Origin: Hyphomicrobiales bacterium
Lineage (GTDB): Bacteria > Pseudomonadota > Alphaproteobacteria > Rhizobiales > Rhizobiaceae
DNA: 64,000 nucleotides
Direction: 5' to 3'
Assembly: GCA_021775415.1 (NCBI GenBank)
Contig: JAJFHV010000014.1
Span: 1 to 64,000 of the forward strand
The notes under the pieces are model-generated. The model worked only from the letters and a program-made list of their open reading frames with translations. It was not told the origin of the DNA and did not search any database. Position numbers and translations under genes: made by a program. Positions 1 to 64,000 of the stretch are shown piece by piece; the stretch's first letter is position 1; every line of letters starts with the position of its first letter.

Positions 1-141
1 GAAATGGTGATGCCTGGTGATAACGTTGAGATGACTGTGTCGCTGATCGTGCCAATCGCGATGGAAGAGCGCCTGCGCTTTGCTATCCGTGAAGGCGGAC
101 GTACCGTCGGTGCAGGTATCGTTGCAAGCATTATTGAGTAG
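1..141 (+). CDS. tuf: Elongation factor Tu, C-terminal part (partial)
   Basis: The open frame from base 1 encodes the last 46 residues of EF-Tu, the GTPase that delivers aminoacyl-tRNA to the ribosome. It holds the end of beta-barrel domain 3: MVMPGDNV, then [17 protein letters not shown], ending VASIIE. The 5' part lies outside the window. Position directly before rpsJ is the usual str/S10 arrangement. Confidence 0.97.
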
Positions 142-151
142 AACGGATTTA

Positions 152-184
152 GGGGTGTAAGGCGAAAGCCTTTCACCCCGGTCT
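152..184 (+). terminator. Stem-loop with GAAA tetraloop between tuf and rpsJ
   Basis: Bases 152-163 pair with 168-179 (12 positions, one T-T mismatch) around the loop GAAA, followed by GGTCTTTT. The stem is terminator-grade but the T tract is short. It may be a partial terminator or an RNA-processing structure separating tuf from the S10 operon. Confidence 0.5.
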
Positions 185-201
185 TTTAAGGAAACTGACA
201 G

Positions 202-510
202 ATGAACGGCCAAAATATCCGCATTCGCCTCAAGGCGTTTGACCATCGTATCCTCGACACTTCGACGAAAGAGATTGTCTCTACGGCGAAGCGTACAGGT
301 GCGCAGGTGAAAGGACCGGTTCCACTTCCGACCCGTATCGAGAAGTACACCGTAAACCGTTCGCCACACGTCAATAAGAAAAGCCGGGAGCAGTTTGAAA
401 TGCGTACGCACAAACGGCTTTTGGATATTGTTGATCCGACACCACAAACAGTAGACGCGCTGATGAAGCTCGATCTTTCTGCGGGTGTGGATGTCGAGAT
501 CAAACTCTAG
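202..510 (+). CDS. rpsJ: 30S ribosomal protein S10
   Basis: 102 residues, full length for S10. S10 is a small-subunit head protein and, with NusB, also acts in transcription antitermination in well-studied bacteria. The N-terminus reads [19 protein letters not shown] and a conserved [11 protein letters not shown] segment follows. The frame starts at ATG after AAGGAAACTGACAG. It is the first gene of the S10 operon, 58 bases before rplC. Confidence 0.98.
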
Positions 511-568
511 AGATTTATCGGGGCAGGCCAGGGGTTAATCCTCTGCCACCTCAACAGGAAACGAAACA

Positions 569-1330
569 ATGCGTTCAGGTTTGATTGCACAGAAGCTGGG
601 AATGACCCGTATCTACAAAGATACAGGTGAGCAGATTCCTGTGACGGTTTTGAAGGTTGATAGCCTTCAGGTCGTTGCCCAGCGTACTGAAGAAAAAAAT
701 GGTTACACGGCTGTCCAGCTTGGCGCCGGACTTGCCAAGGTCAAAAACACCAGCCAGCCAATGCGTGGTCACTTTGCAGTTGCAAAGGTTGAGCCAAAAC
801 GCAAACTGGCTGAGTTTCGGGTTTCTGCAGAAAACATGATTGATGTTGGCGCAGAGCTTTCAGCAGAACACTTCGTTGAAGGTCAAAAAGTCGATGTGAC
901 TGGCACCACTATTGGTAAAGGTTTCGCCGGTGCCATGAAGCGCCACAACTTTGGTGGTCTTCGCGCTTCGCACGGTGTTTCAGTTTCTCACCGTTCACAT
1001 GGTTCGACCGGTCAGTGTCAGGATCCGGGCAAGGTGTTCAAGGGCAAGAGAATGGCGGGGCACATGGGTGCTACTCGCGTTACAACCCAGAACCTCGAAG
1101 TTGTCCAGACTGATGGTGAACGCGGCCTGATCCTTATTCGCGGTGCAGTACCTGGTTCAAAAGGTGCGTGGATCCTGGTTCGTGATGCGCACAAGCGTGC
1201 ACGTCCTGAAAATGCTCCAATGCCAGCTGCGTTGAAAAACGGTGCACCGGCACCCGTCAAAGATGACGCGCCCGCTGCAGATGCAGCACCTGCTGTAGAA
1301 GTGGCAGAAAATGCGGAAGGGGCTGAATAA
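569..1330 (+). CDS. rplC: 50S ribosomal protein L3
   Basis: 253 residues. The body (about 1-212) is a normal L3, with the conserved stretch [13 protein letters not shown] near residue 160 on the extended loop that reaches toward the peptidyl-transferase centre. The last 40 or so residues are an Ala/Pro/Glu-rich tail, absent from the shorter E. coli protein. The stop overlaps the rplD start by one base (TAATG), implying coupled translation. Confidence 0.98.
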
Positions 1331-1950
1331 TGGATATTAAAGTCACCACGCTTGAAGGCAAAGCCTCCGGCAAGGTCTCCGTTTCCGACGCGATCTTTGG
1401 TCTGGAGGCACGCGATGACCTTCTGCACCGGATGGTACGCTACCAATTGGCCAAGCGCCGCGCGGGTACGCACGACGTGAAAAACCGGTCCGAGATCAAT
1501 CGTTCGACCAGGAAAATGTACAAGCAGAAGGGTACGGGTAATGCTCGTCACTCTACTGCAAAGGCTCCGCAGTTTCGTGGCGGTGGTCGTGCATTTGGTC
1601 CAACACCAAGAGATCATGCATTCGACCTGCCTAAAAAGGTTCGTGCGTTGGCTCTAAGGCACGCGCTTTCGGCCAAGCAGGCAACTGACTCAATCGTCGT
1701 GATTGACGACCTGGCAGTGAAAAAAGCAAAGACCAGTACATTGCGTACAACGCTTTCGAAGCTCGGTCTTGAAAACGCCCTGATGATTGGTGGCGCGGAA
1801 CTCGACAAGAATTTCGAACTCGCGGCCCGCAATATTCCTCATCTGGATGTGCTGCCGGTTCAGGGCATCAATGTTTATGACATCTTGCGTCGCGACAAAC
1901 TGGTTTTGTCAAAGTCAGCGGTGGAAGCACTTGAGGAGCGGTTCAAATGA
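1330..1950 (+). CDS. rplD: 50S ribosomal protein L4
   Basis: 206 residues, normal L4 length. The extended basic loop that lines the exit tunnel is visible around residues 60-95 ([11 protein letters not shown], then [12 protein letters not shown]). L4 also represses the S10 operon in enterics; no equivalent leader structure is evident here. It is coupled to rplC (TAATG) and overlaps rplW by four bases (ATGA). Confidence 0.98.
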
Positions 1951-2240
1951 CGGATGTACGCCATTACGACGTGATCGTTTCTCCGATCATTACGGAAAAA
2001 TCGACTATGGCTTCTGAGTCAAATCAGGTCGTGTTCAACGTTGCAAGAAATGCAACGAAGCCTGAAATCAAACATGCTGTTGAAGCTTTGTTTGGTGTGA
2101 AGGTGAAAGCAGTGAATACACTCCTGCGCAAAGGCAAGGTGAAGCGGTTCCGCGGAATGCTTGGCAAGCGCTCGGACGTCAAGAAAGCAGTGGTAACGCT
2201 GGTTGAAGGACAGTCCATCGATGTGACTACAGGGCTTTAG
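1947..2240 (+). CDS. rplW: 50S ribosomal protein L23
   Basis: 97 residues. L23 sits at the polypeptide exit and docks trigger factor, SRP and the translocon. Conserved features are SPIITEKS near the N-terminus and the basic loop [10 protein letters not shown]. The start overlaps the rplD stop by four bases. Confidence 0.98.
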
Positions 2241-2297
2241 GGCGCAGGGTAATAGATAAAGAGGCAGAGCGCATTTAATGCGTGATGGATAAGAATT

Positions 2298-3134
2298 ATG
2301 GCACTGAAGAAGTTTAATCCACGGACCCCCGGCCAGCGCCAGCTGGTAATTGTTGACCGTGCGGGCCTATGGAAGGGCAAGCCGGTCAAGACCCTGAGCG
2401 AGGGGCTTATCTCCTCGGGCGGTCGTAACAACTATGGCCGGATTACATCCCGTCGTCGCGGTGGTGGGCACAAGCGCACCTATCGCATGGTGGATTTCAA
2501 GCGCCGTAAATGGGACATGGAAGCTATTGTTGAGCGGATCGAATATGACCCGAACCGTAGCGCCTACATAGCGCTCGTGAAATATACCGACGGTGAACTG
2601 GCTTATATTCTCGCACCTCAGCGCCTTGGTGCAGGGGACAAGATTATTGCCGCCGAAAGCGCGGACGTGAAGCCTGGCAACGCCATGCCATTGCGTTCAA
2701 CGCCAATCGGTTCGATCATTCACAACGTCGAAATGAAACCAGGCAAGGGTGGCCAGATCGCCCGTTCCGCCGGCACCTATGCGCAGCTTGTTGGACGGGA
2801 TGGTCCTTATGCAATTCTCCGCTTGAATTCAGGTGAGCAACGTCTTATTCACGGCGAATGCATGGCAACCATTGGTGCGGTTTCCAATCCTGACAATTCA
2901 AATACAAACAAAGGCAAGGCTGGCCGCAATCGCTGGCTTGGCAAGCGTCCAAGTGTTCGTGGTGTCGCCATGAACCCGGTCGATCACCCTCACGGCGGCG
3001 GCGAAGGTCGTTCATCTGGTGGTCGTCATCCGGTAACGCCTTGGGGCAAGCCGACCAAGGGCAAGAAAACCCGTCGCGCCAAGCCTTCAGACAAATTCAT
3101 CATGCGCACACGTCATCAGCGCAAGAAACGATAG
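2298..3134 (+). CDS. rplB: 50S ribosomal protein L2
   Basis: 278 residues, full length. L2 binds 23S rRNA near the peptidyl-transferase centre and is needed for subunit association. The signature [15 protein letters not shown] near residue 225 includes the conserved histidine. The start follows GGATAAGAATT. It lies 57 bases after rplW and 12 before rpsS. Confidence 0.98.
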
Positions 3135-3146
3135 GGAAGCTACAAC

Positions 3147-3425
3147 GTGACACGTTCAGTTTGGAAAGGCCCATTTGTGGACGGCTATCTTTTAAAGAAA
3201 GCCGATAAAGTTCGCGAAAGTGGCAGAAGCGAAGTCATCAAGACCTGGAGCCGGCGTTCAACCGTGCTGCCTCAGTTCGTTGGCATGACCTTCGGTGTTT
3301 ATAACGGGCACAAGCACATCCCCGTGTCGATCAGTGAAGACATGATTGGTCACAAGCTCGGTGAGTTTGCTCCAACCCGGACCTATTACGGTCATGGTTC
3401 GGACAAGAAAGTAAAGAGGAGCTGA
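3147..3425 (+). CDS. rpsS: 30S ribosomal protein S19
   Basis: 92 residues, beginning [19 protein letters not shown]19 is a head protein at the A-site/inter-subunit region and pairs with S13. The start codon is GTG (base 3147) preceded by GGAAGCTACAAC. It is separated from rplV by two bases. Confidence 0.97.
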
Positions 3426-3427
3426 CG

Positions 3428-3811
3428 ATGGGCAAGCCGAAGCATGAGCGGGTGCTCAAAGACAACGAGGCGCGTGCGGTAACTCGCACCATCCGTGTCA
3501 GCCCGCAGAAACTCAATGATGTTGTGATGATGATCCGCGGCAAGAAAGCACAGAAGGCTTTGGCTGATCTGGAGTTCTCGCGTCGCCGGATTGCCGCAAC
3601 TGTAAAGACAACTTTGGAATCAGCAATCGCCAACGCCGAGAATAACCATGATCTCGATGTCGACAATCTGATTGTTGCAGAGGCTTATGTTGGCAAGTCG
3701 ATTACGATGAAACGATTCAGGGTTCGTGGCCGTGGCCGTTCAACCCGCATATTGAAGCCCTTTTCGCATTTGACGATTGTCGTGCGTGAAGTGGAAGAGG
3801 AGGCCGCATAA
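3428..3811 (+). CDS. rplV: 50S ribosomal protein L22
   Basis: 127 residues. L22 lines the exit tunnel opposite L4; the beta-hairpin region [15 protein letters not shown] is seen near residue 95. Start ATG follows AGGAGCTGACG. The stop overlaps the rpsC start by one base (TAATG). Confidence 0.98.
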
Positions 3812-4518
3812 TGGGTCAAAAAGTAAATCCAATTGGCATGCGCCTCGGCATCAACCGCACTTGGGACTCTCGCTGGTTCGCAGGTAAGGGTGAGTACGGC
3901 ACGCTGCTGCATGAAGACATCAAGATCCGTGAGTACCTGGAAGACGCGCTTTCTGCTGCTTCCATTTCCAAGATCGTTATTGAACGTCCACACAAGAAGT
4001 GCCGGGTGACAATCCACTCCGCACGTCCGGGCATCATTATCGGCAAGAAGGGCGCGGACATTGAGAAATTGCGCAAAAAACTCGGTGAGATGACAGACTC
4101 CGAAGTCCACATCAACATCAACGAAGTGCGCAAGCCCGAGATTGATGCGACAATTGTGGCTCAGTCTATCGCACAGCAGTTGGAGCGCCGCATCGCGTTC
4201 CGCCGTGCAATGAAACGTTCTGTCCAGGCTGCCATGCGTCTTGGTGCCCAGGGTATTCGAATTAACTGTGGTGGTCGTTTGGGTGGTGCGGAAATCGCAC
4301 GCATGGAATGGTACCGCGAAGGTCGTGTGCCGCTTCACACTCTGCGTGCTGACATCGACTACGGAACAGCTTCAGCTTCAACAGCTTATGGCATTTGCGG
4401 CATCAAGGTCTGGATTTTCAAGGGCGAAATCTTTGAACACGATCCATTTGCATCCGAGCGTCGCGGCAATGAAGCTCAAGAACAGGGCGGTGGTTCACCC
4501 CGTCGTCAAAAAGCGTAA
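3811..4518 (+). CDS. rpsC: 30S ribosomal protein S3
   Basis: 235 residues. It carries the KH-type RNA-binding domain with [16 protein letters not shown] at about residues 72-87. S3 forms part of the mRNA entry channel and its helicase activity. The C-terminus is Gln/Gly/Arg-rich, as is common for S3. Translation is coupled to rplV. Confidence 0.98.
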
Positions 4519-4542
4519 TTGAAAGTATCGGGATAAAGAACA

Positions 4543-4956
4543 ATGTTGCAGCCAAAGCGCACAAAATTCCGCAAACAGCACAAGGGCCGTATCCACGGTA
4601 CTGCCAAGGGCGGCACTACTTTGACTTTTGGTGCCTATGGCATCAAGGCCCAGGAGCCTGAGCGTGTTACTGCACGCCAGATCGAAGCTGCTCGTCGCGC
4701 AATTACTCGCCACATGAAGCGTGCTGGCCGGGTGTGGATTAGAATTTTTCCGGATGTACCGGTCTCCGCCAAGCCAACCGAGGTTCGCATGGGTAAGGGT
4801 AAGGGGTCTCCGGAATATTGGGCAGCCAGGGTGAAACCAGGCCGCATCATGTTTGAAATTGACGGTGTAAACGAGGAAGTAGCGCGTGAAGCGCTGCGTC
4901 TTGGTAGCCGCAAACTGCCGATTAAAACCCGTTTTGTTCAGCGTATTGCTGACTAA
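4543..4956 (+). CDS. rplP: 50S ribosomal protein L16
   Basis: 137 residues, beginning [17 protein letters not shown]16 organises the A-site region of 23S rRNA and contacts aminoacyl-tRNA. The conserved [18 protein letters not shown] stretch is present near residue 85. Confidence 0.98.
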
Positions 4957-4986
4957 CGGAAACATAGATTCGAGAAAGGTTGAGCC

Positions 4987-5184
4987 ATGAAGGCCAGCGA
5001 CGTTCATGCAATGACCCCAGACCAGCTCAAGGATGAGCTGGAAAAACTCAAGAAGGAGCAGTTTAACCTGCGCTTTCAAGGAGCAACGGGCCAATTGGAA
5101 AACACCGCCCGCATCCGTCAGGTTCGCCGTGACATTGCGCGCATTCAGACGATTGCTTCACAAAAGCAGTCTGCTGAGGCTTAA
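4987..5184 (+). CDS. rpmC: 50S ribosomal protein L29
   Basis: 65 residues, an all-helical protein next to L23 at the tunnel exit. The motif [26 protein letters not shown] is the family hallmark (residues about 29-56). Start ATG follows GAAAGGTTGAGCC. Confidence 0.97.
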
Positions 5185-5201
5185 CAGGAAAGATTGAAGA
5201 C

Positions 5202-5438
5202 ATGCCAAAACGCGTTTTGCAGGGCACTGTAGTCAGTGACAAAAACGACAAGACGGTCGTGGTGAAGGTGGAGCGTCGCTTTACCCATCCGCTGTTTAAA
5301 AAGACCGTGCGCCGTACAAAAAACTACAAGGCCCATGATGCGGCCAATGTAAAAAAGGTTGGCGATCAGGTGTCCATTGAGGAATGCCGTCCAATCTCGA
5401 GAGACAAGCGCTGGATAGTCGTAGAAGACCAGGCGTAA
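5202..5438 (+). CDS. rpsQ: 30S ribosomal protein S17
   Basis: 78 residues, OB-fold primary 16S rRNA binder. It has [21 protein letters not shown] at the start and the typical [11 protein letters not shown] motif near residue 63. It starts 17 bases after rpmC. Confidence 0.97.
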
Positions 5439-5504
5439 GACAAATTTGGCAGGCACCCGTAGCGGCTCTGCTAAAACGGGAACAAGAACAGAAGGTAGCC
5501 AGTC

Positions 5505-5873
5505 ATGATTCAGATGCAAACAAACCTCGACATCGCCGATAATTCCGGTGCGCGTCGTGTTATGTGCATCAAGGTACTGGGCGGTTCCAAACGGAAATAC
5601 GCTTCGGTTGGTGATGTAATTGTAGTGTCCATCAAGGAAGCAATTCCGCGTGGCCGCGTGAAAAAAGGCGATGTAATGAAAGCGGTTGTTGTACGCACCC
5701 GCAAAGACATTCGCCGCACGGATGGTAGCGTTATCCGTTTTGACGGAAACGCCGCGGTGTTGGTGGACAATAAAAGCGAACCGGTCGGCACACGTATTTT
5801 TGGTCCGGTCCCACGTGAACTGCGTGCCAAGCGTCACATGAAGATTATCTCACTCGCACCTGAAGTGCTGTAG
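5505..5873 (+). CDS. rplN: 50S ribosomal protein L14
   Basis: 122 residues, exactly the family length, with [17 protein letters not shown] at residues 12-28 and FGPVPRELR near the C-terminus. L14 forms an inter-subunit bridge and is the RsfS docking site. It opens the spc-type block, 66 bases after rpsQ. Confidence 0.98.
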
Positions 5874-5884
5874 GAACCAAGATC

Positions 5885-6199
5885 ATGCAAAAGATCAAAA
5901 AAGGCGATTCAGTTGTCGTGCTCACAGGTAAGGACAAAGGTCGTACCGGTGAAGTCGTCAAGATGATGCCAAAAGATGGCAAGGCAATTGTGCAAGGAGT
6001 GAACATGGTGAAACGTCACCAGCGTCAGTCCGGAGCACAAGAAGCCGGTATTATTAATCGTGAAGCTGCAATTCAGGTCTCCAATCTCGGATTGGCTGAC
6101 CCAAAAGATGGCAAGGCTACACGCGTTGGGTTCAAAATTCTCGATGACGGACGCAAAGTTCGTGTCGCAAAGCGTTCCGGAGAAGTAATCGATGGCTGA
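5885..6199 (+). CDS. rplX: 50S ribosomal protein L24
   Basis: 104 residues. It is an assembly-initiating 23S rRNA binder with an N-terminal KOW motif ([19 protein letters not shown], residues about 6-24). The 3' end overlaps the rplE start by eight bases, so the two are probably translationally coupled. Confidence 0.98.
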
Positions 6200-6755
6200 G
6201 GCAATTTACGTACCGCGCCTGCGCACGCATTATGATGCGGCAGTCCGCCCGAAACTGATTGAGGAATTCGGATATAAAAATCCGATGGAAGTTCCCAAGA
6301 TCACAAAAATCGTCCTGAATATGGGCGTAGGCGAAAGCACTGCCGACTCTAAAAAAGCACAGATAGCGGCTGATGATCTGACATTGATTGCGGGTCAAAA
6401 GGCACAAGTCACCCATGCACGCAAATCCATCGCGACCTTCAAGGTTCGTGAGGGTATGCCGCTCGGTGCAAAAGTAACCCTGCGCGGTCCGCGCATGTAT
6501 GATTTCATTGATCGGCTGGTCACAATCGCACTTCCACGCGTACGTGACTTTCGTGGTCTAAATCCCAAGAGCTTTGATGGACGCGGCAACTTTGCCATGG
6601 GCATCAAGGAACACATCGTGTTTCCGGAAATCAACTACGACAAAGTAGATCAGATCTGGGGCATGGACGTAATCGTTTGTACGACTGCTAAAACGGATGA
6701 TGAAGCTCGCGCTCTGCTAAAAGAGTTCAACTTCCCATTCCCTGAAAAGCAGTAA
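6192..6755 (+). CDS. rplE: 50S ribosomal protein L5
   Basis: 187 residues. L5 binds 5S rRNA and contacts P-site tRNA. The signatures [13 protein letters not shown] (about residue 36) and [18 protein letters not shown] (about residue 116) are intact. The start lies inside rplX. Confidence 0.98.
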
Positions 6756-6786
6756 CGGCAAGCGTGAAACAAAGGAACGATAGATA

Positions 6787-7092
6787 ATGGCCAAGGTAAG
6801 TGCCGTAGAAAAGAACAAGCGTCGCAGGAAGCAAGCAGGTCTGCATGCAGAAAAGCGCGCTGGTCTCAAGGCAATCATCATGAATAAGGAATTGCCGATT
6901 GAGGATCGCTTCAAGGCGCAGCTCAAATTGAGCGAGATGCCAAGAAACGGTGCCAAGACCCGTATCCGTAACCGGTGCGAAGTATCTGGCCGGCCACGCG
7001 GGTATTACCGCAAAATGAAATTGTCCAGAATTGCGATGCGCGACCTTGGTTCGATCGGCAAAATTCCTGGCCTCGTGAAATCAAGCTGGTAA
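6787..7092 (+). CDS. rpsN: 30S ribosomal protein S14 (zinc-independent type)
   Basis: 101 residues, the long form of S14. The conserved region [20 protein letters not shown] has only one cysteine, so this is the C-minus form that needs no zinc. Start ATG follows GGAACGATAGATA. Confidence 0.98.
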
Positions 7093-7107
7093 GGGGAGCA
7101 CAAAGAC

Positions 7108-7506
7108 ATGTCAATTTCTGATCCTCTCGGCGATATGCTGACCCGCATCCGCAATGGTTTGATGCGCAGCAAGTCCAAAGTATCAAGTCCCGCTTCAAAG
7201 CTGCGTGCCAATGTGTGCGAAGTACTGAAAAGCGAAGGCTACATCCGCGATTATTCAACAACCGACTTTGAAAATGGCAAGTCGGAAATGGAAATCGAAC
7301 TGAAGTATTACGAGGGCGCTCCGGTTATTCGTGAAATCACCCGCGTATCCCGTCCGGGATTGCGAGTGTATTCATCGGTGAAGTCCATCCCCAATATTGC
7401 GAACGGATTGGGTATCAACATTCTTTCGACCCCTAAAGGCGTCATGGCTGACCATGAAGCACGGGAGCAGAATGTTGGTGGCGAAATCCTCTGCCGCGTA
7501 TTTTAA
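7108..7506 (+). CDS. rpsH: 30S ribosomal protein S8
   Basis: 132 residues. S8 is a central-domain 16S rRNA binder and represses the spc operon in E. coli. It has [14 protein letters not shown]-type N-terminal and [14 protein letters not shown]-terminal signatures. Start ATG follows AAGGGGAGCACAAAGAC. Confidence 0.98.
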
Positions 7507-7525
7507 CCTGGATTGGTGAAATCAG

Positions 7526-8059
7526 ATGTCTCGTATAGGTAAACAGCCAGTCGCGATCCCTGAAGGGGTGACAGCTACCGTGGAGGGCCAGAAGGTCACT
7601 GCCAAGGGGCCAAAAGGCGAACTTCATTTCGTGGTCAACGATGAGGTGCTGGTCAAACTTGAAGAAGGTTCCATTAAAGTGGGCCCTCGTGATGAAACTA
7701 AAGGCTCACGCTCCAAATGGGGTATGTCACGCACGATGGTGGCAAACATCATCGACGGTGTGAAAGACGGGTTTGAGAAGAAACTGGAAATCAACGGTGT
7801 TGGTTATCGTGCGGCAATGCAGGGCAGCAATGTTCAGCTTTCGCTCGGTTTTTCTCACGAGGTGGTCTATCAGGTTCCTGAGGGCGTAAGCGTTGCTTGC
7901 CCAAAACCAACTGAACTCGTGGTCACCGGTATCGACAAGCAAAAAGTCGGTCAGGTTGCAGCAGAACTCCGCAGCTATCGCCCACCTGAGCCTTATAAGG
8001 GCAAGGGCGTTAAGTATGCAGACGAAACCATCTTCCGCAAGGAAGGCAAGAAGAAGTAA
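7526..8059 (+). CDS. rplF: 50S ribosomal protein L6
   Basis: 177 residues with two repeated alpha/beta domains. The family motif [16 protein letters not shown] is near residue 152. L6 lies by the GTPase-associated centre. It starts 19 bases after rpsH and ends 12 bases before rplR. Confidence 0.98.
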
Positions 8060-8071
8060 GGCAGGCCGGAT

Positions 8072-8434
8072 ATGGCAAAAACTATCTCAAGCACTGAACG
8101 TCGCGCAAATCGCGTTCGCCGGTCGCTAAAAAATGTAGCGAATGGTCGCCCTCGGTTGAGTGTGTACCGCTCTTCGCAGAACATCTATGCCCAGGTAATT
8201 GACGATACAGCGGGAAATACCCTTGCATCGGCTTCTACTTTGGATGCTGATCTGCGCAAGGCGCTGAAAAAAGGCAATGACGTTGTCGCAGCTGAGGCGG
8301 TTGGCAAACTTGTTGCAGAACGCGCTTCAAAAGCCGGGATCAAACAGGTTGTGTTTGATCGTGGCGCATATATTTACCATGGCCGCGTCAAGGCCCTGGC
8401 AGAAGCAGCCCGCGAAGGCGGTCTGGAGTTTTAG
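8072..8434 (+). CDS. rplR: 50S ribosomal protein L18
   Basis: 120 residues. L18 binds 5S rRNA together with L5 in the central protuberance. It shows [19 protein letters not shown] at residues 15-33 and the C-terminal [24 protein letters not shown] motif. Confidence 0.98.
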
Positions 8435-8489
8435 GACTCAAACTAGACTTTAACTGGGTGCTACCGAAAAAGAACAAAGGTCAAGGATC

Positions 8490-9050
8490 ATGGCACAAAG
8501 AGATAACCGTCAAGGCGGACGTGACAGAGAAGAGCGAGACAGCGAATTTGTTGACAAGCTCGTTCACATCAACCGCGTCGCAAAAGTGGTCAAGGGTGGC
8601 CGTCGTTTTGGTTTTGCTGCTCTTGTAGTAGTTGGTGACCAAAAGGGTCGTGTAGGATTTGGTCACGGTAAGGCCCGCGAGGTGCCTGAAGCAATCCGTA
8701 AGGCAACGGAAGCTGCAAAGCGTGAATTGATTTTCGTACCACTTCGTTCAGGTCGTACCCTGCATCATGATGTAACTGGTCGCCACGGCGCTGGTAAGGT
8801 CATCCTGCGTGCCGCACCTGCCGGTACTGGTATCATTTGTGGTGGTCCGATGCGTGCAGTCTTTGAAACCCTGGGTGTTCAGGACGTCGTTGCAAAGTCG
8901 CTTGGCTCATCCAATGCATACAACATGGTTCGCGCCACGTTTGATGCGTTGAAACACCAGATGCATCCGAAGGATGTTGCAGCTCAACGTGGCCTTAAAT
9001 ATTCAACCCTCCAGGCTCGCCGCCAAGACCTTATCGGCTCGGAAGAGTAA
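8490..9050 (+). CDS. rpsE: 30S ribosomal protein S5
   Basis: 186 residues. An N-terminal dsRBD-like domain ([17 protein letters not shown], about residues 25-41) is followed by the S5 C-terminal fold. S5 shapes decoding fidelity and the mRNA entry path. Start ATG follows AAAGGTCAAGGATC, 55 bases after rplR. Confidence 0.98.
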
Positions 9051-9062
9051 GGAACCAGTATC

Positions 9063-9254
9063 ATGGCTGAAAAGAAAACCGTCACGGTTCAACAAACCGG
9101 TAGCCCATTGCGCCGTCCAGCTGACCAGCGCGCTACGCTCGTGGGCTTGGGCCTAAACAAGATAAACCGTCGCTCGACACTGGAAGATACTCCAGCAATT
9201 CGCGGCATGATCCGTAAGGTTAACCACCTTGTTCGCGTCGTCGACGAAGCCTGA
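9063..9254 (+). CDS. rpmD: 50S ribosomal protein L30
   Basis: 63 residues, the short bacterial L30 with [21 protein letters not shown] in the first half. Start ATG follows AAGGAACCAGTATC. rplO begins 19 bases downstream. Confidence 0.97.
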
Positions 9255-9273
9255 GCTACCAGGAGATAGACAG

Positions 9274-9813
9274 ATGAAACTGAATGAAATTAAAGACCGG
9301 GAAGGGGCCTCAAAATCCCGTGTACGGGTTGGTCGCGGCATTGGTTCGGGCAAGGGTAAAACCGGCGGACGTGGTGTTAAAGGCCAGAAATCCCGCTCCG
9401 GTGTATCAATTAATGGTTACGAAGGCGGGCAGATGCCAATCTACCGCCGCTTGCCAAAGCGCGGTTTCTCGAACGCCATGTTTACAAAGAAATATACGAC
9501 TGTTTCCGTCGGCCGTTTGCAGATTGCAATTGACGCGAAAAAACTTGATGCGAAGAAACCGATTACTGTCGAAACACTAATTGCTGCAGGCGTTGTTCGT
9601 AAAGCGGGCGATGGTGTACGCATCCTTTCTGATGGTGAGCTAAAGGCAAAGTTGGTTTGCGAAGTTGCCGGTGCATCCAAGGTGGCAATTGAAAAAATTG
9701 AAAAGGCTGGCGGTAGCGTGAAAATACTTGCTGCTGCGGAGCCGGAGGCTGAAAAAGCTGCCAAGGCAAAGCCAAAGAAGGAAAAAGCTGCGAAAGAAGA
9801 CGCGAAAAAGTGA
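9274..9813 (+). CDS. rplO: 50S ribosomal protein L15
   Basis: 179 residues from the ATG at 9274, chosen because AGGAGATAGACAG sits just upstream and the protein then begins [16 protein letters not shown] as in the family. A longer frame from 9229 overlaps rpmD and is unlikely. The Gly/Arg-rich region [15 protein letters not shown] is at about residues 25-39. The C-terminus carries a Lys/Ala/Glu extension of about 30 residues. Confidence 0.97.
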
Positions 9814-9820
9814 TTTAAAA

Positions 9821-9846
9821 CCCTGATTTCGACCTCGAAATCAGGG
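9821..9846 (+). other. Perfect 11-bp stem-loop between rplO and secY
   Basis: Bases 9821-9831 (CCCTGATTTCG) are exactly complementary to 9836-9846, with the four-base loop ACCT. No T tract follows. It is probably an mRNA-processing or partial attenuation element separating ribosomal-protein from secY expression. Confidence 0.55.
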
Positions 9847-9918
9847 TGCACAATTACTATCTTGTCGTTTTGGCCTGACTTGCAGGCTCGCAATGAGTTC
9901 AGATAACGGGAGAAACTA

Positions 9919-11277
9919 ATGGCATCAGCCGCTGAACAACTAGCTTCCAATCTGAATTTCTCTTCCTTTTCCAAAGCGGAAGAACTCAAGAAACGTATCT
10001 GGTTCACACTGGGTGCGTTGATTGTTTATCGCTTGGGAACCTACATTCCACTTCCCGGTATCGATCCCGTAGCCTACGGGCAGGCGTTCAGCCAACAAAG
10101 CCAGGGAGTGCTTGGTCTCTTCAACATGTTTGCTGGCGGCGCTGTTGAGCGATTGGCGATTTTTGCACTTGGCATCATGCCGTACATCTCGGCATCGATC
10201 ATCATGCAGTTGATGACTTCGGTGGTTCCAACACTGGAACAACTGAAGAAAGAGGGTGAGCAGGGCCGCAAGGTCATCAACCAGTATACCCGCTATGGTA
10301 CTGTCATTCTGGCAACATTGCAGGCCTACGGCATTGCGGTGGGGCTCGAATCCGGCAACGGCATCGTCACAGATCCGGGCTGGTTTTTCAAATTATCCGC
10401 AGTCATTACACTGGTTGGCGGCACCATGTTCTTGATGTGGTTGGGTGAACAGGTTACCGCTCGCGGTATCGGTAATGGTATCTCACTAATCATCTTCGCA
10501 GGCATTGTCGCAGCACTTCCCGGTGCAATTGCGCAATTGCTCGAGCAAGGGCGTCAGGGCGTTATCTCAACTCCAATGACGTTGCTCGTACTGGTGGTTG
10601 CAATAGCGATTGTGTTCCTGATTGTGTTCGTGGAACGGGCGCAGCGAAGGCTGTTGATCCAGTATCCAAAACGCCAGGTCGGTAACCAGATGTTTCAGGG
10701 GGATTCTTCCCATCTGCCACTCAAACTCAATACCGCAGGCGTGATTCCGGCAATCTTTGCATCATCGCTTTTGCTTTTGCCACTTACTGCCGCAGGATTT
10801 TCAGGTTCTGAAGGTTTGCCCGACTGGCTTGGCTACGTTACCGGCATGCTCGGTAGGGGCCAGCCATTGTATCTGATGTTGTATGCAGCTCTGATTGCGT
10901 TCTTCGCGTTCTTTTATACCGCTATCGTATTTAACCCCAAAGATACTGCGGACAATTTGAAAAGCCACGGTGGTTTCCTGCCGGGTATCCGTCCTGGTGA
11001 GCGCACAGCGGAATACATTGACTACGTTTTGACGCGCATCACGGTTGCCGGCGCAGTCTATTTGGTGTTTGTTTGTATCCTGCCGGAAGTCTTTATGAGT
11101 AATGTCGGGATATCGGCATTCCTTGGTGGCACTTCAATGCTGATCATGGTCAGTGTGACCATGGATACCGTGGCGCAGGTTCAAAGCCATCTGCTTGCGC
11201 ACCAGTATGAAGGCTTGGTGAAGAAGTCCCGCCTGCGTGGTGGTAAAGGGGGTCGGGGAGGCAAAAGACGCAAATGA
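9919..11277 (+). CDS. secY: Protein translocase subunit SecY
   Basis: 452 residues, the channel-forming subunit of the SecYEG translocon in the inner membrane, with ten predicted membrane helices. N-terminal FWFTLGALIVYRLGTYIPLPG-like sequence and the plug-region pattern match SecY. The cytosolic loop between helices 8 and 9 holds NPKDTADNLKSHGGFLPGIRPG. The stop overlaps the adk start (ATGA). Confidence 0.98.
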   Translation: MASAAEQLASNLNFSSFSKAEELKKRIWFTLGALIVYRLGTYIPLPGIDPVAYGQAFSQQSQGVLGLFNMFAGGAVERLAIFALGIMPYISASIIMQLMTSVVPTLEQLKKEGEQGRKVINQYTRYGTVILATLQAYGIAVGLESGNGIVTDPGWFFKLSAVITLVGGTMFLMWLGEQVTARGIGNGISLIIFAGIVAALPGAIAQLLEQGRQGVISTPMTLLVLVVAIAIVFLIVFVERAQRRLLIQYPKRQVGNQMFQGDSSHLPLKLNTAGVIPAIFASSLLLLPLTAAGFSGSEGLPDWLGYVTGMLGRGQPLYLMLYAALIAFFAFFYTAIVFNPKDTADNLKSHGGFLPGIRPGERTAEYIDYVLTRITVAGAVYLVFVCILPEVFMSNVGISAFLGGTSMLIMVSVTMDTVAQVQSHLLAHQYEGLVKKSRLRGGKGGRGGKRRK

Positions 11278-11924
11278 GACTGATACTGTTAGGCCCACCG
11301 GGTGCCGGTAAAGGCACCCAGGCAAAATACATCGTTGATAAACATGCCATCCCCCAACTGTCCACCGGAGACATGTTGCGCGAGGCAGTCGCTGCCAAGT
11401 CCAAGATTGGTCTGAGGGCCAAAAAAATAATTGATGCAGGCAAATTGGTTTCTGACGACATCGTTATTGGTATTGTTTCTGAGCGTATTGATCAGGAAGA
11501 TTGTGCAAAGGGCTTCATCCTTGATGGTTTTCCCCGCACCTTGCAGCAGGCCGATGCGCTGGGTGACATGTTCGAGGAAAAAGGCCTTGAACTTAGCTGC
11601 GTGGTCGAACTGCAAGTTAATGATGACGCGCTGGTTGAGCGTGTTGCGGGCAGGTTTACATGCGGAAATTGTGGTGAGGGGTATCACGACAAATTCAAAC
11701 CACCTGCAAAACCAACAAAGTGTGATCGTTGCGGTAAAGAAGAGTTTACACGTCGCGCGGACGACAATGAAGAGACCATGCGCACCCGCCTTCGGGCCTA
11801 TTACAAGGAGACAGCCCCGTTGGTTGGATATTATTATGCCAAGGGCTTGCTCAAAGGTGTCGACGGGATGGGAAGTATCCCAAAAATTGCGTCTGAAATC
11901 GACGAGGTCTTGAATAGTTTGTAA
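11274..11924 (+). CDS. adk: Adenylate kinase, zinc-lid form
   Basis: 216 residues. The enzyme interconverts ATP + AMP and 2 ADP. The P-loop GPPGAGKGTQ is at residues 7-16 and DGFPRTLQQ near residue 84. The LID domain contains CGNCGEGYH and KCDRCGKE (residues about 130-154), four cysteines typical of the zinc-binding long form. It overlaps secY by four bases, the common alphaproteobacterial spc-operon arrangement. Confidence 0.98.
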   Translation: MRLILLGPPGAGKGTQAKYIVDKHAIPQLSTGDMLREAVAAKSKIGLRAKKIIDAGKLVSDDIVIGIVSERIDQEDCAKGFILDGFPRTLQQADALGDMFEEKGLELSCVVELQVNDDALVERVAGRFTCGNCGEGYHDKFKPPAKPTKCDRCGKEEFTRRADDNEETMRTRLRAYYKETAPLVGYYYAKGLLKGVDGMGSIPKIASEIDEVLNSL

Positions 11925-11961
11925 CTTGGGTGAAATGCCCAGTATTTCGGCGATTTGGTGC

Positions 11962-12124
11962 TTGACGGGCAGGTCATTGGTCGGTAAACGATAGCCACTT
12001 CGCGACATTGTGCGATCGATTCCGGATTTCAGGAGAAATCCCGGCCTCGGTCGCTTGATTTTGTGAGTTTCCGCAAGGGCCGGTCTCCACCGGACGCGGA
12101 TCAAGAAACCGCCGGATATCCGGC
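11962..12124 (+). promoter_or_regulatory. Possible promoter and three-hairpin leader of the rpsM-rpsK-rpoA-rplQ operon
   Basis: The 218-base adk-rpsM gap holds TTGACG (11962-11967), a 17-base spacer and TAAACG (11985-11990), a plausible sigma-70-type promoter. Downstream are three small hairpins: 12022-12044 (GATTTC/GAAATC core), 12080-12093 (CCGGT/ACCGG) and the 14-base palindrome GCCGGATATCCGGC at 12111-12124. The last is just upstream of the rpsM ribosome-binding site. A translational control role is inferred only. Confidence 0.4.
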
Positions 12125-12142
12125 TGACATGGAGAAGCGAGA

Positions 12143-12511
12143 ATGGCCCGTATAGCTGGCGTCAATATTCCAACCAATAAACGCGTAGTGATTGCGCTCC
12201 AATACATTCATGGTATTGGGCCGAAGGTTGCAAGTGAGATCATTACCAAGACCAACATCGACAACGCTCGCCGCGTCAATGAATTGACCGACAGTGAGGT
12301 GATGCAAATTCGTGAAGTGATCGATGCTGATTGTGTAGTAGAAGGCGACCTTCGCCGCGAAACTTCAATGAACATCAAGCGCCTTATGGATCTTGGTTGC
12401 TACCGTGGCCTTCGCCACCGTCGCGGCCTTCCGGTCCGTGGACAGCGTACGAGCACTAACGCCCGTACTCGCAAGGGTCCAGCCAGGGCGATTGCTGGCA
12501 AGAAAAAGTAA
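12143..12511 (+). CDS. rpsM: 30S ribosomal protein S13
   Basis: 122 residues. S13 is a head protein that bridges to L5 and contacts P-site tRNA. It begins [15 protein letters not shown] and ends with the basic [14 protein letters not shown] tail. Start ATG follows GGAGAAGCGAGA. It is the first gene of the alpha-operon block. Confidence 0.98.
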
Positions 12512-12601
12512 TTTGGCAAGTAGCGGTTTTGAAGTCGCTATCTGCTTGTAGGTGGAGCCGCTGGTGCTACGGCGGTGTTGAGATCAAGGAAAGGTTTAAA
12601 T

Positions 12602-12991
12602 ATGGCAAAAGATGCCACACGTGTTCGCCGTAAAGAACGCAAGAATATCACTTCGGGCATGGCCCATGTGAATTCAACATTCAACAATACAATGATCACC
12701 ATTACAGATGCGCAGGGAAACACAATTTCCTGGTCGTCTGCTGGTGCACAAGGGTTTAAAGGGTCGCGCAAGTCTACTCCGTATGCGGCTCAGATGGCAG
12801 CAGAAGACGCTGCCAAAAAAGCTCAGGAACATGGCATGCAATCTCTTGAGGTTGAAGTGCGTGGTCCAGGTTCTGGTCGTGAGTCCGCACTTCGTGCGCT
12901 TCAGGCCTCGGGCTTTACCATTACTTCGATCCGTGACGTTACCTCCATTCCACACAATGGATGCCGCGCACGTAAACGACGCCGCGTTTGA
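12602..12991 (+). CDS. rpsK: 30S ribosomal protein S11
   Basis: 129 residues from ATG 12602, chosen because AAGGAAAGGTTTAAAT precedes it and the protein then begins [15 protein letters not shown]. An upstream in-frame TTG at 12575 lacks support. S11 lies in the platform near the mRNA exit. The motif [15 protein letters not shown] and the C-terminal [13 protein letters not shown] are intact. Confidence 0.97.
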
Positions 12992-12994
12992 GTT

Positions 12995-13034
12995 AAAACC
13001 CCCTGCAACAAATCCGCATTGCAGGAAGGGTTTT
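12995..13034 (+). other. Stem-loop between rpsK and rpoA
   Basis: AAAACCC with CCTGCAA (12995-13008) pairs with TTGCAGG and GGGTTTT (13019-13034), with a small internal bulge. There is no long T tract, so it is read as an intercistronic processing or stability element. Confidence 0.45.
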
Positions 13035-13084
13035 GGGAACTTGCCACGAAGGGATGGTGGCAGAAACCAAAAGGAATTTAGTTC

Positions 13085-14095
13085 ATGATTCAGAAAAATT
13101 GGCACGAACTCATCAAACCAACCAAGTTGGATGTAGTTTCAAGTTCACCTACCAAATCCGTAATTGTTGCCGAACCACTTGAGCGTGGCTTCGGGTTGAC
13201 GCTTGGCAACTCCTTGCGTCGAGTCCTGTTGTCGTCGCTGCAGGGTGCTGCTGTAACCGCCGTTCAGATCGACGGTGTGTTGCACGAATTCTCGTCGATT
13301 TCCGGCGTACGTGAGGATGTGACTGATATCGTTCTCAACATCAAGGAAATTGCCCTTCGCATGGAAGGCGAGGGACCCAAGCGCATGGTAATCCGCAAGG
13401 AAGGCCCCGCAGTGGTAACCGCTGGCGATATCCAGACCGTAGGTGATGTGGAAATCCTCAATCCTGAGCATGCGATTTGTACCCTTGATGAGGGTGCAGA
13501 GATCCGTATGGAGCTGACGGTTGATACCGGTAAGGGCTACGTACCTGCCGACCGCAACCGTGCTGAAGATGCGCCAATCGGACTTGTTCCGGTAGATAGC
13601 CTGTATTCACCGGTTCGCAAAGTGTCCTACAAAATTGATAAAACACGTGAAGGTCAGGTGCTTGATTATGACAAGCTGACTTTGACCGTTGAGACTGATG
13701 GGTCAATTACACCCGATGATGCAGTAGCTTTCGCAGCGCGTATCATGCAGGATCAGCTTTCGATTTTCGTGAACTTTGAAGAGCCCACTAAAGAAGAAGT
13801 CCAGGAAGAAGTTGCTGAATTGGCATTCAACCCGGCGCTGCTTAAAAAGGTCGACGAACTCGAACTTTCTGTGCGTTCAGCAAACTGCCTGAAGAACGAC
13901 AACATCGTTTATATTGGCGATTTGATCCAGAAGACGGAAGCAGAAATGCTGCGTACACCGAACTTTGGACGCAAGTCTCTAAATGAAATTAAGGAAGTGC
14001 TTGCTGGAATGGGTCTCCATCTCGGTATGGAAATTCCTGCCTGGCCGCCGGAAAACATTGAAGACCTGGCCAAGCGTTATGAGGACCAGTACTAG
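13085..14095 (+). CDS. rpoA: DNA-directed RNA polymerase subunit alpha
   Basis: 336 residues. The N-terminal dimerisation domain contains [23 protein letters not shown] (residues about 29-51). The C-terminal domain that binds UP elements and activators shows [20 protein letters not shown] and [14 protein letters not shown] (about 259-305). It lies between rpsK and rplQ as usual. Confidence 0.98.
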
Positions 14096-14105
14096 GAGCC
14101 CTTTC

Positions 14106-14129
14106 CGTGAAAATGACTTCATTTTCACG
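14106..14129 (+). other. Perfect 10-bp stem-loop between rpoA and rplQ
   Basis: CGTGAAAATG (14106-14115) pairs with CATTTTCACG (14120-14129) around ACTT. Outer CTTTC/GAAAG (14101-14105, 14134-14138) can extend the stem. It lacks a T tract, so it is more likely an mRNA stability or processing signal than a terminator. Confidence 0.5.
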
Positions 14130-14211
14130 ACTGGAAAGTGCGCAAAGAAAAGTTAAACAATCAGGGCAGTCTTAAGAGCCAGGCTGTTCACATAAGAAAA
14201 GGGAGAGCGCC

Positions 14212-14655
14212 ATGCGCCACCGTAAACAAGGCCGGAAGCTAAACCGTACAGCGAGCCATCGTAAGGCGATGTTCGTAAATATGGGAGCTTCCTTGATTGA
14301 ACATGAGCAGATCGTCACGACACTTCCAAAAGCCAAGGAATTGCGTGCGGTTGTCGACAAGCTGATTACACTGGGTAAGCGTGGCGGACTACATTCCCGT
14401 CGCCTTGCAATGGCACGTATCCAGGATGCGGATCAGGTGAAAAAGTTGTTCGATACACTTGCCCCACGTTATGCAGATCGCAACGGCGGATATACGCGGG
14501 TACTGAAGGCCGGTTTCCGTTTTGGTGACAATGCACCCATGGCGGTGATCGAGCTGGTTGACCGGGATGTTGAAGCAAAGGGTGCAAAAGACCGTGCCCG
14601 CCTTGAGGAAATGGAAGCTGAGTCCGGTACAACTGAGACACCAGCCGAAGCCTAA
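14212..14655 (+). CDS. rplQ: 50S ribosomal protein L17
   Basis: 147 residues. It begins [20 protein letters not shown] and has [22 protein letters not shown] near residue 90. The acidic C-terminal tail of about 25 residues extends beyond the E. coli protein. It is the last gene of the ribosomal block. Start ATG follows GGGAGAGCGCC. Confidence 0.98.
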
Positions 14656-14684
14656 GCATCAAGCTTACAGTGACAAGAATTCAG

Positions 14685-14711
14685 ACGCCCGGTTTGCCGG
14701 GCGTTTTTTTT
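14685..14711 (+). terminator. Rho-independent terminator after rplQ
   Basis: ACGCCCGG (14685-14692) pairs perfectly with CCGGGCGT (14697-14704) around TTTG, followed by a run of T to 14711. It closes the alpha-operon block. Confidence 0.93.
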
Positions 14712-14871
14712 GCCGGAAGTATCAAAGATTGCCAGGCCAACGAGCATTGCAGTTACAGGTGCATCACTCTCGAAACGAGAAAATGATAACAATAACAACC
14801 TATGCGTTAATTGTTTTGAAAACTTAATAGCCCAAATTGCAGTCAGCAGGTGAAAATATATTGGAAAATAT

Positions 14872-15945
14872 ATGCTGCTGCACTCTTCACGAAATTTTCT
14901 AAAAGACAAACGTGCCACCATTGCCACGACCTTCGCCGTGTCAATAATCCCGGTTTTGATATGTATGGGCGTTGTTGTGGACTACAGTAACCTGGTTCGC
15001 CATCGCGGCAAGGTCACGCACTCTGCGGATACCGCACTATTGGCGGCTGCAATCTCAATAAAAGAGGAAGGCTTGATAGGCGGAGATGCGGCGGCTGTAG
15101 CAAAGAAACTTGGTTCCATTGAGCAGCGCCTTGATGAAGTGTTTCGCGATTATTTTGCAGCAAACATGAGCGATGATCTCACTCTGGACCTAGGCAAGAT
15201 TGATTTGGCCTATGATCCGAAAACAGGTGAAAGTGAAGTGAAGGTCAGCTTCTCTTACAAGCCGTATTTTGTTGGTGTGTTGGGCCTGGAGACGTTGGAT
15301 GTAACAGTTGGTTCCGCAGTTGTTGTTGGCCCGGACCAAGGCGGTGCCGTCTCCATATTCCTGGTGTTGGACAAATCCGGCTCCATGAGACAACACAACA
15401 AGATGAGGTCCCTCAAAATCGCAGTTGGTAACATGAGTGCGCAATTGGAATTATCCGACCCAGATCATAAATTTGTAAGAATGGGCGCTGCCGCCTACGA
15501 TTCTACAATGGCAAGCAAACGGGCTCTAATGTGGGGAACCACTCCTGCAAATTACTATGTTCAACGCCTTGGCGCCTATGGGGGAACAGATTCTTCACGA
15601 GCCGTCAGCACGGCCCGAAGCCAGCTAAGAAACAGGCGCGAAAAGCGCCTCCACAAGGAAAAAAATGGTCAGGAGCCCGAAAAGTTCATGATCTTCATGA
15701 CTGATGGAACAAACAATACATCGCGCTCTGACACCAAGACCATGCGTAGCTGTGATTGGGCAAAGGCAGATGAAATCGAAATCTTTTCAGTTGCTTTCAA
15801 AGCGCCAGCCCGGGGGCAGCGTCTTTTGCGGTATTGTGCCAGTAGCGAAAATCACTACTTCAATGCAGATAATTCCGCGGAACTCCTGAAGGCATTTCAA
15901 CAGATTGGCGCGTCGGTGTCCGCCAAGGTCGCTATCTCGCAATAG
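14872..15945 (+). CDS. TadG-like pilus-assembly protein with von Willebrand A domain
   Basis: 357 residues. The basic N-terminus (RNFLKDKRATIATTFAVS) leads into one membrane helix (about 18-42), the pattern of TadE/TadG-family N-termini. The rest is extracytoplasmic and carries a vWA domain. Its MIDAS motif is DKSGSM at about residues 167-172, with FMTDGTNNT near 280. Such proteins are linked to Flp/Tad pili or envelope adhesion, but no other tad gene is present, so the role is unassigned. Start ATG follows TTGGAAAATAT. Confidence 0.8.
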   Translation: MLLHSSRNFLKDKRATIATTFAVSIIPVLICMGVVVDYSNLVRHRGKVTHSADTALLAAAISIKEEGLIGGDAAAVAKKLGSIEQRLDEVFRDYFAANMSDDLTLDLGKIDLAYDPKTGESEVKVSFSYKPYFVGVLGLETLDVTVGSAVVVGPDQGGAVSIFLVLDKSGSMRQHNKMRSLKIAVGNMSAQLELSDPDHKFVRMGAAAYDSTMASKRALMWGTTPANYYVQRLGAYGGTDSSRAVSTARSQLRNRREKRLHKEKNGQEPEKFMIFMTDGTNNTSRSDTKTMRSCDWAKADEIEIFSVAFKAPARGQRLLRYCASSENHYFNADNSAELLKAFQQIGASVSAKVAISQ

Positions 15946-15952
15946 GTTGGCG

Positions 15953-17101
15953 TTACGGGGTAATGGCCAGCTTGACGTCGCCATACCCGTTAAAGCGGGT
16001 AGCTGTTGCGGTGCTGTAAGCACCCATCCCACCGAATGTCACCTGCTCGCCGTCATGGATGTCTGCTGGAAGGGCAAGCACCCGTGGCAATACATCGACC
16101 GGATCGCAGGTTGGGCCAAACACTTTCCAGTTGCGAAGTTCAGTATTGCGCCAATCCGGATTGCGACCCTGCATATCATGAACTGGAAAGAGCGCTGGAA
16201 ATTGGCTCGCCTCCATCAGGCCGCCGTAGATGCCGTCATTGAGAAATAATTCTGACCTGTCGCGACGCACCGCCTTTACCTGGGTGTGAAGCGTCGCAGC
16301 AGGGGCAACAATTGCGCGCCCGGGCTCACACTCAAGCTTGGGTGGATTGCCATTGAAGGCATTATCAGCAGTGCTCCTGATTACCTCGAAGAAGCGCTCC
16401 AGTGCTGGATCATTGTCGCCAGCATAAATTGAGGGAAATCCGCCGCCCACGTTGAGAAATTCGATTTTACACTCGGCCATCTCGGAAAGTCTGGCAGCGT
16501 GCTTGATATGGGTTTCGTAGGGGAGTGGGTTGAGCGTTTGAGAGCCGGGGTGAAACGTCAGACCGGTGCGATAGCCAAGCGCTTTTGCTTTCCTGAGTAG
16601 ATCAATGCATACCGTATCTGTTGCGCCAAACTTGGTGCTGAAGTCCTGAACCGCATCGACATGTGGTTCAATGGCGAAGCGCACTGCAATTTCAACATAT
16701 CCGCGGTTGGACACCATCGTATCCAGCTTTGCAAGTTCGTCCATATGGTCAACGGCGAAACGTTTGCATCTGAACTCATTAATGGCGCCTGAAACCTCAT
16801 GAAGGGACCGTACAGGATTGTGATAATGAAGTATCGCACATGGTGCGGCGGCGCGGACCGTAGCCATTTCCACAAGGGAGGCCACGTCAAAGCAGCGAAT
16901 GCCGGCTGCATGGAGTATTTCAATTACCCTCTTGTCGCTGTTGGCTTTCACAGCATAAGACACTTTGCCCGGAAAATTGTCGATGAAGCGCCTTGCCTGG
17001 CTCATCAACTGGCCTTCTGAGAGGTGAAGCACCGGACCATTGTCTGCCGCGCCGCCGAAGGATATGGGATCGTGCCAGTTCTGTTGCTGAATTAACCCCA
17101 T
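15953..17101 (-). CDS. Ornithine/diaminopimelate-decarboxylase-family PLP enzyme (ODC-like)
   Basis: 382 residues, fold-type III (alanine-racemase-like) PLP decarboxylase. YAVKANSD (about 49-56) holds the PLP lysine, NVGGGFPS (about 217-224) the phosphate-binding glycines and CEPGR (about 258) the PLP arginine. GPTCDPVD (about 329-336) matches the catalytic cysteine motif of eukaryotic-type ornithine decarboxylases, and GAYSTATATRFNG closes the active site. It probably makes putrescine or cadaverine; the preferred amino acid cannot be told. It is divergent from the Lrp-type gene at 17233 and convergent with the TadG-like gene. Confidence 0.88.
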   Translation of the reverse strand: MGLIQQQNWHDPISFGGAADNGPVLHLSEGQLMSQARRFIDNFPGKVSYAVKANSDKRVIEILHAAGIRCFDVASLVEMATVRAAAPCAILHYHNPVRSLHEVSGAINEFRCKRFAVDHMDELAKLDTMVSNRGYVEIAVRFAIEPHVDAVQDFSTKFGATDTVCIDLLRKAKALGYRTGLTFHPGSQTLNPLPYETHIKHAARLSEMAECKIEFLNVGGGFPSIYAGDNDPALERFFEVIRSTADNAFNGNPPKLECEPGRAIVAPAATLHTQVKAVRRDRSELFLNDGIYGGLMEASQFPALFPVHDMQGRNPDWRNTELRNWKVFGPTCDPVDVLPRVLALPADIHDGEQVTFGGMGAYSTATATRFNGYGDVKLAITP

Positions 17102-17133
17102 TCTACCCTCTATCTTGATATGTGCTCGACAAG

Positions 17134-17164
17134 GTTAGTTTTACCGCTGGCGATCCGAACTAAC
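17134..17164. promoter_or_regulatory. Inverted repeat in the ODC-like / Lrp intergenic region
   Basis: GTTAGTT (17134-17140) and AACTAAC (17158-17164) are exact inverted repeats separated by 17 bases, in the 131-base divergent promoter region. A second repetitive stretch, TTGACGG...TTGAAATGACGG, lies at about 17183-17211. Binding by the adjacent Lrp-family regulator is an inference. Confidence 0.35.
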
Positions 17165-17232
17165 AGGGGAGAAATGTTGTAATTTGACGGAATTTCGTTG
17201 AAATGACGGGAAAAAAATCATAAAAGCGGAAA

Positions 17233-17661
17233 ATGATCGATCCGAGAGATGAAAACCTGATTGGCCTTTTACGGCTGAATGCACGCGAATCACTTGCCTC
17301 GCTTGCCCGCAAACTTAATTTGTCCCGCTCAACGGTTCAGGACCGATTGGCACGGCTTGAAAAGTCCGGCATTATCAAGGGGTACCGGGTGGATTTGTCT
17401 GACGAAGCCGGGAAGCGGCGGATCAGATCATTTGCAACAATCTCTGTAGCGCCACAAAACACGGCCATAATCGCTGCGGAATTGAAGACTTTTGCGGCAA
17501 TTGATGCTGTACATACTGTCAGTGGGAAATTTGATATCCTGGTAGAGATTGGCAGCCAAACGACCGAAGAAATGGACAGGGCGCTGGATCGAATAGGTGA
17601 AATTCCCGGTGTTCTGAAAACCGAATCTTCGATAATACTGTCGACGAAATTTCAGCGTTGA
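17233..17661 (+). CDS. Lrp/AsnC-family transcriptional regulator
   Basis: 142 residues. N-terminal winged HTH at about residues 4-50 (NLIGLLRLNARESLASLARKL, then SRSTVQDRLARLEKSGIIKGY) and C-terminal RAM ligand-binding domain (about 65-140; HTVSGKFDILVEI). The family senses amino acids as dimers or octamers. It is divergent from the decarboxylase gene, which suggests it regulates that enzyme; the ligand is unknown. Confidence 0.92.
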   Translation: MIDPRDENLIGLLRLNARESLASLARKLNLSRSTVQDRLARLEKSGIIKGYRVDLSDEAGKRRIRSFATISVAPQNTAIIAAELKTFAAIDAVHTVSGKFDILVEIGSQTTEEMDRALDRIGEIPGVLKTESSIILSTKFQR

Positions 17662-17671
17662 AAGGTTCCCA

Positions 17672-19177
17672 ATGATTTCTCGTATCGCGGGATGGTTATT
17701 CCTGTTTTCTGTTTTGGTTCTCACGCCGAGCCTGTCGAACGCGGAATCCAAAATTGAGGACATATTCAACAATGCTCTCAAGGATCTTATGAAATCCAGT
17801 GACGAGAGTGAGGGTAACACTGAACAGATTCGTATTCCTGCCAGTCGGGCTGAAATCCAGCTTTCGTTCGCGCCACTGGTGAAAAAGGTTTCGTCATCTG
17901 TCGTGAACGTCTATGCGGCACGCAAGGCGGTGCAACAATCTCCGTTTGCCGGCGATCCGTTTTTCGAGCGGTTTTTTGGCAAGCGCGGTTTTGGCAGACC
18001 TCAGGCGCGCAATCAATCCTCTCTTGGGTCCGGAGTAATAGTTTCAGCCAAGGGAATGGTGATTACCAACTACCATGTCATTAAAGGCGCCAGTGAAGTT
18101 AAAATCGCGCTTGTGGACGGTCGCGAATTTGAATGCGAGATTATTCTGAAAGACGAGCAATCAGATCTGGCTGTTTTGCGCGTCAAGGACGATGAAGTTT
18201 TTGAAGCAATTGAACTGGGTAATTCTGAAGATGCACAGGTAGGAGATTTGGTTCTTGCGATTGGCAACCCCTTCGGTGTTGGCCAAACGGTCACAAGCGG
18301 CATAATTTCAGCGGTTGCCAGAACCCGGAGGGGGATTACTGATTTCGGGTTTTTCCTGCAAACCGATGCCGCCATCAATCCGGGAAATTCCGGTGGCGCA
18401 TTAATAGACATGCAAGGCCGTCTGATTGGTATTCCAACAGCCATCTATTCGCGCTCGGGTGGTTCAAATGGCATCGGTTTTGCGATTCCCTCAAACATGG
18501 TGCAGGTCGTCGTGAGCTCGGCGGAAACCGGTGATAGTGTCACCAGGCCATGGATCGGTGCAGGACTACAGGAGGTTACCTCCGAGATCGCTGCCAGCCT
18601 GGGTATGGCCCGTCCTCGTGGCGCACTGGTAACAAGCGCTGAACCGGGTGGTCCGGCATATGAGGCAGGTCTTCGTCCCGGGGATGTGATACTGGCAATT
18701 AATGGCAACAGAATAGAACATGTGGATGCACTGGGTTATCGCCTCGCGACCGTTGGCATTGGTAACATCGCAAAATTGCGCATTTTGAGCCGTGGTGAAC
18801 GCAAGGAAGTCTCCCTAAGCCTGATGGCCGCGCCTGAGACCGTGCCTCGCGAAGAAACCCAAATGCCAAGAGATTCAGCCCTTGGTGGCGCAAAGGTTGC
18901 AAATCTTTCGCCAGCAGTGGCTATTGAGATGAAACTGCCAACCCACAAATCCGGTGTTGTGGTGACAGGCGTTCAGCGTCCATCCTATGCGGCGGCAAAC
19001 GGCATGCGACCGGGCGACATAATTCTGGAAGTAAATGGCCAACCAGTCAAATCCGTTGGCGGGCTCATTGATGTTATGGGAACCTCGGGTGATCGTTGGC
19101 TTTTCATCGTTGAACGGGCAGGGCGTGAATTTGTGTTTGATCGCAATGGCGGATTTTTCCGCCAATATGTCAGGTAG
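17672..19177 (+). CDS. degQ: Do-type (DegP/DegQ) periplasmic serine endoprotease
   Basis: 501 residues. Signal peptide at about 1-24 (hydrophobic LFLFSVLVLTPSLSNA, cleavage near NAES). Trypsin-like domain with His in TNYHVIKG (about 130), Asp in QSDLAVLRV (about 163) and Ser in NPGNSGGALID (about 241). Two PDZ domains follow, around 290-375 and 405-495. It degrades or refolds misfolded envelope proteins. It starts 11 bases after the Lrp-type gene and ends 12 before rarA. The DegP/DegQ distinction cannot be made by eye. Confidence 0.92.
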   Translation: MISRIAGWLFLFSVLVLTPSLSNAESKIEDIFNNALKDLMKSSDESEGNTEQIRIPASRAEIQLSFAPLVKKVSSSVVNVYAARKAVQQSPFAGDPFFERFFGKRGFGRPQARNQSSLGSGVIVSAKGMVITNYHVIKGASEVKIALVDGREFECEIILKDEQSDLAVLRVKDDEVFEAIELGNSEDAQVGDLVLAIGNPFGVGQTVTSGIISAVARTRRGITDFGFFLQTDAAINPGNSGGALIDMQGRLIGIPTAIYSRSGGSNGIGFAIPSNMVQVVVSSAETGDSVTRPWIGAGLQEVTSEIAASLGMARPRGALVTSAEPGGPAYEAGLRPGDVILAINGNRIEHVDALGYRLATVGIGNIAKLRILSRGERKEVSLSLMAAPETVPREETQMPRDSALGGAKVANLSPAVAIEMKLPTHKSGVVVTGVQRPSYAAANGMRPGDIILEVNGQPVKSVGGLIDVMGTSGDRWLFIVERAGREFVFDRNGGFFRQYVR

Positions 19178-19188
19178 AGGCTGTTGGT

Positions 19189-20499
19189 TTGAGTGACCTT
19201 TTTGCAAAAGATGCTGATAGCGTCACCGCACTAAATCCCCTGGCTGATCGATTGCGCCCAAAAACACTTGATGAGGTTGTCGGGCAGCCGCATCTGACGG
19301 GTGAGAAGGGTACGCTTACCCGGATGATTGCATCAGGAAGTCTTGGAAACCTGATATTCTGGGGGCCCCCAGGTACCGGCAAGACCACAATCGCACGGCT
19401 TTTGGCCGGTGCGTGTGATCTGGCGTTTGAGCAGGTATCTGCAATCTTTAGCGGTGTGGCAGATCTCAAAAAGGTCTTTGAATCCGCACGAATGCGTCGA
19501 ACAAATGGCCTGCGGACGTTGTTGTTTGTGGACGAAATTCATCGCTTTAATCGCGCGCAGCTGGATAGCTTCCTCCCCGTAATGGAGGATGGGACGATTG
19601 TGCTGGTTGGTGCCACAACTGAAAATCCATCGTTTGAATTGAATGCAGCACTATTGTCCCGCGCCAGTGTGCTGAGTTTTAATCCGCATGATGGCGAAAG
19701 CCTGAACTTGCTAATTGATCGTGCAGTCGAGGCTGAAGGCAAGGCGTTGCCGCTTGATGAGGAGGCACGTGCATCACTCATCCGGATGGCTGATGGTGAC
19801 GGGCGCGCCATAATCTCGCTGGTAGAAGAAGTTTGGCGCATTGCCAAGGACGGTGAAATTCTCGATGCGGAGATGTTGCAGGATGCTCTGCAACGTCGTG
19901 CACCTATCTACGACAAGGGGCAGGACGGGCATTACAACCTGATCAGCGCGTTGCACAAGTCAGTCCGTGGCTCTGACCCCGACGCAGCGCTCTACTATCT
20001 GGCGCGGATGATGGACGCTGGTGAAGACCGCCGTTATATCGGGCGCCGGCTTGTTGTTATGGCAAGCGAAGAAGTTGGAAATGCGGATCCCCAGGCTCTT
20101 GTGGTGGCGATGTCTGCCTGTCAGGCGTTTGACTATCTCGGGATTGCAGAGGGTGACCGGGCGCTGGCACAGGCCTGCGTATACATTGCAACAGCACCGA
20201 AATCGAATGCCGTCCATGTGGCGCTAAAACGGGCAATGAGTTCGGCCAAGGAGTATGGTTCACTTTTGCCACCCAAGCACATCCTCAACGCCCCAACCAA
20301 ACTGATGGGGGATGAAGGCTATGGGGAGGGATATAAATATGATCATGACCAGCCGGAAGCATTTTCAGGGCAGGACTATTTTCCGGAAAAAATGGGGCGG
20401 CAGAGCTACTACAACCCGGAGGAACGCGGGTTTGAACGGGAAATTGTAAAACGCATGGAATATTGGGCCAAGCTGCGACAGGAGCGCAATAAGTCATGA
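19189..20499 (+). CDS. rarA: Replication-associated recombination protein A (RarA/MgsA)
   Basis: 436 residues, a clamp-loader-like AAA+ ATPase that acts at stalled replication forks. Walker A GPPGTGKTT is at about 58-66, Walker B LLFVDEIHRFNR at about 110-121, and the C-terminal MgsA domain contains SEEVGNADP and PPKHILNAP. The start is TTG at 19189; no in-frame ATG gives a full N-terminus. It overlaps crcB by four bases. Confidence 0.96.
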   Translation: MSDLFAKDADSVTALNPLADRLRPKTLDEVVGQPHLTGEKGTLTRMIASGSLGNLIFWGPPGTGKTTIARLLAGACDLAFEQVSAIFSGVADLKKVFESARMRRTNGLRTLLFVDEIHRFNRAQLDSFLPVMEDGTIVLVGATTENPSFELNAALLSRASVLSFNPHDGESLNLLIDRAVEAEGKALPLDEEARASLIRMADGDGRAIISLVEEVWRIAKDGEILDAEMLQDALQRRAPIYDKGQDGHYNLISALHKSVRGSDPDAALYYLARMMDAGEDRRYIGRRLVVMASEEVGNADPQALVVAMSACQAFDYLGIAEGDRALAQACVYIATAPKSNAVHVALKRAMSSAKEYGSLLPPKHILNAPTKLMGDEGYGEGYKYDHDQPEAFSGQDYFPEKMGRQSYYNPEERGFEREIVKRMEYWAKLRQERNKS

Positions 20500-20873
20500 C
20501 TCACCTTCTTCTCGTGGCACTTGGTGGTGCTATTGGTGCTGCTTTCAGGCATCTTTCTGGAATTGCTGCACTCCGTCTGATGGGGTTGGCATTTCCCTGG
20601 GGGACGTTGTTCGTGAACGTCTTTGGTTCCCTGTTGATGGGATTGTTTATCGCCTGGCTTACAAAGCGCAGTGGCACATCAAACGAGCTCCGGCTGTTCG
20701 TTGCAACCGGAATTTTAGGCGGTTTTACCACATTTTCCGCGTTTTCTCTGGATGTCGCCAATCTGGTTGAGAGGGGCGCAGGTGTTGGAGCCGCAAGCTA
20801 TGTCATCGCTAGTGTCGTCCTATCCGTTTCTGCGGTGTTTATTGGGCTATGGTTTGGCCGCGCTATCCTGTAA
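20496..20873 (+). CDS. crcB: Fluoride ion channel CrcB (Fluc)
   Basis: 125 residues with four predicted membrane helices. The family signatures GGAIGAAFRHL (about 10-20), GTLFVNVFGSLLMG (about 36-49) and TGILGGFTTFSAFSLD (about 71-86) are intact. Dual-topology dimers export fluoride. Its ATGA start overlaps the rarA stop. No fluoride riboswitch is visible, as expected for an internal operon gene. Confidence 0.96.
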   Translation: MTHLLLVALGGAIGAAFRHLSGIAALRLMGLAFPWGTLFVNVFGSLLMGLFIAWLTKRSGTSNELRLFVATGILGGFTTFSAFSLDVANLVERGAGVGAASYVIASVVLSVSAVFIGLWFGRAIL

Positions 20874-20906
20874 AGGTCTGGCTTTAGTACAGACATCAGG
20901 TTTGCC

Positions 20907-21908
20907 ATGAGCAGTGTAGAGAGCAAAATTGTAGACGCCGATGAGGCGGGAATGCGACTTGACCGTTGGTTCAAATTGCATTTTCCAGGTCTCGGCTTTG
21001 GGCAATTGCAAAAACTGCTGCGCTCCGGACAAATCCGGATTAATGGTGGTCGGGTGAAATCCGACACCCGGATTGCTACCGGCCAAAGTGTGCGACTTCC
21101 TCCACAATTGGGTGGCATGTCTGAACCAGCAATTTCCAAGCCGCTTACGCGCAATACTATCCGTGATCGAAATGATGCCGACGTTCTGCAGTCCATGCTG
21201 CTGCATGAGGATAAAAAGGTACTTGTGTTCAACAAGCCGGCTGGTTTGGCAGTGCAGGGCGGTTCAGGCCTCAACCGTCACGTGGACAGCATGCTGGAAT
21301 CAATGCGCAGCCAAAAGGGTGAAAAACCAAGGCTTGTACATCGTCTGGACCGGGAAACATCCGGTGTTTTGGTTGTGGCCCGTACGCGCGGCGCTGCGGC
21401 CGAACTGACCAAGTCATTCCGTCATCGCGATACGGACAAAACCTACTGGGCAATCTGTAAAGGCGTGCCGCGCAAGCGGGAAGCACAGATTTCAACTTAC
21501 ATGGTCAAGGACAAATTGCCCGAAGGTGACATGATGAGGGTAGCAAAACATGGGGAGCGGGGTGCTGATCACGCGGTTACCAAGTATCGGGTGATTGATA
21601 AAGCCGGGCCCTATCTTTCCTGGATCGAGTTCAAACCGGTAACGGGCCGTACCCACCAGCTGCGCGTACATGCCAGCCATATTGAACACCCAATAATCGG
21701 GGATCCAAAGTATTTTGACATCGAAAATTGGGAACTTCCGGGTGGAATTCAAAAGCGGCTGCACCTTCATGCCCGTCGCATACGAATTCCTCACCCAGAT
21801 GGCGGCATGATCGACATTTCTGCACCGCTCCCACCCCACATGGTTCAGACTTTCAACCTGCTTGGATTGGATGAATCAGATAGTGAGCCGATTGATGGAA
21901 GCGCTTGA
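20907..21908 (+). CDS. rluC: RluC-type 23S rRNA pseudouridine synthase
   Basis: 333 residues. An N-terminal S4 RNA-binding domain (RLDRWFKLHFPGLGFGQLQKLLRSGQIRI, about 12-50) precedes the RluA-family catalytic domain. Catalytic motif HRLDRETSGVLVVA is near residue 146-159 with the essential Asp; VTGRTHQLRVHASH is near 246. It is assigned to the RluC/RluD branch because it has the S4 domain; the exact target uridines are not provable here. Start ATG follows AGACATCAGGTTTGCC. Confidence 0.9.
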   Translation: MSSVESKIVDADEAGMRLDRWFKLHFPGLGFGQLQKLLRSGQIRINGGRVKSDTRIATGQSVRLPPQLGGMSEPAISKPLTRNTIRDRNDADVLQSMLLHEDKKVLVFNKPAGLAVQGGSGLNRHVDSMLESMRSQKGEKPRLVHRLDRETSGVLVVARTRGAAAELTKSFRHRDTDKTYWAICKGVPRKREAQISTYMVKDKLPEGDMMRVAKHGERGADHAVTKYRVIDKAGPYLSWIEFKPVTGRTHQLRVHASHIEHPIIGDPKYFDIENWELPGGIQKRLHLHARRIRIPHPDGGMIDISAPLPPHMVQTFNLLGLDESDSEPIDGSA

Positions 21909-21961
21909 ATTGACTCAAAAATCCCGAAACGCTTTGCCCCCGAATTATATGTGAGAATACC

Positions 21962-22756
21962 ATGCGTGAATTTTTGGAAGATGCAGAAAAGCATAACGCA
22001 AAAGATCCTGTAAAAGCCGCCCAGGCTGGTGGCCGCCCGGTATTGCCAAAACGGTTCTACAAGTCAGTCACTGTTGAATCTGCAGATGACGGATTTGCGG
22101 TACTGCTTGATGGTAAACGGGTAAAAACACCGGGAAAACAACAATTTAGCCTGAGTACAGAAAAACAGGCGCATTTGCTAGCTGCAGAATGGGACGCTCA
22201 AAAAGAGCATATTAACCCGCTGCATATGCCGGTTACCCGGATCGTCAACACTGCAATTGATGGCGTTGAAGAACAAAGCCAGGCAGTATTTGAGGATATC
22301 CTGCGATATGCAGGCAGCGACTTGTTGTACTATCGCGCTGAAACACCGGAAAGCCTGGTAGAAGCCCAAACAAGACACTGGGACCCCGTACTCGATTGGG
22401 CTCAGGGTGAGTTGGGAGCAGTATTTGAGACAGGCGAGGGGATTGCGTTCATCACCCAGCCAAAGGAAGCCATTGCTGCCTTCGGTGCCACCCTGAAACG
22501 TCATGACACAGCATTGGAACTTGCCTGCCTTCACACTTTTACCTCACTGACTGGATCAGCACTGCTATCTTTGGCGATTGCTGAAGGGTTTCTGGATGCG
22601 GAAACGGCCTGGAGCGCAGCCCATGTGGATGAAGACTGGAACATTGGTCGATGGGGAGAAGATCACGAAGCTGCCCAGCGCCGTGCCCAACGCTGGCTGG
22701 AAATGTCGGCAGCAGAGACTTTGCTGTCAGCGGTGAAAGAGGATAACGGCAGTTGA
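21962..22756 (+). CDS. ATP12-family F1-ATPase assembly chaperone
   Basis: 264 residues. PKRFYKSVTVE (about 29-39), GFAVLLDGKRVKTPGK (about 43-58) and AAEWDAQKEHINPLHMPVTRI (about 75-95) are characteristic of the ATP12 family. These bind F1 alpha subunits during assembly, in mitochondria and alphaproteobacteria. It ends in a four-base TTGA overlap with the adenylate cyclase gene. Confidence 0.92.
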   Translation: MREFLEDAEKHNAKDPVKAAQAGGRPVLPKRFYKSVTVESADDGFAVLLDGKRVKTPGKQQFSLSTEKQAHLLAAEWDAQKEHINPLHMPVTRIVNTAIDGVEEQSQAVFEDILRYAGSDLLYYRAETPESLVEAQTRHWDPVLDWAQGELGAVFETGEGIAFITQPKEAIAAFGATLKRHDTALELACLHTFTSLTGSALLSLAIAEGFLDAETAWSAAHVDEDWNIGRWGEDHEAAQRRAQRWLEMSAAETLLSAVKEDNGS

Positions 22757-23856
22757 AATGGTTTGAGTTTAGAAAAGACAATGTGAAGATCTGGCTGACC
22801 GTCATTTTAGTCGCGGGCCTTATCGGTTTTCTTTACACGGAGGTCGTGTATTTCCGAACACCAAACGAAGCAAGTTCCCGCTGGGTCGGTGTTATTATTG
22901 GTTTGTGCGTAGGTGCGACATCGGCAGGCTTTGAGCTGTTTTTCGTCTCCGCCCCGTTTTCACCGATGCGCAAGCTGTCATTTTTGTCCGCTCTATTTGT
23001 TCGGGTCGTGGTACACCTGTCCTTGATATTTTTTTCGATGCTTGTCGTCCAGATCATTTATGATCAGATTTACAACACCGGAATACTGATGTTCGATCCC
23101 GTAAGAGGCGGAGTTTCAACCGATTTAACCTTTTCGTTTGCTGTGATGTTCATCGTAATATTTTACATGCAGATGCGGTTGTTTATCGGACCGCGAACGC
23201 TCAAGAACCTGATCCTGGGAAAGTACAACCAGCCACTTTCTGAAGAGCGGATTTTCATGTTTCTGGATATTGCCGGTTCGACAAAAGCAGCGCAAAAGAT
23301 CGGCGATGTGGAGTTCCATCGCTATCTCAATCAATTGTTTATCCTGTTCGATCGTCCCATAAATCGCAGTGGTGGTGAAGTGCATTCCTATGTTGGAGAT
23401 GCAATCATCGCCATCTGGCCCTTGTCGCAATCTGCTGAAAACAACTCACGGGTGTTCGCCGCGCTTCGTGAAATTCATGAACTGTGTCAATTGCACTCAC
23501 AAACCATTCGTGAAAACTTCGGAGTTGAGCCTGGTGTTCGGGCAGCCATACATGGCGGGTCGGTCGTTGCTGGAGAGACCGGAGACAGCAAGCGGCAGAT
23601 TACCTATCTGGGAGACACCGTAAATATCACCGCCCGCATTGAAGGAATGGCAAAGGAACTTGGGGAGCATTATTTGGTGAGTGACGCCATTTTGTCCCGT
23701 ACGGTTCTACCACATGGCTCTGCTGCCACACCGGTGGGAAAGCATGAGTTGAAGGGCGTTGGTGAGGTAATGGCGCTTTCAGCATTGAGTTTCGACGGTG
23801 ACGTAGCTATCCATGATTCAAACCAACAAGCATCGAAAAGTGCAGCTGTTGAATGA
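22753..23856 (+). CDS. Membrane-anchored class III adenylate/guanylate cyclase
   Basis: 367 residues. The N-terminal half has about four membrane helices (residues 10-150). The class III catalytic domain covers about 165-345: FMFLDIAGSTKAAQKIG (metal-binding Asp), YVGDAIIAIWP (second Asp), and TYLGDTVNITARIEG. The start is TTG overlapping the ATP12 stop; the nearby ATG is out of frame. Its 3' end overlaps the EamA gene by four bases (ATGA), giving a three-gene coupled unit. Adenylate rather than guanylate specificity is assumed. Confidence 0.88.
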   Translation: MKWFEFRKDNVKIWLTVILVAGLIGFLYTEVVYFRTPNEASSRWVGVIIGLCVGATSAGFELFFVSAPFSPMRKLSFLSALFVRVVVHLSLIFFSMLVVQIIYDQIYNTGILMFDPVRGGVSTDLTFSFAVMFIVIFYMQMRLFIGPRTLKNLILGKYNQPLSEERIFMFLDIAGSTKAAQKIGDVEFHRYLNQLFILFDRPINRSGGEVHSYVGDAIIAIWPLSQSAENNSRVFAALREIHELCQLHSQTIRENFGVEPGVRAAIHGGSVVAGETGDSKRQITYLGDTVNITARIEGMAKELGEHYLVSDAILSRTVLPHGSAATPVGKHELKGVGEVMALSALSFDGDVAIHDSNQQASKSAAVE

Positions 23857-24785
23857 GTGCTTTGTCCATTCCCCGCAACGCCATTGTTACGGCCATGATG
23901 ATCATGGCAAGCGCCATGCTTTTTGCTCCCGTAATGGACGCGATTGCAAAGTTCTCGGCGATCCATTTTGCCGTCAGTCCGGCAATGATCACCTTTGGAC
24001 GCTTCTGGGTACAGACCTTCTTTCTGTTGCTGTTTTTGATTATTGCCTGGTTGCGCCGTGATCTGGCGTTTTCGTTTTCCGGCTTGAACATCTTGCGTGG
24101 TTTGCTCATGGGACTGGCAGCGATGTTGTTCTTTACGGCTGTCAAATACATGCCCCTGGCTGATTGCATTGCCATTTTCTTTGTCGAGCCACTAATTGTG
24201 ATGCTCATGTCATCGGTGTTTCTTGGGGAGGTCGTTGGATGGCGGCGGCGGATAGCAGCATTCGTTGGATTTTGCGGTGCAATGATCGTTATCCAGCCAA
24301 GCTATGAACTGTTTGGCGCTGTATCCCTCTTGCCACTGTGTACGGCACTGTTGTTTTCGACCTATTTAATCCTGACGCGAATGGCAGGCGGTACGGATGA
24401 GCCACTCATCATGCAATTTTATGCTGGCGTCGGTGGCGTACTGATTTGCGGTGCGATCATGGCCGTTGGTACGCCACTGGATATAGAGGATTTGTCATTT
24501 ACTCTACCCCAGGAGAGCCGTGCCTGGGCATTGTTGCTGGCAATGGGTTTTCTTGCCACAGCCGCGCATATGTTACTGGTGATAGCCTTTTCCATGGCAC
24601 CGGCCTCAATACTTGCACCCTTCCAGTATCTGGAAATTGTGACTGCTACCGTGTTGGGATTCTTCTTGTTCGATGAATTTCCCGATCCGCTCAAATGGCT
24701 GGGCATCTTCATCATTATTGGTTCCGGACTGTATACATTCATCCGGGAGCGACAGGTGGAGCGTGAAGAAAACATGCTGCGCTGA
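23853..24785 (+). CDS. EamA/RhaT-family (DMT) transporter
   Basis: 310 residues with ten predicted membrane helices in two EamA repeats. The first repeat has FGRFWVQTFF and the second APFQYLEIVTATVLGFFLFDEFPDPLKWLGIFIIIGSGLY near residues 250-290, the standard EamA ending. Such proteins usually export metabolites such as amino acids; the substrate is unknown. It is coupled to the cyclase gene. Confidence 0.88.
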   Translation: MSALSIPRNAIVTAMMIMASAMLFAPVMDAIAKFSAIHFAVSPAMITFGRFWVQTFFLLLFLIIAWLRRDLAFSFSGLNILRGLLMGLAAMLFFTAVKYMPLADCIAIFFVEPLIVMLMSSVFLGEVVGWRRRIAAFVGFCGAMIVIQPSYELFGAVSLLPLCTALLFSTYLILTRMAGGTDEPLIMQFYAGVGGVLICGAIMAVGTPLDIEDLSFTLPQESRAWALLLAMGFLATAAHMLLVIAFSMAPASILAPFQYLEIVTATVLGFFLFDEFPDPLKWLGIFIIIGSGLYTFIRERQVEREENMLR

Positions 24786-24878
24786 CGCAAACCTGTTCAC
24801 CACCTGTTAACCAAGAACATTCGTCAAATATCAAATCCCTTCGGTTATTTTTGTCCAAACCAAAGACGGGGATTGATC

Positions 24879-25895
24879 ATGAATACGATTACAGCCATGG
24901 ACTTTTCTGCATTGCTGGAAAGCCAGGACAAGATAACCGATCGCGATGTTCGCCATTTCCGTGGCGAAGTGTTTGGCGATGGCGTTGTCTCGCAGTGGGA
25001 AGCGGAGGCGATGTTTGCAATTGACTCCACGATTGAGGACAAGTGCAACACCTGGAACGAATTTTTCGTCGAGGCACTGGTGGACCATGTTGTATATCAG
25101 GCCGAGCCACGCGGTTATGTCAGCGTTGCCAACGCCGAGTGGCTGATAAACCAGATTTCCAAGGATGGCAAAATCCAGTCCGCAAGCGAACTGGAATTGC
25201 TGGTAAAGGCGATTGAAGCGTCGCTCCATGTACCAGAGAGCCTGTCTACATTTGCGCTGGCTGAGGTGGCGCGTGCCGTGATTGAAGGCAATGGTCCATT
25301 GATCGGCGACGATAATCTCACGTCGGGCGTTATCGGGCAGCCGGAAGCACTCCTTTTGCGCCGAATTGTCTATGGAGGTGCCAGTTCCCATGGGATTGGT
25401 ATCAGCCGCGCAGAGATCGAAGTTCTGTTCGACCTCAATGACCGCACATCCCAATCAGAAAATCATCCCGAATGGACAGATCTTTTCGTCAAGGCAATGG
25501 CTTGCCACTTGATGGCCGCATCGGGCTACCAGGTACCAGATCGCAAGGAAGCCCTGCGCCGTGAAGCATGGCTTGAAGATACCGAAGTTGATGTTGCCGC
25601 AAGTCTTTCCAAGACGCTTTCTTCAATTGGTGGTTTGTTCAAGGCCGCAACCTGGAGTGAGGCTGCAATGAGTGGCAATGAAATGGAAAACGCTTGGGCG
25701 GAACGCAACGCAGATATGGAAATGCGTGAGCAACTAGCCAATCCTGTCGATCAAAGTGAAGCGGAATGGCTTGCCGAGCGCATAGGTCGCGATGGTGTGT
25801 TTCACGAAAATGAAAAAGCACTTCTTAAATACTTGAAACAGCAGAGTCCGAAAATTCATCCGGCACTCCAACCATTGCTTGAAAAAGTGGCGTGA
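24879..25895 (+). CDS. Unrecognised protein with an internal A-B-A'-B' duplication
   Basis: 338 residues, soluble, acidic and helix-rich, without signal peptide or membrane helices. No family recognised with confidence. Two elements each occur twice. Element A ends in TWNEFFVEALVDHVV (about 58-72) and EWTDLFVKAMACHLM (about 198-212). Element B is ANAEWLINQISKDGKI (about 84-99) and SEAEWLAERIGRDGVF (about 293-308). The D-G-x-[IVF]...E pattern loosely recalls TerB-like helical domains. The ATG at 24879 is preferred over TTG 24873 because of the GACGGGGATTGATC spacing. Confidence 0.75.
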   Translation: MNTITAMDFSALLESQDKITDRDVRHFRGEVFGDGVVSQWEAEAMFAIDSTIEDKCNTWNEFFVEALVDHVVYQAEPRGYVSVANAEWLINQISKDGKIQSASELELLVKAIEASLHVPESLSTFALAEVARAVIEGNGPLIGDDNLTSGVIGQPEALLLRRIVYGGASSHGIGISRAEIEVLFDLNDRTSQSENHPEWTDLFVKAMACHLMAASGYQVPDRKEALRREAWLEDTEVDVAASLSKTLSSIGGLFKAATWSEAAMSGNEMENAWAERNADMEMREQLANPVDQSEAEWLAERIGRDGVFHENEKALLKYLKQQSPKIHPALQPLLEKVA

Positions 25896-25928
25896 AGTGA
25901 TTCTAAAGACTCGTTAAATCGATTTTAG

Positions 25929-25954
25929 AGGCGCCCAATGCGGCGCCTTTATTC
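25929..25954 (+). terminator. Terminator between the duplicated-domain gene and lipB
   Basis: AGGCGCC (25929-25935) pairs with GGCGCCT (25942-25948) around CAATGC, followed by TTATTCGTTT. It lies between convergent genes and may work in both directions. Confidence 0.75.
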
Positions 25955-25966
25955 GTTTCCAGCTTG

Positions 25967-26704
25967 TTATGCGCCGGTTTCGACCCGTCCAAACAGCTTT
26001 TCAAACTCTTGTTTGAGCGCGATGTCGAGATCCGCCATCGAAACAGGCAGGCCAAGATCCACCAGGCTGGTCACTCCATGATCCAAGATGCCGCAGGGTA
26101 CAATTCCGGAGTAATGGTCAAGCTCCGGTTCAACGTTGATTGAAATCCCGTGAAACGTCACCCAGCGGCGTACCCGTATGCCGATTGCCGCAATCTTGTC
26201 TTCACGCGGCGTACCATCGGGCAGGGGAGGCTTTTCTGGCCGTTTTACCCAGACACCCACCCGGTCTTCGCGGCGTTCGCCCTTGACGTTGAAATGCGCA
26301 AGCGTGTTGATAATCCAGGCTTCAAGCGCTGATACATAGGCCCGAACATCGGGCGAGCGACGGTTGAGGTCCAGCATCGCGTAACACACACGTTGTCCCG
26401 GCCCATGATAGGTATACTCGCCTCCACGCCCGGTCTCGTGAACCGGGAAGCGGTTCGCCATCACGAGGTCTTTTGGTGTTGCACTTGTACCAGCCGTGTA
26501 GAGTGGTGCGTGTTCAACCAGCCAGATCCGCTCAGGCGCGGAGCCAAGTTTGATGTCGTTTGCGATTTCTTCCATGCGGGTGATGGCGTGTTGATAATCT
26601 ACCGGATTGTTGGAGACCTCCCAGACAGGTGGAGAAGACCCATCTGCTGCCAGCATGGAAGGGCTTAGGTTCTCACGTTTTGGTATTTGATTTGACTGCG
26701 CCAT
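25967..26704 (-). CDS. lipB: Octanoyltransferase LipB
   Basis: 245 residues from ATG 26704. LipB transfers octanoyl groups from acyl carrier protein to lipoyl domains. Seen: [17 protein letters not shown] (about 58), [20 protein letters not shown] (about 88-107), the catalytic lysine in [13 protein letters not shown] (about 168) and the catalytic cysteine in GIVPCGI (about 202). Alternative starts are GTG 26737 and ATG 26656; none has a clear ribosome-binding site, so the N-terminus is uncertain. It precedes the tRNA-Leu on the opposite strand. Confidence 0.93.
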
Positions 26705-26839
26705 GGCTTCTGTTTGCAACAATGACCGAACCAACACAACTGCCTGCCAATAAAGCGCACCAAATGCTGCAATTTCCCTTGTTTCGGGAGCAGCGATTTG
26801 TTACATGCGCCAAGCTGATTTAATCAGCCCCTTTCCTTC

Positions 26840-26926
26840 GCGGCCGTGGCGGAATTGGTAGACGCGCAGCGTTGAGGTCGCTGTGGGGTAACACCCGTGG
26901 AAGTTCGAGTCTTCTCGGCCGCACCA
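26840..26926 (+). tRNA. tRNA-Leu (anticodon GAG)
   Basis: 87 bases including encoded CCA (26924-26926). Acceptor GCGGCCG (26840-26846) pairs with CGGCCGC (26916-26922). The D arm is GCG...CGC. The anticodon stem CAGCG/CGCTG encloses the loop TTGAGGT, giving anticodon GAG. A long variable arm (GGGGTAACACCC region) marks a class II tRNA, and the T arm GAAG-TTCGAGT-CTTC is intact. Its 3' end is duplicated at 34829-34844. Confidence 0.96.
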
Positions 26927-26928
26927 AG
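26913..26928 (+). repeat. Left copy of tRNA-Leu 3'-end direct repeat (putative att site)
   Basis: The 16-base sequence TCTCGGCCGCACCAAG lies at the tRNA 3' end and is repeated exactly at 34829-34844 in the same orientation. tRNA 3' ends are classic integration sites for tyrosine-recombinase islands. Confidence 0.65.
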
Positions 26929-27293
26929 TGAAAACGACTAAGTTATTGAAAACAAATAAACGTTATCTTCTATAGAAATATTCAATCCACCTTATACCCA
27001 TTCTAACCTTGTTGCTGGCATACGGTGATACCTTGACGCTTGACGGGTCTATTTCAATGTTCGCTTTGGGGGTGAAGCAGAAGCCATATAAAGATTGTTG
27101 AATGTCTACTTATGACCCGTAGCGGACCTTACAGTGCCGTCAACCAAAGTCTGCATTTGCACCCGAAGCAGGCCTCTAGGGGAGAGACCACATGTCTGTT
27201 AAAGTGGCCCTCGCAGATTGAACAATTAGGATAATGGTTTTGCATTGATGAGTGGAACCAATACGACTCCAGTCGTTTGCCCAGGGAAAAGGG
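26927..27293. other. Non-coding stretch after tRNA-Leu
   Basis: No coding frame is convincing here. The stretch 27060-27180 contains degenerate pieces such as ATGTTCGCTTTGGGGG, AATGTCTACTTATGACC and GTAGCGGAC. They recall TGTCCGCTT-type fragments also seen at 43797-43855. It is probably decayed intergenic or element-edge sequence. Confidence 0.4.
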
Positions 27294-27632
27294 ATGAATA
27301 TGAAATACAACATCATGACCTCAGTAGGCTTGACGGCATTCCTATTGTCCTCGCACTGTTTCGCGGCTGGTGAGGTTGATCTGGCTGAGGTGATCGAGCA
27401 GACCAACAACACCTGGTTGGATTTACCCGTTCTTACCAATCGGGCGGTCAAGGTGGGCAAGGTGGTGCAGGTTGTTGTAGCTGCAAACGGCAGCGCCAAG
27501 ACGATCTGGGTCGGTACCAAAGGATCAGGAAAGGAAGGGCTTCCCGATCTTCTGATTTTTTCTCGCAAGGATGTGCTGCTCAAGCGCGACCACGTACGTA
27601 TTAATATGGACGACGCGTCGGCCGGATCATGA
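27294..27632 (+). CDS. Small secreted protein of unknown function
   Basis: 112 residues from ATG 27294 (AGGGAAAAGGG just upstream; ATG 27300 is also possible). The signal peptide is about 1-24, ending FLLSSHCFAA before GEVDL. The mature part is about 88 residues and beta-strand-rich in appearance (VGKVVQVVVAANGSAKTIWVG), with no family recognised. It is the first gene inside the putative island and is convergent with dctM. It has no cysteines after the signal region. Confidence 0.6.
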   Translation: MNMKYNIMTSVGLTAFLLSSHCFAAGEVDLAEVIEQTNNTWLDLPVLTNRAVKVGKVVQVVVAANGSAKTIWVGTKGSGKEGLPDLLIFSRKDVLLKRDHVRINMDDASAGS

Positions 27633-27707
27633 GTCACTTTGTGTGATGGTGGCTCTGTAATACCTCGTGTTCAGAATTCAGCACATTGATTAAGCCCAAG
27701 TTACTTA

Positions 27708-29066
27708 CTACCCGTAGGCAACTGTAGGTAACCAGGTTGCAATCTTGGGAAATGCGAATACCAACCCGACACCAATCAACTGGATAATCATAAAGGGAAT
27801 AATGCCCCGATAAATAGTAACGGTATCAATGCCTTTGGGCGCAACCCCTTTCATGTAAAACAGTGCAAAGCCTACCGGAGGTGTGATGAAAGAAGTTTGC
27901 AGGCAAACGGCAAACAGGATTGCAAACCACACCAGATTAACATCCAGTCCGATCAAAACCGGTGCAAGCAGCGGCAATACGATCAAGGTGATTTCAATCC
28001 AGTCGAGAACAAACCCCAACATAAACGTGATGAGCAATACAACGACAACGATGCCATTTGGCCCGAAAGGTAATGCTAACAAACTATCCTCGATCAGTGC
28101 ATCGCCGCCAAAACCACGCAAGACGAGCGAAAATGCCGTTGCGCCCACGAAAAGGGCAAAGATGTAGGAGGTCGTTTTCATGGTGTTTCGCAGCACTTCC
28201 TGCAGTCCTGCAAACGACAGTCGCCGCCGTGCAACAGCCAGCAACATTGCGCCAAGAGCCCCAACCCCGGATGCCTCGGTAGGTGTTGCGATTCCGAAAA
28301 ATATGCTGCCGAGAACCGCTACAATCAATCCGGCTGGCGGCAAGGTTGATTTGATGACATTGAAGACCAAACGCGGAGTGATTTCCTCTACATCGGGTGG
28401 TGCAGGAGCAACCGACGGGCGCAACCACGCATAAACCAGAATGAACACCCCGTAGAGCCCGCCTAGGATCAGCCCAGGAAACATGGCGCCCATGAACAGA
28501 TCGCCGACGGAAACCCGGATCTGGTCTGCCATTAGAACCAACATGATGGATGGTGGAATCAGGATGCCGAGCGTCCCGGTGGCACACACAACACCACAGG
28601 CAAGAGCCGCATCGTAGTTTTGCTTAAGCATCAAGGGTATCCCAAGTATTGCAAGCAAGACTACGGCCGCACCGATTATCCCGGTCGATGCTGCCAACAG
28701 CACTCCAATGATGACAATCGTTATCGCCAACCCGCCACGGACCCGGCCAAACAGTTTGGTCAAATCAGTCATCAAATCTTCTGCAATACCGGATTTGTCC
28801 ATCATGATTCCCATAAAAACAAACATGGGAAGGGCGACGAGAACCCAGTTGTTCATCACCGCATAAATGCGGGCAACGATAATCGAGCTATAGCCCCAGT
28901 CGACACCAAAAAATGTATCGAGATAATTGTCGGAAAAAACGGATATCCCAGTAAATAGGACCGCAAGTCCACCCATCAGCCAAGCCACCGGAACTCCGGT
29001 AAATATCAAAACAACGAAGGAAACAAACAGGGCAATTGCCATATACTGGGCGGGATCGCTGATCAT
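27708..29066 (-). CDS. dctM: TRAP transporter large permease (DctM type)
   Basis: 452 residues from ATG 29066, one base after the dctQ stop; the longer frame into dctQ is rejected. It has about twelve membrane helices. Conserved stretches are PMFVFMGIMMDKSGIAEDL (about 83-101), GTLGILIPPSIMLVL (about 160-175) and FITPPVGFALFYMKGVAP near the C-terminus. DctM forms the sodium-driven transport channel with DctQ. It is the last gene of the leftward operon. Confidence 0.94.
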   Translation of the reverse strand: MISDPAQYMAIALFVSFVVLIFTGVPVAWLMGGLAVLFTGISVFSDNYLDTFFGVDWGYSSIIVARIYAVMNNWVLVALPMFVFMGIMMDKSGIAEDLMTDLTKLFGRVRGGLAITIVIIGVLLAASTGIIGAAVVLLAILGIPLMLKQNYDAALACGVVCATGTLGILIPPSIMLVLMADQIRVSVGDLFMGAMFPGLILGGLYGVFILVYAWLRPSVAPAPPDVEEITPRLVFNVIKSTLPPAGLIVAVLGSIFFGIATPTEASGVGALGAMLLAVARRRLSFAGLQEVLRNTMKTTSYIFALFVGATAFSLVLRGFGGDALIEDSLLALPFGPNGIVVVVLLITFMLGFVLDWIEITLIVLPLLAPVLIGLDVNLVWFAILFAVCLQTSFITPPVGFALFYMKGVAPKGIDTVTIYRGIIPFMIIQLIGVGLVFAFPKIATWLPTVAYG

Positions 29067-29067
29067 C

Positions 29068-29670
29068 TCATGCTTCCCCGGCTTCACTGGTCGGCCCAAA
29101 TCTAAGAGTGCCGATCACTCGCAGAAGTCGTGAAAGGCCTGCCAAAAGCAAAAGGACAAAGCTGAAGAGAAGACAGCCTTTGATCAACCAACGTGCGCCA
29201 AGCCCATTGGCGGATGTTGAGGTTTCTCCGGTTACCCACGAAAGTTCAACGAATGGGAGGGAATAGTAGATAACGAAGCAGACAAACGGTAAAAACAACA
29301 CCAGCAGGCCCAGCAGCTCAAGCCACATTCGGGTTTTGAAACGCAGATTCTCATAGACAACGTCTACCCGTACATGCCCGTCCTCTACGAATGTGTAAGA
29401 CAGGCCGACCAGCCAGGCTGCCGCATAAAGATACCACTGCAGTTCTTCCAGTTCTATCATGCCCTGACTGAAGACGTATCTCAAAACCACATTGCCAATG
29501 ATAACGACCAGCAAAACAAGCCATAGCCAACCAAAGATTTCACCAATGAATTTCACAGCACGATCGATCATCCGCGAAACTGGATTGTCACGCATTATGA
29601 CGTCGTCGCGATGCGCGATATCCTCGACCGGGTTTAATGGATCTATCTGATGATTTTCGATCTTCGGCAT
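29068..29670 (-). CDS. dctQ: TRAP transporter small permease (DctQ type)
   Basis: 200 residues with four predicted membrane helices. The family pattern LVVIIGNVVLRYVFSQGMIELEELQWYL (about 36-63) is clear. A cytoplasmic N-terminal tail of about 27 residues and a larger overall size resemble the small subunits paired with TakP-like binding proteins. It lies one base from dctM; a 92-base gap with a strong hairpin separates it from dctP. Confidence 0.92.
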   Translation of the reverse strand: MPKIENHQIDPLNPVEDIAHRDDVIMRDNPVSRMIDRAVKFIGEIFGWLWLVLLVVIIGNVVLRYVFSQGMIELEELQWYLYAAAWLVGLSYTFVEDGHVRVDVVYENLRFKTRMWLELLGLLVLFLPFVCFVIYYSLPFVELSWVTGETSTSANGLGARWLIKGCLLFSFVLLLLAGLSRLLRVIGTLRFGPTSEAGEA

Positions 29671-29704
29671 GTCCCCAACCTACCGGTGTCAGCGCCTAAT
29701 GCAA

Positions 29705-29734
29705 CTGCCCTGCCGTCACATGACAGCAGGGCAG
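29705..29734 (-). other. Stem-loop in the dctP-dctQ gap
   Basis: CTGCCCTGC (29705-29713) is exactly complementary to GCAGGGCAG (29726-29734), with GTCA/TGAC continuing the stem inward. There is no T tract on the minus strand. It probably stabilises the dctP message or reduces permease expression relative to the binding protein. Confidence 0.5.
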
Positions 29735-29762
29735 AGCAAGCTTCAACAATCACAAAGTGCGG

Positions 29763-30860
29763 TTATTTAAAGTCACGTGGCAGATATCCCAACTCTTTCC
29801 AAATTTGATAGTTTTCATGGAAAGCCTGTTGTGATGCCCAAACTTTTGCAAACATCGCATCCTTGGCTGATTCTTCTTTCATGATGATGTCAGCAGTCGC
29901 TTTCAACTCATTAATAACCTCATCAGGAAGTTTTGCGGCAGTCACACCCTTGTCGGGGAAGCTCTTGATTTGAGCGCCTTGCAAAGCTTCGCCTATGGTC
30001 AGAGCACGCAAGGTTGCAGCGGTGCAAGCCATCTCAAAGAGGCCTTGGTCTGCGTCACTCAATGCATTCCATTTATCGAGATTGATCATCAGATGTGTTG
30101 ATGTTGACGGTTGGTGCCAACCTGGAAACAGGTTGTACTTGGCAATTTTGTAAAATCCGAGGATTTCGTCGATTGCTGGCATCGAATATTCGGTGGCATC
30201 TAAGGTGCCTTTTTCAAGAGCGCCAAATATTTCGCCGCCTGCCATTAGCGTTGCTGACGCACCAATGCGATCGAGAACCATGCCGCCAAGGCCTGAGAAA
30301 CGAATCTTCAAACCTTTCAAGTCGTCCAGGCTTTTGATGGGTTTGCGGAACCAGCCAGCTGTTTCCGGACCGATAGTGCTACAAAGCAGTGGGTGAATTT
30401 TTTCGGCGTGGTACACCTCTTCAGCCAGTTTTGAGCCTTCACCTTCAAACCACCAGGCAGCATATTCCTGCGGCTCCAAGCCAAATGGCACTGCCGAGAA
30501 CAATACAGCAGCTGGAATGCGACCCTGATCATAAGCCATATAGTTGTAGGCTGCAGGCAAGCTTCCAGAACTGATGGAAGGCGAGATTTCTAGCGGTGGT
30601 ACAATTTTCCCAGGCTCAAATATTTTCAGATTGATGCGACCGTCCGTAACCCTTTTTAGTGATGCGGATACGTTCGCGATTGGATCGCCTAGTGCAGGCC
30701 AGCCTGTGTTGAAGGTCGCCTGGACTTTCCATTTGATACTTTCTTGGGCATCCGCCGGTGTAGATGTTGACCCAATTGCTCCAAGACACACCGCAGAAAC
30801 AGCGGCTATGCTGAATGCACGACGTCCCAAGCTGGTAACTCGTTTTGTAAGCGAAGTCAT
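29763..30860 (-). CDS. dctP: TRAP substrate-binding protein, TakP-like (DctP family)
   Basis: 365 residues. The signal peptide is about 1-38 (Arg-rich start, then FSIAAVSAVCLGAIGS, cleavage near ADAQE). GPETAGWFRKP (about 166), LKGLKIRFSGLGG (about 183) and FGALEKGTLDATEYSMP with FYKIAKYNLFPGWHQPST (about 212-250) match the TakP/monocarboxylate group. Members bind 2-oxo- or hydroxy-acids, which fits the dehydrogenases encoded next to it. The start follows AGGAGGAGAGTAAT. The actual ligand is unknown. Confidence 0.92.
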   Translation of the reverse strand: MTSLTKRVTSLGRRAFSIAAVSAVCLGAIGSTSTPADAQESIKWKVQATFNTGWPALGDPIANVSASLKRVTDGRINLKIFEPGKIVPPLEISPSISSGSLPAAYNYMAYDQGRIPAAVLFSAVPFGLEPQEYAAWWFEGEGSKLAEEVYHAEKIHPLLCSTIGPETAGWFRKPIKSLDDLKGLKIRFSGLGGMVLDRIGASATLMAGGEIFGALEKGTLDATEYSMPAIDEILGFYKIAKYNLFPGWHQPSTSTHLMINLDKWNALSDADQGLFEMACTAATLRALTIGEALQGAQIKSFPDKGVTAAKLPDEVINELKATADIIMKEESAKDAMFAKVWASQQAFHENYQIWKELGYLPRDFK

Positions 30861-30929
30861 ATTACTCTCCTCCTAGTTTAACTCAGTTTGTGTTTTATTC
30901 CAGTTCATTGGAATTCTGGTTTCAGGCGG

Positions 30930-32102
30930 TTAAGCCCAAACATTTCGATAAAGATCCGTTATGTCCTTCTGATCTGCGATTTTGGGGTTTAATGCCGGTG
31001 CTCCCGAGCGCACGGCGTCTTCAGCCATCTGGTCAACAGCTGCAAAATAAGCAGCCTCGTTCAATCCGAATTGAGATAATGATGGAACTTCCAGTCGGCT
31101 GTTGTAACCATTCAGACCGGCTACCAACGCATCGCATGCGCTAACATTATCGTCCGTATCTTTTGCAAATCCCAAGACACGAGCGCAGTCTGCGTATCGC
31201 TCCAAGGCGTAGTCTTTTGAATAGCCCGTAATTGCCGGGAGCAGCATTGCATTACTCATGCCATGTGGGACATGAAACAGACTGCCTAAAGGCCGGCTCA
31301 TCGCGTGTACCAGGGCAATTGATGCATTTGAAAACGCTAACCCCCCAAATGTGGCAGCCAGCATCAGTGCTTCACGGGATGCCATGTTGTCGGGGTCGTT
31401 ATAGGCAGTGTCCAGGTTCTTGGCGACCAGGCGCATACAGTCCAGAGCAAGTCGATCCGAATAGAGTGTTGCCTTGCGGCTCACATAGGCTTCGATTGCA
31501 TGTGTGAGCGTATCAAGCGCGTTATCGGCAATAAGACGCTTTGGCTTCGAAAGTGAAAGTTCGAAATCCACAATTGCAGCGCTTGGTACGAAACCTTCAC
31601 CCCTGCAAGAAATTTTTTCACGCGTTTCATTATGAATTATTACGGTGTGATGAGTGACCTCCGAGCCCGTTCCCGCAGTCGTTGGTATGGCAACCATCGG
31701 CAATCCCGAGCCGTTGAACTGGTTTGGTGGACGGTAGTCTTGAATATCCCGACTGTTTTTTGCCATGACGGCAATTGCCTTGCCCGCATCCAGCGGGCTA
31801 CCCCCACCCAGTCCAATAACACTGTCATGATGGCCACTCTCAAGTGCCCCAATGCCAGCCATTACGACTTCATCGGTGGGATCTGGGAGAACCTCATCAA
31901 ATATTGCGGATGTCAGTCCGGCTTTTTTCAGAAGATTTTGGACACGCTCGGCCAAGCCGAATTCTACCATTACCTTGTCGGTAACAATCAACGGGTTTTT
32001 TGCGTCACCAACCTTGCCGAGAATATCCGCAATTTCAATGAGCGCGCCTTTACCGACACTCAGATATCGAGGTGCACAGATACAGACCGTGTCTCGCAAC
32101 AA
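30930..32102 (-). CDS. Iron-containing alcohol dehydrogenase (DddB-like candidate)
   Basis: 390 residues, type III ADH family. NAD-binding GLGGGSPLDAGKAIAV is at about 97-112 and AIPTTAGTGSEVT at about 138-150. Metal ligands are likely Asp and His in DNALDTLTHAIEAY (about 194-207) and the two His in ALVHAMSRPLGSLFHVPHG (about 262-280). Paired with an MmsA-type dehydrogenase, it may oxidise a 3-hydroxy acid such as 3-hydroxypropionate, as DddB does. That substrate is inferred from gene pairing. It is the first gene of the leftward operon. Confidence 0.88.
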   Translation of the reverse strand: MLRDTVCICAPRYLSVGKGALIEIADILGKVGDAKNPLIVTDKVMVEFGLAERVQNLLKKAGLTSAIFDEVLPDPTDEVVMAGIGALESGHHDSVIGLGGGSPLDAGKAIAVMAKNSRDIQDYRPPNQFNGSGLPMVAIPTTAGTGSEVTHHTVIIHNETREKISCRGEGFVPSAAIVDFELSLSKPKRLIADNALDTLTHAIEAYVSRKATLYSDRLALDCMRLVAKNLDTAYNDPDNMASREALMLAATFGGLAFSNASIALVHAMSRPLGSLFHVPHGMSNAMLLPAITGYSKDYALERYADCARVLGFAKDTDDNVSACDALVAGLNGYNSRLEVPSLSQFGLNEAAYFAAVDQMAEDAVRSGAPALNPKIADQKDITDLYRNVWA

Positions 32103-32178
32103 GCTATCTCCTCATCCCCTAACAACCGGCAAAAAGCGCGACTTCCGGTAGGCAGCCTATTTCAGCGCAACCGGTATT

Positions 32179-32215
32179 GTCAATTAAATGATAAATATTT
32201 TCTCATTTAATTGAC
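32179..32215. promoter_or_regulatory. 13-bp perfect inverted repeat, probable IclR operator
   Basis: GTCAATTAAATGA (32179-32191) is exactly mirrored by TCATTTAATTGAC (32203-32215), with an 11-base AT-rich spacer. It lies in the 170-base divergent region between the ADH and mmsA-like genes, placed to control both directions. The only regulator gene in the module is the IclR-type one at 33854. Confidence 0.65.
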
Positions 32216-32272
32216 TTTAATAAATCAGTGCGCCAGTTTGCAGGCAGCTTTGGCTGCAGAGGAAAATCCAAA

Positions 32273-33769
32273 ATGCAAAGAATTGCTCATCTAATTGGCG
32301 GAGAACCCGCATCATCATCAAGCGCACGCGTTGGGCCTGTATTTAATCCCGCAACCGGTGAACAAACCGCAGAATTGGAGTTGGCGAGCAAGTCTACTGT
32401 TGATAGTGCAATTACCAAGGCTGCGACCGCGTTTGGCGAATGGTCTGCTCGAACCCCCATCAATAGGGCCCGGGTATTGTTTCGCTATAAAGAGTTATTG
32501 AGTGCCAATATGGATGAGTTGGCCGTTTTGGTCAGCCGCGAACACGGAAAAACAATTGATGATGCGAAAGGCTCGATCACCCGCGGCATTGAGATTGTAG
32601 AGTTTGCATGCGGCATTCCGCAATTGTTGAAGGGCGAGTTTTCTTCAAATGTTGGCACTGGTGTCGACAGCTACAATTTGCGTCAGCCTTTAGGGGTTTG
32701 CGCCGGAATAACGCCTTTCAATTTTCCGGCAATGGTACCTTTGTGGATGTTTCCTGTTGCCCTGGCCTGTGGAAACACATTTGTATTAAAACCCTCGGAA
32801 AAAACACCGAGTTGCCCGCTGCGCATGGTTGAACTGGCCCATGAGGCAGGCGTTCCAAAGGACGTGCTGCAGGTTGTTAATGGCGACAAGGAAGCGGTGG
32901 ACACTCTACTCAAAGATGACCGTGTCAAAGCTGTCAGTTTTGTTGGTTCGACTCCTATTGCAGAGTATATCTACCACACAGGCAGCGCCCACAATAAGCG
33001 GGTTCAAGCCTTGGGTGGCGCAAAAAATCATATGATTGTCATGCCGGACGCGGATGTTTCCCAAGTTACAGATGCGTTGATTGGCTCTGCTTTCGGTTCA
33101 GCCGGGGAGCGATGCATGGCCATTTCAGTGGCCGTTTGTGTCGGAGACGACACCGCCGACAGTGTACGTGATTCCGTTGCCAAGGCAGCATCGAACCTCA
33201 ATGTTGGCCCCTACACTGACAGCGATTCCGACTTTGGACCGCTTAGCAACAAGGCTCACATGGACAAGGTTCTATCTTACATCGACAAGGGTGTTGAAGA
33301 AGGAGCCAATCTGGTAGCCGACGGAAGAAACCTGAAACTTCAGGGCTATGAGAATGGCTATTTTGTCGGACCTTGCGTGTTCGATAACGTCAAACCTGAC
33401 ATGACAATTTACAAGGAAGAAATCTTTGGTCCGGTGTTGGGTATTGTAAGACAGGATAGCTATGCAGATGCGCTGAAGCTGGTTGATGAACATGAACTTG
33501 GAAATGGCGCGTCGCTGTTTACAAATGACGGCGGTGTATCGCGCCACTTTATTGAACAAAGCAAAATTGGCATGGTTGGCATAAACGTGCCAATCCCGGT
33601 ACCGGTCGCATACCATAGTTTTGGCGGCTGGAAGCGATCGCTCTTTGGAGATCACCACATGCATGGACCGGAAGGAATCCGGTTTTACACCAAGTTAAAA
33701 ACCGCTACCGTCGCTTGGCCGGGAGGCAAGAAAACCGGGCCAGAGTTCTCCATTCCAACTCTCTCTTGA
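32273..33769 (+). CDS. mmsA: Methylmalonate-semialdehyde-type dehydrogenase (MmsA/DddC-like)
   Basis: 498 residues from ATG 32273 (AGAGGAAAATCCAAA upstream). It belongs to the CoA-acylating ALDH branch. Seen: HGKTIDDAKGSITRGIEIVEF (about 93-113), ITPFNFPAMVPLWMFP (about 145-160), catalytic Cys in GSAGERCMAISVAV (about 276-289) and HSFGGWKRSLFGD near 447. It converts (methyl)malonate semialdehyde to propionyl- or acetyl-CoA. In the DMSP pathway the homologue DddC follows a DddB iron ADH, the same pair as here. It is divergent from the ADH operon and followed by the IclR gene. Confidence 0.93.
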   Translation: MQRIAHLIGGEPASSSSARVGPVFNPATGEQTAELELASKSTVDSAITKAATAFGEWSARTPINRARVLFRYKELLSANMDELAVLVSREHGKTIDDAKGSITRGIEIVEFACGIPQLLKGEFSSNVGTGVDSYNLRQPLGVCAGITPFNFPAMVPLWMFPVALACGNTFVLKPSEKTPSCPLRMVELAHEAGVPKDVLQVVNGDKEAVDTLLKDDRVKAVSFVGSTPIAEYIYHTGSAHNKRVQALGGAKNHMIVMPDADVSQVTDALIGSAFGSAGERCMAISVAVCVGDDTADSVRDSVAKAASNLNVGPYTDSDSDFGPLSNKAHMDKVLSYIDKGVEEGANLVADGRNLKLQGYENGYFVGPCVFDNVKPDMTIYKEEIFGPVLGIVRQDSYADALKLVDEHELGNGASLFTNDGGVSRHFIEQSKIGMVGINVPIPVPVAYHSFGGWKRSLFGDHHMHGPEGIRFYTKLKTATVAWPGGKKTGPEFSIPTLS

Positions 33770-33853
33770 GCTTGATCACCCTCCAGTGAATTTTTGTCGC
33801 GTAGCAAAGGTCAGTTGAGGTATTATGTTGTCGTATTTGGAGTAACAAAAATT

Positions 33854-34624
33854 GTGGACGCTGTGACTGACCAAAAATCAAAACGTAATTCTCCTCGACG
33901 AATTCTCGAGATTATGGAGGCTATATGCCAAAATCCCAAATCCGCTACGGCTTCGGGGTTGTCGCAGTCACTGGATATCCCTGTGCCCACAATATATCGG
34001 TGGCTCGATGCTCTTTGTGAAGAGCGATTTATCGCCGCTCATGCTTCTGGTTACTACGTTCCTGGAGAGCGTTTTCGGAACATGACACTCAATAGTCTGC
34101 AGTACGAGCCCAATGTCACCCTGCGAAGGTCAATCCTTCGGGATCTCTCCGAAGAAATTGGGGAGACCGTCAGTTTGGCCATCCCGCAGGGAACGAAGCT
34201 CATTTATTTCGATCGCCTGGAATCCCATTGGCCGTTTCAAGTCAATCTTCGGGTTGGTGATGCTCTTCCTCTGCATTGCTGTGCATCCGGAAAATTGTAC
34301 CTCTCAACGATGAATACCGAGGCTGCGCTTGGCGTGTTCGGCAGAGTTGCAAAAAAGGAATCTGCAAGAAATACGATCACAAGCCCTTCCAAGTTTCAGG
34401 AGGAACTCTCGAAAATCCGCAAGGCAGGCTATTCTCTCGACAATGAAGAATGGTTTAATGACATGGTGGGTGCTTCAGTACCAATCTTTGGTGACGGTGG
34501 GGCAATTGCAGCTTGCCTTTCTACCCATGCACTAGTCACACGCAAGGCAATCAAGACGTTGCAAGATGAGGTACCGCTGATGCAGGCTGCAGCTAACGAA
34601 CTGAAAGCATGCTTGCTCGGCTAA
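33854..34624 (+). CDS. IclR-family transcriptional regulator
   Basis: 256 residues from GTG 33854 (GGAG about 11 bases upstream); TTG 33794 and GTG 33863 are alternatives. The N-terminal winged HTH spans about 11-70 (SPRRILEIMEAICQNPKSATASGL, then IPVPTIYRWLDAL). The C-terminal effector domain contains LPLHCCASGKLYL (about 138) and AACLSTHAL (about 216). It is downstream of mmsA in the same direction and probably acts at the 32179-32215 repeat. Confidence 0.92.
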   Translation: MDAVTDQKSKRNSPRRILEIMEAICQNPKSATASGLSQSLDIPVPTIYRWLDALCEERFIAAHASGYYVPGERFRNMTLNSLQYEPNVTLRRSILRDLSEEIGETVSLAIPQGTKLIYFDRLESHWPFQVNLRVGDALPLHCCASGKLYLSTMNTEAALGVFGRVAKKESARNTITSPSKFQEELSKIRKAGYSLDNEEWFNDMVGASVPIFGDGGAIAACLSTHALVTRKAIKTLQDEVPLMQAAANELKACLLG

Positions 34625-34828
34625 CTTCATTTGTTGGCCGATTGGTCGATGCTAATAGCGGAAGTCAGCTATCCAGTTCAGCTGCATTCTCCACAGGGCA
34701 GCCATTGGACCGGCACTCTTTCTTCCCTTGCCAGTAACCTGCACCGTAACAGCACGACCATCACTGCCGCTACGCTGCCGTTCGACAAGTCATTGATTAA
34801 ATTCAGTTTGTTGTTTTGGTTTCGTATA

Positions 34829-34844
34829 TCTCGGCCGCACCAAG
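34829..34844 (+). repeat. Right copy of tRNA-Leu 3'-end direct repeat (putative att site)
   Basis: An exact 16-base copy of the tRNA-Leu 3' end (TCTCGGCCGCACCAAG). The preceding TTTCGTATA also resembles the tRNA T-loop side (GTTCGAGTCT) with changes. No tRNA can fold here. The 204 bases from 34625 to 34828 show no supported gene. Confidence 0.65.
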
Positions 34845-34861
34845 GCAACTTTCGGTACCGC

Positions 34862-35302
34862 CTAGACGGTTTCCGGCCCTTCACCACCAAACCGTGTAGC
34901 GAGCCACCCTATGATCAACCCGACGAGTGCACCTTCAAGCACAAACCAAAAGGGTGATTTGAACGGACCAACAATCGAATCTGGCGCAGTCATGATCTTG
35001 CTGAATTCATCATAGGCAACGAGTATCAGGATAAAATTCATCCAGGCGCCAAGAGAGGGCGCGCGTGTCCACCAGGGTAAGGGCAGATGCAAGACCGGAT
35101 GGTGGGAATAGACCCCAAAGACACCGATAATTGCTCCAAGCGTTGTATACCAAAGCAAGATGCCCCAGCGCAGCATCCAGCTTGCATCAGGAACGAACAG
35201 AGGTAGCAAGAAAAACCCAGCAAGGCCTATAACAAATCCTGCCGCCTTGCCAATCCCGATCCGCAGGGTCAAAGACGGTTTGGTCGGTAGTGTTGAAGTC
35301 AT
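34862..35302 (-). CDS. Small multi-pass membrane protein, unknown
   Basis: 146 residues from ATG 35302, set by TGGAGGCTACCC just upstream. Four predicted membrane helices (about 18-38, 45-65, 85-105, 118-138), with a loop containing VYSHHPVLHLPLPWW. No family recognised. It is the distal gene of the leftward low-oxygen arm, 71 bases after the SHOCT-domain gene. It lies just outside the right end of the putative island. Confidence 0.65.
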   Translation of the reverse strand: MTSTLPTKPSLTLRIGIGKAAGFVIGLAGFFLLPLFVPDASWMLRWGILLWYTTLGAIIGVFGVYSHHPVLHLPLPWWTRAPSLGAWMNFILILVAYDEFSKIMTAPDSIVGPFKSPFWFVLEGALVGLIIGWLATRFGGEGPETV

Positions 35303-35373
35303 GGGTAGCCTCCATAAATGGTGCGACAACAGGCTTAATTGATCGTGCGTTTGAACAGGCGGTTAAAGCCCGC

Positions 35374-35718
35374 TCAACTGTTCAAAATCTTGAGGCGATC
35401 CTCATATTCTTTTTTCTCAATTTCACCCTTGGCGAAACGTTCTTTCAACACATCTATTGGTGAAATCGCGGGAGATGAGCCGGAGCGATAATCTCTTGGG
35501 TTTGGTGATCTGTTCTGGAACAATATAGTCAGGCAAATCGCAATTATGGCAACAACAGCCAGCACACCGAAAATCATCATTGGGCCGCCATGCGAAACAT
35601 GTCCACCATTCCACATATGTTGCCAGCCTTCAGTTGCAGAGCCTGTGTCTGCGAATGCGTGACTTGAAAATGTTGCACCGGTAACAAGAGTAAATATCCT
35701 GATTGTAGCGGATTTCAT
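35374..35718 (-). CDS. Membrane-anchored SHOCT-domain protein
   Basis: 114 residues from ATG 35718 (GAAAGGTGAAAAAA upstream; GTG 35727 is possible). Signal-like N-terminus (about 1-23, ending SHAFA), one membrane helix (about 46-67), then a C-terminal SHOCT motif DVLKERFAKGEIEKKEYEDRL (about 89-109, in parts). SHOCT segments are short oligomerisation-type modules, often on membrane proteins. An FNR-like box lies about 74 bases upstream. Function unknown. Confidence 0.75.
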   Translation of the reverse strand: MKSATIRIFTLVTGATFSSHAFADTGSATEGWQHMWNGGHVSHGGPMMIFGVLAVVAIIAICLTILFQNRSPNPRDYRSGSSPAISPIDVLKERFAKGEIEKKEYEDRLKILNS

Positions 35719-35785
35719 TTTTTTCACCTTTCGATGTTGGCAAGAGTGTTGGGTAAAACTCTACGGCAAATCGGGAGCATCGACA

Positions 35786-35799
35786 TTGATCTCGGTCAA
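35786..35799 (-). promoter_or_regulatory. FNR/FixK-like box upstream of the SHOCT gene (one mismatch)
   Basis: TTGATCTCGGTCAA fits TTGAT-N4-ATCAA except for one base. Its centre is about 74 bases before the SHOCT-gene ATG, and it overlaps the end of the flavodoxin gene. Confidence 0.45.
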
Positions 35800-36329
35800 G
35801 CGCGCTCAACAATCGTTTCCATGAAGTTATCAATGTCTATTTCGAGCTGCTGCCAGTTAGTGAATTCCCGATCCTCTGTGATGTTTTCGTGGCTCGCCAG
35901 TACGACATGCTCAACGACTTGAGCCATGAAATAGTCATACTCGCTGTATCGCAATGCACCTGCCACCAGCGCATACGAATTGGGGTTAAACCCCGTTCGA
36001 TCAACAAACAGGTCGATGTAGCTTTGTGCCTCGGCCTTTCCATTTGAAAAAGCAGCGGACAAGCTGACCGAAAATAGAAGGGTGGAGATTTTTTGTAACT
36101 CACTACGATGCGCGATGGCAAAATTGCAAAGTGCTTCCTGATGAAGTTTCTGGTGCACGGAGCCGACAATTATCGCCGCATCAAAAGAGGAGATTTGAAG
36201 CCCGTCCATTTTTCTTCGACTGTCCAGGCATTCAACATCATGTCCAACAGCTTCCAGTTGCTCGGTGATGAAATTGGAAATCTTTCGGGATTGCCCTTCG
36301 GTGGTGCCGTAGATTAGAAGAATTCTCAT
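35796..36329 (-). CDS. Flavodoxin-domain protein (HemG-like)
   Basis: 177 residues. N-terminal FMN-binding loop LIYGTTEGQSRKISNFI (about 5-21), then FDAAIIVGSVHQKLHQ (about 48-63) and FSVSLSAAF (about 86), matching the flavodoxin family that includes HemG protoporphyrinogen oxidase. Start ATG follows TCAGGAGGCAACAGACA. Its place in an FNR-box cluster next to a haem-rich oxidase operon makes an oxygen-independent haem role plausible, but this is not shown. Confidence 0.78.
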   Translation of the reverse strand: MRILLIYGTTEGQSRKISNFITEQLEAVGHDVECLDSRRKMDGLQISSFDAAIIVGSVHQKLHQEALCNFAIAHRSELQKISTLLFSVSLSAAFSNGKAEAQSYIDLFVDRTGFNPNSYALVAGALRYSEYDYFMAQVVEHVVLASHENITEDREFTNWQQLEIDIDNFMETIVERA

Positions 36330-36397
36330 TGTCTGTTGCCTCCTGAACTTACCCGGTTTCGATTTCCCGGATAACCAAACTGTGTTTTGAGCGTGTA

Positions 36398-36580
36398 TCA
36401 GCTAGCGTGCGGTCCGCGCATCTGCGCGATAGCCTCCCGGATGCGTTGCCAGTCTCTCGCTTGGTCGATATTGCCGGTCTCTTTTTTCATCCGGGCTTTC
36501 TGCGCTGCTTCGTACTCCGCCCTGTCTCCGTGTGCCGCGTAAAGCATTTGGGCAGCTTCCTGTATTTCAACAATGTTCAT
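36398..36580 (-). CDS. 60-residue conserved-looking small protein, unknown
   Basis: The frame from ATG 36580 (AAAGGCAGATACG upstream) encodes 60 charged, helical residues beginning MNIVEIQEAAQMLYAAHGD and ending AQMRGPHAS. A longer frame to 36694 is unlikely because it runs through the FNR box. No membrane helix or known domain. It is the first gene of the leftward arm, with a perfect FNR box about 100 bases upstream. Confidence 0.6.
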   Translation of the reverse strand: MNIVEIQEAAQMLYAAHGDRAEYEAAQKARMKKETGNIDQARDWQRIREAIAQMRGPHAS

Positions 36581-36677
36581 CGTATCTGCCTTTCTGTATC
36601 GGACCGCGATTGGGAGCAATTTGGTAAGCCAGTCCTCCTGTTCCAGTCGAGAATAATTCAAGGCACCTCGATGAACA

Positions 36678-36691
36678 TTGATCTGCATCAA
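36678..36691 (-). promoter_or_regulatory. Perfect FNR/FixK box, leftward arm
   Basis: TTGATCTGCATCAA is an exact TTGAT-N4-ATCAA palindrome. It lies 98-111 bases upstream of the 60-residue gene and is placed to activate the leftward genes under low oxygen. Confidence 0.75.
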
Positions 36692-36734
36692 CACTAAATG
36701 CGGTTGGAAATCGGGGGGTCATGGTCTTGGCTGG

Positions 36735-36962
36735 TTGGCTCGACTGAGTAAGCAGACCACCACGCATTTCTGTACCAGGGAAGAGGTGTTGATCTCGGCT
36801 GGAGACGAACCTCAAAGCTATTCAGACATTATGAGTGGAGTAGTAAAACTTATAAAACTTATGGCAGATGGACGGCAGCACAGATTTCTTGTTGATTTTG
36901 TCTTTGATTTTCTCGACCCTCCTGGAAGCATGCCCTTGATGGATTGCCACACTTTGATTTAG
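36735..36962 (+). pseudogene. Degraded CRP/FNR-family regulator remnant
   Basis: The frame encodes about 47 residues that read as the cyclic-nucleotide-binding-like core of an FNR/FixK regulator. These include LARLSKQTTTHFCTREEVL, SAGDEPQSYSDIMSGVV and KLIKLMADGRQ. After about 36880 the similarity decays: DFL...PPGS stands where DFLGRPFGS would be expected. A stop at 36960-36962 removes the rest, including the DNA-binding HTH. There is no clear start. Such regulators commonly neighbour cco operons, so this looks like a truncated relic. Confidence 0.5.
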
Positions 36963-36967
36963 ATCAA
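36954..36967 (+). promoter_or_regulatory. Perfect FNR/FixK box, rightward (cco) arm
   Basis: TTGATTTAGATCAA is an exact TTGAT-N4-ATCAA palindrome, centred about 185 bases upstream of the DUF2189 gene that heads the cbb3 operon. A class II FNR promoter would start transcription near 37002. Confidence 0.78.
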
Positions 36968-37145
36968 TGTCTCAATCCGAAATTGGAAACTACAAGTAGC
37001 CAATTAAGTTTGGGGATTTCCAGAAATGAACAACCGTCAGATGATGTTTCAAAAATCTCGATTGTGTTATGGTTCGATATTGCTGCAGTCCATCGTGACT
37101 TGCGCATTCGATTGAAGCCATTGGAATTGATAGCGAGAGAATTAC

Positions 37146-37934
37146 ATGTCTGAAGCCACGACCATAAACTCTAAATCCGCGGGCGGACTTGAGGTGTTTC
37201 GCTGGTTGGGAGCTGGTCTGAAGGACTTTCGAGCCAAACCAGCTCTCTCCATACTCTATGGATTTGGTTTCTTTGCACTGAGTTGGGTTGCAATCGGTTT
37301 CCTGTTTTTGACTGGGTTGGAGTGGATGCTTCTGCCGGCGGTTGCGGGCGCGTTGCTGGTTGGGCCAATTGTAGCCATTGGCCTTTACCGGATTAGCTGG
37401 CAGTTGGAGGGTGAAAAGAATGTCGGCATCGCTGCACCTGGACAAATCGCATTGATCGGCTGCGTGTTGATGATCTTGCTGCTTATGTGGATTAGAGCAG
37501 CAACTATTCTGTTTGCATTGTTCTTTGGCCTGAAACCATTCCCCGGTTTTCTTGAAATTTTATCTACCCTGTTTTTATCAACCGAGGGCCTCGCGCTGGT
37601 TGTTGTGGGCAGCGTAGTGGGGGGATTGTTTGCAGCTCTCACATTCGCAATTACGATTTACTCGATACCCATGCTTTTGCGCGAAGAAATTGACGCATTC
37701 ACGGCGATGGGGCGCAGTTTTGCAAAATCGCTGGGTAATTTGGGCGCCACCATTCGCTGGGGAATTGTCGTAACACTTCTCACTTCGATCGGATTTCTCA
37801 CCGGAATGTTGGGAATGATCATCATCTTTCCGCTTCTGGGATACGCAACATGGCATGCCTATCGAGACATGTTTCCCGAGGCAGACACCGTTCCGGTTGG
37901 AACCAAATCCAAAAAAAGCAGTGGCGCACGATAA
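37146..37934 (+). CDS. DUF2189 multi-pass membrane protein
   Basis: 262 residues with about six membrane helices, beginning with a soluble segment (LEVFRWLGAGLKDFRAKP) and containing LLVGPIVAIGLYRISWQLEGEKN (about 79-101). This pattern matches the DUF2189 family, whose function is not known. The stop overlaps the ccoN start by one base (TAATG), so it is part of the cbb3 operon and probably FNR-controlled. Confidence 0.82.
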   Translation: MSEATTINSKSAGGLEVFRWLGAGLKDFRAKPALSILYGFGFFALSWVAIGFLFLTGLEWMLLPAVAGALLVGPIVAIGLYRISWQLEGEKNVGIAAPGQIALIGCVLMILLLMWIRAATILFALFFGLKPFPGFLEILSTLFLSTEGLALVVVGSVVGGLFAALTFAITIYSIPMLLREEIDAFTAMGRSFAKSLGNLGATIRWGIVVTLLTSIGFLTGMLGMIIIFPLLGYATWHAYRDMFPEADTVPVGTKSKKSSGAR

Positions 37935-39550
37935 TGGACCGAAGCTCTGAACACTTAATAGCAATTTTCTTCGTTGTTGCGATCTTCATAACCGGTCTCG
38001 TAATCGTCGGCATGGGTTCGGATTCAGGCTATATTCTGCATGGCTGGCTGATTTTGCTTGTTGCGGGCTTTGGCATCAAATTCATTGCTGATCGCATGAT
38101 GGACACTGATACGTCCCAGGCTCTTGAGTATAACGACGACATTATAAAACTTGGAATTCTCGCCTGTTTTGCGTGGGGTATCCTCGGGTTCTTTATTGGT
38201 GACTGGCTGGCATGGCAGCTCGCTTACCCCGATCTAAATGGGGATATCGCTTGGACCAATTTTGGAAGACTGCGGCCCATTCACACGACTGCAGTGGTGT
38301 TCGGTTTTGGTGGTAACGCGCTTATGGCCACGTCATTTTATGTGGTGCAGCGCACATCTCACGCACGCCTGGCTGGAGATGTTACTCCGTGGCTGGTTTT
38401 GGGCGGGTACAACTTGTTCGTGCTCCTGGCTGCAAGTGGATATCCGCTGGGGATCACTCAGGGTCGTGAATATGCGGAACCAGAGTGGTATGCAGATCTG
38501 CTTTTGCTGGTGGTGTGGGTAGCATATCTGATCATCTTTTTGCGTACGCTTGCCCGCCGCACCGAGCCTCATATTTACGTGGCAAACTGGTATTATCTTG
38601 CCTTCATCGTGGTCATTGCGATGTTGCATGTGGTGAACAACCTCGCGATCCCCGCATCGTTTGGTGACCCGAAAAGCTATTCGCTGTTTTCCGGCGTTCA
38701 AGATGCCATGACCCAATGGTGGTATGGCCACAATGCAGTCGGGTTTCTGTTGACGGCAGGATTTCTTGGAATGTTGTATTACTTCCTGCCCAAGGCCGTT
38801 AACCGACCAGTGTATTCTTACCGAATGTCTATCGTCAGTTTCTGGGGCATAACATTCTTGTACCTTTGGGCCGGTTCACACCATCTGCATTACACTGCGC
38901 TGCCGGACTGGGTTCAATTTCTCGGCATGGCAATGTCAATCATTCTGCTGGTTCCCAGCTGGGCATCTGTCTTCAATGGCTTGCTCACGCTGAACGGCGC
39001 CTGGGACAAGGTCCGTACAGATCCCGCAGTGCGCTTTATGCTTGTTGCGATTCTGTTTTACGGGTTGTCGACCTTCGAAGGGTCATTCATGGCAATCAGG
39101 CCGGTCAATGCACTTAGCCATTACACCGACTGGACTATCGGGCATGTGCATGCAGGTGCATTGGGTTGGGTCGCGTTTATCACCTTTGGCACCATGTACA
39201 AACTCGTCCCTTGGGTTTGGAAGCGCGACGGAATTTACTCCATACGCCTGGAAGCCTGGCATTTTTGGTTGGCCCTGTCCGGGACACTGATTTACGTTGG
39301 CGCAATGTGGAACAGCGGCATCACCCAGTCGTTGATGTGGCAGACCTATGATAGCGACAACAACTTCCTTTATTCATTCATGGATACTGTAGATGCAATG
39401 CACCCCTATTATGTCGCGCGTGCCATTGGCGGCCTGCTTTATCTGATTGGCGCTTTGATTGGGGCCTACAATATTTACATGACGGTTCGAGGGCCTGAGA
39501 GGACCAAGTCCCGAGGTCATGCAGAACCCGTAATTGTCCCGGGAGAATAG
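37934..39550 (+). CDS. ccoN: cbb3-type cytochrome c oxidase subunit I
   Basis: 538 residues from ATG 37934; a longer frame from 37850 overlaps the upstream gene. About twelve to fourteen membrane helices. Haem and copper ligand regions are visible: RPIHTTAVVFGFGGNALMA (about 116-134), WWYGHNAVGFLLTAGF (about 262-277), WAGSHHLHYTALPDW (about 314-328) and HYTDWTIGHVHAGALGW (about 395-411). This is the catalytic subunit reducing oxygen at high affinity. Confidence 0.97.
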   Translation: MDRSSEHLIAIFFVVAIFITGLVIVGMGSDSGYILHGWLILLVAGFGIKFIADRMMDTDTSQALEYNDDIIKLGILACFAWGILGFFIGDWLAWQLAYPDLNGDIAWTNFGRLRPIHTTAVVFGFGGNALMATSFYVVQRTSHARLAGDVTPWLVLGGYNLFVLLAASGYPLGITQGREYAEPEWYADLLLLVVWVAYLIIFLRTLARRTEPHIYVANWYYLAFIVVIAMLHVVNNLAIPASFGDPKSYSLFSGVQDAMTQWWYGHNAVGFLLTAGFLGMLYYFLPKAVNRPVYSYRMSIVSFWGITFLYLWAGSHHLHYTALPDWVQFLGMAMSIILLVPSWASVFNGLLTLNGAWDKVRTDPAVRFMLVAILFYGLSTFEGSFMAIRPVNALSHYTDWTIGHVHAGALGWVAFITFGTMYKLVPWVWKRDGIYSIRLEAWHFWLALSGTLIYVGAMWNSGITQSLMWQTYDSDNNFLYSFMDTVDAMHPYYVARAIGGLLYLIGALIGAYNIYMTVRGPERTKSRGHAEPVIVPGE

Positions 39551-39553
39551 AAA

Positions 39554-40285
39554 ATGTCTACCCGTCACCAGAAGCTTGAACGCCATTCCATCGCCTTTAC
39601 GCTGATGATCCTTGTGGTCGCGTCGATCGGAGGAATTGTCGAAATTGCACCGCTTTTCACAATTGAAAACACGGTTGAAAAAGTTGAAGGAATGCGTCCT
39701 TACACACCACTGGAACAGGCAGGGCGCGACATCTACGTTCGCGAAGGCTGTTACGCCTGTCACAGTCAGATGATCCGTACACTGCGTTCGGACGTGGATC
39801 GTTATGGCGCCTACAGTCTTGCTGCGGAGAGCATGTTTGACCACCCATTTCAGTGGGGTTCAAAACGCACAGGACCGGATCTTGCACGGATCGGTGGCAA
39901 GTATTCTGACGCCTGGCACGTGGCACATCTGAAGGCACCAAGAGAATTGGTTCCAGGTTCTGTTATGCCTGGTTATGCTTTCCTCGCCACTCAACGGTTA
40001 AAAGCTGAAAGGCTTCCATCATTGTTGAATGCGCTCGCGAAAACGGGCGTTCCTTACTCTGGTGAACACATAGAGCAGGCAGCACAAGACGCCTACAGAC
40101 AGGCAGATGAGGAAGCAAATGATGAAGATTTGCTGATCGAACGCTATGGCGAGAACGTGAATGTTCGCGACTTTGATGGCGATCCAAATCTTGTGTCTGA
40201 AATGGATGCGCTTGTTTCATACCTGCAGATGATGGGCACGCTTGTTGCGGATGATGACAGGCCCGGAGAGAAGGTGCTGCAATGA
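39554..40285 (+). CDS. ccoO: cbb3-type cytochrome c oxidase subunit II (monohaem)
   Basis: 243 residues. One N-terminal membrane anchor (about 14-34), then a periplasmic cytochrome c domain with haem site GCYACHSQM (about 62-70) and distal-ligand region PGSVMPGYAFLA (about 135-146). It passes electrons from CcoP or soluble cytochrome c to CcoN. The stop overlaps the ccoQ start by four bases. Confidence 0.97.
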   Translation: MSTRHQKLERHSIAFTLMILVVASIGGIVEIAPLFTIENTVEKVEGMRPYTPLEQAGRDIYVREGCYACHSQMIRTLRSDVDRYGAYSLAAESMFDHPFQWGSKRTGPDLARIGGKYSDAWHVAHLKAPRELVPGSVMPGYAFLATQRLKAERLPSLLNALAKTGVPYSGEHIEQAAQDAYRQADEEANDEDLLIERYGENVNVRDFDGDPNLVSEMDALVSYLQMMGTLVADDDRPGEKVLQ

Positions 40286-40446
40286 CCCATGACGCTGTTC
40301 TTGTATTTTCCAAAAGCTGGGGTGCTGTGTATCTCCTGACGTTTTTCATCGCCGCGGTGGTTTGGACCTATTGGCCAAAACACAAGAAAAAATACGATGA
40401 CGCGTCCAATCTTCCTCTTGAAAAGGAGGATAAGCCGTGGCGATAG
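40282..40446 (+). CDS. ccoQ: cbb3-type cytochrome c oxidase subunit CcoQ
   Basis: 54 residues, beginning MTHDAVLVFSKSWGAVYL. One membrane helix (about 13-31), then WPKHKKKYDDASNLPLEKED, the usual CcoQ layout that stabilises the complex. It is translationally coupled to ccoO (ATGA), and its last ten bases overlap ccoP. Confidence 0.9.
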   Translation: MTHDAVLVFSKSWGAVYLLTFFIAAVVWTYWPKHKKKYDDASNLPLEKEDKPWR

Positions 40447-41306
40447 AACGAGACAAAATCACTGGCCGTAACACCACTGGACATGAATGGGACGGTATCA
40501 AGGAGCTTGATACACCTATCCCGGGTTCCGTAAAATGGTCCTATGGCATCACAATTATCATCGCGATAGCATTGATCGCGCTGTATCCGGCTTTCCCCTA
40601 CTTTTCCGGATTTACCCCCGGACTTCTTGGCTACTCTTCAAGAGCAATTGTTGAACAGCAGGTAGCGGATGCAGCATCTGAAAGAGCAGAACGCGACAAG
40701 GTGCTTATGGCGAGTGACATTAATGACCTCGTCACGGACAGTGCAGTTAAGGAGAAATACGAAGCAGCAGCTGCAATTCTTTACCGTGATAACTGTGCCG
40801 TCTGCCATCAACCCGATCTGCAGGGAAAGACCGGATTTCCAAACCTTACCGACGGTCACTGGCTTTGGTCCGGTAATGTCGAGGAAATCGAAACAACCAT
40901 TCTCTATGGAATAAATTCCGGCAATGATGATGAACGAATTGCAGAAATGCTCGACTTTGGGAAACAGCAAATGCTGGAGCGCCCGGAAATAAAAGACGTG
41001 ATAGAATATATTAGGTCCATTTCCGGACAGGAGCACAACATTAAAATGAGCGATCGCGGTGACGAGATTTTCACGGAAAACTGTGAAAGTTGTCACGGTG
41101 AACAAGGTGTTGGAGGCTTGGAGAGCGGTGCTCCCAGTCTGGTCGATTCCGCATGGATTTACGGCAGTGACGGCGGTGCTCTGTTCAAGTCAATCTGGAG
41201 CGGTCGGGTTGGGCAAATGCCGGCATGGGAAGGTCGCTTGAGCAAAGCAGATATTCGAAAACTTGCACTTTATGTAAAATGGCAGAGCCATGCCGGAAGC
41301 CAGTAA
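40437..41306 (+). CDS. ccoP: cbb3-type cytochrome c oxidase subunit III (dihaem)
   Basis: 289 residues. GTG start at 40437, supported by AAAAGGAGGATAAGCC. The N-terminus (NTTGHEWDGIKELDTPIPGSV, in parts) and one membrane helix (about 34-56) match CcoP. Two cytochrome c domains follow, with haem sites NCAVCHQ (about 120) and NCESCHG (about 216). It overlaps ccoQ by ten bases and the next small gene by 17. Confidence 0.97.
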   Translation: MAIERDKITGRNTTGHEWDGIKELDTPIPGSVKWSYGITIIIAIALIALYPAFPYFSGFTPGLLGYSSRAIVEQQVADAASERAERDKVLMASDINDLVTDSAVKEKYEAAAAILYRDNCAVCHQPDLQGKTGFPNLTDGHWLWSGNVEEIETTILYGINSGNDDERIAEMLDFGKQQMLERPEIKDVIEYIRSISGQEHNIKMSDRGDEIFTENCESCHGEQGVGGLESGAPSLVDSAWIYGSDGGALFKSIWSGRVGQMPAWEGRLSKADIRKLALYVKWQSHAGSQ

Positions 41307-41457
41307 GGTAGATCAGCAATACAAGAAACGTGTGCTGTTGCTCATTGCAGCGATATTTATCGCCTATCTGGGTTTCAAGGCTTGGCATATTTCGGTTTCG
41401 CTTGAGGTCTGGAAAAATCAGGAACTGGAAACTCCCGTGCAAGGAGCGGCCAAATGA
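41290..41457 (+). CDS. 55-residue single-span membrane protein between ccoP and ccoI
   Basis: Frame from ATG 41290 inside the ccoP end to TGA 41455-41457. It begins MPEASKVDQQYKKRVLLL, has one hydrophobic helix (about 14-31), and a short tail ending ETPVQGAAK. The stop overlaps ccoI by four bases (ATGA), so it is probably translated. In many cco clusters ccoG and ccoH occupy this place. It could be a minimal CcoH-like protein reduced to its membrane anchor, but no CcoH domain is present. Confidence 0.65.
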   Translation: MPEASKVDQQYKKRVLLLIAAIFIAYLGFKAWHISVSLEVWKNQELETPVQGAAK

Positions 41458-43592
41458 ATGCGCCCTTGCCCAGTGATGCTTTCGTGCGCAGTGTTGAGAA
41501 CGGATTAAGCAGCTTAACCTGCACACTTGTCGGCGTGCAGTGCGGCGGTTGCACCAACAAGATAGAGCGCCGCGTCTCATCCATGGGCGGCGTAATTTCA
41601 GTCCGCGCCAACGCAACCACAAAACGCTTGCGCTTTGTATGGGACCCAGCTGTCGTCAAGATTGATGAATTAATCAATGCAGTTGAGGAATTGGGATATT
41701 CCGCCCATCCGCTCGCCACTGAATTGGAGGGAAGAACCAAATCCAATCTCCTCATTCCATTGGCAGTCGCAGGTTTTGGGACCATGAATGTCATGATGTT
41801 CTCGTTGGCGGTGTGGGCTGGTATTGTCACGGATATGGGACCAGGTACGGTACAGTTCATGCATTGGTTATCGGCTGGTATAGCCATTCCGGTATGTATT
41901 TATTCGGGAAGTGTTTTTTTCTTGCCTGCAATCCGGTCGCTGCGGGCAGGGCATATGACTATCGACACGTCAATTTCCCTGGCCATTCTCACGACCTTGC
42001 TGGCCAGTGTTTATGAAACTTTCCAGGGTGCCGAACATGCTTATTTCGATGCCGCTGTTTCGCTTGTGTTTTTTCTTTTGATTGGCCGCGTTCTGGATCA
42101 GTCCATTCGGAAAAAATCGTCCGCTGCTTCAGACAATTTACGTGCAATGACCCAGGGGACCGCAAAGCGTATTGGCCCTGGTGGCCAAATTGAACATGTG
42201 CTTGCCGACGATTTAAGTATTGGCGATGTTATCTATGCGTTGCCGGGAGAGCGCATCGCCGCAGATGGTAATCTTTTGTTTGACATTGCGCTGGTTGATG
42301 AAAGCATCCTTACCGGAGAAACCCTTCCCCGAACCGTGGTGCAGGACCAGCCGGTTATCGCTGGTTCCGTTGTGGTGGGGCAGGCTGCGAGAGTAAAAGT
42401 GACAGCCGTCGGTGCGGATGGCCGGATCGCAGAAATTGCTGATATTGTTGAAGCTGCCGAGGCTCGCAAGGGACGTCAGCAATTGCTCGCCGACAAATTT
42501 GCCAGCGCCTATGGCCCGGTGGTTATCGGGGCATCATTGGTCGGATTCCTGATTTGGTATTTTTTCCTTGGGGCAAGCTTTTCACAGGCCGCCATGATTG
42601 CGGTTGCAGTGATGGTCGTGACCTGTCCCTGTGCGGCTGGACTTGCAACACCTGCTGTTGTTGTACGTGCCATCAATCAATTGTTGTCACGCGGCGTGAT
42701 CGTCAAAAACGGCGAGGCACTGGAAAGACTGGCAGAAATCGATCAAGTGGTCGTTGACAAGACTGGCACGTTGACAACCTCAAAGTTGGCGCTCGAAAAT
42801 TCAGTAAACCAAAAAACGCTTCAAGCAGCTTCTGCGATCGCAGCAAACAGCCAGCATCCCTTGGCCAGGGCTCTGGGCGAGGTTTGTCCAGCCAAGCCAA
42901 TGGCCGGTGTAGTCGAGACGATTGGAGCAGGATTGGTTGCTCCAAATGGCGCCAAACTTGGATCAGCACGGTTTCTCAAAATTAACGGCCACGGGGACTC
43001 CAATGCCCCCGAACTCTGGTACCGGGACGCAGATGGGGAAACAACACGACTAAGGTTTCGGGACATCATAAAGCCGGATGCGGCAAACTTCGTTGCCAGT
43101 CTCCAGATGGAAGGTCTGGGAGTTGAACTGCTGTCTGGTGACAAATCTGAAGCTACGCGGGATGTTGCAAATCGGATGGGAATTTCAAGCTGGTTCGGGG
43201 AAATGGGACCGGAAGACAAATGCCAGCATGTAATGTCCCTGGAACATTCTGATAAGAAGGTTTTGATGATTGGTGACGGCATAAATGATGCGCCTTCGCT
43301 TGCCGCGGCCTACGTTTCCATTTCGCCGGCAACGGCAGCACATATCAGTCAAAACGCGTCGGATATCGTATTGGCCGGGTCTTCACTGTTGCCGGTTGTC
43401 GGCGCAATAAAGATGGCCAGAAATGCGAGAAAACTCATCAATCAAAACATGCTTTTTGCGACTGCCTACAATTTGGTCGCATTGCCACTGGCATTGGCTG
43501 GGGGATTAACCCCTCTTATTGCGGCCATTTTGATGTCGTCGTCTTCAATTCTGGTTATGTTGAATGCTTTCCGTCTAAAGATGCCGCAATGA
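41454..43592 (+). CDS. ccoI: Copper-transporting P1B-ATPase for cbb3 assembly
   Basis: 712 residues. N-terminal heavy-metal domain with GVQCGGCTNKIE (about 27-38). Transmembrane CPC motif VTCPCAAGLATP (about 389-400), phosphorylation site DKTGTLTT (about 433-440) and hinge GDGINDAPSLAAAYV (about 607-621). CcoI/FixI-type ATPases deliver copper for the CcoN haem-copper centre. It is coupled upstream to the 55-residue gene and downstream to ccoS. Confidence 0.95.
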   Translation: MNAPLPSDAFVRSVENGLSSLTCTLVGVQCGGCTNKIERRVSSMGGVISVRANATTKRLRFVWDPAVVKIDELINAVEELGYSAHPLATELEGRTKSNLLIPLAVAGFGTMNVMMFSLAVWAGIVTDMGPGTVQFMHWLSAGIAIPVCIYSGSVFFLPAIRSLRAGHMTIDTSISLAILTTLLASVYETFQGAEHAYFDAAVSLVFFLLIGRVLDQSIRKKSSAASDNLRAMTQGTAKRIGPGGQIEHVLADDLSIGDVIYALPGERIAADGNLLFDIALVDESILTGETLPRTVVQDQPVIAGSVVVGQAARVKVTAVGADGRIAEIADIVEAAEARKGRQQLLADKFASAYGPVVIGASLVGFLIWYFFLGASFSQAAMIAVAVMVVTCPCAAGLATPAVVVRAINQLLSRGVIVKNGEALERLAEIDQVVVDKTGTLTTSKLALENSVNQKTLQAASAIAANSQHPLARALGEVCPAKPMAGVVETIGAGLVAPNGAKLGSARFLKINGHGDSNAPELWYRDADGETTRLRFRDIIKPDAANFVASLQMEGLGVELLSGDKSEATRDVANRMGISSWFGEMGPEDKCQHVMSLEHSDKKVLMIGDGINDAPSLAAAYVSISPATAAHISQNASDIVLAGSSLLPVVGAIKMARNARKLINQNMLFATAYNLVALPLALAGGLTPLIAAILMSSSSILVMLNAFRLKMPQ

Positions 43593-43771
43593 CCATAATA
43601 ATTTATCTTATTCCAATTTCCCTGCTGCTTGGTGCGCTCGCTCTCATTGGGTTTGTCTGGACGGTAAGGTCTGGTCAATATGATGATTTGGAAGGTGAGC
43701 GCTACAGAATTCTTGAAGAGGATGCAGGTCCATCTCGGATGGATGATCAGGAAAACAAGTCAGTTAAATAA
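43589..43771 (+). CDS. ccoS: cbb3 oxidase maturation protein CcoS
   Basis: 60 residues. One N-terminal helix (about 3-27) followed by TVRSGQYDDLEGERYRIL, the CcoS signature. It is needed for cofactor insertion into cbb3 oxidase. The ATGA start overlaps ccoI. It is the last gene of the operon; no terminator is obvious after it. Confidence 0.93.
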   Translation: MTIIIYLIPISLLLGALALIGFVWTVRSGQYDDLEGERYRILEEDAGPSRMDDQENKSVK

Positions 43772-44002
43772 CTCGCCTTTGCAGAATTTTGAATCCCCCT
43801 ATGTCCGCTGTTGGCATAATGCAGACATTGAGGATTATGATTTCAAATGTCCGCTTTGAGGGTAGGCGATCGTAGATGATGCTAGGTCACCGGCAATGGA
43901 GAAATCGCCAAACTACGCATACCAAATCGTACAACAATTTGCGGTTAGTAGATTGAAGTTCGGATGGTTGAGCGTCACCGGTGCGAAAACCACCAGTCAC
44001 TT

Positions 44003-44818
44003 CTACCAGTGTGCGCCGGCATTTATCTGGATATCTTCCATGGTAAGCCCTGGAGCTGTTTCTCCGCACAAAAACCCTATGAGCGCAGCGATTTCTTCCG
44101 GCTGAACCAGGCGTTGTTGGGGAAGGGAATCGCTCATGTTTTTGATTTCCTGTTCATAGGAAGTGTTGTTTTGGGTTGCCATCAGCCGGGCACTTTCACG
44201 CAGCATATCGGTTTCCACCCAAGTCGGGCTAACTGCATTGCAACTGACACCATGGCACGCGCCCTCAAGGGCTACCGCGCGGGTGAGGCCCAAAAGGCCG
44301 CTCTTGGAAGCACAATAAGCCGAATGGGTTTCCTTCGCTGAGCGGGCAGCGGTTGAGGCAACGTTGACAATCCGTCCCCATTTGCGCTCGATCATTCCAG
44401 GCAGGCATGCCCGCATCATCAAAAAGGATCCGGTGAGATTTGCCTCAAGAACATTGTTCCAGTCCTGCAGTGCGTGACCACATACCGTTTGGTGCACACT
44501 GACACCGGCTGAATTCACCAGCACATCGATTTCACCCAGCTCAGTGCGAACAGCATTGGTGAAATCCGCGACAGATTCTTCTGACCGCACATCCAGTCCG
44601 CGAATAAAGACATCTTTACCAAGCGTATCTTGCGCCTCGCCTGCAAGTTCGGGATCACTCGCCCGCCTTGTTCCTACGGCAACCCGCATTCCCAGATCGC
44701 GAAGATGTTTGGTGGTTGCAAGGCCGATACCGTTGAGGCCGCCAGTGACAATTGCAATGCGTGGTTTGGAAATGGTCCCGCTCCAGTTAATTGGAATATG
44801 CTCGTATTCAGTCGGCAA
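44003..44818 (-). CDS. Short-chain dehydrogenase/reductase (FabG/PhaB-like)
   Basis: About 271 residues if started at TTG 44818; GTG 44824 is equally possible and no clear ribosome-binding site decides. Rossmann motif VTGGLNGIGLA (about 24-34), NSAG (about 100), catalytic Ser in IVNVAST (about 151) and YCASKSG (about 166-172). A 3-oxoacyl-ACP/acetoacetyl-CoA reductase-type reaction with NAD(P)H is likely, but the substrate is open. Its start overlaps the mipZ end. Confidence 0.87.
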   Translation of the reverse strand: MPTEYEHIPINWSGTISKPRIAIVTGGLNGIGLATTKHLRDLGMRVAVGTRRASDPELAGEAQDTLGKDVFIRGLDVRSEESVADFTNAVRTELGEIDVLVNSAGVSVHQTVCGHALQDWNNVLEANLTGSFLMMRACLPGMIERKWGRIVNVASTAARSAKETHSAYCASKSGLLGLTRAVALEGACHGVSCNAVSPTWVETDMLRESARLMATQNNTSYEQEIKNMSDSLPQQRLVQPEEIAALIGFLCGETAPGLTMEDIQINAGAHW

Positions 44819-45728
44819 GCACACCCATATCCTGGATCGGCCTGTCAGCATTTTCTAGCCAGGTACGTCGTGCCTGGGCACGTTTGCGACCTAGTTCGTC
44901 AATGGGCAGTTTCAAGGTTGCGACAAGTGCCCGTACTTCCTGCCGCGCAGAAAGATGTGCCAATCGTGGACTTACACCCAGCGTTTCTTCGTCCATATCA
45001 TCCAGCGCGGTAAGCCCCATCGGGAACAGTTCGCGATACACGACACGTTCTGAAAAGCCCTCAGCCAATCGACAACCAAGTCGCATGGAGAGGTCTTTGA
45101 GGCTCTGCAGCATATTTTCCTTGTTACGCGCACTGATCTGGGTGAGGCGATTGCGCATCACCACCCAGTCGAGAAGACCATTGTCAACACGCCGACGGTG
45201 GCGCCGCGCCTCGCGGACTGTTTTTGCATAATGTGAAACATCGGTCACATCACCTGTTTCAGAATCGATATGCCCAAGCACGTCAAAATCGACATAGGAG
45301 TCATTCATTGGCGTCACCAATGTGTCAGCCATGGAGTGGCAAAGCCGCATCAAATAGCCATCATGGCCTGGCGTATCGATTAAAATGAAGTCGTGTGTAC
45401 GCTCGATTCGGCTGACGATATTAGTGAACTGTTCCAGTTCCTCACCTTCTCGCTCTGAGATCAAATCACCGCTTACTTGTCCCAAAGAGAAATGATCGGG
45501 CTGCGAAAGCCCAATTCCTCTTTTGTGCGACCAGATTTTTCGGTTTTCAAGGTAACGGGTAAAGCTGAGTTGGCGGGTGTCGAGATCGATTGTGGCTACC
45601 TTGTAACCAGCATTTGTCAATGCGACAGCCAAATGCATCACGGTCGTGGTTTTGCCTGAACCACCTTTTTCGTTACCACAAACAATGACATAGGCCTGTT
45701 TGTCCGGTGTACTAACTAAATTACGCAT
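44808..45728 (-). CDS. mipZ: Division-plane positioning ATPase MipZ
   Basis: 306 residues from ATG 45728 (TTG 45737 also possible). ParA/MinD-type deviant Walker A GNEKGGSGKTTTVMHLA (about 17-33). MipZ-specific pieces are FILIDTPGHDGYL (about 113), VTPMNDSYVDFDVLG (about 135), LDWVVMRNRLTQISARN (about 186) and VYRELFPMGLTALDD (about 231). MipZ forms gradients from ParB-bound origins and inhibits FtsZ near the poles. This is a marker of alphaproteobacteria without Min. Confidence 0.93.
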   Translation of the reverse strand: MRNLVSTPDKQAYVIVCGNEKGGSGKTTTVMHLAVALTNAGYKVATIDLDTRQLSFTRYLENRKIWSHKRGIGLSQPDHFSLGQVSGDLISEREGEELEQFTNIVSRIERTHDFILIDTPGHDGYLMRLCHSMADTLVTPMNDSYVDFDVLGHIDSETGDVTDVSHYAKTVREARRHRRRVDNGLLDWVVMRNRLTQISARNKENMLQSLKDLSMRLGCRLAEGFSERVVYRELFPMGLTALDDMDEETLGVSPRLAHLSARQEVRALVATLKLPIDELGRKRAQARRTWLENADRPIQDMGVLAD

Positions 45729-45856
45729 GTTACCCAACTTAGAAGCCCCTGCCTCTAGGAGATACTGTTGTTCAAATCCGGGAAAATTTCAATACCTTAC
45801 CTAACGTAATTTTAGTAAAAATTTATCTTGGTAAACACGAAACGCGTGGCAGGGCG

Positions 45857-46294
45857 CTACAAAAGCCCTAAATTCGACAGTTCAATTCGTAGATCTTGCG
45901 GCAAAGCATTCAGGCCTGTGCTTGCATTGCCAATATCTGCCGGTGTGTCCTCGGGCTTAAGATATCGCCATCCCTGAAATGCACGTCTGGGATGCCACTC
46001 GGTGAGGATCAAGCGCGGCTCCATCACGATGTCGCAGCGACGAATGCCATCCTTGTCAGTGAACGGACGAATGTCGGTGATAATCTGTCTGACTTGAATG
46101 TTGCCCTTGATGACCCAGTACAGTGAGCCACCATCAAGAATTTCATCGCGGCGCTTGGGTACCATTCGTGTTGTGTGGGTGCGAATTTCTTCTGCACTTT
46201 CACGCCGACGCTCCGCAATATGATAGTCAACCCACGCCTGCAATTCCTCAACTGCAGCTATACCTACACATAATTTAACCAGATTGAGCGCCAT
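45857..46294 (-). CDS. DUF1489-family protein
   Basis: 145 residues, beginning MALNLVKLCVGIAAVEELQAW. It carries DEILDGGSLYWVIKGNIQVRQ (about 50-70, in parts) and RRAFQGWRYLKPEDTPADI (about 102-120), hallmarks of DUF1489. The family is widespread in alphaproteobacteria and of unknown function. It lies between sdaA and mipZ on the same strand with gaps of 60 and 128 bases. Confidence 0.88.
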   Translation of the reverse strand: MALNLVKLCVGIAAVEELQAWVDYHIAERRRESAEEIRTHTTRMVPKRRDEILDGGSLYWVIKGNIQVRQIITDIRPFTDKDGIRRCDIVMEPRLILTEWHPRRAFQGWRYLKPEDTPADIGNASTGLNALPQDLRIELSNLGLL

Positions 46295-46354
46295 TCGGGC
46301 ATTCTAGCCGGGATGAGAGAAAGGGGCCAGTAACAGAATTGTCTGATCCACAGA

Positions 46355-47731
46355 TCAGCATTCAACAACATTAACTGCGAGACCACCCTGGCTTGTTTCC
46401 TTGTAACGCGCATTCATGTCGCGTCCGGTATCGAACATGGTTTTGATGCAGGCATCCAGCGAGACGAAATGCGTGCCATCCCCTCGCATTGCAAGCGATG
46501 CGGCGGACACCGCCTTTATCGCGCCAAGGCCATTTCTTTCAATGCACGGGATTTGCACCAGGCCTCCAATGGGATCGCAGGTCATCCCGAGGTGGTGTTC
46601 GAGCGCAATCTCTGCAGCATTTTCAATTTGTTCCGGGGTGCCGCCCATGAGGGCTGCCAGTCCACCGGCAGCCATCGCAGATGCAGAGCCGACTTCACCC
46701 TGGCAACCAACCTCGGCACCAGAAATGGATGCGTTGTGTTTGATTATGCCTCCAAAGGCTGCAGCAGTGAGGAGGTAATTTTCTATCGCCACTGCATCCG
46801 TTTCAGGAAAGAACTTCAAATAGTATTTCAACACTGCTGGAATAACGCCTGCGGCGCCATTGGTTGGCGCGGTTACAACTTTGCTGCCAGCTGCATTTTC
46901 TTCATTTACGGCCATTGCAAATACCTGCAACCAGTCATTCGCAATTAAAGGATTTGGTCGGTTGTTTCTCCACTCTTCCTTTAACTGCTGGAATATTGCA
47001 GCCGAACGTCGTTTTACATGCAAGCCGCCTGGAAGCTCGCCTGATTCACGCAACCCCCGGTCAATGCATTCATCCATGGTTTCCCAAACCTCTGCCAGGC
47101 CTTTGGAAAGCGCTTCGGCAGTCATGGATTGGGTTTCATTGGCGCGTTTCATGCCAGCGATTGTAAGGCCGGATTCTTTGGCCATCTCGAGCATTTGGGC
47201 AGCATTGTCAAACGGGTAGGGAACCCGTTCAGCGCGCGTCATCTTCTTGTGCTCAAGTGCCTTGAGGCGCTCATTGTCGACAACAAAACCGCCCCCAATC
47301 GAGAAATAAACCTGCATATGTATTTTGCGATTATCTTCAGACCATGCGCAAAAAGTCATGCCATTGCTATGCGTTCGTAGCAGCGTTCTGTAGTCAAAGA
47401 TCAGATCGCGATCAGGATCAAACTCGTAAATGCGATGCCCTTGTGGCGACACTTTTTTCTCTTGCCGAATGCGGGAAACCATTTCTGCGATTTGATCCGG
47501 GTCGATTTTCGCCGGATGCTCCCCTGCCAGACCCAAGATGATTGCCCGGTCCGTGGCGTGCCCTTTGCCGGTAAAGGCGAGTGAGCCATGCAGCGATACG
47601 GTGATCCGCGCTATGTCTTTCAGCTCTTTGATTTCTTCCAAAAAGTACCCGGCAGCAATCATCGGCCCTACCGTATGCGACGAGGATGGGCCAATACCGA
47701 TCTTGAACAATTCAAACACAGATAAAAACAT
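46355..47731 (-). CDS. sdaA: L-serine ammonia-lyase, iron-sulfur type
   Basis: 458 residues, single-chain enzyme converting L-serine to pyruvate and ammonia. The beta domain at the N-terminus contains FKIGIGPSSSHTVGPM (about 9-24). The alpha domain holds NEENAAGSKVVTAPTNGAAGVIPAV (about 277-301). Cysteines in EVGCQGEVGSASAMAAGG, GMTCDPIGG and IPCIERNG are the likely [4Fe-4S] ligands. A short CTGATC/GATCAG hairpin at 46343-46358 straddles the stop codon. Confidence 0.95.
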   Translation of the reverse strand: MFLSVFELFKIGIGPSSSHTVGPMIAAGYFLEEIKELKDIARITVSLHGSLAFTGKGHATDRAIILGLAGEHPAKIDPDQIAEMVSRIRQEKKVSPQGHRIYEFDPDRDLIFDYRTLLRTHSNGMTFCAWSEDNRKIHMQVYFSIGGGFVVDNERLKALEHKKMTRAERVPYPFDNAAQMLEMAKESGLTIAGMKRANETQSMTAEALSKGLAEVWETMDECIDRGLRESGELPGGLHVKRRSAAIFQQLKEEWRNNRPNPLIANDWLQVFAMAVNEENAAGSKVVTAPTNGAAGVIPAVLKYYLKFFPETDAVAIENYLLTAAAFGGIIKHNASISGAEVGCQGEVGSASAMAAGGLAALMGGTPEQIENAAEIALEHHLGMTCDPIGGLVQIPCIERNGLGAIKAVSAASLAMRGDGTHFVSLDACIKTMFDTGRDMNARYKETSQGGLAVNVVEC

Positions 47732-47784
47732 GATTGCTTATCTCAAATGTTATAGCAATTCGCTACAGGCTCTCCCAACACTTG

Positions 47785-47822
47785 TCTAATAAAAAAGGCT
47801 GGTCCTTGGACCAGCCCTTTTA
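47785..47822 (-). terminator. Terminator after the 41-residue membrane gene
   Basis: GGCTGGTCC (47797-47805) is exactly complementary to GGACCAGCC (47808-47816), flanked by six A on the plus-strand left side. Read on the minus strand, the stem is followed by TTTTTT. CTTTT on the other side allows some two-way function. Confidence 0.85.
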
Positions 47823-47841
47823 GTATAAAATTCTGCTCGGG

Positions 47842-47967
47842 TTACTGTGCTGCCACCGCTGCCACTTCAACGCCGCCGATCATACCGGCGATAATTGTAA
47901 TACCCACAAATATTGCGATCGCAAAAATCGCCACATTCCATACCGAACCTTGAGCTCTGTCTTCCAT
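47842..47967 (-). CDS. 41-residue single-span membrane protein
   Basis: The frame from ATG 47967 (GACGGGGTAAAA upstream) encodes MEDRAQGSVWNVAIFAIAIF, then a glycine-rich hydrophobic stretch and VEVAAVAAQ. One membrane helix spans about residues 10-31. It has its own strong terminator 26 bases downstream, which supports a real monocistronic gene. No family assigned. Confidence 0.6.
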   Translation of the reverse strand: MEDRAQGSVWNVAIFAIAIFVGITIIAGMIGGVEVAAVAAQ

Positions 47968-48205
47968 TTTTACCCCGTCTGTAACTATATTTTAGCACCG
48001 CTTGCGGGAGCCTTCATGTTGTCGCGCTTACCTATTCCGTAAGGTGCAATTTCGCAAGGCCAAAGTGTCGCAAAATCGCCTTAATTCGTGCACTCCTGCT
48101 ATGCGCCATTTGCATGGGAAGCTGGTGGATTTTCAATTCGACTTGGTTTGTTGTGTTAATGATGCAAAAGGTGCACTGAAACTGCTCTCAAGTCAGGGTT
48201 TTGTC

Positions 48206-49138
48206 GTGAAATTAATTTCAAAACCAACTCCGGTCGATCTTGCTTTAATTGGCTTGACCGCATTGATCATGGCTTCCGCATTCACAGCCATAAAATATTC
48301 CATTGTGGATATAGGGCCGTATTGGGCGGCAACCGGCCGTGTGGCCATTGGATTTGCAGCACTTCTGCCTTTCTGCATAACGAAGGGATTCGCATGGCCA
48401 AAGGATTTGCGCTCGTGGGCTTTGATTATTCTGATTGCCAATCTGAATATGGTAATTCCCTTCGCTCTGATTGCGTGGGGATTGCAACATACACAGGCCG
48501 GCGTCGCTGCATTGTTGATGGGCTGTGCCCCATTTGTTGCAATGGTACTCAGTCATTTTTTCACCCGGGATGACCGCATCAATCTGCTCAAGGTATTTGC
48601 CGTGTTGTTTGGCCTTTCCGGCATTCTTTTGATCGTCGGTGCGGACGCGATTTTGGGCCTGAAAACTTCCGCACTTCACGCTCAACTTGCGATCATCGCG
48701 GCCGCCTGCTGCTACGCAATCTCCGGGATCCTTATACGAAAGGTAGATGTGAAACCGGTTTCTTTCACGGGATTGGCTTTGGGTATTGGTACTGCGTGCT
48801 TGATTGTGCTGTCCCTCATCGTTGACGGTTTGCCGGACAAAATGCCCGGTCAGGATGGGTGGATAGCTCTGCTTTGGCTCGGTCTGTTTCCGACCGGCCT
48901 GGGCTATATTTTGCGTTTTTACCTTGTCCAGCGGGTTGGTGTTTCAGTATTTTCAGTTGGAATGAATTTGGTGCCCGTTGCGGGGGTCTTTATCGCTGCT
49001 GCAGTATTGGGCGAAGTTGTGGGGCCGAAGACGGCGGGCGCCCTTGGGCTTGTTTTGATTGGGTTGTTCCTCGCACAGTTGGGCTCACGAAGAATTGTTG
49101 TAAAGAACGACGCATCTGCAATATCGGTTGGTAAGTAA
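48206..49138 (+). CDS. EamA-family (DMT) transporter
   Basis: 310 residues from GTG 48206 (CAGGGTTTTGTC upstream); the same frame is open to 48002, but the extra 68 residues are not transporter-like. Ten predicted helices in two EamA repeats: ALIMASAFTAIKYSIVDIGPYW with GRVAIGFAALLPF in the first, and SVGMNLVPVAGVFIAAAVLGE near residue 250-270 in the second. Substrate unknown. The stop overlaps the next gene by one base (TAATG). Confidence 0.85.
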   Translation: MKLISKPTPVDLALIGLTALIMASAFTAIKYSIVDIGPYWAATGRVAIGFAALLPFCITKGFAWPKDLRSWALIILIANLNMVIPFALIAWGLQHTQAGVAALLMGCAPFVAMVLSHFFTRDDRINLLKVFAVLFGLSGILLIVGADAILGLKTSALHAQLAIIAAACCYAISGILIRKVDVKPVSFTGLALGIGTACLIVLSLIVDGLPDKMPGQDGWIALLWLGLFPTGLGYILRFYLVQRVGVSVFSVGMNLVPVAGVFIAAAVLGEVVGPKTAGALGLVLIGLFLAQLGSRRIVVKNDASAISVGK

Positions 49139-49890
49139 TGATAGATACAACCGCAGCGCCGCCATCGAACCGGATCCTGTTATTGGACTGGGCGCGTGGT
49201 GTCGCATTTGTTGCCATGGCAATTTTCCATTTTGCCTTTGACCTTCAAATGTTCGGTGTGGTTGCGCCTGACTTCACGCTTCAACCCGAATGGAAATATT
49301 TTGCCCGGTCGATCGCCAGCAGCTTTCTGTTTCTGGTTGGTTTCAGTGCATTCCTGGCGCATCGCAACGGTATCCGTTGGCATGGCTGGTGGTTCCGGTT
49401 TGCAAAAATCGCCGGGGCTGCGTTGCTTGTAACCATCGGGACCTGGATTTTTATACCCAACGAATTCATATTCTTCGGTATCCTGCACTCGATTGCAGCC
49501 GCGAGCCTGCTGGTGCTGATGTTCCTGCGCATTCCCTGGTGGATGAACATCGTGCTTGCAATTGCTGTTTATGGTTTACGAGCCTGGGGGCGAACGGACT
49601 TACTCGACGCACCACTCTGGTGGTGGACAGGATTATCCCAAATCAGCCCGCAGTCGGTTGATTATGTTCCCTTGTTCCCCTGGTTTGCACCGGTGCTGTT
49701 GGGACTAGCAGTATCTCAATTTGCGGTTAAATTTGGTTGGATTGAAATGCTGGCGGTTCCGGCATTGGCGGGGAAAACCGCTTCTGCGTTGCGATTTGTC
49801 GGTCGGCACAGTTTGGTATTTTATCTACTGCATCAACCGGTAATGATCGCGATACTCTATTCGGTTTTGTTTCTCAGCGGCTATATTTGA
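49138..49890 (+). CDS. DUF1624 / heparan-alpha-glucosaminide acetyltransferase-like membrane protein
   Basis: 250 residues with about seven to eight membrane helices. N-terminal RILLLDWARGVAFVAMAIFHFAFDL (about 12-36, in parts) is the conserved opening of the DUF1624 acyltransferase-like group; LVFYLLHQPVMIAIL is near the end. A transmembrane acyl-transfer role is likely by family. It is coupled to the EamA gene and overlaps the convergent GNAT gene by 17 bases. Confidence 0.85.
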   Translation: MIDTTAAPPSNRILLLDWARGVAFVAMAIFHFAFDLQMFGVVAPDFTLQPEWKYFARSIASSFLFLVGFSAFLAHRNGIRWHGWWFRFAKIAGAALLVTIGTWIFIPNEFIFFGILHSIAAASLLVLMFLRIPWWMNIVLAIAVYGLRAWGRTDLLDAPLWWWTGLSQISPQSVDYVPLFPWFAPVLLGLAVSQFAVKFGWIEMLAVPALAGKTASALRFVGRHSLVFYLLHQPVMIAILYSVLFLSGYI

Positions 49891-50311
49891 TGAATGGCGT
49901 GAGCTTGGCAACCTTGTCGTAAAGTCGGCGTCCGGCGGTGTTGAAATCCTGTGTAAGCCAATACACGGTTTCACAGTCTCGCTCATCCGCAACTGCATAA
50001 ACTGCTTCTATCAGTTTTCGGCCGATGCCTTTTCCACGTGATTCTGGAACCGTGTAAAGATCATTGAGGTAAATGCGCTGTTTGGGAGACCAGGTGGTCG
50101 CATGAAACAGGTAATGGGTTAGCCCAAGAAGCTTGCCATCCTCTTCCGCAACCAGACAACGCGGTCCATCCGGTTCACCCGCGAGCAGGCGTTCCCAGGT
50201 ATTGTCAGTCACCGCATCCAGATTGGTCTCGTAGAAATCCTGATAACCCTTCCACAGGACCTGCCATTGATCGCGATCTTCTGCTTTAAGTGATCGTACA
50301 ACAATCGTCAT
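49874..50311 (-). CDS. GNAT-family N-acetyltransferase
   Basis: 145 residues, single GNAT domain. Acetyl-CoA binding motif A is LYTVPESRGKGIGRKLIEAVYAVA (about 88-111). It begins MTIVVRSLKAEDRDQW, with DPYW-like substrate residues not obvious. Acceptor unknown. It follows the MerR-type gene by 18 bases on the same strand. Its 3' end overlaps the convergent DUF1624 gene. Confidence 0.88.
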   Translation of the reverse strand: MTIVVRSLKAEDRDQWQVLWKGYQDFYETNLDAVTDNTWERLLAGEPDGPRCLVAEEDGKLLGLTHYLFHATTWSPKQRIYLNDLYTVPESRGKGIGRKLIEAVYAVADERDCETVYWLTQDFNTAGRRLYDKVAKLTPFIKYSR

Positions 50312-50329
50312 TCAAACTACCTCCAAATA

Positions 50330-50731
50330 TCAGGTGCCAACCGCAAGTTCCGCCAACCGGCCGAGACACTGTTTTTCCACATCGTCCAGCTCGGTAATCG
50401 TTTCGTCGATATCCTGGCGCTTCTGGTGAAGTTGTCCGCGTTTATCGCTGACCTTCTGGATCAAGAGGCGTAGCTGTCCTTCTTCGCCAGGAGGCTCCTT
50501 GTACATTGCAAGGATTTCACGAATTTCCGCAATTGAAAATCCAAGTCGTTTGCCTCGAAGTATCAACATTAGCAGGCGGCGGTCGGCGGGACGAAATAGC
50601 CGGGTTCTGCCGCGCCTGACAGGATGAATCAAATTTTCATCTTCATAAAAACGGATTGTACGGGTAGAAATTCCGAACTCCCGGGTTAGTTCGGTAATCG
50701 TAAAAAATTCTTTGGCGTCAGGTGATTTCAA
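50330..50731 (-). CDS. MerR-family transcriptional regulator (LiuR-like)
   Basis: 133 residues from TTG 50731; GTG 50773 gives a longer start and cannot be excluded. N-terminal MerR HTH (FFTITELTREFGISTRTIRFYEDENLI, about 9-36), then RGRTRLFRPADRRLLMLILRGKRLGFS. A coiled-coil dimerisation helix covers about 80-125 (QKRQDIDETITELDDVEKQC). It is closest in form to LiuR/PbrR-type metabolic MerR proteins; no acyl-CoA genes are adjacent. Likely cotranscribed with the GNAT gene. Confidence 0.87.
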   Translation of the reverse strand: MKSPDAKEFFTITELTREFGISTRTIRFYEDENLIHPVRRGRTRLFRPADRRLLMLILRGKRLGFSIAEIREILAMYKEPPGEEGQLRLLIQKVSDKRGQLHQKRQDIDETITELDDVEKQCLGRLAELAVGT

Positions 50732-50788
50732 TCGCCAACATCCCTTGTGCTTCAAACCCAAACATCTATCCACACTTGGGTAAATAGT

Positions 50789-50800
50789 CTTACGTAAAAG
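50789..50800. promoter_or_regulatory. Short palindrome upstream of the MerR-type gene
   Basis: CTTACGTAAAAG contains the perfect 8-base palindrome TTACGTAA (50790-50797), close to the TTACG...CGTAA arms of LiuR-type operators. It lies upstream of the MerR-type gene and downstream of mgtE. Autoregulation is inferred. Confidence 0.3.
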
Positions 50801-50831
50801 TCAATCAGCAAACAGCACACTGCGAGGGAAA

Positions 50832-52253
50832 TCAGATATTGAACCACCATGCAGCCAGTCCCAGGAACGCGAAAAATCCGACCACATCTGTAACAGTTGT
50901 CACAAACACACTTGATGCGATGGCCGGATCCGCACCCATGCGATCCATCGAGATTGGAATGAGAATGCCTGAAAGTGCTGCACACATCATGTTAACAATC
51001 ATTGCCGCGCCAATGATCACGCCAAGTGACTGATTGGAAAACCAAATTGCTGCAATCGTTCCAATGATCAGCGCAAACACCAATCCGTTCAATATTCCCA
51101 CCAGGAATTCGCGCCGGATGGTGCGGTACATGTTGTAACTGTCGATATCACGGGTCGCGAGCGCACGTACTGTGACGGTCATGGATTGGGTGCCAGCATT
51201 GCCTCCCATTGATGCGACGATGGGCATGAGGATCGCCAATGCGACCATTTCCTCGATGGAAGCATTGAATATCCCGATAATCATTGATGCTAGGATCGCG
51301 GTCACCAAATTGATCGCCAGCCACGTAAAGCGTGAGCGTGTAATCTCAAGCACTGAATCTGAAAGCTCTTCATCACCAACACCAGCCAGTCGCTTGATGT
51401 CCTCGTCTGCTTCCTGATGGATAACATCGACCACGTCGTCAATCGTCAGGACGCCAACCAAACGGTTTGCCTCGTCAACTACCGCAGCGGAGACGAGGTC
51501 ATACTGTTCAAACACGCGTGCGGCTTCCTCCTGATCATCCAGCGCATCAATTGGATGAATTGTTTCGCCGGTAATATCTTCGATCTTTACTTTGCGTTGC
51601 GTACGCAAAAGCTCGTCAAGTGCAACTGATCCCAACAATTCAAAGGTTGGGCTGACTACGAAAATTTCGTGAAACCTTTCTGGAAGGTCTTCATCATCGC
51701 GCATGAAATCAATGGTTTGCCCGATGGACCAGAATGGCGGTACCGCGATAAATTCTGTCTGCATGCGACGACCGGCGGTTTCATCTGGATAATCCAGAGA
51801 ACGACGCAATCGCAATCGTTCTTCAAATGGGAGGCGAGCCAGGATTTCTTCCTGGTCAACCTCCTCCATGTCTTCCAGGATGAACACCGCATCGTCAGAA
51901 TCGAGTTCTTGTACCGCATCAGCAATCTGTTCATTGGGAAGGGCATTGACGATTTCAAGTCGTACGCCTTCCTCGACTTCTGTGAGAGAAGCAAAGTCAA
52001 ATGCCTGACCTGCAAGTTTGACAAACGCGGAGCGTTTTTCGGATGAAAGCGCTTCGAGTAGGTCGCCGACCTCCGATTCATGTAGCGGTTCAATGAATTC
52101 TTGAACGGCTTGCCCATCTTTTGCTTCGAGATGAACGTCAAGCTTTTTGAGAAATTCCGGCCGTACCCAGCCATCCTCATCATAGACGAGGCTGACAGTT
52201 GGTTCGGTCTCCACTTCGTGGTTATATAGTTCCGGAGCTTCCCTCATAGACAT
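50832..52253 (-). CDS. mgtE: Magnesium transporter MgtE
   Basis: 473 residues. Cytoplasmic N domain (about 20-150, LHESEVGDLLEALSSEKR and ILEDMEEVDQEEILARLPFEERL), paired CBS domains (about 155-275), a connecting helix and five membrane helices (about 305-473). The channel signature AILMPIVASMGGNAGTQSMTVTVRALA is near 340-366. It is a magnesium-gated channel in the inner membrane. No magnesium riboswitch is recognised upstream. Confidence 0.95.
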   Translation of the reverse strand: MSMREAPELYNHEVETEPTVSLVYDEDGWVRPEFLKKLDVHLEAKDGQAVQEFIEPLHESEVGDLLEALSSEKRSAFVKLAGQAFDFASLTEVEEGVRLEIVNALPNEQIADAVQELDSDDAVFILEDMEEVDQEEILARLPFEERLRLRRSLDYPDETAGRRMQTEFIAVPPFWSIGQTIDFMRDDEDLPERFHEIFVVSPTFELLGSVALDELLRTQRKVKIEDITGETIHPIDALDDQEEAARVFEQYDLVSAAVVDEANRLVGVLTIDDVVDVIHQEADEDIKRLAGVGDEELSDSVLEITRSRFTWLAINLVTAILASMIIGIFNASIEEMVALAILMPIVASMGGNAGTQSMTVTVRALATRDIDSYNMYRTIRREFLVGILNGLVFALIIGTIAAIWFSNQSLGVIIGAAMIVNMMCAALSGILIPISMDRMGADPAIASSVFVTTVTDVVGFFAFLGLAAWWFNI

Positions 52254-52446
52254 ATGCCATTGTAATCAAAGAATGGATTGGCACCGACCAACCCATCTTT
52301 GGGTACGCGTTGGGCGCAGGAAAAACAATGGTGAAGTCCCCAGGATGTATTTTATTGTTGAGGTATGCACGAAGATGTGAGTTTGCCGGCAAATGTGAAA
52401 AGTGCTATTGTCCACCGAATAGCGGTACTAACTAAGGATACTCTCC

Positions 52447-52785
52447 ATGTCGAAATTCCTTGCACCATTGCTAGCGTCTACAGTGTTGATCGTTGGCACG
52501 ATTTCTGCGAACGCGGCTGGATGCCATCGTTCAGTGCAAGCCAGTATGGATGATGGCGTGGTTGCTGCCGCAGCACCAGTAGTTATCGAGGAGACTGTTG
52601 AAGTTGCTGTATCGACGTATGGGGCGGGAAAAGGTCATCTCTGCGAACGCAGCGCTGGATACAGTGAAGCCAACATGAGTGTGGCAGTTTCAGAGATTTC
52701 CGATCTGGAGAGCGCCGAAACCACCTACGCCGAAGCTGTTTCGGCATCGGTAGGGTTTTCTGTTTCGGTGATTGGTACCGAATAG
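52447..52785 (+). CDS. Small secreted protein, unknown
   Basis: 112 residues. Signal peptide about 1-23 (LAPLLASTVLIVGTISANAA, cleavage before GCHRS). The mature chain has two cysteines (in GCHRS and LCERS) that could form a disulfide, and is rich in Ala, Val, Ser and Glu. No family recognised. The start follows AAGGATACTCTCC. It is flanked by mgtE (divergent) and the MetE-like gene. Confidence 0.6.
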   Translation: MSKFLAPLLASTVLIVGTISANAAGCHRSVQASMDDGVVAAAAPVVIEETVEVAVSTYGAGKGHLCERSAGYSEANMSVAVSEISDLESAETTYAEAVSASVGFSVSVIGTE

Positions 52786-52891
52786 TTTTCAAAAACTGAT
52801 TTCCGTTTAAAAAGACAATTCCGGGCTTGCGGCCCGAACTACTCCCGTACACAATCGCGATACGCATTGATGACGAACGGGGGATATTTTC

Positions 52892-53953
52892 ATGGGGCTT
52901 TTAACGACCTGTATCGGAGCATATCCGAAGCCGGACTACGTGCCCGTAACGGACTGGTTCCAGCTTGAGGGCGGACTGACAACGGGAAGCGTTTCTGTGA
53001 CGCGTGAAGCGACCAGGGTTCTCGAAAGCGCCGACGCCGAGACGGAAACACTTTTTGTGAAAGCAACCAAGGCTGCGGTCGAAGACCAGATTGCCTGCGG
53101 CGTTGATATCCCGACGGATGGCGAACAACGCCGTGAAAACTATATCCACTATCATTGCCGAAATCTTGAGGGGTTCGATTTTGAAAACCTCACAAAACGC
53201 ACCCTGCGTGATGGCGCATATACAACCGAACTTCCAACGATCAGCGGAAAAATCAAACCCAGGGGCAACCACTTTCTTGATCATGATTTTAAAATTGCCC
53301 AGGGCTGTTCAGATCGTCCGGTAAAACTTACGGTGCCTGGTCCGACAACCATTATGGATACTACAGCCAATGAATATTATGAGGATGAGAAACAACTTGC
53401 GATCGATTTGGCTGACGCGCTTAATTTTGAGATCCGGGCCTTAGCGGAAGCCGGGTGCACCTTTATTCAAATTGATGAACCTTTGTTTGCCCGCAATGTC
53501 GAGCGAGCACTGAGCTACGGTGTGGAATGTCTTGAGCGATGTTTTCACGGTGTTCCAGATGATGTCACAAGGGCAATGCATATGTGCTGTGGTTATCCCG
53601 AACATCTGGATGATGAAGTTTATCACAAGGCCGATCCGCAATGTTATTTTCAGCTTGCCGACGCGATTGATCAAAGTTCCGTCAATCAAATCTCGATTGA
53701 GGATGCACATCGCCACAATGATCTCACATTGATTGAGAAGTTCCAGAACTCCACAATCATTCTGGGTGCCGTCGCGATTGCCCAAAGTCGGATTGAACCG
53801 GTTGATGAAATAGTTGAGCGACTGAAGTCGATTCTGGGGCACATCGATCGGGATAGATTGATTGCAGCACCCGATTGCGGCCTTGCGATGCTCGGGCGCG
53901 ACCGCGCAATGCAAAAACTTGGTAATCTCTGCAAGGCTGCCAAACTGGTTTGA
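52892..53953 (+). CDS. MetE-like cobalamin-independent methyltransferase (C-terminal-domain type)
   Basis: 353 residues, a single MetE catalytic-type barrel without the N-terminal half of canonical MetE. Likely zinc ligands are His and Cys in MHMCCGYPE (about 230), Glu further on, and Cys in AAPDCGLAMLGR (about 328). FIQIDEPLFARN is at about 191-202. Core MetE-like proteins transfer methyl groups to homocysteine from corrinoid proteins or other donors. The donor here is unknown, and no riboswitch was seen. Confidence 0.85.
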   Translation: MGLLTTCIGAYPKPDYVPVTDWFQLEGGLTTGSVSVTREATRVLESADAETETLFVKATKAAVEDQIACGVDIPTDGEQRRENYIHYHCRNLEGFDFENLTKRTLRDGAYTTELPTISGKIKPRGNHFLDHDFKIAQGCSDRPVKLTVPGPTTIMDTTANEYYEDEKQLAIDLADALNFEIRALAEAGCTFIQIDEPLFARNVERALSYGVECLERCFHGVPDDVTRAMHMCCGYPEHLDDEVYHKADPQCYFQLADAIDQSSVNQISIEDAHRHNDLTLIEKFQNSTIILGAVAIAQSRIEPVDEIVERLKSILGHIDRDRLIAAPDCGLAMLGRDRAMQKLGNLCKAAKLV

Positions 53954-54059
53954 TGCGATCACCTGCCAAGTTCATAAATTTTTGAAAAGGGGTGGGGTTT
54001 TTAACAAGCTCCACTAAGCCAGTCGCAATCAGTCGGTTATTCTCATCAAGAATGCAGGA

Positions 54060-54659
54060 CTAGTCTCTTGGTTTTTCCATTTGCCAGATGAGGTTTGCCT
54101 TAACCGTTGACCACTCGCTTGCAATGATTGAGTAACAGGCCGTATCACGAATAGTGCCATTTGCCATGATCATGTGGGATCGCAGTATCCCGTCCAGCTT
54201 CGCACCCAGTCTTTCGATGGCACGACGACTGGCATGGTTGACAATATGAGTTCTGAATTCGACCGCAATACAATCCAGTTCTTCGAAGGCATGGCTGAGC
54301 AGTAAAAGTTTGCACTCTGTATTGAGCGGCGAACGTTGAACTGATTTTCGATACCAGGTCGAGCCAATTTCCAGTCTGCGATTGCCCGCATCGATGTTCA
54401 TGTAGGTTGTCATGCCAACGGCCTTTTGGTTGGCATTATCAATTATCGCAAAGGGTAGCATGGTGCCGCGTTCGCGAAGGTTTAGCCTTCGTTCAATCTC
54501 GTCCTTTACGTTCTGCGGCTCAGGAATGGTGGTGTACCACAGCCTATGGAGTTCGCCATCCGTTGCCGCTTCAACAAGATCGTCCAAATGCTCGAGTTTC
54601 AGTGGGGCGACGGTAACAAATTTACCTTGAGCGGAAAATGGTTCTGGCCATGTGGTCAT
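54060..54659 (-). CDS. GNAT N-acetyltransferase, RimJ/RimL type
   Basis: 199 residues. It begins TWPEPFSAQGKFVTVAPLKLEHLDDLVEA and contains YMNIDAGNRRLEIGSTWY (about 81-98), TECKLLLLSHAFEELDCIAVEF (about 109-130) and NHASRRAIERLGAKLDGILR. These are the pattern of the acetyltransf_3 group that acetylates ribosomal-protein N-termini or small amines. Acceptor unknown. Confidence 0.87.
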   Translation of the reverse strand: MTTWPEPFSAQGKFVTVAPLKLEHLDDLVEAATDGELHRLWYTTIPEPQNVKDEIERRLNLRERGTMLPFAIIDNANQKAVGMTTYMNIDAGNRRLEIGSTWYRKSVQRSPLNTECKLLLLSHAFEELDCIAVEFRTHIVNHASRRAIERLGAKLDGILRSHMIMANGTIRDTACYSIIASEWSTVKANLIWQMEKPRD

Positions 54660-54748
54660 TAGTGAGCCTCAAATTACCTTGCTGAGAAATTCTTTCAGAT
54701 CAATGTGATCGAGTTGTATGAAAATGCAATTTGAAAATTGTAATGGTA

Positions 54749-55318
54749 TCAAGAAACTTTGGTCGCAGCCCATTTGCCATCCGTGGAATGAAATCTGTAT
54801 GGAGTGCCGTTTTCACTATCCAGTCCAGGTCCACAAAGCGTTTCGGTGAGAGCACGAAATATTCCGTGATGCGCGACGAACAGGATATTTTCACTCGGTG
54901 CCGCCGTCAGCAATTTGCCGATGGCTTCCCGCGAGCGTTTAACTGTTTCGGACCATTGTTCTGCATCTGTGGGAAGGATTTTTGCCGCAGGCTCATTTAT
55001 GTCGATACCATGCTTCCGCTTCACATCTGAAATGATCAGCCCTTCAAAGCTACCGAATGTTCGTTCAATCAGTTGATCATCAATCTGAACAGGCAGCGAG
55101 ATATGTTCCGCTACGATTTTTGCGGTTTTTATGGCGCGATCTAATGGGCTGCAGATGATGCGCTCGATCGGGTGCTGCTTGAGCAGCAGCCCTGCATTTA
55201 GAGCCTGTTTGTGGCCAGTGGCATTGAGGGGAACGTCACTCCGGCCCTGAAAGCGACCTTCCAAATTCCAGTCGGTTTGACCGTGGCGCAGAAAGTAGAA
55301 ATTTTGCCAGTTGTTCAT
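54749..55318 (-). CDS. Histidine phosphatase (phosphoglycerate-mutase-like)
   Basis: 189 residues from ATG 55318; ATG 55336 is in frame and overlaps trmFO by 14 bases, so the start is uncertain. Catalytic FLRHGQTDWN (about 8-17), acid/base region ERTFGSFEG (about 83-91), and second histidine in FVAHHGIFRAL (about 145-155). The superfamily hydrolyses small phosphate esters. It begins directly after the trmFO stop, suggesting cotranscription. Confidence 0.87.
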   Translation of the reverse strand: MNNWQNFYFLRHGQTDWNLEGRFQGRSDVPLNATGHKQALNAGLLLKQHPIERIICSPLDRAIKTAKIVAEHISLPVQIDDQLIERTFGSFEGLIISDVKRKHGIDINEPAAKILPTDAEQWSETVKRSREAIGKLLTAAPSENILFVAHHGIFRALTETLCGPGLDSENGTPYRFHSTDGKWAATKVS

Positions 55319-55322
55319 GGTA

Positions 55323-56756
55323 TTATTCTGCTGCATGTTTCATTGCTGCGCTATCGATCCAGGCCTCAAAGTCTGCCAATGCCCGAACGCTCATGGCGTT
55401 CTTTTTAGCAATGGTCTTGTCCTTACCGCGCCAACGTTTTACGCCCTCAGGTTTTTGTATCGTGCCGTCGGGTAGTGGGGGCAACAGGCCAAAGTTGACA
55501 TTCATTGGCTGGAAGGACCTCTTGCTCTTCTCATTGCTACCGCCATCCTGATCGTAAGCCACATGACCTGTGGTGATGTGGTGGAGGAGGGCACCCATTG
55601 CAGTTGTGATCGGTGGAAACGCTATTTCAGCACCTGTCATTTCAGCCACTGCAAAGCGGGCAGCTAGAATGCCAATCGCCGCACTCTCTACATACCCCTC
55701 ACAACCAGTGATCTGTCCCGCAAAGCGAACGTTGGGCAAGTGGCGCAAGGCCAGCCTCTCATTCAATACCTTGGGTGAATTGATGTAGGTGTTGCGGTGA
55801 ATGCCACCAAGCCGTGCAAACTCCGCGTTTTGCAAACCAGGGATGGTGCGGAGAATATCGGCCTGAGCGCCGTATTTCAGCTTAGTTTGAAATCCGACCA
55901 TATTATAAAGCGTGCCTAGCGCATTATCCTGCCTCAGTTGAACAACCGCGTAGGCTTTTTCATCCGGCTTGTGCGCATTGGTGAGGCCCATGGGCTTCAT
56001 TGGTCCATGCCGCAGGGTTTCGCGCCCACGCTCGGCCATCACCTCAATTGGCAAGCAGCCATCGAAATACGGGACATGCTCCCATTCCTTGAACTCGGTT
56101 TTTTCACCTGCAAGTAACGCATCGATGAACTGGTTGTACTGCTCTTCGTTCAACGGGCAATTGATATAATCCTTACCGGTGCCACCGGGACCGGGTTTGT
56201 CATAGCGCGATTGGAACCAGGCCTGATCGAAGTCTATGGAATCGAAATGAATGATGGGTGCGATCGCATCGAAGAACGACAATGATTCTTCGCCGGTTTG
56301 CCCGGCAATTGCAGCTGCCAGATCTGGCGCTGTTAATGGTCCGGTTGCGATAATTGTTTGTTGCCAATCTTCTCGTGGTAACCCTGAAATCTCCTCGCGG
56401 ACAATCTCAATGTTGGGGTGGCTTTCCATTGCACTCGTTATCGCCAGCGAAAATGCATCGCGATCCACCGCTAATGCGCTGCCGGCGGGTACCTTGTGTT
56501 CGTCCCCGCATCGCATCACCAGTGAGTTTGCCAACCTCATTTCAGCATGAAGAAGGCCGACGGCATTGGCTGCGGCATCATCAGATCGAAAGGAGTTGGA
56601 GCAGACCAGTTCGGCAAGACCATCTGTCTTGTGCGCATCCGTTCCACGCACTGGTCGCATTTCATGCAGCACGACTTTGAAGCCAAGGTTTGCTGCTTGC
56701 CAGGCTGCTTCTGTTCCGGCCAAGCCACCACCAACGATGTGAAGTCTGTCTGTCAT
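55323..56756 (-). CDS. trmFO: Methylenetetrahydrofolate-tRNA-(uracil-5-)-methyltransferase TrmFO
   Basis: 477 residues from ATG 56756, chosen for TATAGGGGTGCA upstream and the start [19 protein letters not shown]; a frame from 56792 is longer but unsupported. FAD-binding [12 protein letters not shown] is at about 8-19. [19 protein letters not shown] (about 57) and [13 protein letters not shown] (about 318) are family marks. It makes m5U54 in tRNA using folate and FADH2. Confidence 0.95.
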
Positions 56757-56784
56757 TGCACCCCTATACCCCATCCTTAAATGC

Positions 56785-56884
56785 AAAAACACCCGCAGCT
56801 TGGGGGCAGCGGGTGTTGTTTGGATGGACCGAAGGAGGGGGAGATCGGTCCAACTAATCCCGGACGAGGAGGGGAGTGTCCGGG
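56785..56884 (-). ncRNA. Cuckoo/CcsR-type small RNA region downstream of the DUF1127 gene
   Basis: Read on the minus strand after the DUF1127 stop, three hairpins follow. Stem 56859-56865/56878-56884 has loop ACTCCCCTCCTC. Stem 56826-56832/56845-56851 has loop TCTCCCCCTCCT. The third stem, 56788-56796/56809-56817, ends in TTTTT and acts as terminator. Two C/U-rich, anti-Shine-Dalgarno-like loops plus a terminator behind a DUF1127 gene is the layout of the cuckoo RNA (CcsR) family known from Rhodobacter. No sequence search was possible. Confidence 0.7.
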
Positions 56885-56893
56885 AAGCTTTTT

Positions 56894-57034
56894 TTATCGT
56901 CCGTTACGGGCGATAAATGGGATGTCGCCGCGGATGATACCGAGATCATCAAGCTCACGGTTTGAAAGTGTGTTGAGCTCAGCTACCGCACGACGGTAGT
57001 TGCGCCAATTGTTGAGAGAACGAAACATGTTCAT
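56894..57034 (-). CDS. DUF1127 small basic protein
   Basis: 46 residues, beginning [20 protein letters not shown] and followed by [20 protein letters not shown], the DUF1127 signature (YjiS-like). Basic and helical. Such proteins are linked to RNA-binding and stress adaptation; CcaF1 of Rhodobacter is the studied relative and is cotranscribed with CcsR RNAs, as appears to be the case here. ATG follows GAGGATACTGCA. Confidence 0.88.
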
Positions 57035-57115
57035 TGCAGTATCCTCAGTTAGAATTTCTGTCTACACGCGATATAGTCCTGCAAATTGTGACTTACGAGC
57101 GCGATTATCGAATAC

Positions 57116-57140
57116 CTGCTATGCAATCATTGCATTGCAG
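57116..57140. promoter_or_regulatory. 25-base near-perfect palindrome upstream of the DUF1127 gene
   Basis: CTGC (57116-57119), ATGCAAT (57121-57127), C, ATTGCAT (57129-57135) and GCAG (57137-57140) form an inverted repeat broken only by T-T at 57120/57136. It lies 82 bases before the DUF1127 ATG and 143 before the rightward gene at 57283. It may be an operator for either; the binding protein is unknown. Confidence 0.45.
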
Positions 57141-57282
57141 AATTAACAGTTTGTCAGCAAATTTTGTCGGCCAAATGGCTGGACTGTGTTCGATGTTGGC
57201 TCCTTGTAAGGTTGTTGTGTGATTGACAAAAAACATTGCAGATTCAAGGGTGTGAGTATGGTCGATAGATTAGGGGATTTGG

Positions 57283-57516
57283 ATGAGTAACGTGACGGAA
57301 ATCATTCTGACCTTTGTTGTTCTGTTGTTGTTGTATTCAATCTTGCGCGGACTGGCGTTTGACTGCTGGGGGATTGGCAGTGAACCGGGTGGTGAGCGCG
57401 ATGACGAACTTGACGGTGGTAGAACCATGCTGCAACGCCGCAAATCACGGCTTTATATTGCATATCCGTTTATGGGCGTTCTGATTGTTGGCTTATTAAT
57501 TTTGATGCTGAGTTAA
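57283..57516 (+). CDS. Small two-span membrane protein, unknown
   Basis: 77 residues. Hydrophobic helices at about 4-26 and 58-76, with a charged loop between (GERDDELDGGRTMLQRRKSR). No family recognised. Start ATG follows TAGGGGATTTGG. It is the first of four rightward genes with gaps of 10 to about 40 bases, suggesting one operon. Confidence 0.65.
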   Translation: MSNVTEIILTFVVLLLLYSILRGLAFDCWGIGSEPGGERDDELDGGRTMLQRRKSRLYIAYPFMGVLIVGLLILMLS

Positions 57517-57526
57517 GGAGAGTTGA

Positions 57527-57898
57527 ATGGGAAGTCGTGAGCAGGTTCTAGGGTTGGAGGAACAACGCCTGGAGGCGATGCTGGAGGCGGATGGCGATAC
57601 GCTTAAAAGCTTGATGGCGGATGGGTCGTTGTACATTCATTCCGCTGGTGGTGTGGACACCAGGGAGGTGTTTATCGACAAGGTCCGCACTGGAGCGCTC
57701 GACTATAAATCAATCGAGAATTCAGTTGATGACGTTTGCGAAATTGATGATGTGTCTCTTATTGTCGGGGTTCTTGATATTGCAGTTCATCGAGCTGGAG
57801 TGCCGGCGGAAATTCACATTCGCTATCTGACCGTTTGGCAGATGGGAGAAAATCCACAAATGCTGTCATTTCAGGCAACATCAATGGCCAAGGCATAA
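57527..57898 (+). CDS. NTF2-like (SnoaL/DUF4440-type) protein
   Basis: 123 residues. VLGLEEQRLEAMLEADGDTLKSLMADGSLYIHSAGGVDTREVF spans residues 6-48 (in parts), the typical opening of DUF4440 NTF2-like domains; FQATSMAKA closes it. The fold forms a small hydrophobic pocket and may be enzymatic or binding; the ligand is unknown. Start ATG follows AAGGAGAGTTGA. Confidence 0.8.
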   Translation: MGSREQVLGLEEQRLEAMLEADGDTLKSLMADGSLYIHSAGGVDTREVFIDKVRTGALDYKSIENSVDDVCEIDDVSLIVGVLDIAVHRAGVPAEIHIRYLTVWQMGENPQMLSFQATSMAKA

Positions 57899-57919
57899 GC
57901 CCTGTTGGGGAAAATAAAT

Positions 57920-58291
57920 ATGAGTAAGAGTGATCAGGCCTTTCCGCACACACAAGAACACAAGGAAAAAGGTGACTGGAACCCACTATGGGATCAGTTT
58001 CATGAATTGGACCCGGAATTTCTGGAAGCCTATCTGGCGTTTCGCAGTGTTCCGCAGCGCGGGGGGCCATTGCCGCAAAAATACAAGGAACTGGTGCTGA
58101 TTGCGATCAACGCGGCAACCACGCATCTTTATGGCCCTGGAGTGCGTCGGCATATTCAGAATGCACTCAAGGCTGGAGCCACCAAGGAAGAAATTTTGGA
58201 AACAATTCAGCTTACCACTGTCATGGGGATACACTCCTGCAATCTTGCAATCCCGATCCTGATGGAGGAGGTTGGGAAACTGGAGGAGTAG
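57920..58291 (+). CDS. Carboxymuconolactone decarboxylase / AhpD-like protein
   Basis: 123 residues from ATG 57920 (GGGGAAAATAAAT upstream). FLEAYLAFRSVPQRGGPLPQKYKELVLIAINAATTHLYGPGVRRHIQNALKAGATKEEILETI covers about 34-96 (quoted in pieces), the CMD helical core. It lacks the AhpD CxxC pair in that region, so peroxidase activity is doubtful. A gamma-carboxymuconolactone decarboxylase role is by family only. Confidence 0.82.
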   Translation: MSKSDQAFPHTQEHKEKGDWNPLWDQFHELDPEFLEAYLAFRSVPQRGGPLPQKYKELVLIAINAATTHLYGPGVRRHIQNALKAGATKEEILETIQLTTVMGIHSCNLAIPILMEEVGKLEE

Positions 58292-58324
58292 AAAGGGGAG
58301 GAACAACTGCTGTTTACTTTTGAA

Positions 58325-60181
58325 ATGGGGGTGGTTGTCGGTGCACTTGCGTTCACCGTTTTTCTGTTTGTTTCCGAAATTATACGAATTGATTTAGCCG
58401 CAATTCTTGTGTTGGTGCTGCTCGGGATACTCAGCTACATCCCAGGACTTTCAAATATAGCTGATGTCAATCATCTGTTCGATGGATTTGCTTCCAATGC
58501 GGTCATCTCGATCATCGCTGTAATGATCGTGGGTGCCGGTCTTGATAAGACCGGAATCATGAACAAGGTAGCTGCAGTCATTCTTAAGCATGGCGGCTCA
58601 ACTGAGGCGCGAATTCTTCCCATCGTTTCTGGAACGGTAGGGGTTATCTCAAGTTTTCTTCAAAATGTTGGTGCTGCAGCGCTCTTTCTTCCGGTTGTCA
58701 GCCGGATATCGGCGCGAACCAGTATCCCGCTCAGCAGGCTTTTGATGCCGATGGGCTTTTGCGCCATTCTTGGTGGCACCATGACGATGGTTGGTTCATC
58801 GCCTCTAATCCTGCTGAACGATCTAATTTTGACTGCGAATACCGGTCTGTCGCTAGAGCAGCAGATGGACACGTTCAGCCTGTTTTCCGTGACGCCCGTC
58901 GGCTTTGCCTTGATCGCGACCGGGATCCTGTATTTTTTGCTCCTGGGGCGTTGGGTCTTGCCCGACAGTTCATCAAAGTTTGATGCCACTTCTGGAACGG
59001 GAATGGCAGAATATTTGCAGCGGGTTTACGGTTTGAAGGCAAGTGTTTTTGAAATCGATGTCCCTGAGAAAAGCCCGCTTGTTGGCAAGCAGCTTGCAGA
59101 TATCAATTTCGACAACAACATTTACATCATCAGCACGTTCTATCACGGCAAAATTTCGATGGTGCAGATCCTGACAGCCGAAATAGCGGCTCCCTGCAGG
59201 CTTGCCATTATCGGCAAGGACACTGCGGTACGAAAATTCGCAGAAGAAAATGGACTTAAAATTCGCTCGAAGCTCGACGCATTTACCGAAGAATTTGCAC
59301 CCACCAACGCCGGAATTGCGGAAGTCGTGATACCGCCGGATTCCAAGCTCATTGGAAAATCGCCCCGCGATCTTCTTCTCCGAAAGACTTACGGTCTCAG
59401 TCTGTTGGCAATTCACCGTGGAGAAGAAACCTTGAGTCATGTGGAGACGGAGGAACACGCTCCCACTGCAATTGGCCTGGTTCAGTTTCGGGCAGGAGAC
59501 ATGCTGGTAGCTCACACGCGTTGGGATAATCTTACCCGTTTGAAGCGGGACCGTGATTTTGTGGTGGTGACTTCAGATTTTCCGCAGGAAGAACTGCGCC
59601 CCCACAAGGTTGGCTGGGCACTGGCGTTCTTCCTGGTTTCGCTGTCGATGATCCTGTTCACAGACGTCCGGCTCTCGCTTTGCCTGCTGACCGGCGCAGT
59701 TGGCATGATCCTCACACGGGTCTTGAGTATCGATGAAGCCTATCGTGCGGTGGGATGGAACACCGTGTTTCTGCTTGCCTGTCTAATTCCACTCGGTCAA
59801 GCGGTGCAAAACACCGGTACAGCAGAATGGATCGCACAGCAGATGCTGTTTATTTTGGACGGTTGGCCGATTTGGGCGCTTCAGGCCGGCATTGCTGTCC
59901 TTGCAACTGTGTTTTCACTAGTGATGTCCAATGTTGGTGCGACAGTGCTTTTGGTGCCGTTGGCGGTCTCCATAGCAATTGCGGCAGGCGGTGATCCTGC
60001 AGTCTTTGCGTTGACGGTTGCGATATCCACATCGAATTCATTCATCATTCCAACCCATCAGGTGAATGCGCTAATCATGGGGCCAGCCGGTTACAAGGTG
60101 ATCGATTTTGTGAAGAGTGGTGGCATTATGACAATCCTGTTTCTGGTTGTTTCGCTGGTGATGTTGAATCTGGTTTTTTAG
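58325..60181 (+). CDS. SLC13/DASS-type transporter with two TrkA-C (RCK_C) domains
   Basis: 618 residues from ATG 58325. Membrane halves lie at about 1-205 and 425-618; two RCK_C-type cytosolic domains lie between (about 225-410; VFEIDVPEKSPLVGKQLADI and IAEVVIPPDSKLIGKSPRDLLL). Conserved SFLQNVGAAALFLPV and MSNVGATVLLVPLAV repeats match the DASS group. It is probably an anion/sodium symporter (sulfate, dicarboxylate or similar). GGGGAGG at 58295-58301 is too far for this ATG; in-frame CTG codons at 58307 and 58310 are better spaced. Confidence 0.88.
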   Translation: MGVVVGALAFTVFLFVSEIIRIDLAAILVLVLLGILSYIPGLSNIADVNHLFDGFASNAVISIIAVMIVGAGLDKTGIMNKVAAVILKHGGSTEARILPIVSGTVGVISSFLQNVGAAALFLPVVSRISARTSIPLSRLLMPMGFCAILGGTMTMVGSSPLILLNDLILTANTGLSLEQQMDTFSLFSVTPVGFALIATGILYFLLLGRWVLPDSSSKFDATSGTGMAEYLQRVYGLKASVFEIDVPEKSPLVGKQLADINFDNNIYIISTFYHGKISMVQILTAEIAAPCRLAIIGKDTAVRKFAEENGLKIRSKLDAFTEEFAPTNAGIAEVVIPPDSKLIGKSPRDLLLRKTYGLSLLAIHRGEETLSHVETEEHAPTAIGLVQFRAGDMLVAHTRWDNLTRLKRDRDFVVVTSDFPQEELRPHKVGWALAFFLVSLSMILFTDVRLSLCLLTGAVGMILTRVLSIDEAYRAVGWNTVFLLACLIPLGQAVQNTGTAEWIAQQMLFILDGWPIWALQAGIAVLATVFSLVMSNVGATVLLVPLAVSIAIAAGGDPAVFALTVAISTSNSFIIPTHQVNALIMGPAGYKVIDFVKSGGIMTILFLVVSLVMLNLVF

Positions 60182-60198
60182 GTAACTGTTCAACCCTC

Positions 60199-63132
60199 TC
60201 ACTCAGCCGCTTCGACCTTTTGAATTTTTTGCGGTTTGCGCTCAAGCAGGGATTTCAAAAACTGACCGGTGTAACTGCGCTCTTCTTTGCAGACTTCTTC
60301 CGGTGTTCCAGAGGCCACGAGTTCGCCACCGCCATCACCGCCTTCAGGACCCAGATCAAGGATCCAGTCCGCAGTTTTGATAACTTCCAGATTGTGTTCA
60401 ATCACCACAACCGTGTTACCGCTATCGACCAGTTCGTGCAGTACTTCAAGCAGCTTGGCGACATCGTGGAAGTGAAGACCAGTTGTCGGTTCGTCTAGAA
60501 TATAGAGCGTCCGCCCCGTAGCGCGTTTGGAGAGTTCCTTGGCAAGCTTCACCCGCTGTGCTTCACCACCTGATAGGGTATTTGCCTGCTGGCCTACCTT
60601 GATGTAGCCAAGGCCAACACGTTTCAGTGTTTCCATCTTGTCTCGAACCGCAGGCACCGCTGAAAAGAAGTCCGCACCCTCTTCAACAGTCATGTCCAGT
60701 ACATCGGCAATCGATTTGCCCTTGAATAAAACCTCAAGCGTTTCGCGATTGTAGCGTTTGCCCTGACAGATATCGCAGGTCACATAGACATCCGGCAGAA
60801 AGTGCATCTCGATCTTGATGACGCCATCGCCCTGACATGCCTCACAGCGTCCGCCTTTGACGTTGAACGAGAAGCGTCCAGGGGCGTATCCACGGGTCTT
60901 GGCCTCCGGTAAACCGGAAAACCATTCGCGAATTGGTGTAAACGCACCCGTATAAGTCGCCGGGTTCGAACGCGGCGTGCGGCCAATGGGGCTTTGGTCA
61001 ATGTCGATCACCTTGTCCAGATGCTCAAAGCCTTCAATACGGTCATGCGGGGCAGGGGCTTCACGCGCACTGCCGATACGACGTGCTGCGGCCTTGTAAA
61101 GAGTTTCAATCAACAAGGTTGATTTCCCACCCCCGGAAACACCGGTCACGCAGGTCAAAAGACCAAGCGGAATATCAGCGGTAATGTTTTTGAGGTTGTT
61201 GCCAATAGCCCCCTTGATCCGCACAATCTTCGATTTTTGTGTTTTGCGCCGTGTGGCCGGAATCGGAATCCCCATAGCACCAGTGAGATATTGCCCGGTA
61301 AGGGACTTGGGTTCGTTCATGATTGCGGAGGGTTTGCCTTGGGCAATAATCTCTCCGCCATGAATACCAGCGGCGGGACCAATGTCTACAAGATGGTCCG
61401 CAGTCAGGATTGCGTCCTCGTCATGCTCCACCACGATCACAGTGTTACCAAGATCACGCAAGTGACGAAGGGTTTCGAGCAATCGCGCATTATCGCGCTG
61501 GTGCAGGCCTATGGAGGGTTCGTCCAGTACGTAGAGCACGCCGGTAAGACCGGAGCCAATTTGTGAGGCGAGCCGAATGCGTTGGCTCTCGCCACCAGAC
61601 AGGGTGCCGGAGTTGCGTGACAGGGTGAGATACTCAAGACCTACATCGTTGAGGAATTTCAGCCGCTCGCGGATCTCTTTTAATATGCGGGTTGCAATCT
61701 CGTTTTGCTTCTCGTTAAGCGTGGCAGGCAGTTGTTCAACCCACTCTTGTGCCTTGCGAATTGAAAACGTCGTAGTGTCCGAAATGTGCTTGTCGTCCAG
61801 TTTGACGGCCAGTGCCTCCGGTTTAAGCCGGTGTCCTTCGCAGGTCTCGCACGGACTGGAGGACATGTATTTTTCAATCTCTTCGCGCATCCACGATGAA
61901 TCAGTCTCGCGCCAGCGCCGTTCAAGATTTGGAATGACGCCTTCAAAGGTTTTGCGGGTTTTGTAGGTGCGCAATCCATCATCGTAGTGAAAGTCGACCT
62001 CAGTTTTGCCGGTGCCAAAAAGTACCGCCTGTTGTGCTTCTTTGCTAATCTCACGCCAGGGATCAGACATCTTGAACTTGAACTGTTTGGCGAGCGCTTC
62101 CAGTGTCTGAGCGTAGTAAGGTGAGGGTGTTGACGATTTGGACCAGGGTAGGATCGCACCGCTGCGAATGGTCAGGCTATCATCCGGTATCACCATATCC
62201 GGATCGATGCCCTTTTGGGTGCCAAGCCCATCGCAGGCGGGGCAGGCACCAAAAGGGTTATTGAACGAGAATAGCCGCGGTTCGATTTCTGAAATTGTGA
62301 ATCCGGAAACCGGACAGGCAAATTTTTCCGAAAACACGATCCGCTCGTGGGTTTCATTAAGAGATTTATTGGCGGAGTTCTGGGCGGTTTCTTCTGGCGG
62401 CAGTGGCTTGTCGGCAAGCTCTGCAATTGCCAGGCCTTCCGCAAGTTTTAAACAGGTCTCCATACTGTCTGCGAGGCGTGCAGCGATATCTTCACGCACA
62501 ACAATGCGGTCAACGACCACGTCAATGTCGTGTTTGTATTTCTTGTCCAGCACGGGCGCATCGGCAAGCTCGTACAATTGCCCGTCAATCTTGACCCGCT
62601 GGAAGCCTTTCTTGACAAGTTCGGCTAGTTCTTTGCGGTACTCGCCCTTTCGGCCACGCACGATAGGTGCCAATAGGTAAAGTCTTGTTCCTTCATCCAG
62701 CGCCATCACCCGGTCCACCATTTGGCTGACGGTTTGGCTTTCAATTGGTAGACCAGTGGCTGGTGAGTAGGGAATACCAACCCGGGCAAACAGCAGGCGA
62801 AGATAGTCATAGATTTCAGTGACCGTACCGACAGTCGAGCGCGGATTGCGGCTGGTGGTTTTTTGCTCAATCGAAATGGCTGGCGACAGGCCATCAATCT
62901 GGTCCACATCCGGCTTCTGCATCATTTCCAGAAACTGCCGTGCATAGGCAGACAGGCTTTCGACGTAACGGCGCTGGCCTTCCGCATAGATCGTGTCAAA
63001 GGCAAGCGAAGACTTGCCCGAGCCGGACAGGCCTGTGATCACAATCAGCTTGTCGCGAGGCAGATCAAGATCAATGTTTTTCAGATTATGCTCGCGTGCG
63101 CCACGAACAGAAATGTGCTTCAAATCAGCCAT
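60199..63132 (-). CDS. uvrA: Excinuclease ABC subunit A
   Basis: 977 residues. Two ABC ATPase modules: Walker [11 protein letters not shown] (about 34) and [11 protein letters not shown] (about 663), signatures [11 protein letters not shown] (about 512) and [11 protein letters not shown] (about 852). Zinc-binding cysteines are in [13 protein letters not shown] (about 293) and [11 protein letters not shown] with [10 protein letters not shown] (about 761-793). It recognises bulky DNA lesions with UvrB. It is divergent from ssb, with an SOS box between. Confidence 0.97.
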
Positions 63133-63200
63133 AGATACAAACAGGGTCCATTTCGAAAAGCCAGGTTAAGAGAATCGTTCTTGCGCTTTTCCGCATAAAA

Positions 63201-63215
63201 GAACATAATAAGAAC
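63201..63215. promoter_or_regulatory. LexA (SOS) box, alphaproteobacterial type
   Basis: GAAC-ATAATAA-GAAC is an exact match to the GAAC-N7-GAAC direct repeat (GTTC-N7-GTTC on the other strand) bound by alphaproteobacterial LexA. It lies 69 bases upstream of uvrA and 148 upstream of ssb. Confidence 0.82.
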
Positions 63216-63362
63216 AAAGACAAGAAAAACCCTTTGCCGCGATGATATGTGGAAAGATAAAGCTGCGGGGTGAGTTTACAAGTCAAATAGGGCAAAATGC
63301 ACGTCAAAGTTTGGTCACGGCAGTTTGTCGTGTGCTAATTCATTCTAGGATTGGAGAATTTA

Positions 63363-63833
63363 ATGGCAGGCAGTGTCAACAAAGTCATTTTGGTGGGCAA
63401 TCTGGGTGCAGACCCGGATATCAAGCGAACCCAGGATGGCAGGCCGATTGTCAATTTGAGCGTTGCGACTTCTGACAGTTGGCGGGACAAAAATACCGGC
63501 GAGCGTCGTGAAAAGACGGAGTGGCACCGGGTAGTGATTTTCTCAGAAGGGCTGTGCAAGGTCGCCGAGAGTTACCTCAAAAAAGGTTCAAAGGTCTATC
63601 TGGAAGGCCAATTGCAGACCCGCAAATGGCAGGACAAGGATGGCAATGACCGCTATTCCACCGAAGTGGTGCTTCAAGGTTTCAACTCTACCCTCACCAT
63701 GCTTGACAGTAGAGCAGACAGCGGCGGTGGCAACTATGAGCGGAGCCAGTCGTCCGGCAGTGATTTTGGTCAGTCCGGACCAATTGGCGGTGCACCAGCC
63801 AGTGGCGAGATAGACGACGAAATTCCGTTCTAG
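63363..63833 (+). CDS. ssb: Single-stranded DNA-binding protein
   Basis: 156 residues from ATG 63363 (TTGGAGAATTTA upstream; ATG 63351 is rejected). The OB-fold covers about 1-110 ([17 protein letters not shown], then [20 protein letters not shown]), followed by a Gly/Ser-rich linker and the acidic tip EIDDEIPF that recruits partner proteins. It coats ssDNA in replication and repair. Confidence 0.96.
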
Positions 63834-63872
63834 GCGCCTGAATGTTTGTCATATTTTGCCCGCAGTTGCGTT

Positions 63873-63912
63873 GACATGTCCGAGTCAGACATGGTGGCAG
63901 AATAGACATGTC
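63873..63912. repeat. Three GACATG repeats after ssb
   Basis: GACATG occurs at 63873-63878, 63888-63893 and 63905-63910. The first and third extend to the palindrome GACATGTC followed by C. The spacings are 15 and 17 bases. It sits just before the next gene and may be an operator. Confidence 0.35.
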
Positions 63913-63923
63913 CAAATTTGCAG

Positions 63924-64000
63924 GTGTTTGAATTGGGGAAGTTGAAAGAGCTGTTTTCATTTAATGGAAGTATCGCGCGTACGCCATTTTGGCGGTTGAT
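63924..64000 (+). CDS. N-terminus of a DUF805-type membrane protein (partial)
   Basis: The open frame to the window end reads KLKELFSFNGSIARTPFWRL, like the opening of DUF805 membrane proteins (FxFxGRxxRxxFW pattern). GTG 63924 or TTG 63933 (AGGTG spaced six bases) could be the start. The rest lies outside the window. Confidence 0.5.
   Translation, partial: MFELGKLKELFSFNGSIARTPFWRL

Follow-up and report, generated by a model that had tools for sequence, protein, structure and literature searches.

Gene content of the tRNA-Leu(GAG) interval

The window (the whole stretch of DNA analysed, 64,000 nucleotides) contains an intact tRNA-Leu(GAG) gene and, downstream, a displaced copy of its 3' end, with a set of catabolic genes in between. 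The features of the locus are as follows:

26840..26926, + strand: tRNA-Leu(GAG), intact, the putative target gene (ARAGORN)
26913..26928, + strand: putative attL core, the tRNA 3' end plus AG (16-mer, two copies genome-wide)
26940..26949, + strand: arm-like motif AAGTTATTGA, right of the attL core (ATTGA at +19, counted from the CCA; presumed role)
27300..27632, + strand: open reading frame (ORF) of 110 aa (open from 27252 onward; no family match reaching its cut-off)
27708..29069, - strand: dctM, TRAP large permease (TIGR00786, 294.6 bits, cut-off 268.45)
29068..29670, - strand: dctQ, TRAP small permease (PF04290)
29763..30860, - strand: dctP, TRAP solute-binding protein (PF03480; solved relatives)
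30930..32102, - strand: iron-containing alcohol dehydrogenase, DddB-like by context (PF00465; context)
32273..33769, + strand: CoA-acylating methylmalonate-semialdehyde dehydrogenase family (TIGR01722, 674 bits, cut-off 448.5)
33854..34624, + strand: IclR-type regulator (PF01614)
34787..34796, + strand: arm-like motif AAGTCATTGA, left of the attR core (ATTGA at -37; presumed role)
34829..34844, + strand: putative attR core, the tRNA 3' end in its displaced copy (16-mer)

Seven ORFs of the interval were scanned: six were metabolic or regulatory and one, of 110 aa, was without a family, its PRC-barrel match being below threshold (15.5 bits vs. a cut-off of 21.2) and no relative being found in plasmids or PHROGs. 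The substrate-use module described in the first-pass annotation was recovered: the TRAP genes dctM, dctQ and dctP, an iron-containing alcohol dehydrogenase (ADH), a methylmalonate-semialdehyde dehydrogenase (MMSDH) family enzyme and an IclR regulator. This cargo is predicted to serve the uptake and oxidation of a 3-hydroxypropionate-like acid: the TRAP transporter would import a small hydroxy- or keto-acid, the ADH would oxidise it to a semialdehyde, and the MMSDH-type enzyme would convert the semialdehyde to an acyl-CoA, all under predicted IclR control. The best single guess for the route is 3-hydroxypropionate to malonate semialdehyde to acetyl-CoA.

The pair of ADH and MMSDH genes has similar neighbours on a plasmid, and its action on 3-hydroxypropionate is predicted from sequence. 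Adjoining genes for an iron-containing ADH (49% identity), an MMSDH (58%) and an IclR regulator (38%) were found in a plasmid cluster of Pseudomonas sp. MPC6, in genes which we take to be those named dddD-T-B-C. The synteny of dddBCDRT is described in the excerpted text of PMC9327192. Clusters of the ddd type differ from the interval, which carries a TRAP transporter instead and has no CoA transferase, other lyase candidate or BCCT gene; the arrangement expected for DMSP use, a lyase or CoA transferase beside the ADH and MMSDH genes, was not found among the interval ORFs.

Origin of the cargo and base composition

The six cargo genes were 67-89% identical to a module in genome G371, which belongs to another family, in the same order but mirrored. 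Synonymous sites were near saturation in this comparison (pS 0.77-0.82), with pN/pS values of 0.09-0.31 (4 of 6 genes counted); UvrA divergence was the yardstick, and the comparison was counted towards an outside affinity of the cargo. No ADH in the other 11 genomes of the genus was above 46% identity. Close relatives were not found to carry the same genes at this position: the module was absent from all seven genus loci, of 11, that were read past the tRNA. A plasmid DNA search returned 207 records, none covering 80%; among the 20 of 207 matches listed, the aldehyde dehydrogenase part alone was matched (63-66%). The locus may illustrate a possible route for a small-acid catabolic module to move between families within one order.

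The non-coding edges were atypical, as first described, with a GC content of 42.5% on the left (26927-27251) and 49% on the right (34625-34828) vs. 50.5-51.5% outside. In the suggested comparison of composition inside and outside the interval, GC, codon use and tetranucleotides were not atypical. Composition was rejected as proof of foreign origin, the island genes falling within the background.

Duplication of the tRNA 3' end

The duplication of the tRNA-Leu(GAG) 3' end in direct orientation was confirmed. The core, TCTCGGCCGCACCAAG, consists of the last 14 nt of the tRNA plus AG, and its two copies (26913-26928 and 34829-34844, both on the + strand, 7,916 bp apart) are identical at 16 of 16 positions. 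Exactly two copies of the 16-mer exist genome-wide, and the pair was still unique at up to 1 mismatch (2 matches in the 3.46-Mb, 23-contig genome, 0 for the reversed control), which excludes a sequence common elsewhere in the genome. At up to 3 mismatches the same 2 matches were found in the window, against a chance average of 0.62; under a first-order Markov model the expected number of copies was 1.8e-5 for 64 kb (one strand) and 1.9e-3 for the genome. Direct repeats of at least 14 nt numbered 11 in the window, two of them of at least 16 nt. A 16-nt repeat alone is not rare; the improbable part is its identity with the tRNA 3' end.

Beyond the core copies, identity dropped to 5/20 leftward and 4/20 rightward; when the tRNA body was compared with 34700-34828, no 20-nt stretch matched at more than 11/20. 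Because similarity ends at the repeat edges, no decayed second tRNA is evident at the attR core. Duplicate tRNA-Leu(GAG) genes do exist in genomes G014, G020 and G036, and in G054 a partial second copy lies at a distance of 119 bp, which gives precedent for a decayed duplicate gene as the source of the attR core; this origin is nevertheless very improbable here, where no tRNA-like sequence lies to the left of the core.

The core search in relatives gave 27 matches in 10 genomes vs. 6 for the reversed control. Isolated copies were dropped as probable chance matches, among them a 14-mer of G009 on contig C19, with no other similarity there.

Integrase genes in the interval and in relatives

The absence of an integrase, claimed from the sequence at first reading, was borne out: none was found in the interval by Pfam search of the ORFs, by the PF00589 and DUF6538 profiles or by tblastn. 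PF00589 had no match in the window, DUF6538 had none in this genome (97% complete), including next to attL, and tblastn revealed no integrase or transfer remnant in the interval (best E inside, 0.48). The best tblastn integrase match in the right flank had an E of 0.011 over 31 aa.

In relatives, a DUF6538-type tyrosine recombinase gene was found just downstream of tRNA-Leu(GAG) in 4 of 61 genomes (G002, G019, G022 and G029), 135-212 nt 3' of the tRNA and on the same strand; two of these four were classified as integrases by PHROGs. In G029 the island measures 43.5 kb and has at its bounds a 20-bp repeat whose end is the same CCA; the G019 repeat is 15 bp long, and its displaced copy adjoins lipB. 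These integrase-bearing islands, which share the tRNA and the end point, support the earlier reading of integration at the tRNA with the integrase gone, and indicate that tRNA-Leu(GAG) is a recurrent integration site in this bacterial family. The word DUF6538 was not found in the literature searched. A possible C-terminal piece of a tyrosine recombinase beside the tRNA in G004, without a Pfam match, was recognised by eye and is kept only as a lead.

Arm-like motifs at both ends

The motif AAGTNATTGA occurs twice in contig C6 (positions 1-137900, both strands, 137.9 kb), at 26940 and 34787, and both copies sit just within the interval ends. The ATTGA spacings were +19 and -37, vs. +20 and -36 in G029. 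As in a DUF6538-integrase island at tRNA-Leu(GAG), the core ends at the CCA, with arm-like motifs at about +19 and -37, an agreement to be read knowing that the motif was modelled on integrase-bearing sites and partly drawn from the same sites now compared. The motif table comprised 16 integrase loci, 12 with a tRNA junction and 4 without a tRNA (one of the two L145 tRNAs was omitted); 12 of the 16 loci are only the best-scoring of 59 DUF6538 matches. The motif was missing at 3 of the 12 integrase-bearing tRNA junctions, and the attR of G019 was without the left motif. ATTGAAA was also present 3' of the tRNA in G009, G011 and G042, without a nearby DUF6538 gene. Viral contigs gave no support: among the matches listed, 0 of 120 were at a tRNA end, as for the scrambled control (0 of 120).

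Interpretation as an integrase-less island

The segment 26913-34844 is very probably a genomic island acquired through site-specific recombination with the tRNA-Leu(GAG) 3' end; the arm-like motifs at both ends and the outside affinity of its cargo further support this reading. A DUF6538-type tyrosine recombinase would most likely have paired the tRNA end with a core carried by the incoming element; as the anatomy suggests, attL would be the tRNA made whole again by the element's core copy, and attR the copy displaced from it. Either the integrase and any transfer genes would have been lost later, or the cargo would have entered via an integrase acting from elsewhere. What would remain, attL, the 110-aa ORF, the six-gene catabolic module and attR, has the anatomy of a cis-mobilizable element (CIME). 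The island may also be stabilised, as first proposed, a status suggested solely by the missing integrase.

Among known systems, Islander-type tDNA islands, in the excerpted text of PMC4383910, share with this locus an intact tRNA gene followed by a displaced 3' fragment that has the tRNA's orientation, but demand an integrase gene within the interval, which is absent here. CIMEs, whose examples in the available sections of PMC5704250 and PMC7563491 come from other bacteria, retain attL and attR, lack integration and transfer genes and carry cargo only. The same was found here for the putative sites (core 16/16, arm-like motifs on both sides), and the island is most likely integrase-less and CIME-like; the likeness is one of anatomy, with no recognised ICE/IME in tandem and no parent element in evidence. 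The Dehalococcoides ssrA islands likewise carry metabolic cargo without an integrase, flanked on one side by the 3' end of an RNA gene and on the other by a short direct repeat, of 20 bp in their case; in the excerpted text of PMC3146451 the authors list 15 islands without an integration module and suggest that they are CIMEs. The target there is a tmRNA and the enzyme a serine recombinase, whereas here they are tRNA-Leu and presumably a tyrosine recombinase. The island belongs to an ordinary type of acquired island, of which it is a clearly marked case. It indicates that the att anatomy, core plus arm-like motifs, is enough to recognise an island without an integrase, provided that relatives with an integrase at that tRNA are known.

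It is rather unlikely, though conceivable, that the island is a dormant satellite with both att sites still competent, so that an incoming DUF6538 integrase targeting tRNA-Leu(GAG) could excise it or fuse with it. If so, cargo-only units would spread catabolic modules through the order unnoticed, because island finders require an integrase; such units could be searched for by a core with AAGTNATTGA arms placed at about +19 and -37.

Right flank and empty site

No direct junction of the tRNA with the cco-flanking genes, the predicted empty site, was found; the cco segment is itself absent from this position in relatives. Besides the window itself, the right-flank DNA had 4 short matches (68-72%) in the 61 genomes, and because none was in the genus, this search yielded no empty site. 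In G004, G010 and G011, typA-mipZ-sdaA come next after the tRNA, without cco genes, and typA of this genome is on contig C19. In the relatives that have ccoN it is located elsewhere, and the ccoI of these relatives shows 33-34% identity. The unseen empty site, the non-syntenic right flank and the ordinary composition are points against the island reading, as are the integrase-bearing junctions without the arm-like motif and the ATTGAAA copies with no DUF6538 gene nearby.

The missing empty site, the rearranged neighbourhood and the frequency of direct repeats of at least 14 nt in the window would also fit an attR core that matches by chance or was left behind by a rearrangement, with the module introduced by homologous or illegitimate recombination ending nearby by accident. 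Such an accident is improbable for a unique 16-mer located at a tRNA end, with arm-like motifs within both ends and the same anatomy in G029 and G019.

The island reading can be extended with a second, older island stacked at tRNA-Leu(GAG) and made up of the cco genes and SDR on the right (34845 to about 44000); the window would then show the accretion of two units. This addition is tentative: a third core copy was absent from the window at up to 3 mismatches, and a plain rearrangement fits the right flank equally well because typA is elsewhere in the genome. It is consistent with the presence of typA-mipZ-sdaA and the absence of cco genes after the tRNA in the three relatives, with the location and divergence of the cco genes of other relatives, and with a further ATTGAAA to the right of attR in G029, as if elements had been stacked there.

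Repeat of the tRNA-Leu(GAG) 3' end and content of the interval

The direct 16-nt recurrence of the tRNA-Leu(GAG) 3' end, on which the first-pass annotation had based a catabolic island, was present at both positions (proposed attL and attR cores of a 26913-34844 interval).

26840-26926, + strand: tRNA-Leu(GAG)
26913-26928 and 34829-34844, same strand: TCTCGGCCGCACCAAG copies
34845 to about 44000: right flank with ccoNOP, a P-type ATPase and an SDR

The repeat proved not to be common elsewhere: allowing one mismatch, it matched twice in the 3,458,334-base genome (reversed control, 0), and allowing three there were still just the two copies in the window, against a Markov expectation of 1.8e-5 copies for 64 kb of one strand and 1.9e-3 genome-wide. 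The window contained 11 direct repeats of at least 14 nt, a length that is not rare as such; the rarity of this repeat lies in its being a tRNA 3' end. The flanks of the two copies were unrelated (5/20 identical on the left, 4/20 on the right).

Between the copies lay a 110-aa ORF, dctM, dctQ, dctP and an iron-containing alcohol dehydrogenase (ADH) gene on the - strand, and genes for an aldehyde dehydrogenase and an IclR regulator on the + strand. The aldehyde dehydrogenase scored 674 bits on TIGR01722 (CoA-acylating methylmalonate-semialdehyde dehydrogenase, MMSDH; cut-off 448.5). The claimed absence of an integrase held: none was found among the interval genes, PF00589 had no match in the window (six in the genome, one on the same contig, C6:123843), DUF6538 had none in the genome, and tblastn with four relatives' integrases had its best match within the interval at E 0.48 (in the right flank, a 31-residue match had E 0.011). 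GC content, codon use and 4-mers were ordinary in the proposed comparison of inside with outside the interval.

Integrases beside tRNA-Leu(GAG) in relatives

DUF6538 (PF20172) was matched in 34 of 61 genomes, and in four (G002, G019, G022 and G029) the gene lay 135-212 nt downstream of tRNA-Leu(GAG) on the same strand. The G029 protein was above the Phage_integrase cut-off of 27.1 (28) and that of G019 under it (19.6), and PHROGs classed both as integrase; the G022 protein ran off its contig and carried a SAM-like integrase domain, and the gene in G002, from the window's genus, showed two overlapping frames. A second core (GAGTCTTCTCGACCGCACCA) was found in G029 43.5 kb downstream in direct orientation. 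In G019, TCTCGACCGCACCAT was present at the tRNA, and its second copy adjoined lipB on a different contig, which leaves the two ends of that island on separate pieces. Both repeats ended at the same CCA as that of the window.

Among the 12 best-scoring of 59 DUF6538 matches, a tRNA gene lay nearby in 8 loci (Leu-CAA, Thr, Gly-CCC, Ser, Met, Gln, Gly-GCC and Phe), and DUF6538 may be the hallmark of an integrase group directed at tRNA genes. At the Gly-CCC site (G056), AAGTGATTGAAA was located 10 nt past the tRNA. A reading-frame piece with LGHSEAKTIEIYTRW directly after the tRNA of G004 (about 4970-5150 of locus L039) looks by eye like a tyrosine recombinase end; Pfam gave no match for it.

Arm-like motifs at the interval ends

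Sequence right of the tRNA:
G029: CAAGTAATTGAAA
G022: CAAGTCATTGAAA
G019: CAAGCCATTGAAA
Window: TAAGTTATTGAAA

A total of 50 junction rows were compared, some of them sharing one genome and three contributing just 0-1 nt of sequence. ATTGAAA occurred 7 times in the 2,821 nt less than 60 nt from tRNA-Leu(GAG) ends, whereas the 15,980 nt at 60 to 400 nt held no copy. The seven junctions were those of the window, G009, G011, G019, G022, G029 and G042, with an integrase at just three (G019, G022 and G029). With both strands of C6:1-137900 searched, AAGTNATTGA was found solely at 26940 and 34787 (about 1.1 expected by chance), and the ATTGA offsets were +19/-37 in the window and +20/-36 in G029. 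Scores of at least 9/11 against the consensus AAGTNATTGAAA were reached at 9 of the 12 tRNA junctions that carried an integrase (these cover other tRNAs as well and were drawn partly from the 12 best-scoring DUF6538 matches), at 4 of 43 integrase-less tRNA-Leu(GAG) junctions, the window among them, and in 4 of 414 control stretches. These scores are support and not an independent test, since the consensus was partly drawn from the scored sites, motif spacing and strand differed among the 12 junctions, and the G019 attR had no motif on its left side. No arm-like motif at a tRNA end was seen in viral contigs among the matches listed. We infer that the motifs would be integrase arm sites. An extra ATTGAAA lay at +26, right of the G029 attR (contig C10, around 60775; L100), and may point to another element stacked alongside.

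The interval was filed as a putative integrase-less tRNA island, CIME-like. It would work like a CIME as described in PMC5704250, and resembles the Dehalococcoides ssrA islands without an integration module in PMC3146451; Islander (PMC4383910) demands an integrase, and the interval has none.

Origin and predicted function of the cargo

An ADH search of 397 genomes of the order (E<=1e-100) returned five, the window's own included. In G371, from another family, the same six-gene order was mirrored, with identities of 81% (IclR), 88% (aldehyde dehydrogenase), 80% (ADH), 85% (DctP), 68% (DctQ; 66.5% over full length) and 86-89% (DctM). UvrA, used as a yardstick, was 77% identical to that of G371, 81% to that of G076, and 85-88% in four genomes of the genus (full-length in three, 883 residues in the fourth; split and 82-85% in a fifth, G010); five of the six cargo proteins were thus nearer to G371 than UvrA was, DctQ being the exception. 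IMCC20636 (CP018226), of the same order, had the cargo genes differently arranged (62-85%), and the best ADH in the other 11 genus genomes (3 at least 90% complete) was 46% identical.

The best solved relative of DctP was 2hzk, labelled sorbitol/mannitol-binding SmoM, which we take to be an alpha-keto acid binder; a ketoacid-binding protein and lactate-binding proteins came next. A Pseudomonas sp. MPC6 plasmid had adjoining matches to the ADH (49%), MMSDH (58%) and IclR gene (38%), with CoA transferase and BCCT genes ahead of them and a LysR gene after them, presumably a dddD-T-B-C-type layout. Relatives of ADH and MMSDH likewise adjoined on a Rhodococcus plasmid, and an ADH relative lay among sugar genes on a Vibrio plasmid. 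DddA/B/C carry out downstream steps on 3-hydroxypropionate through malonate semialdehyde, according to PMC9327192. Our best guess for the cargo substrate is a 3-hydroxypropionate-like acid; other small acids, or a polyol, may serve instead.

The tRNA-Leu(GAG) site and the right flank in relatives

A lipB-plus-tRNA query matched in 58 of 61 genomes. In the seven genus loci read, the left side was largely conserved (rarA, crcB, rluC, atp12, eamA and lipB) and gene content beyond the tRNA varied by genome: the site is a variable junction. The tRNA was inverted with respect to lipB in G011, G015 and G025. No exact empty site was seen in the relatives' loci, and the predicted direct joining of the tRNA to the cco-flanking genes was not found; G004, G010 and G011 had typA there, followed by mipZ, sdaA, eamA and a HGSNAT-domain gene (and mgtE too in G004 and G010). 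The genes following typA correspond to those of the window from about 44.8 kb on, and typA itself was on contig C19 in the window's genome. The cbb3-oxidase cluster and SDR (34845-44000) were missing from the corresponding place in these three genomes, and relatives with ccoN had the cluster elsewhere, with ccoI 33-34% identical; the right flank may be an older insertion or may reflect a rearrangement.

Other paired copies were observed. In G014, contig C15 (80,863 bases; L060 and L061) had a tRNA-Leu(GAG) copy at both ends in the same orientation, a pattern that either a large island or an assembly broken at a repeat would give. A second tRNA-Leu 3'-end copy in G054 (C37 22753-22885; L076) was separated from the first by just 119 bp and may mark an almost empty island. 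Contig C1 of G036 (L074 and L075) carried two same-orientation tRNA-Leu(GAG) genes 88.7 kb apart, with identical first 25 nt downstream.
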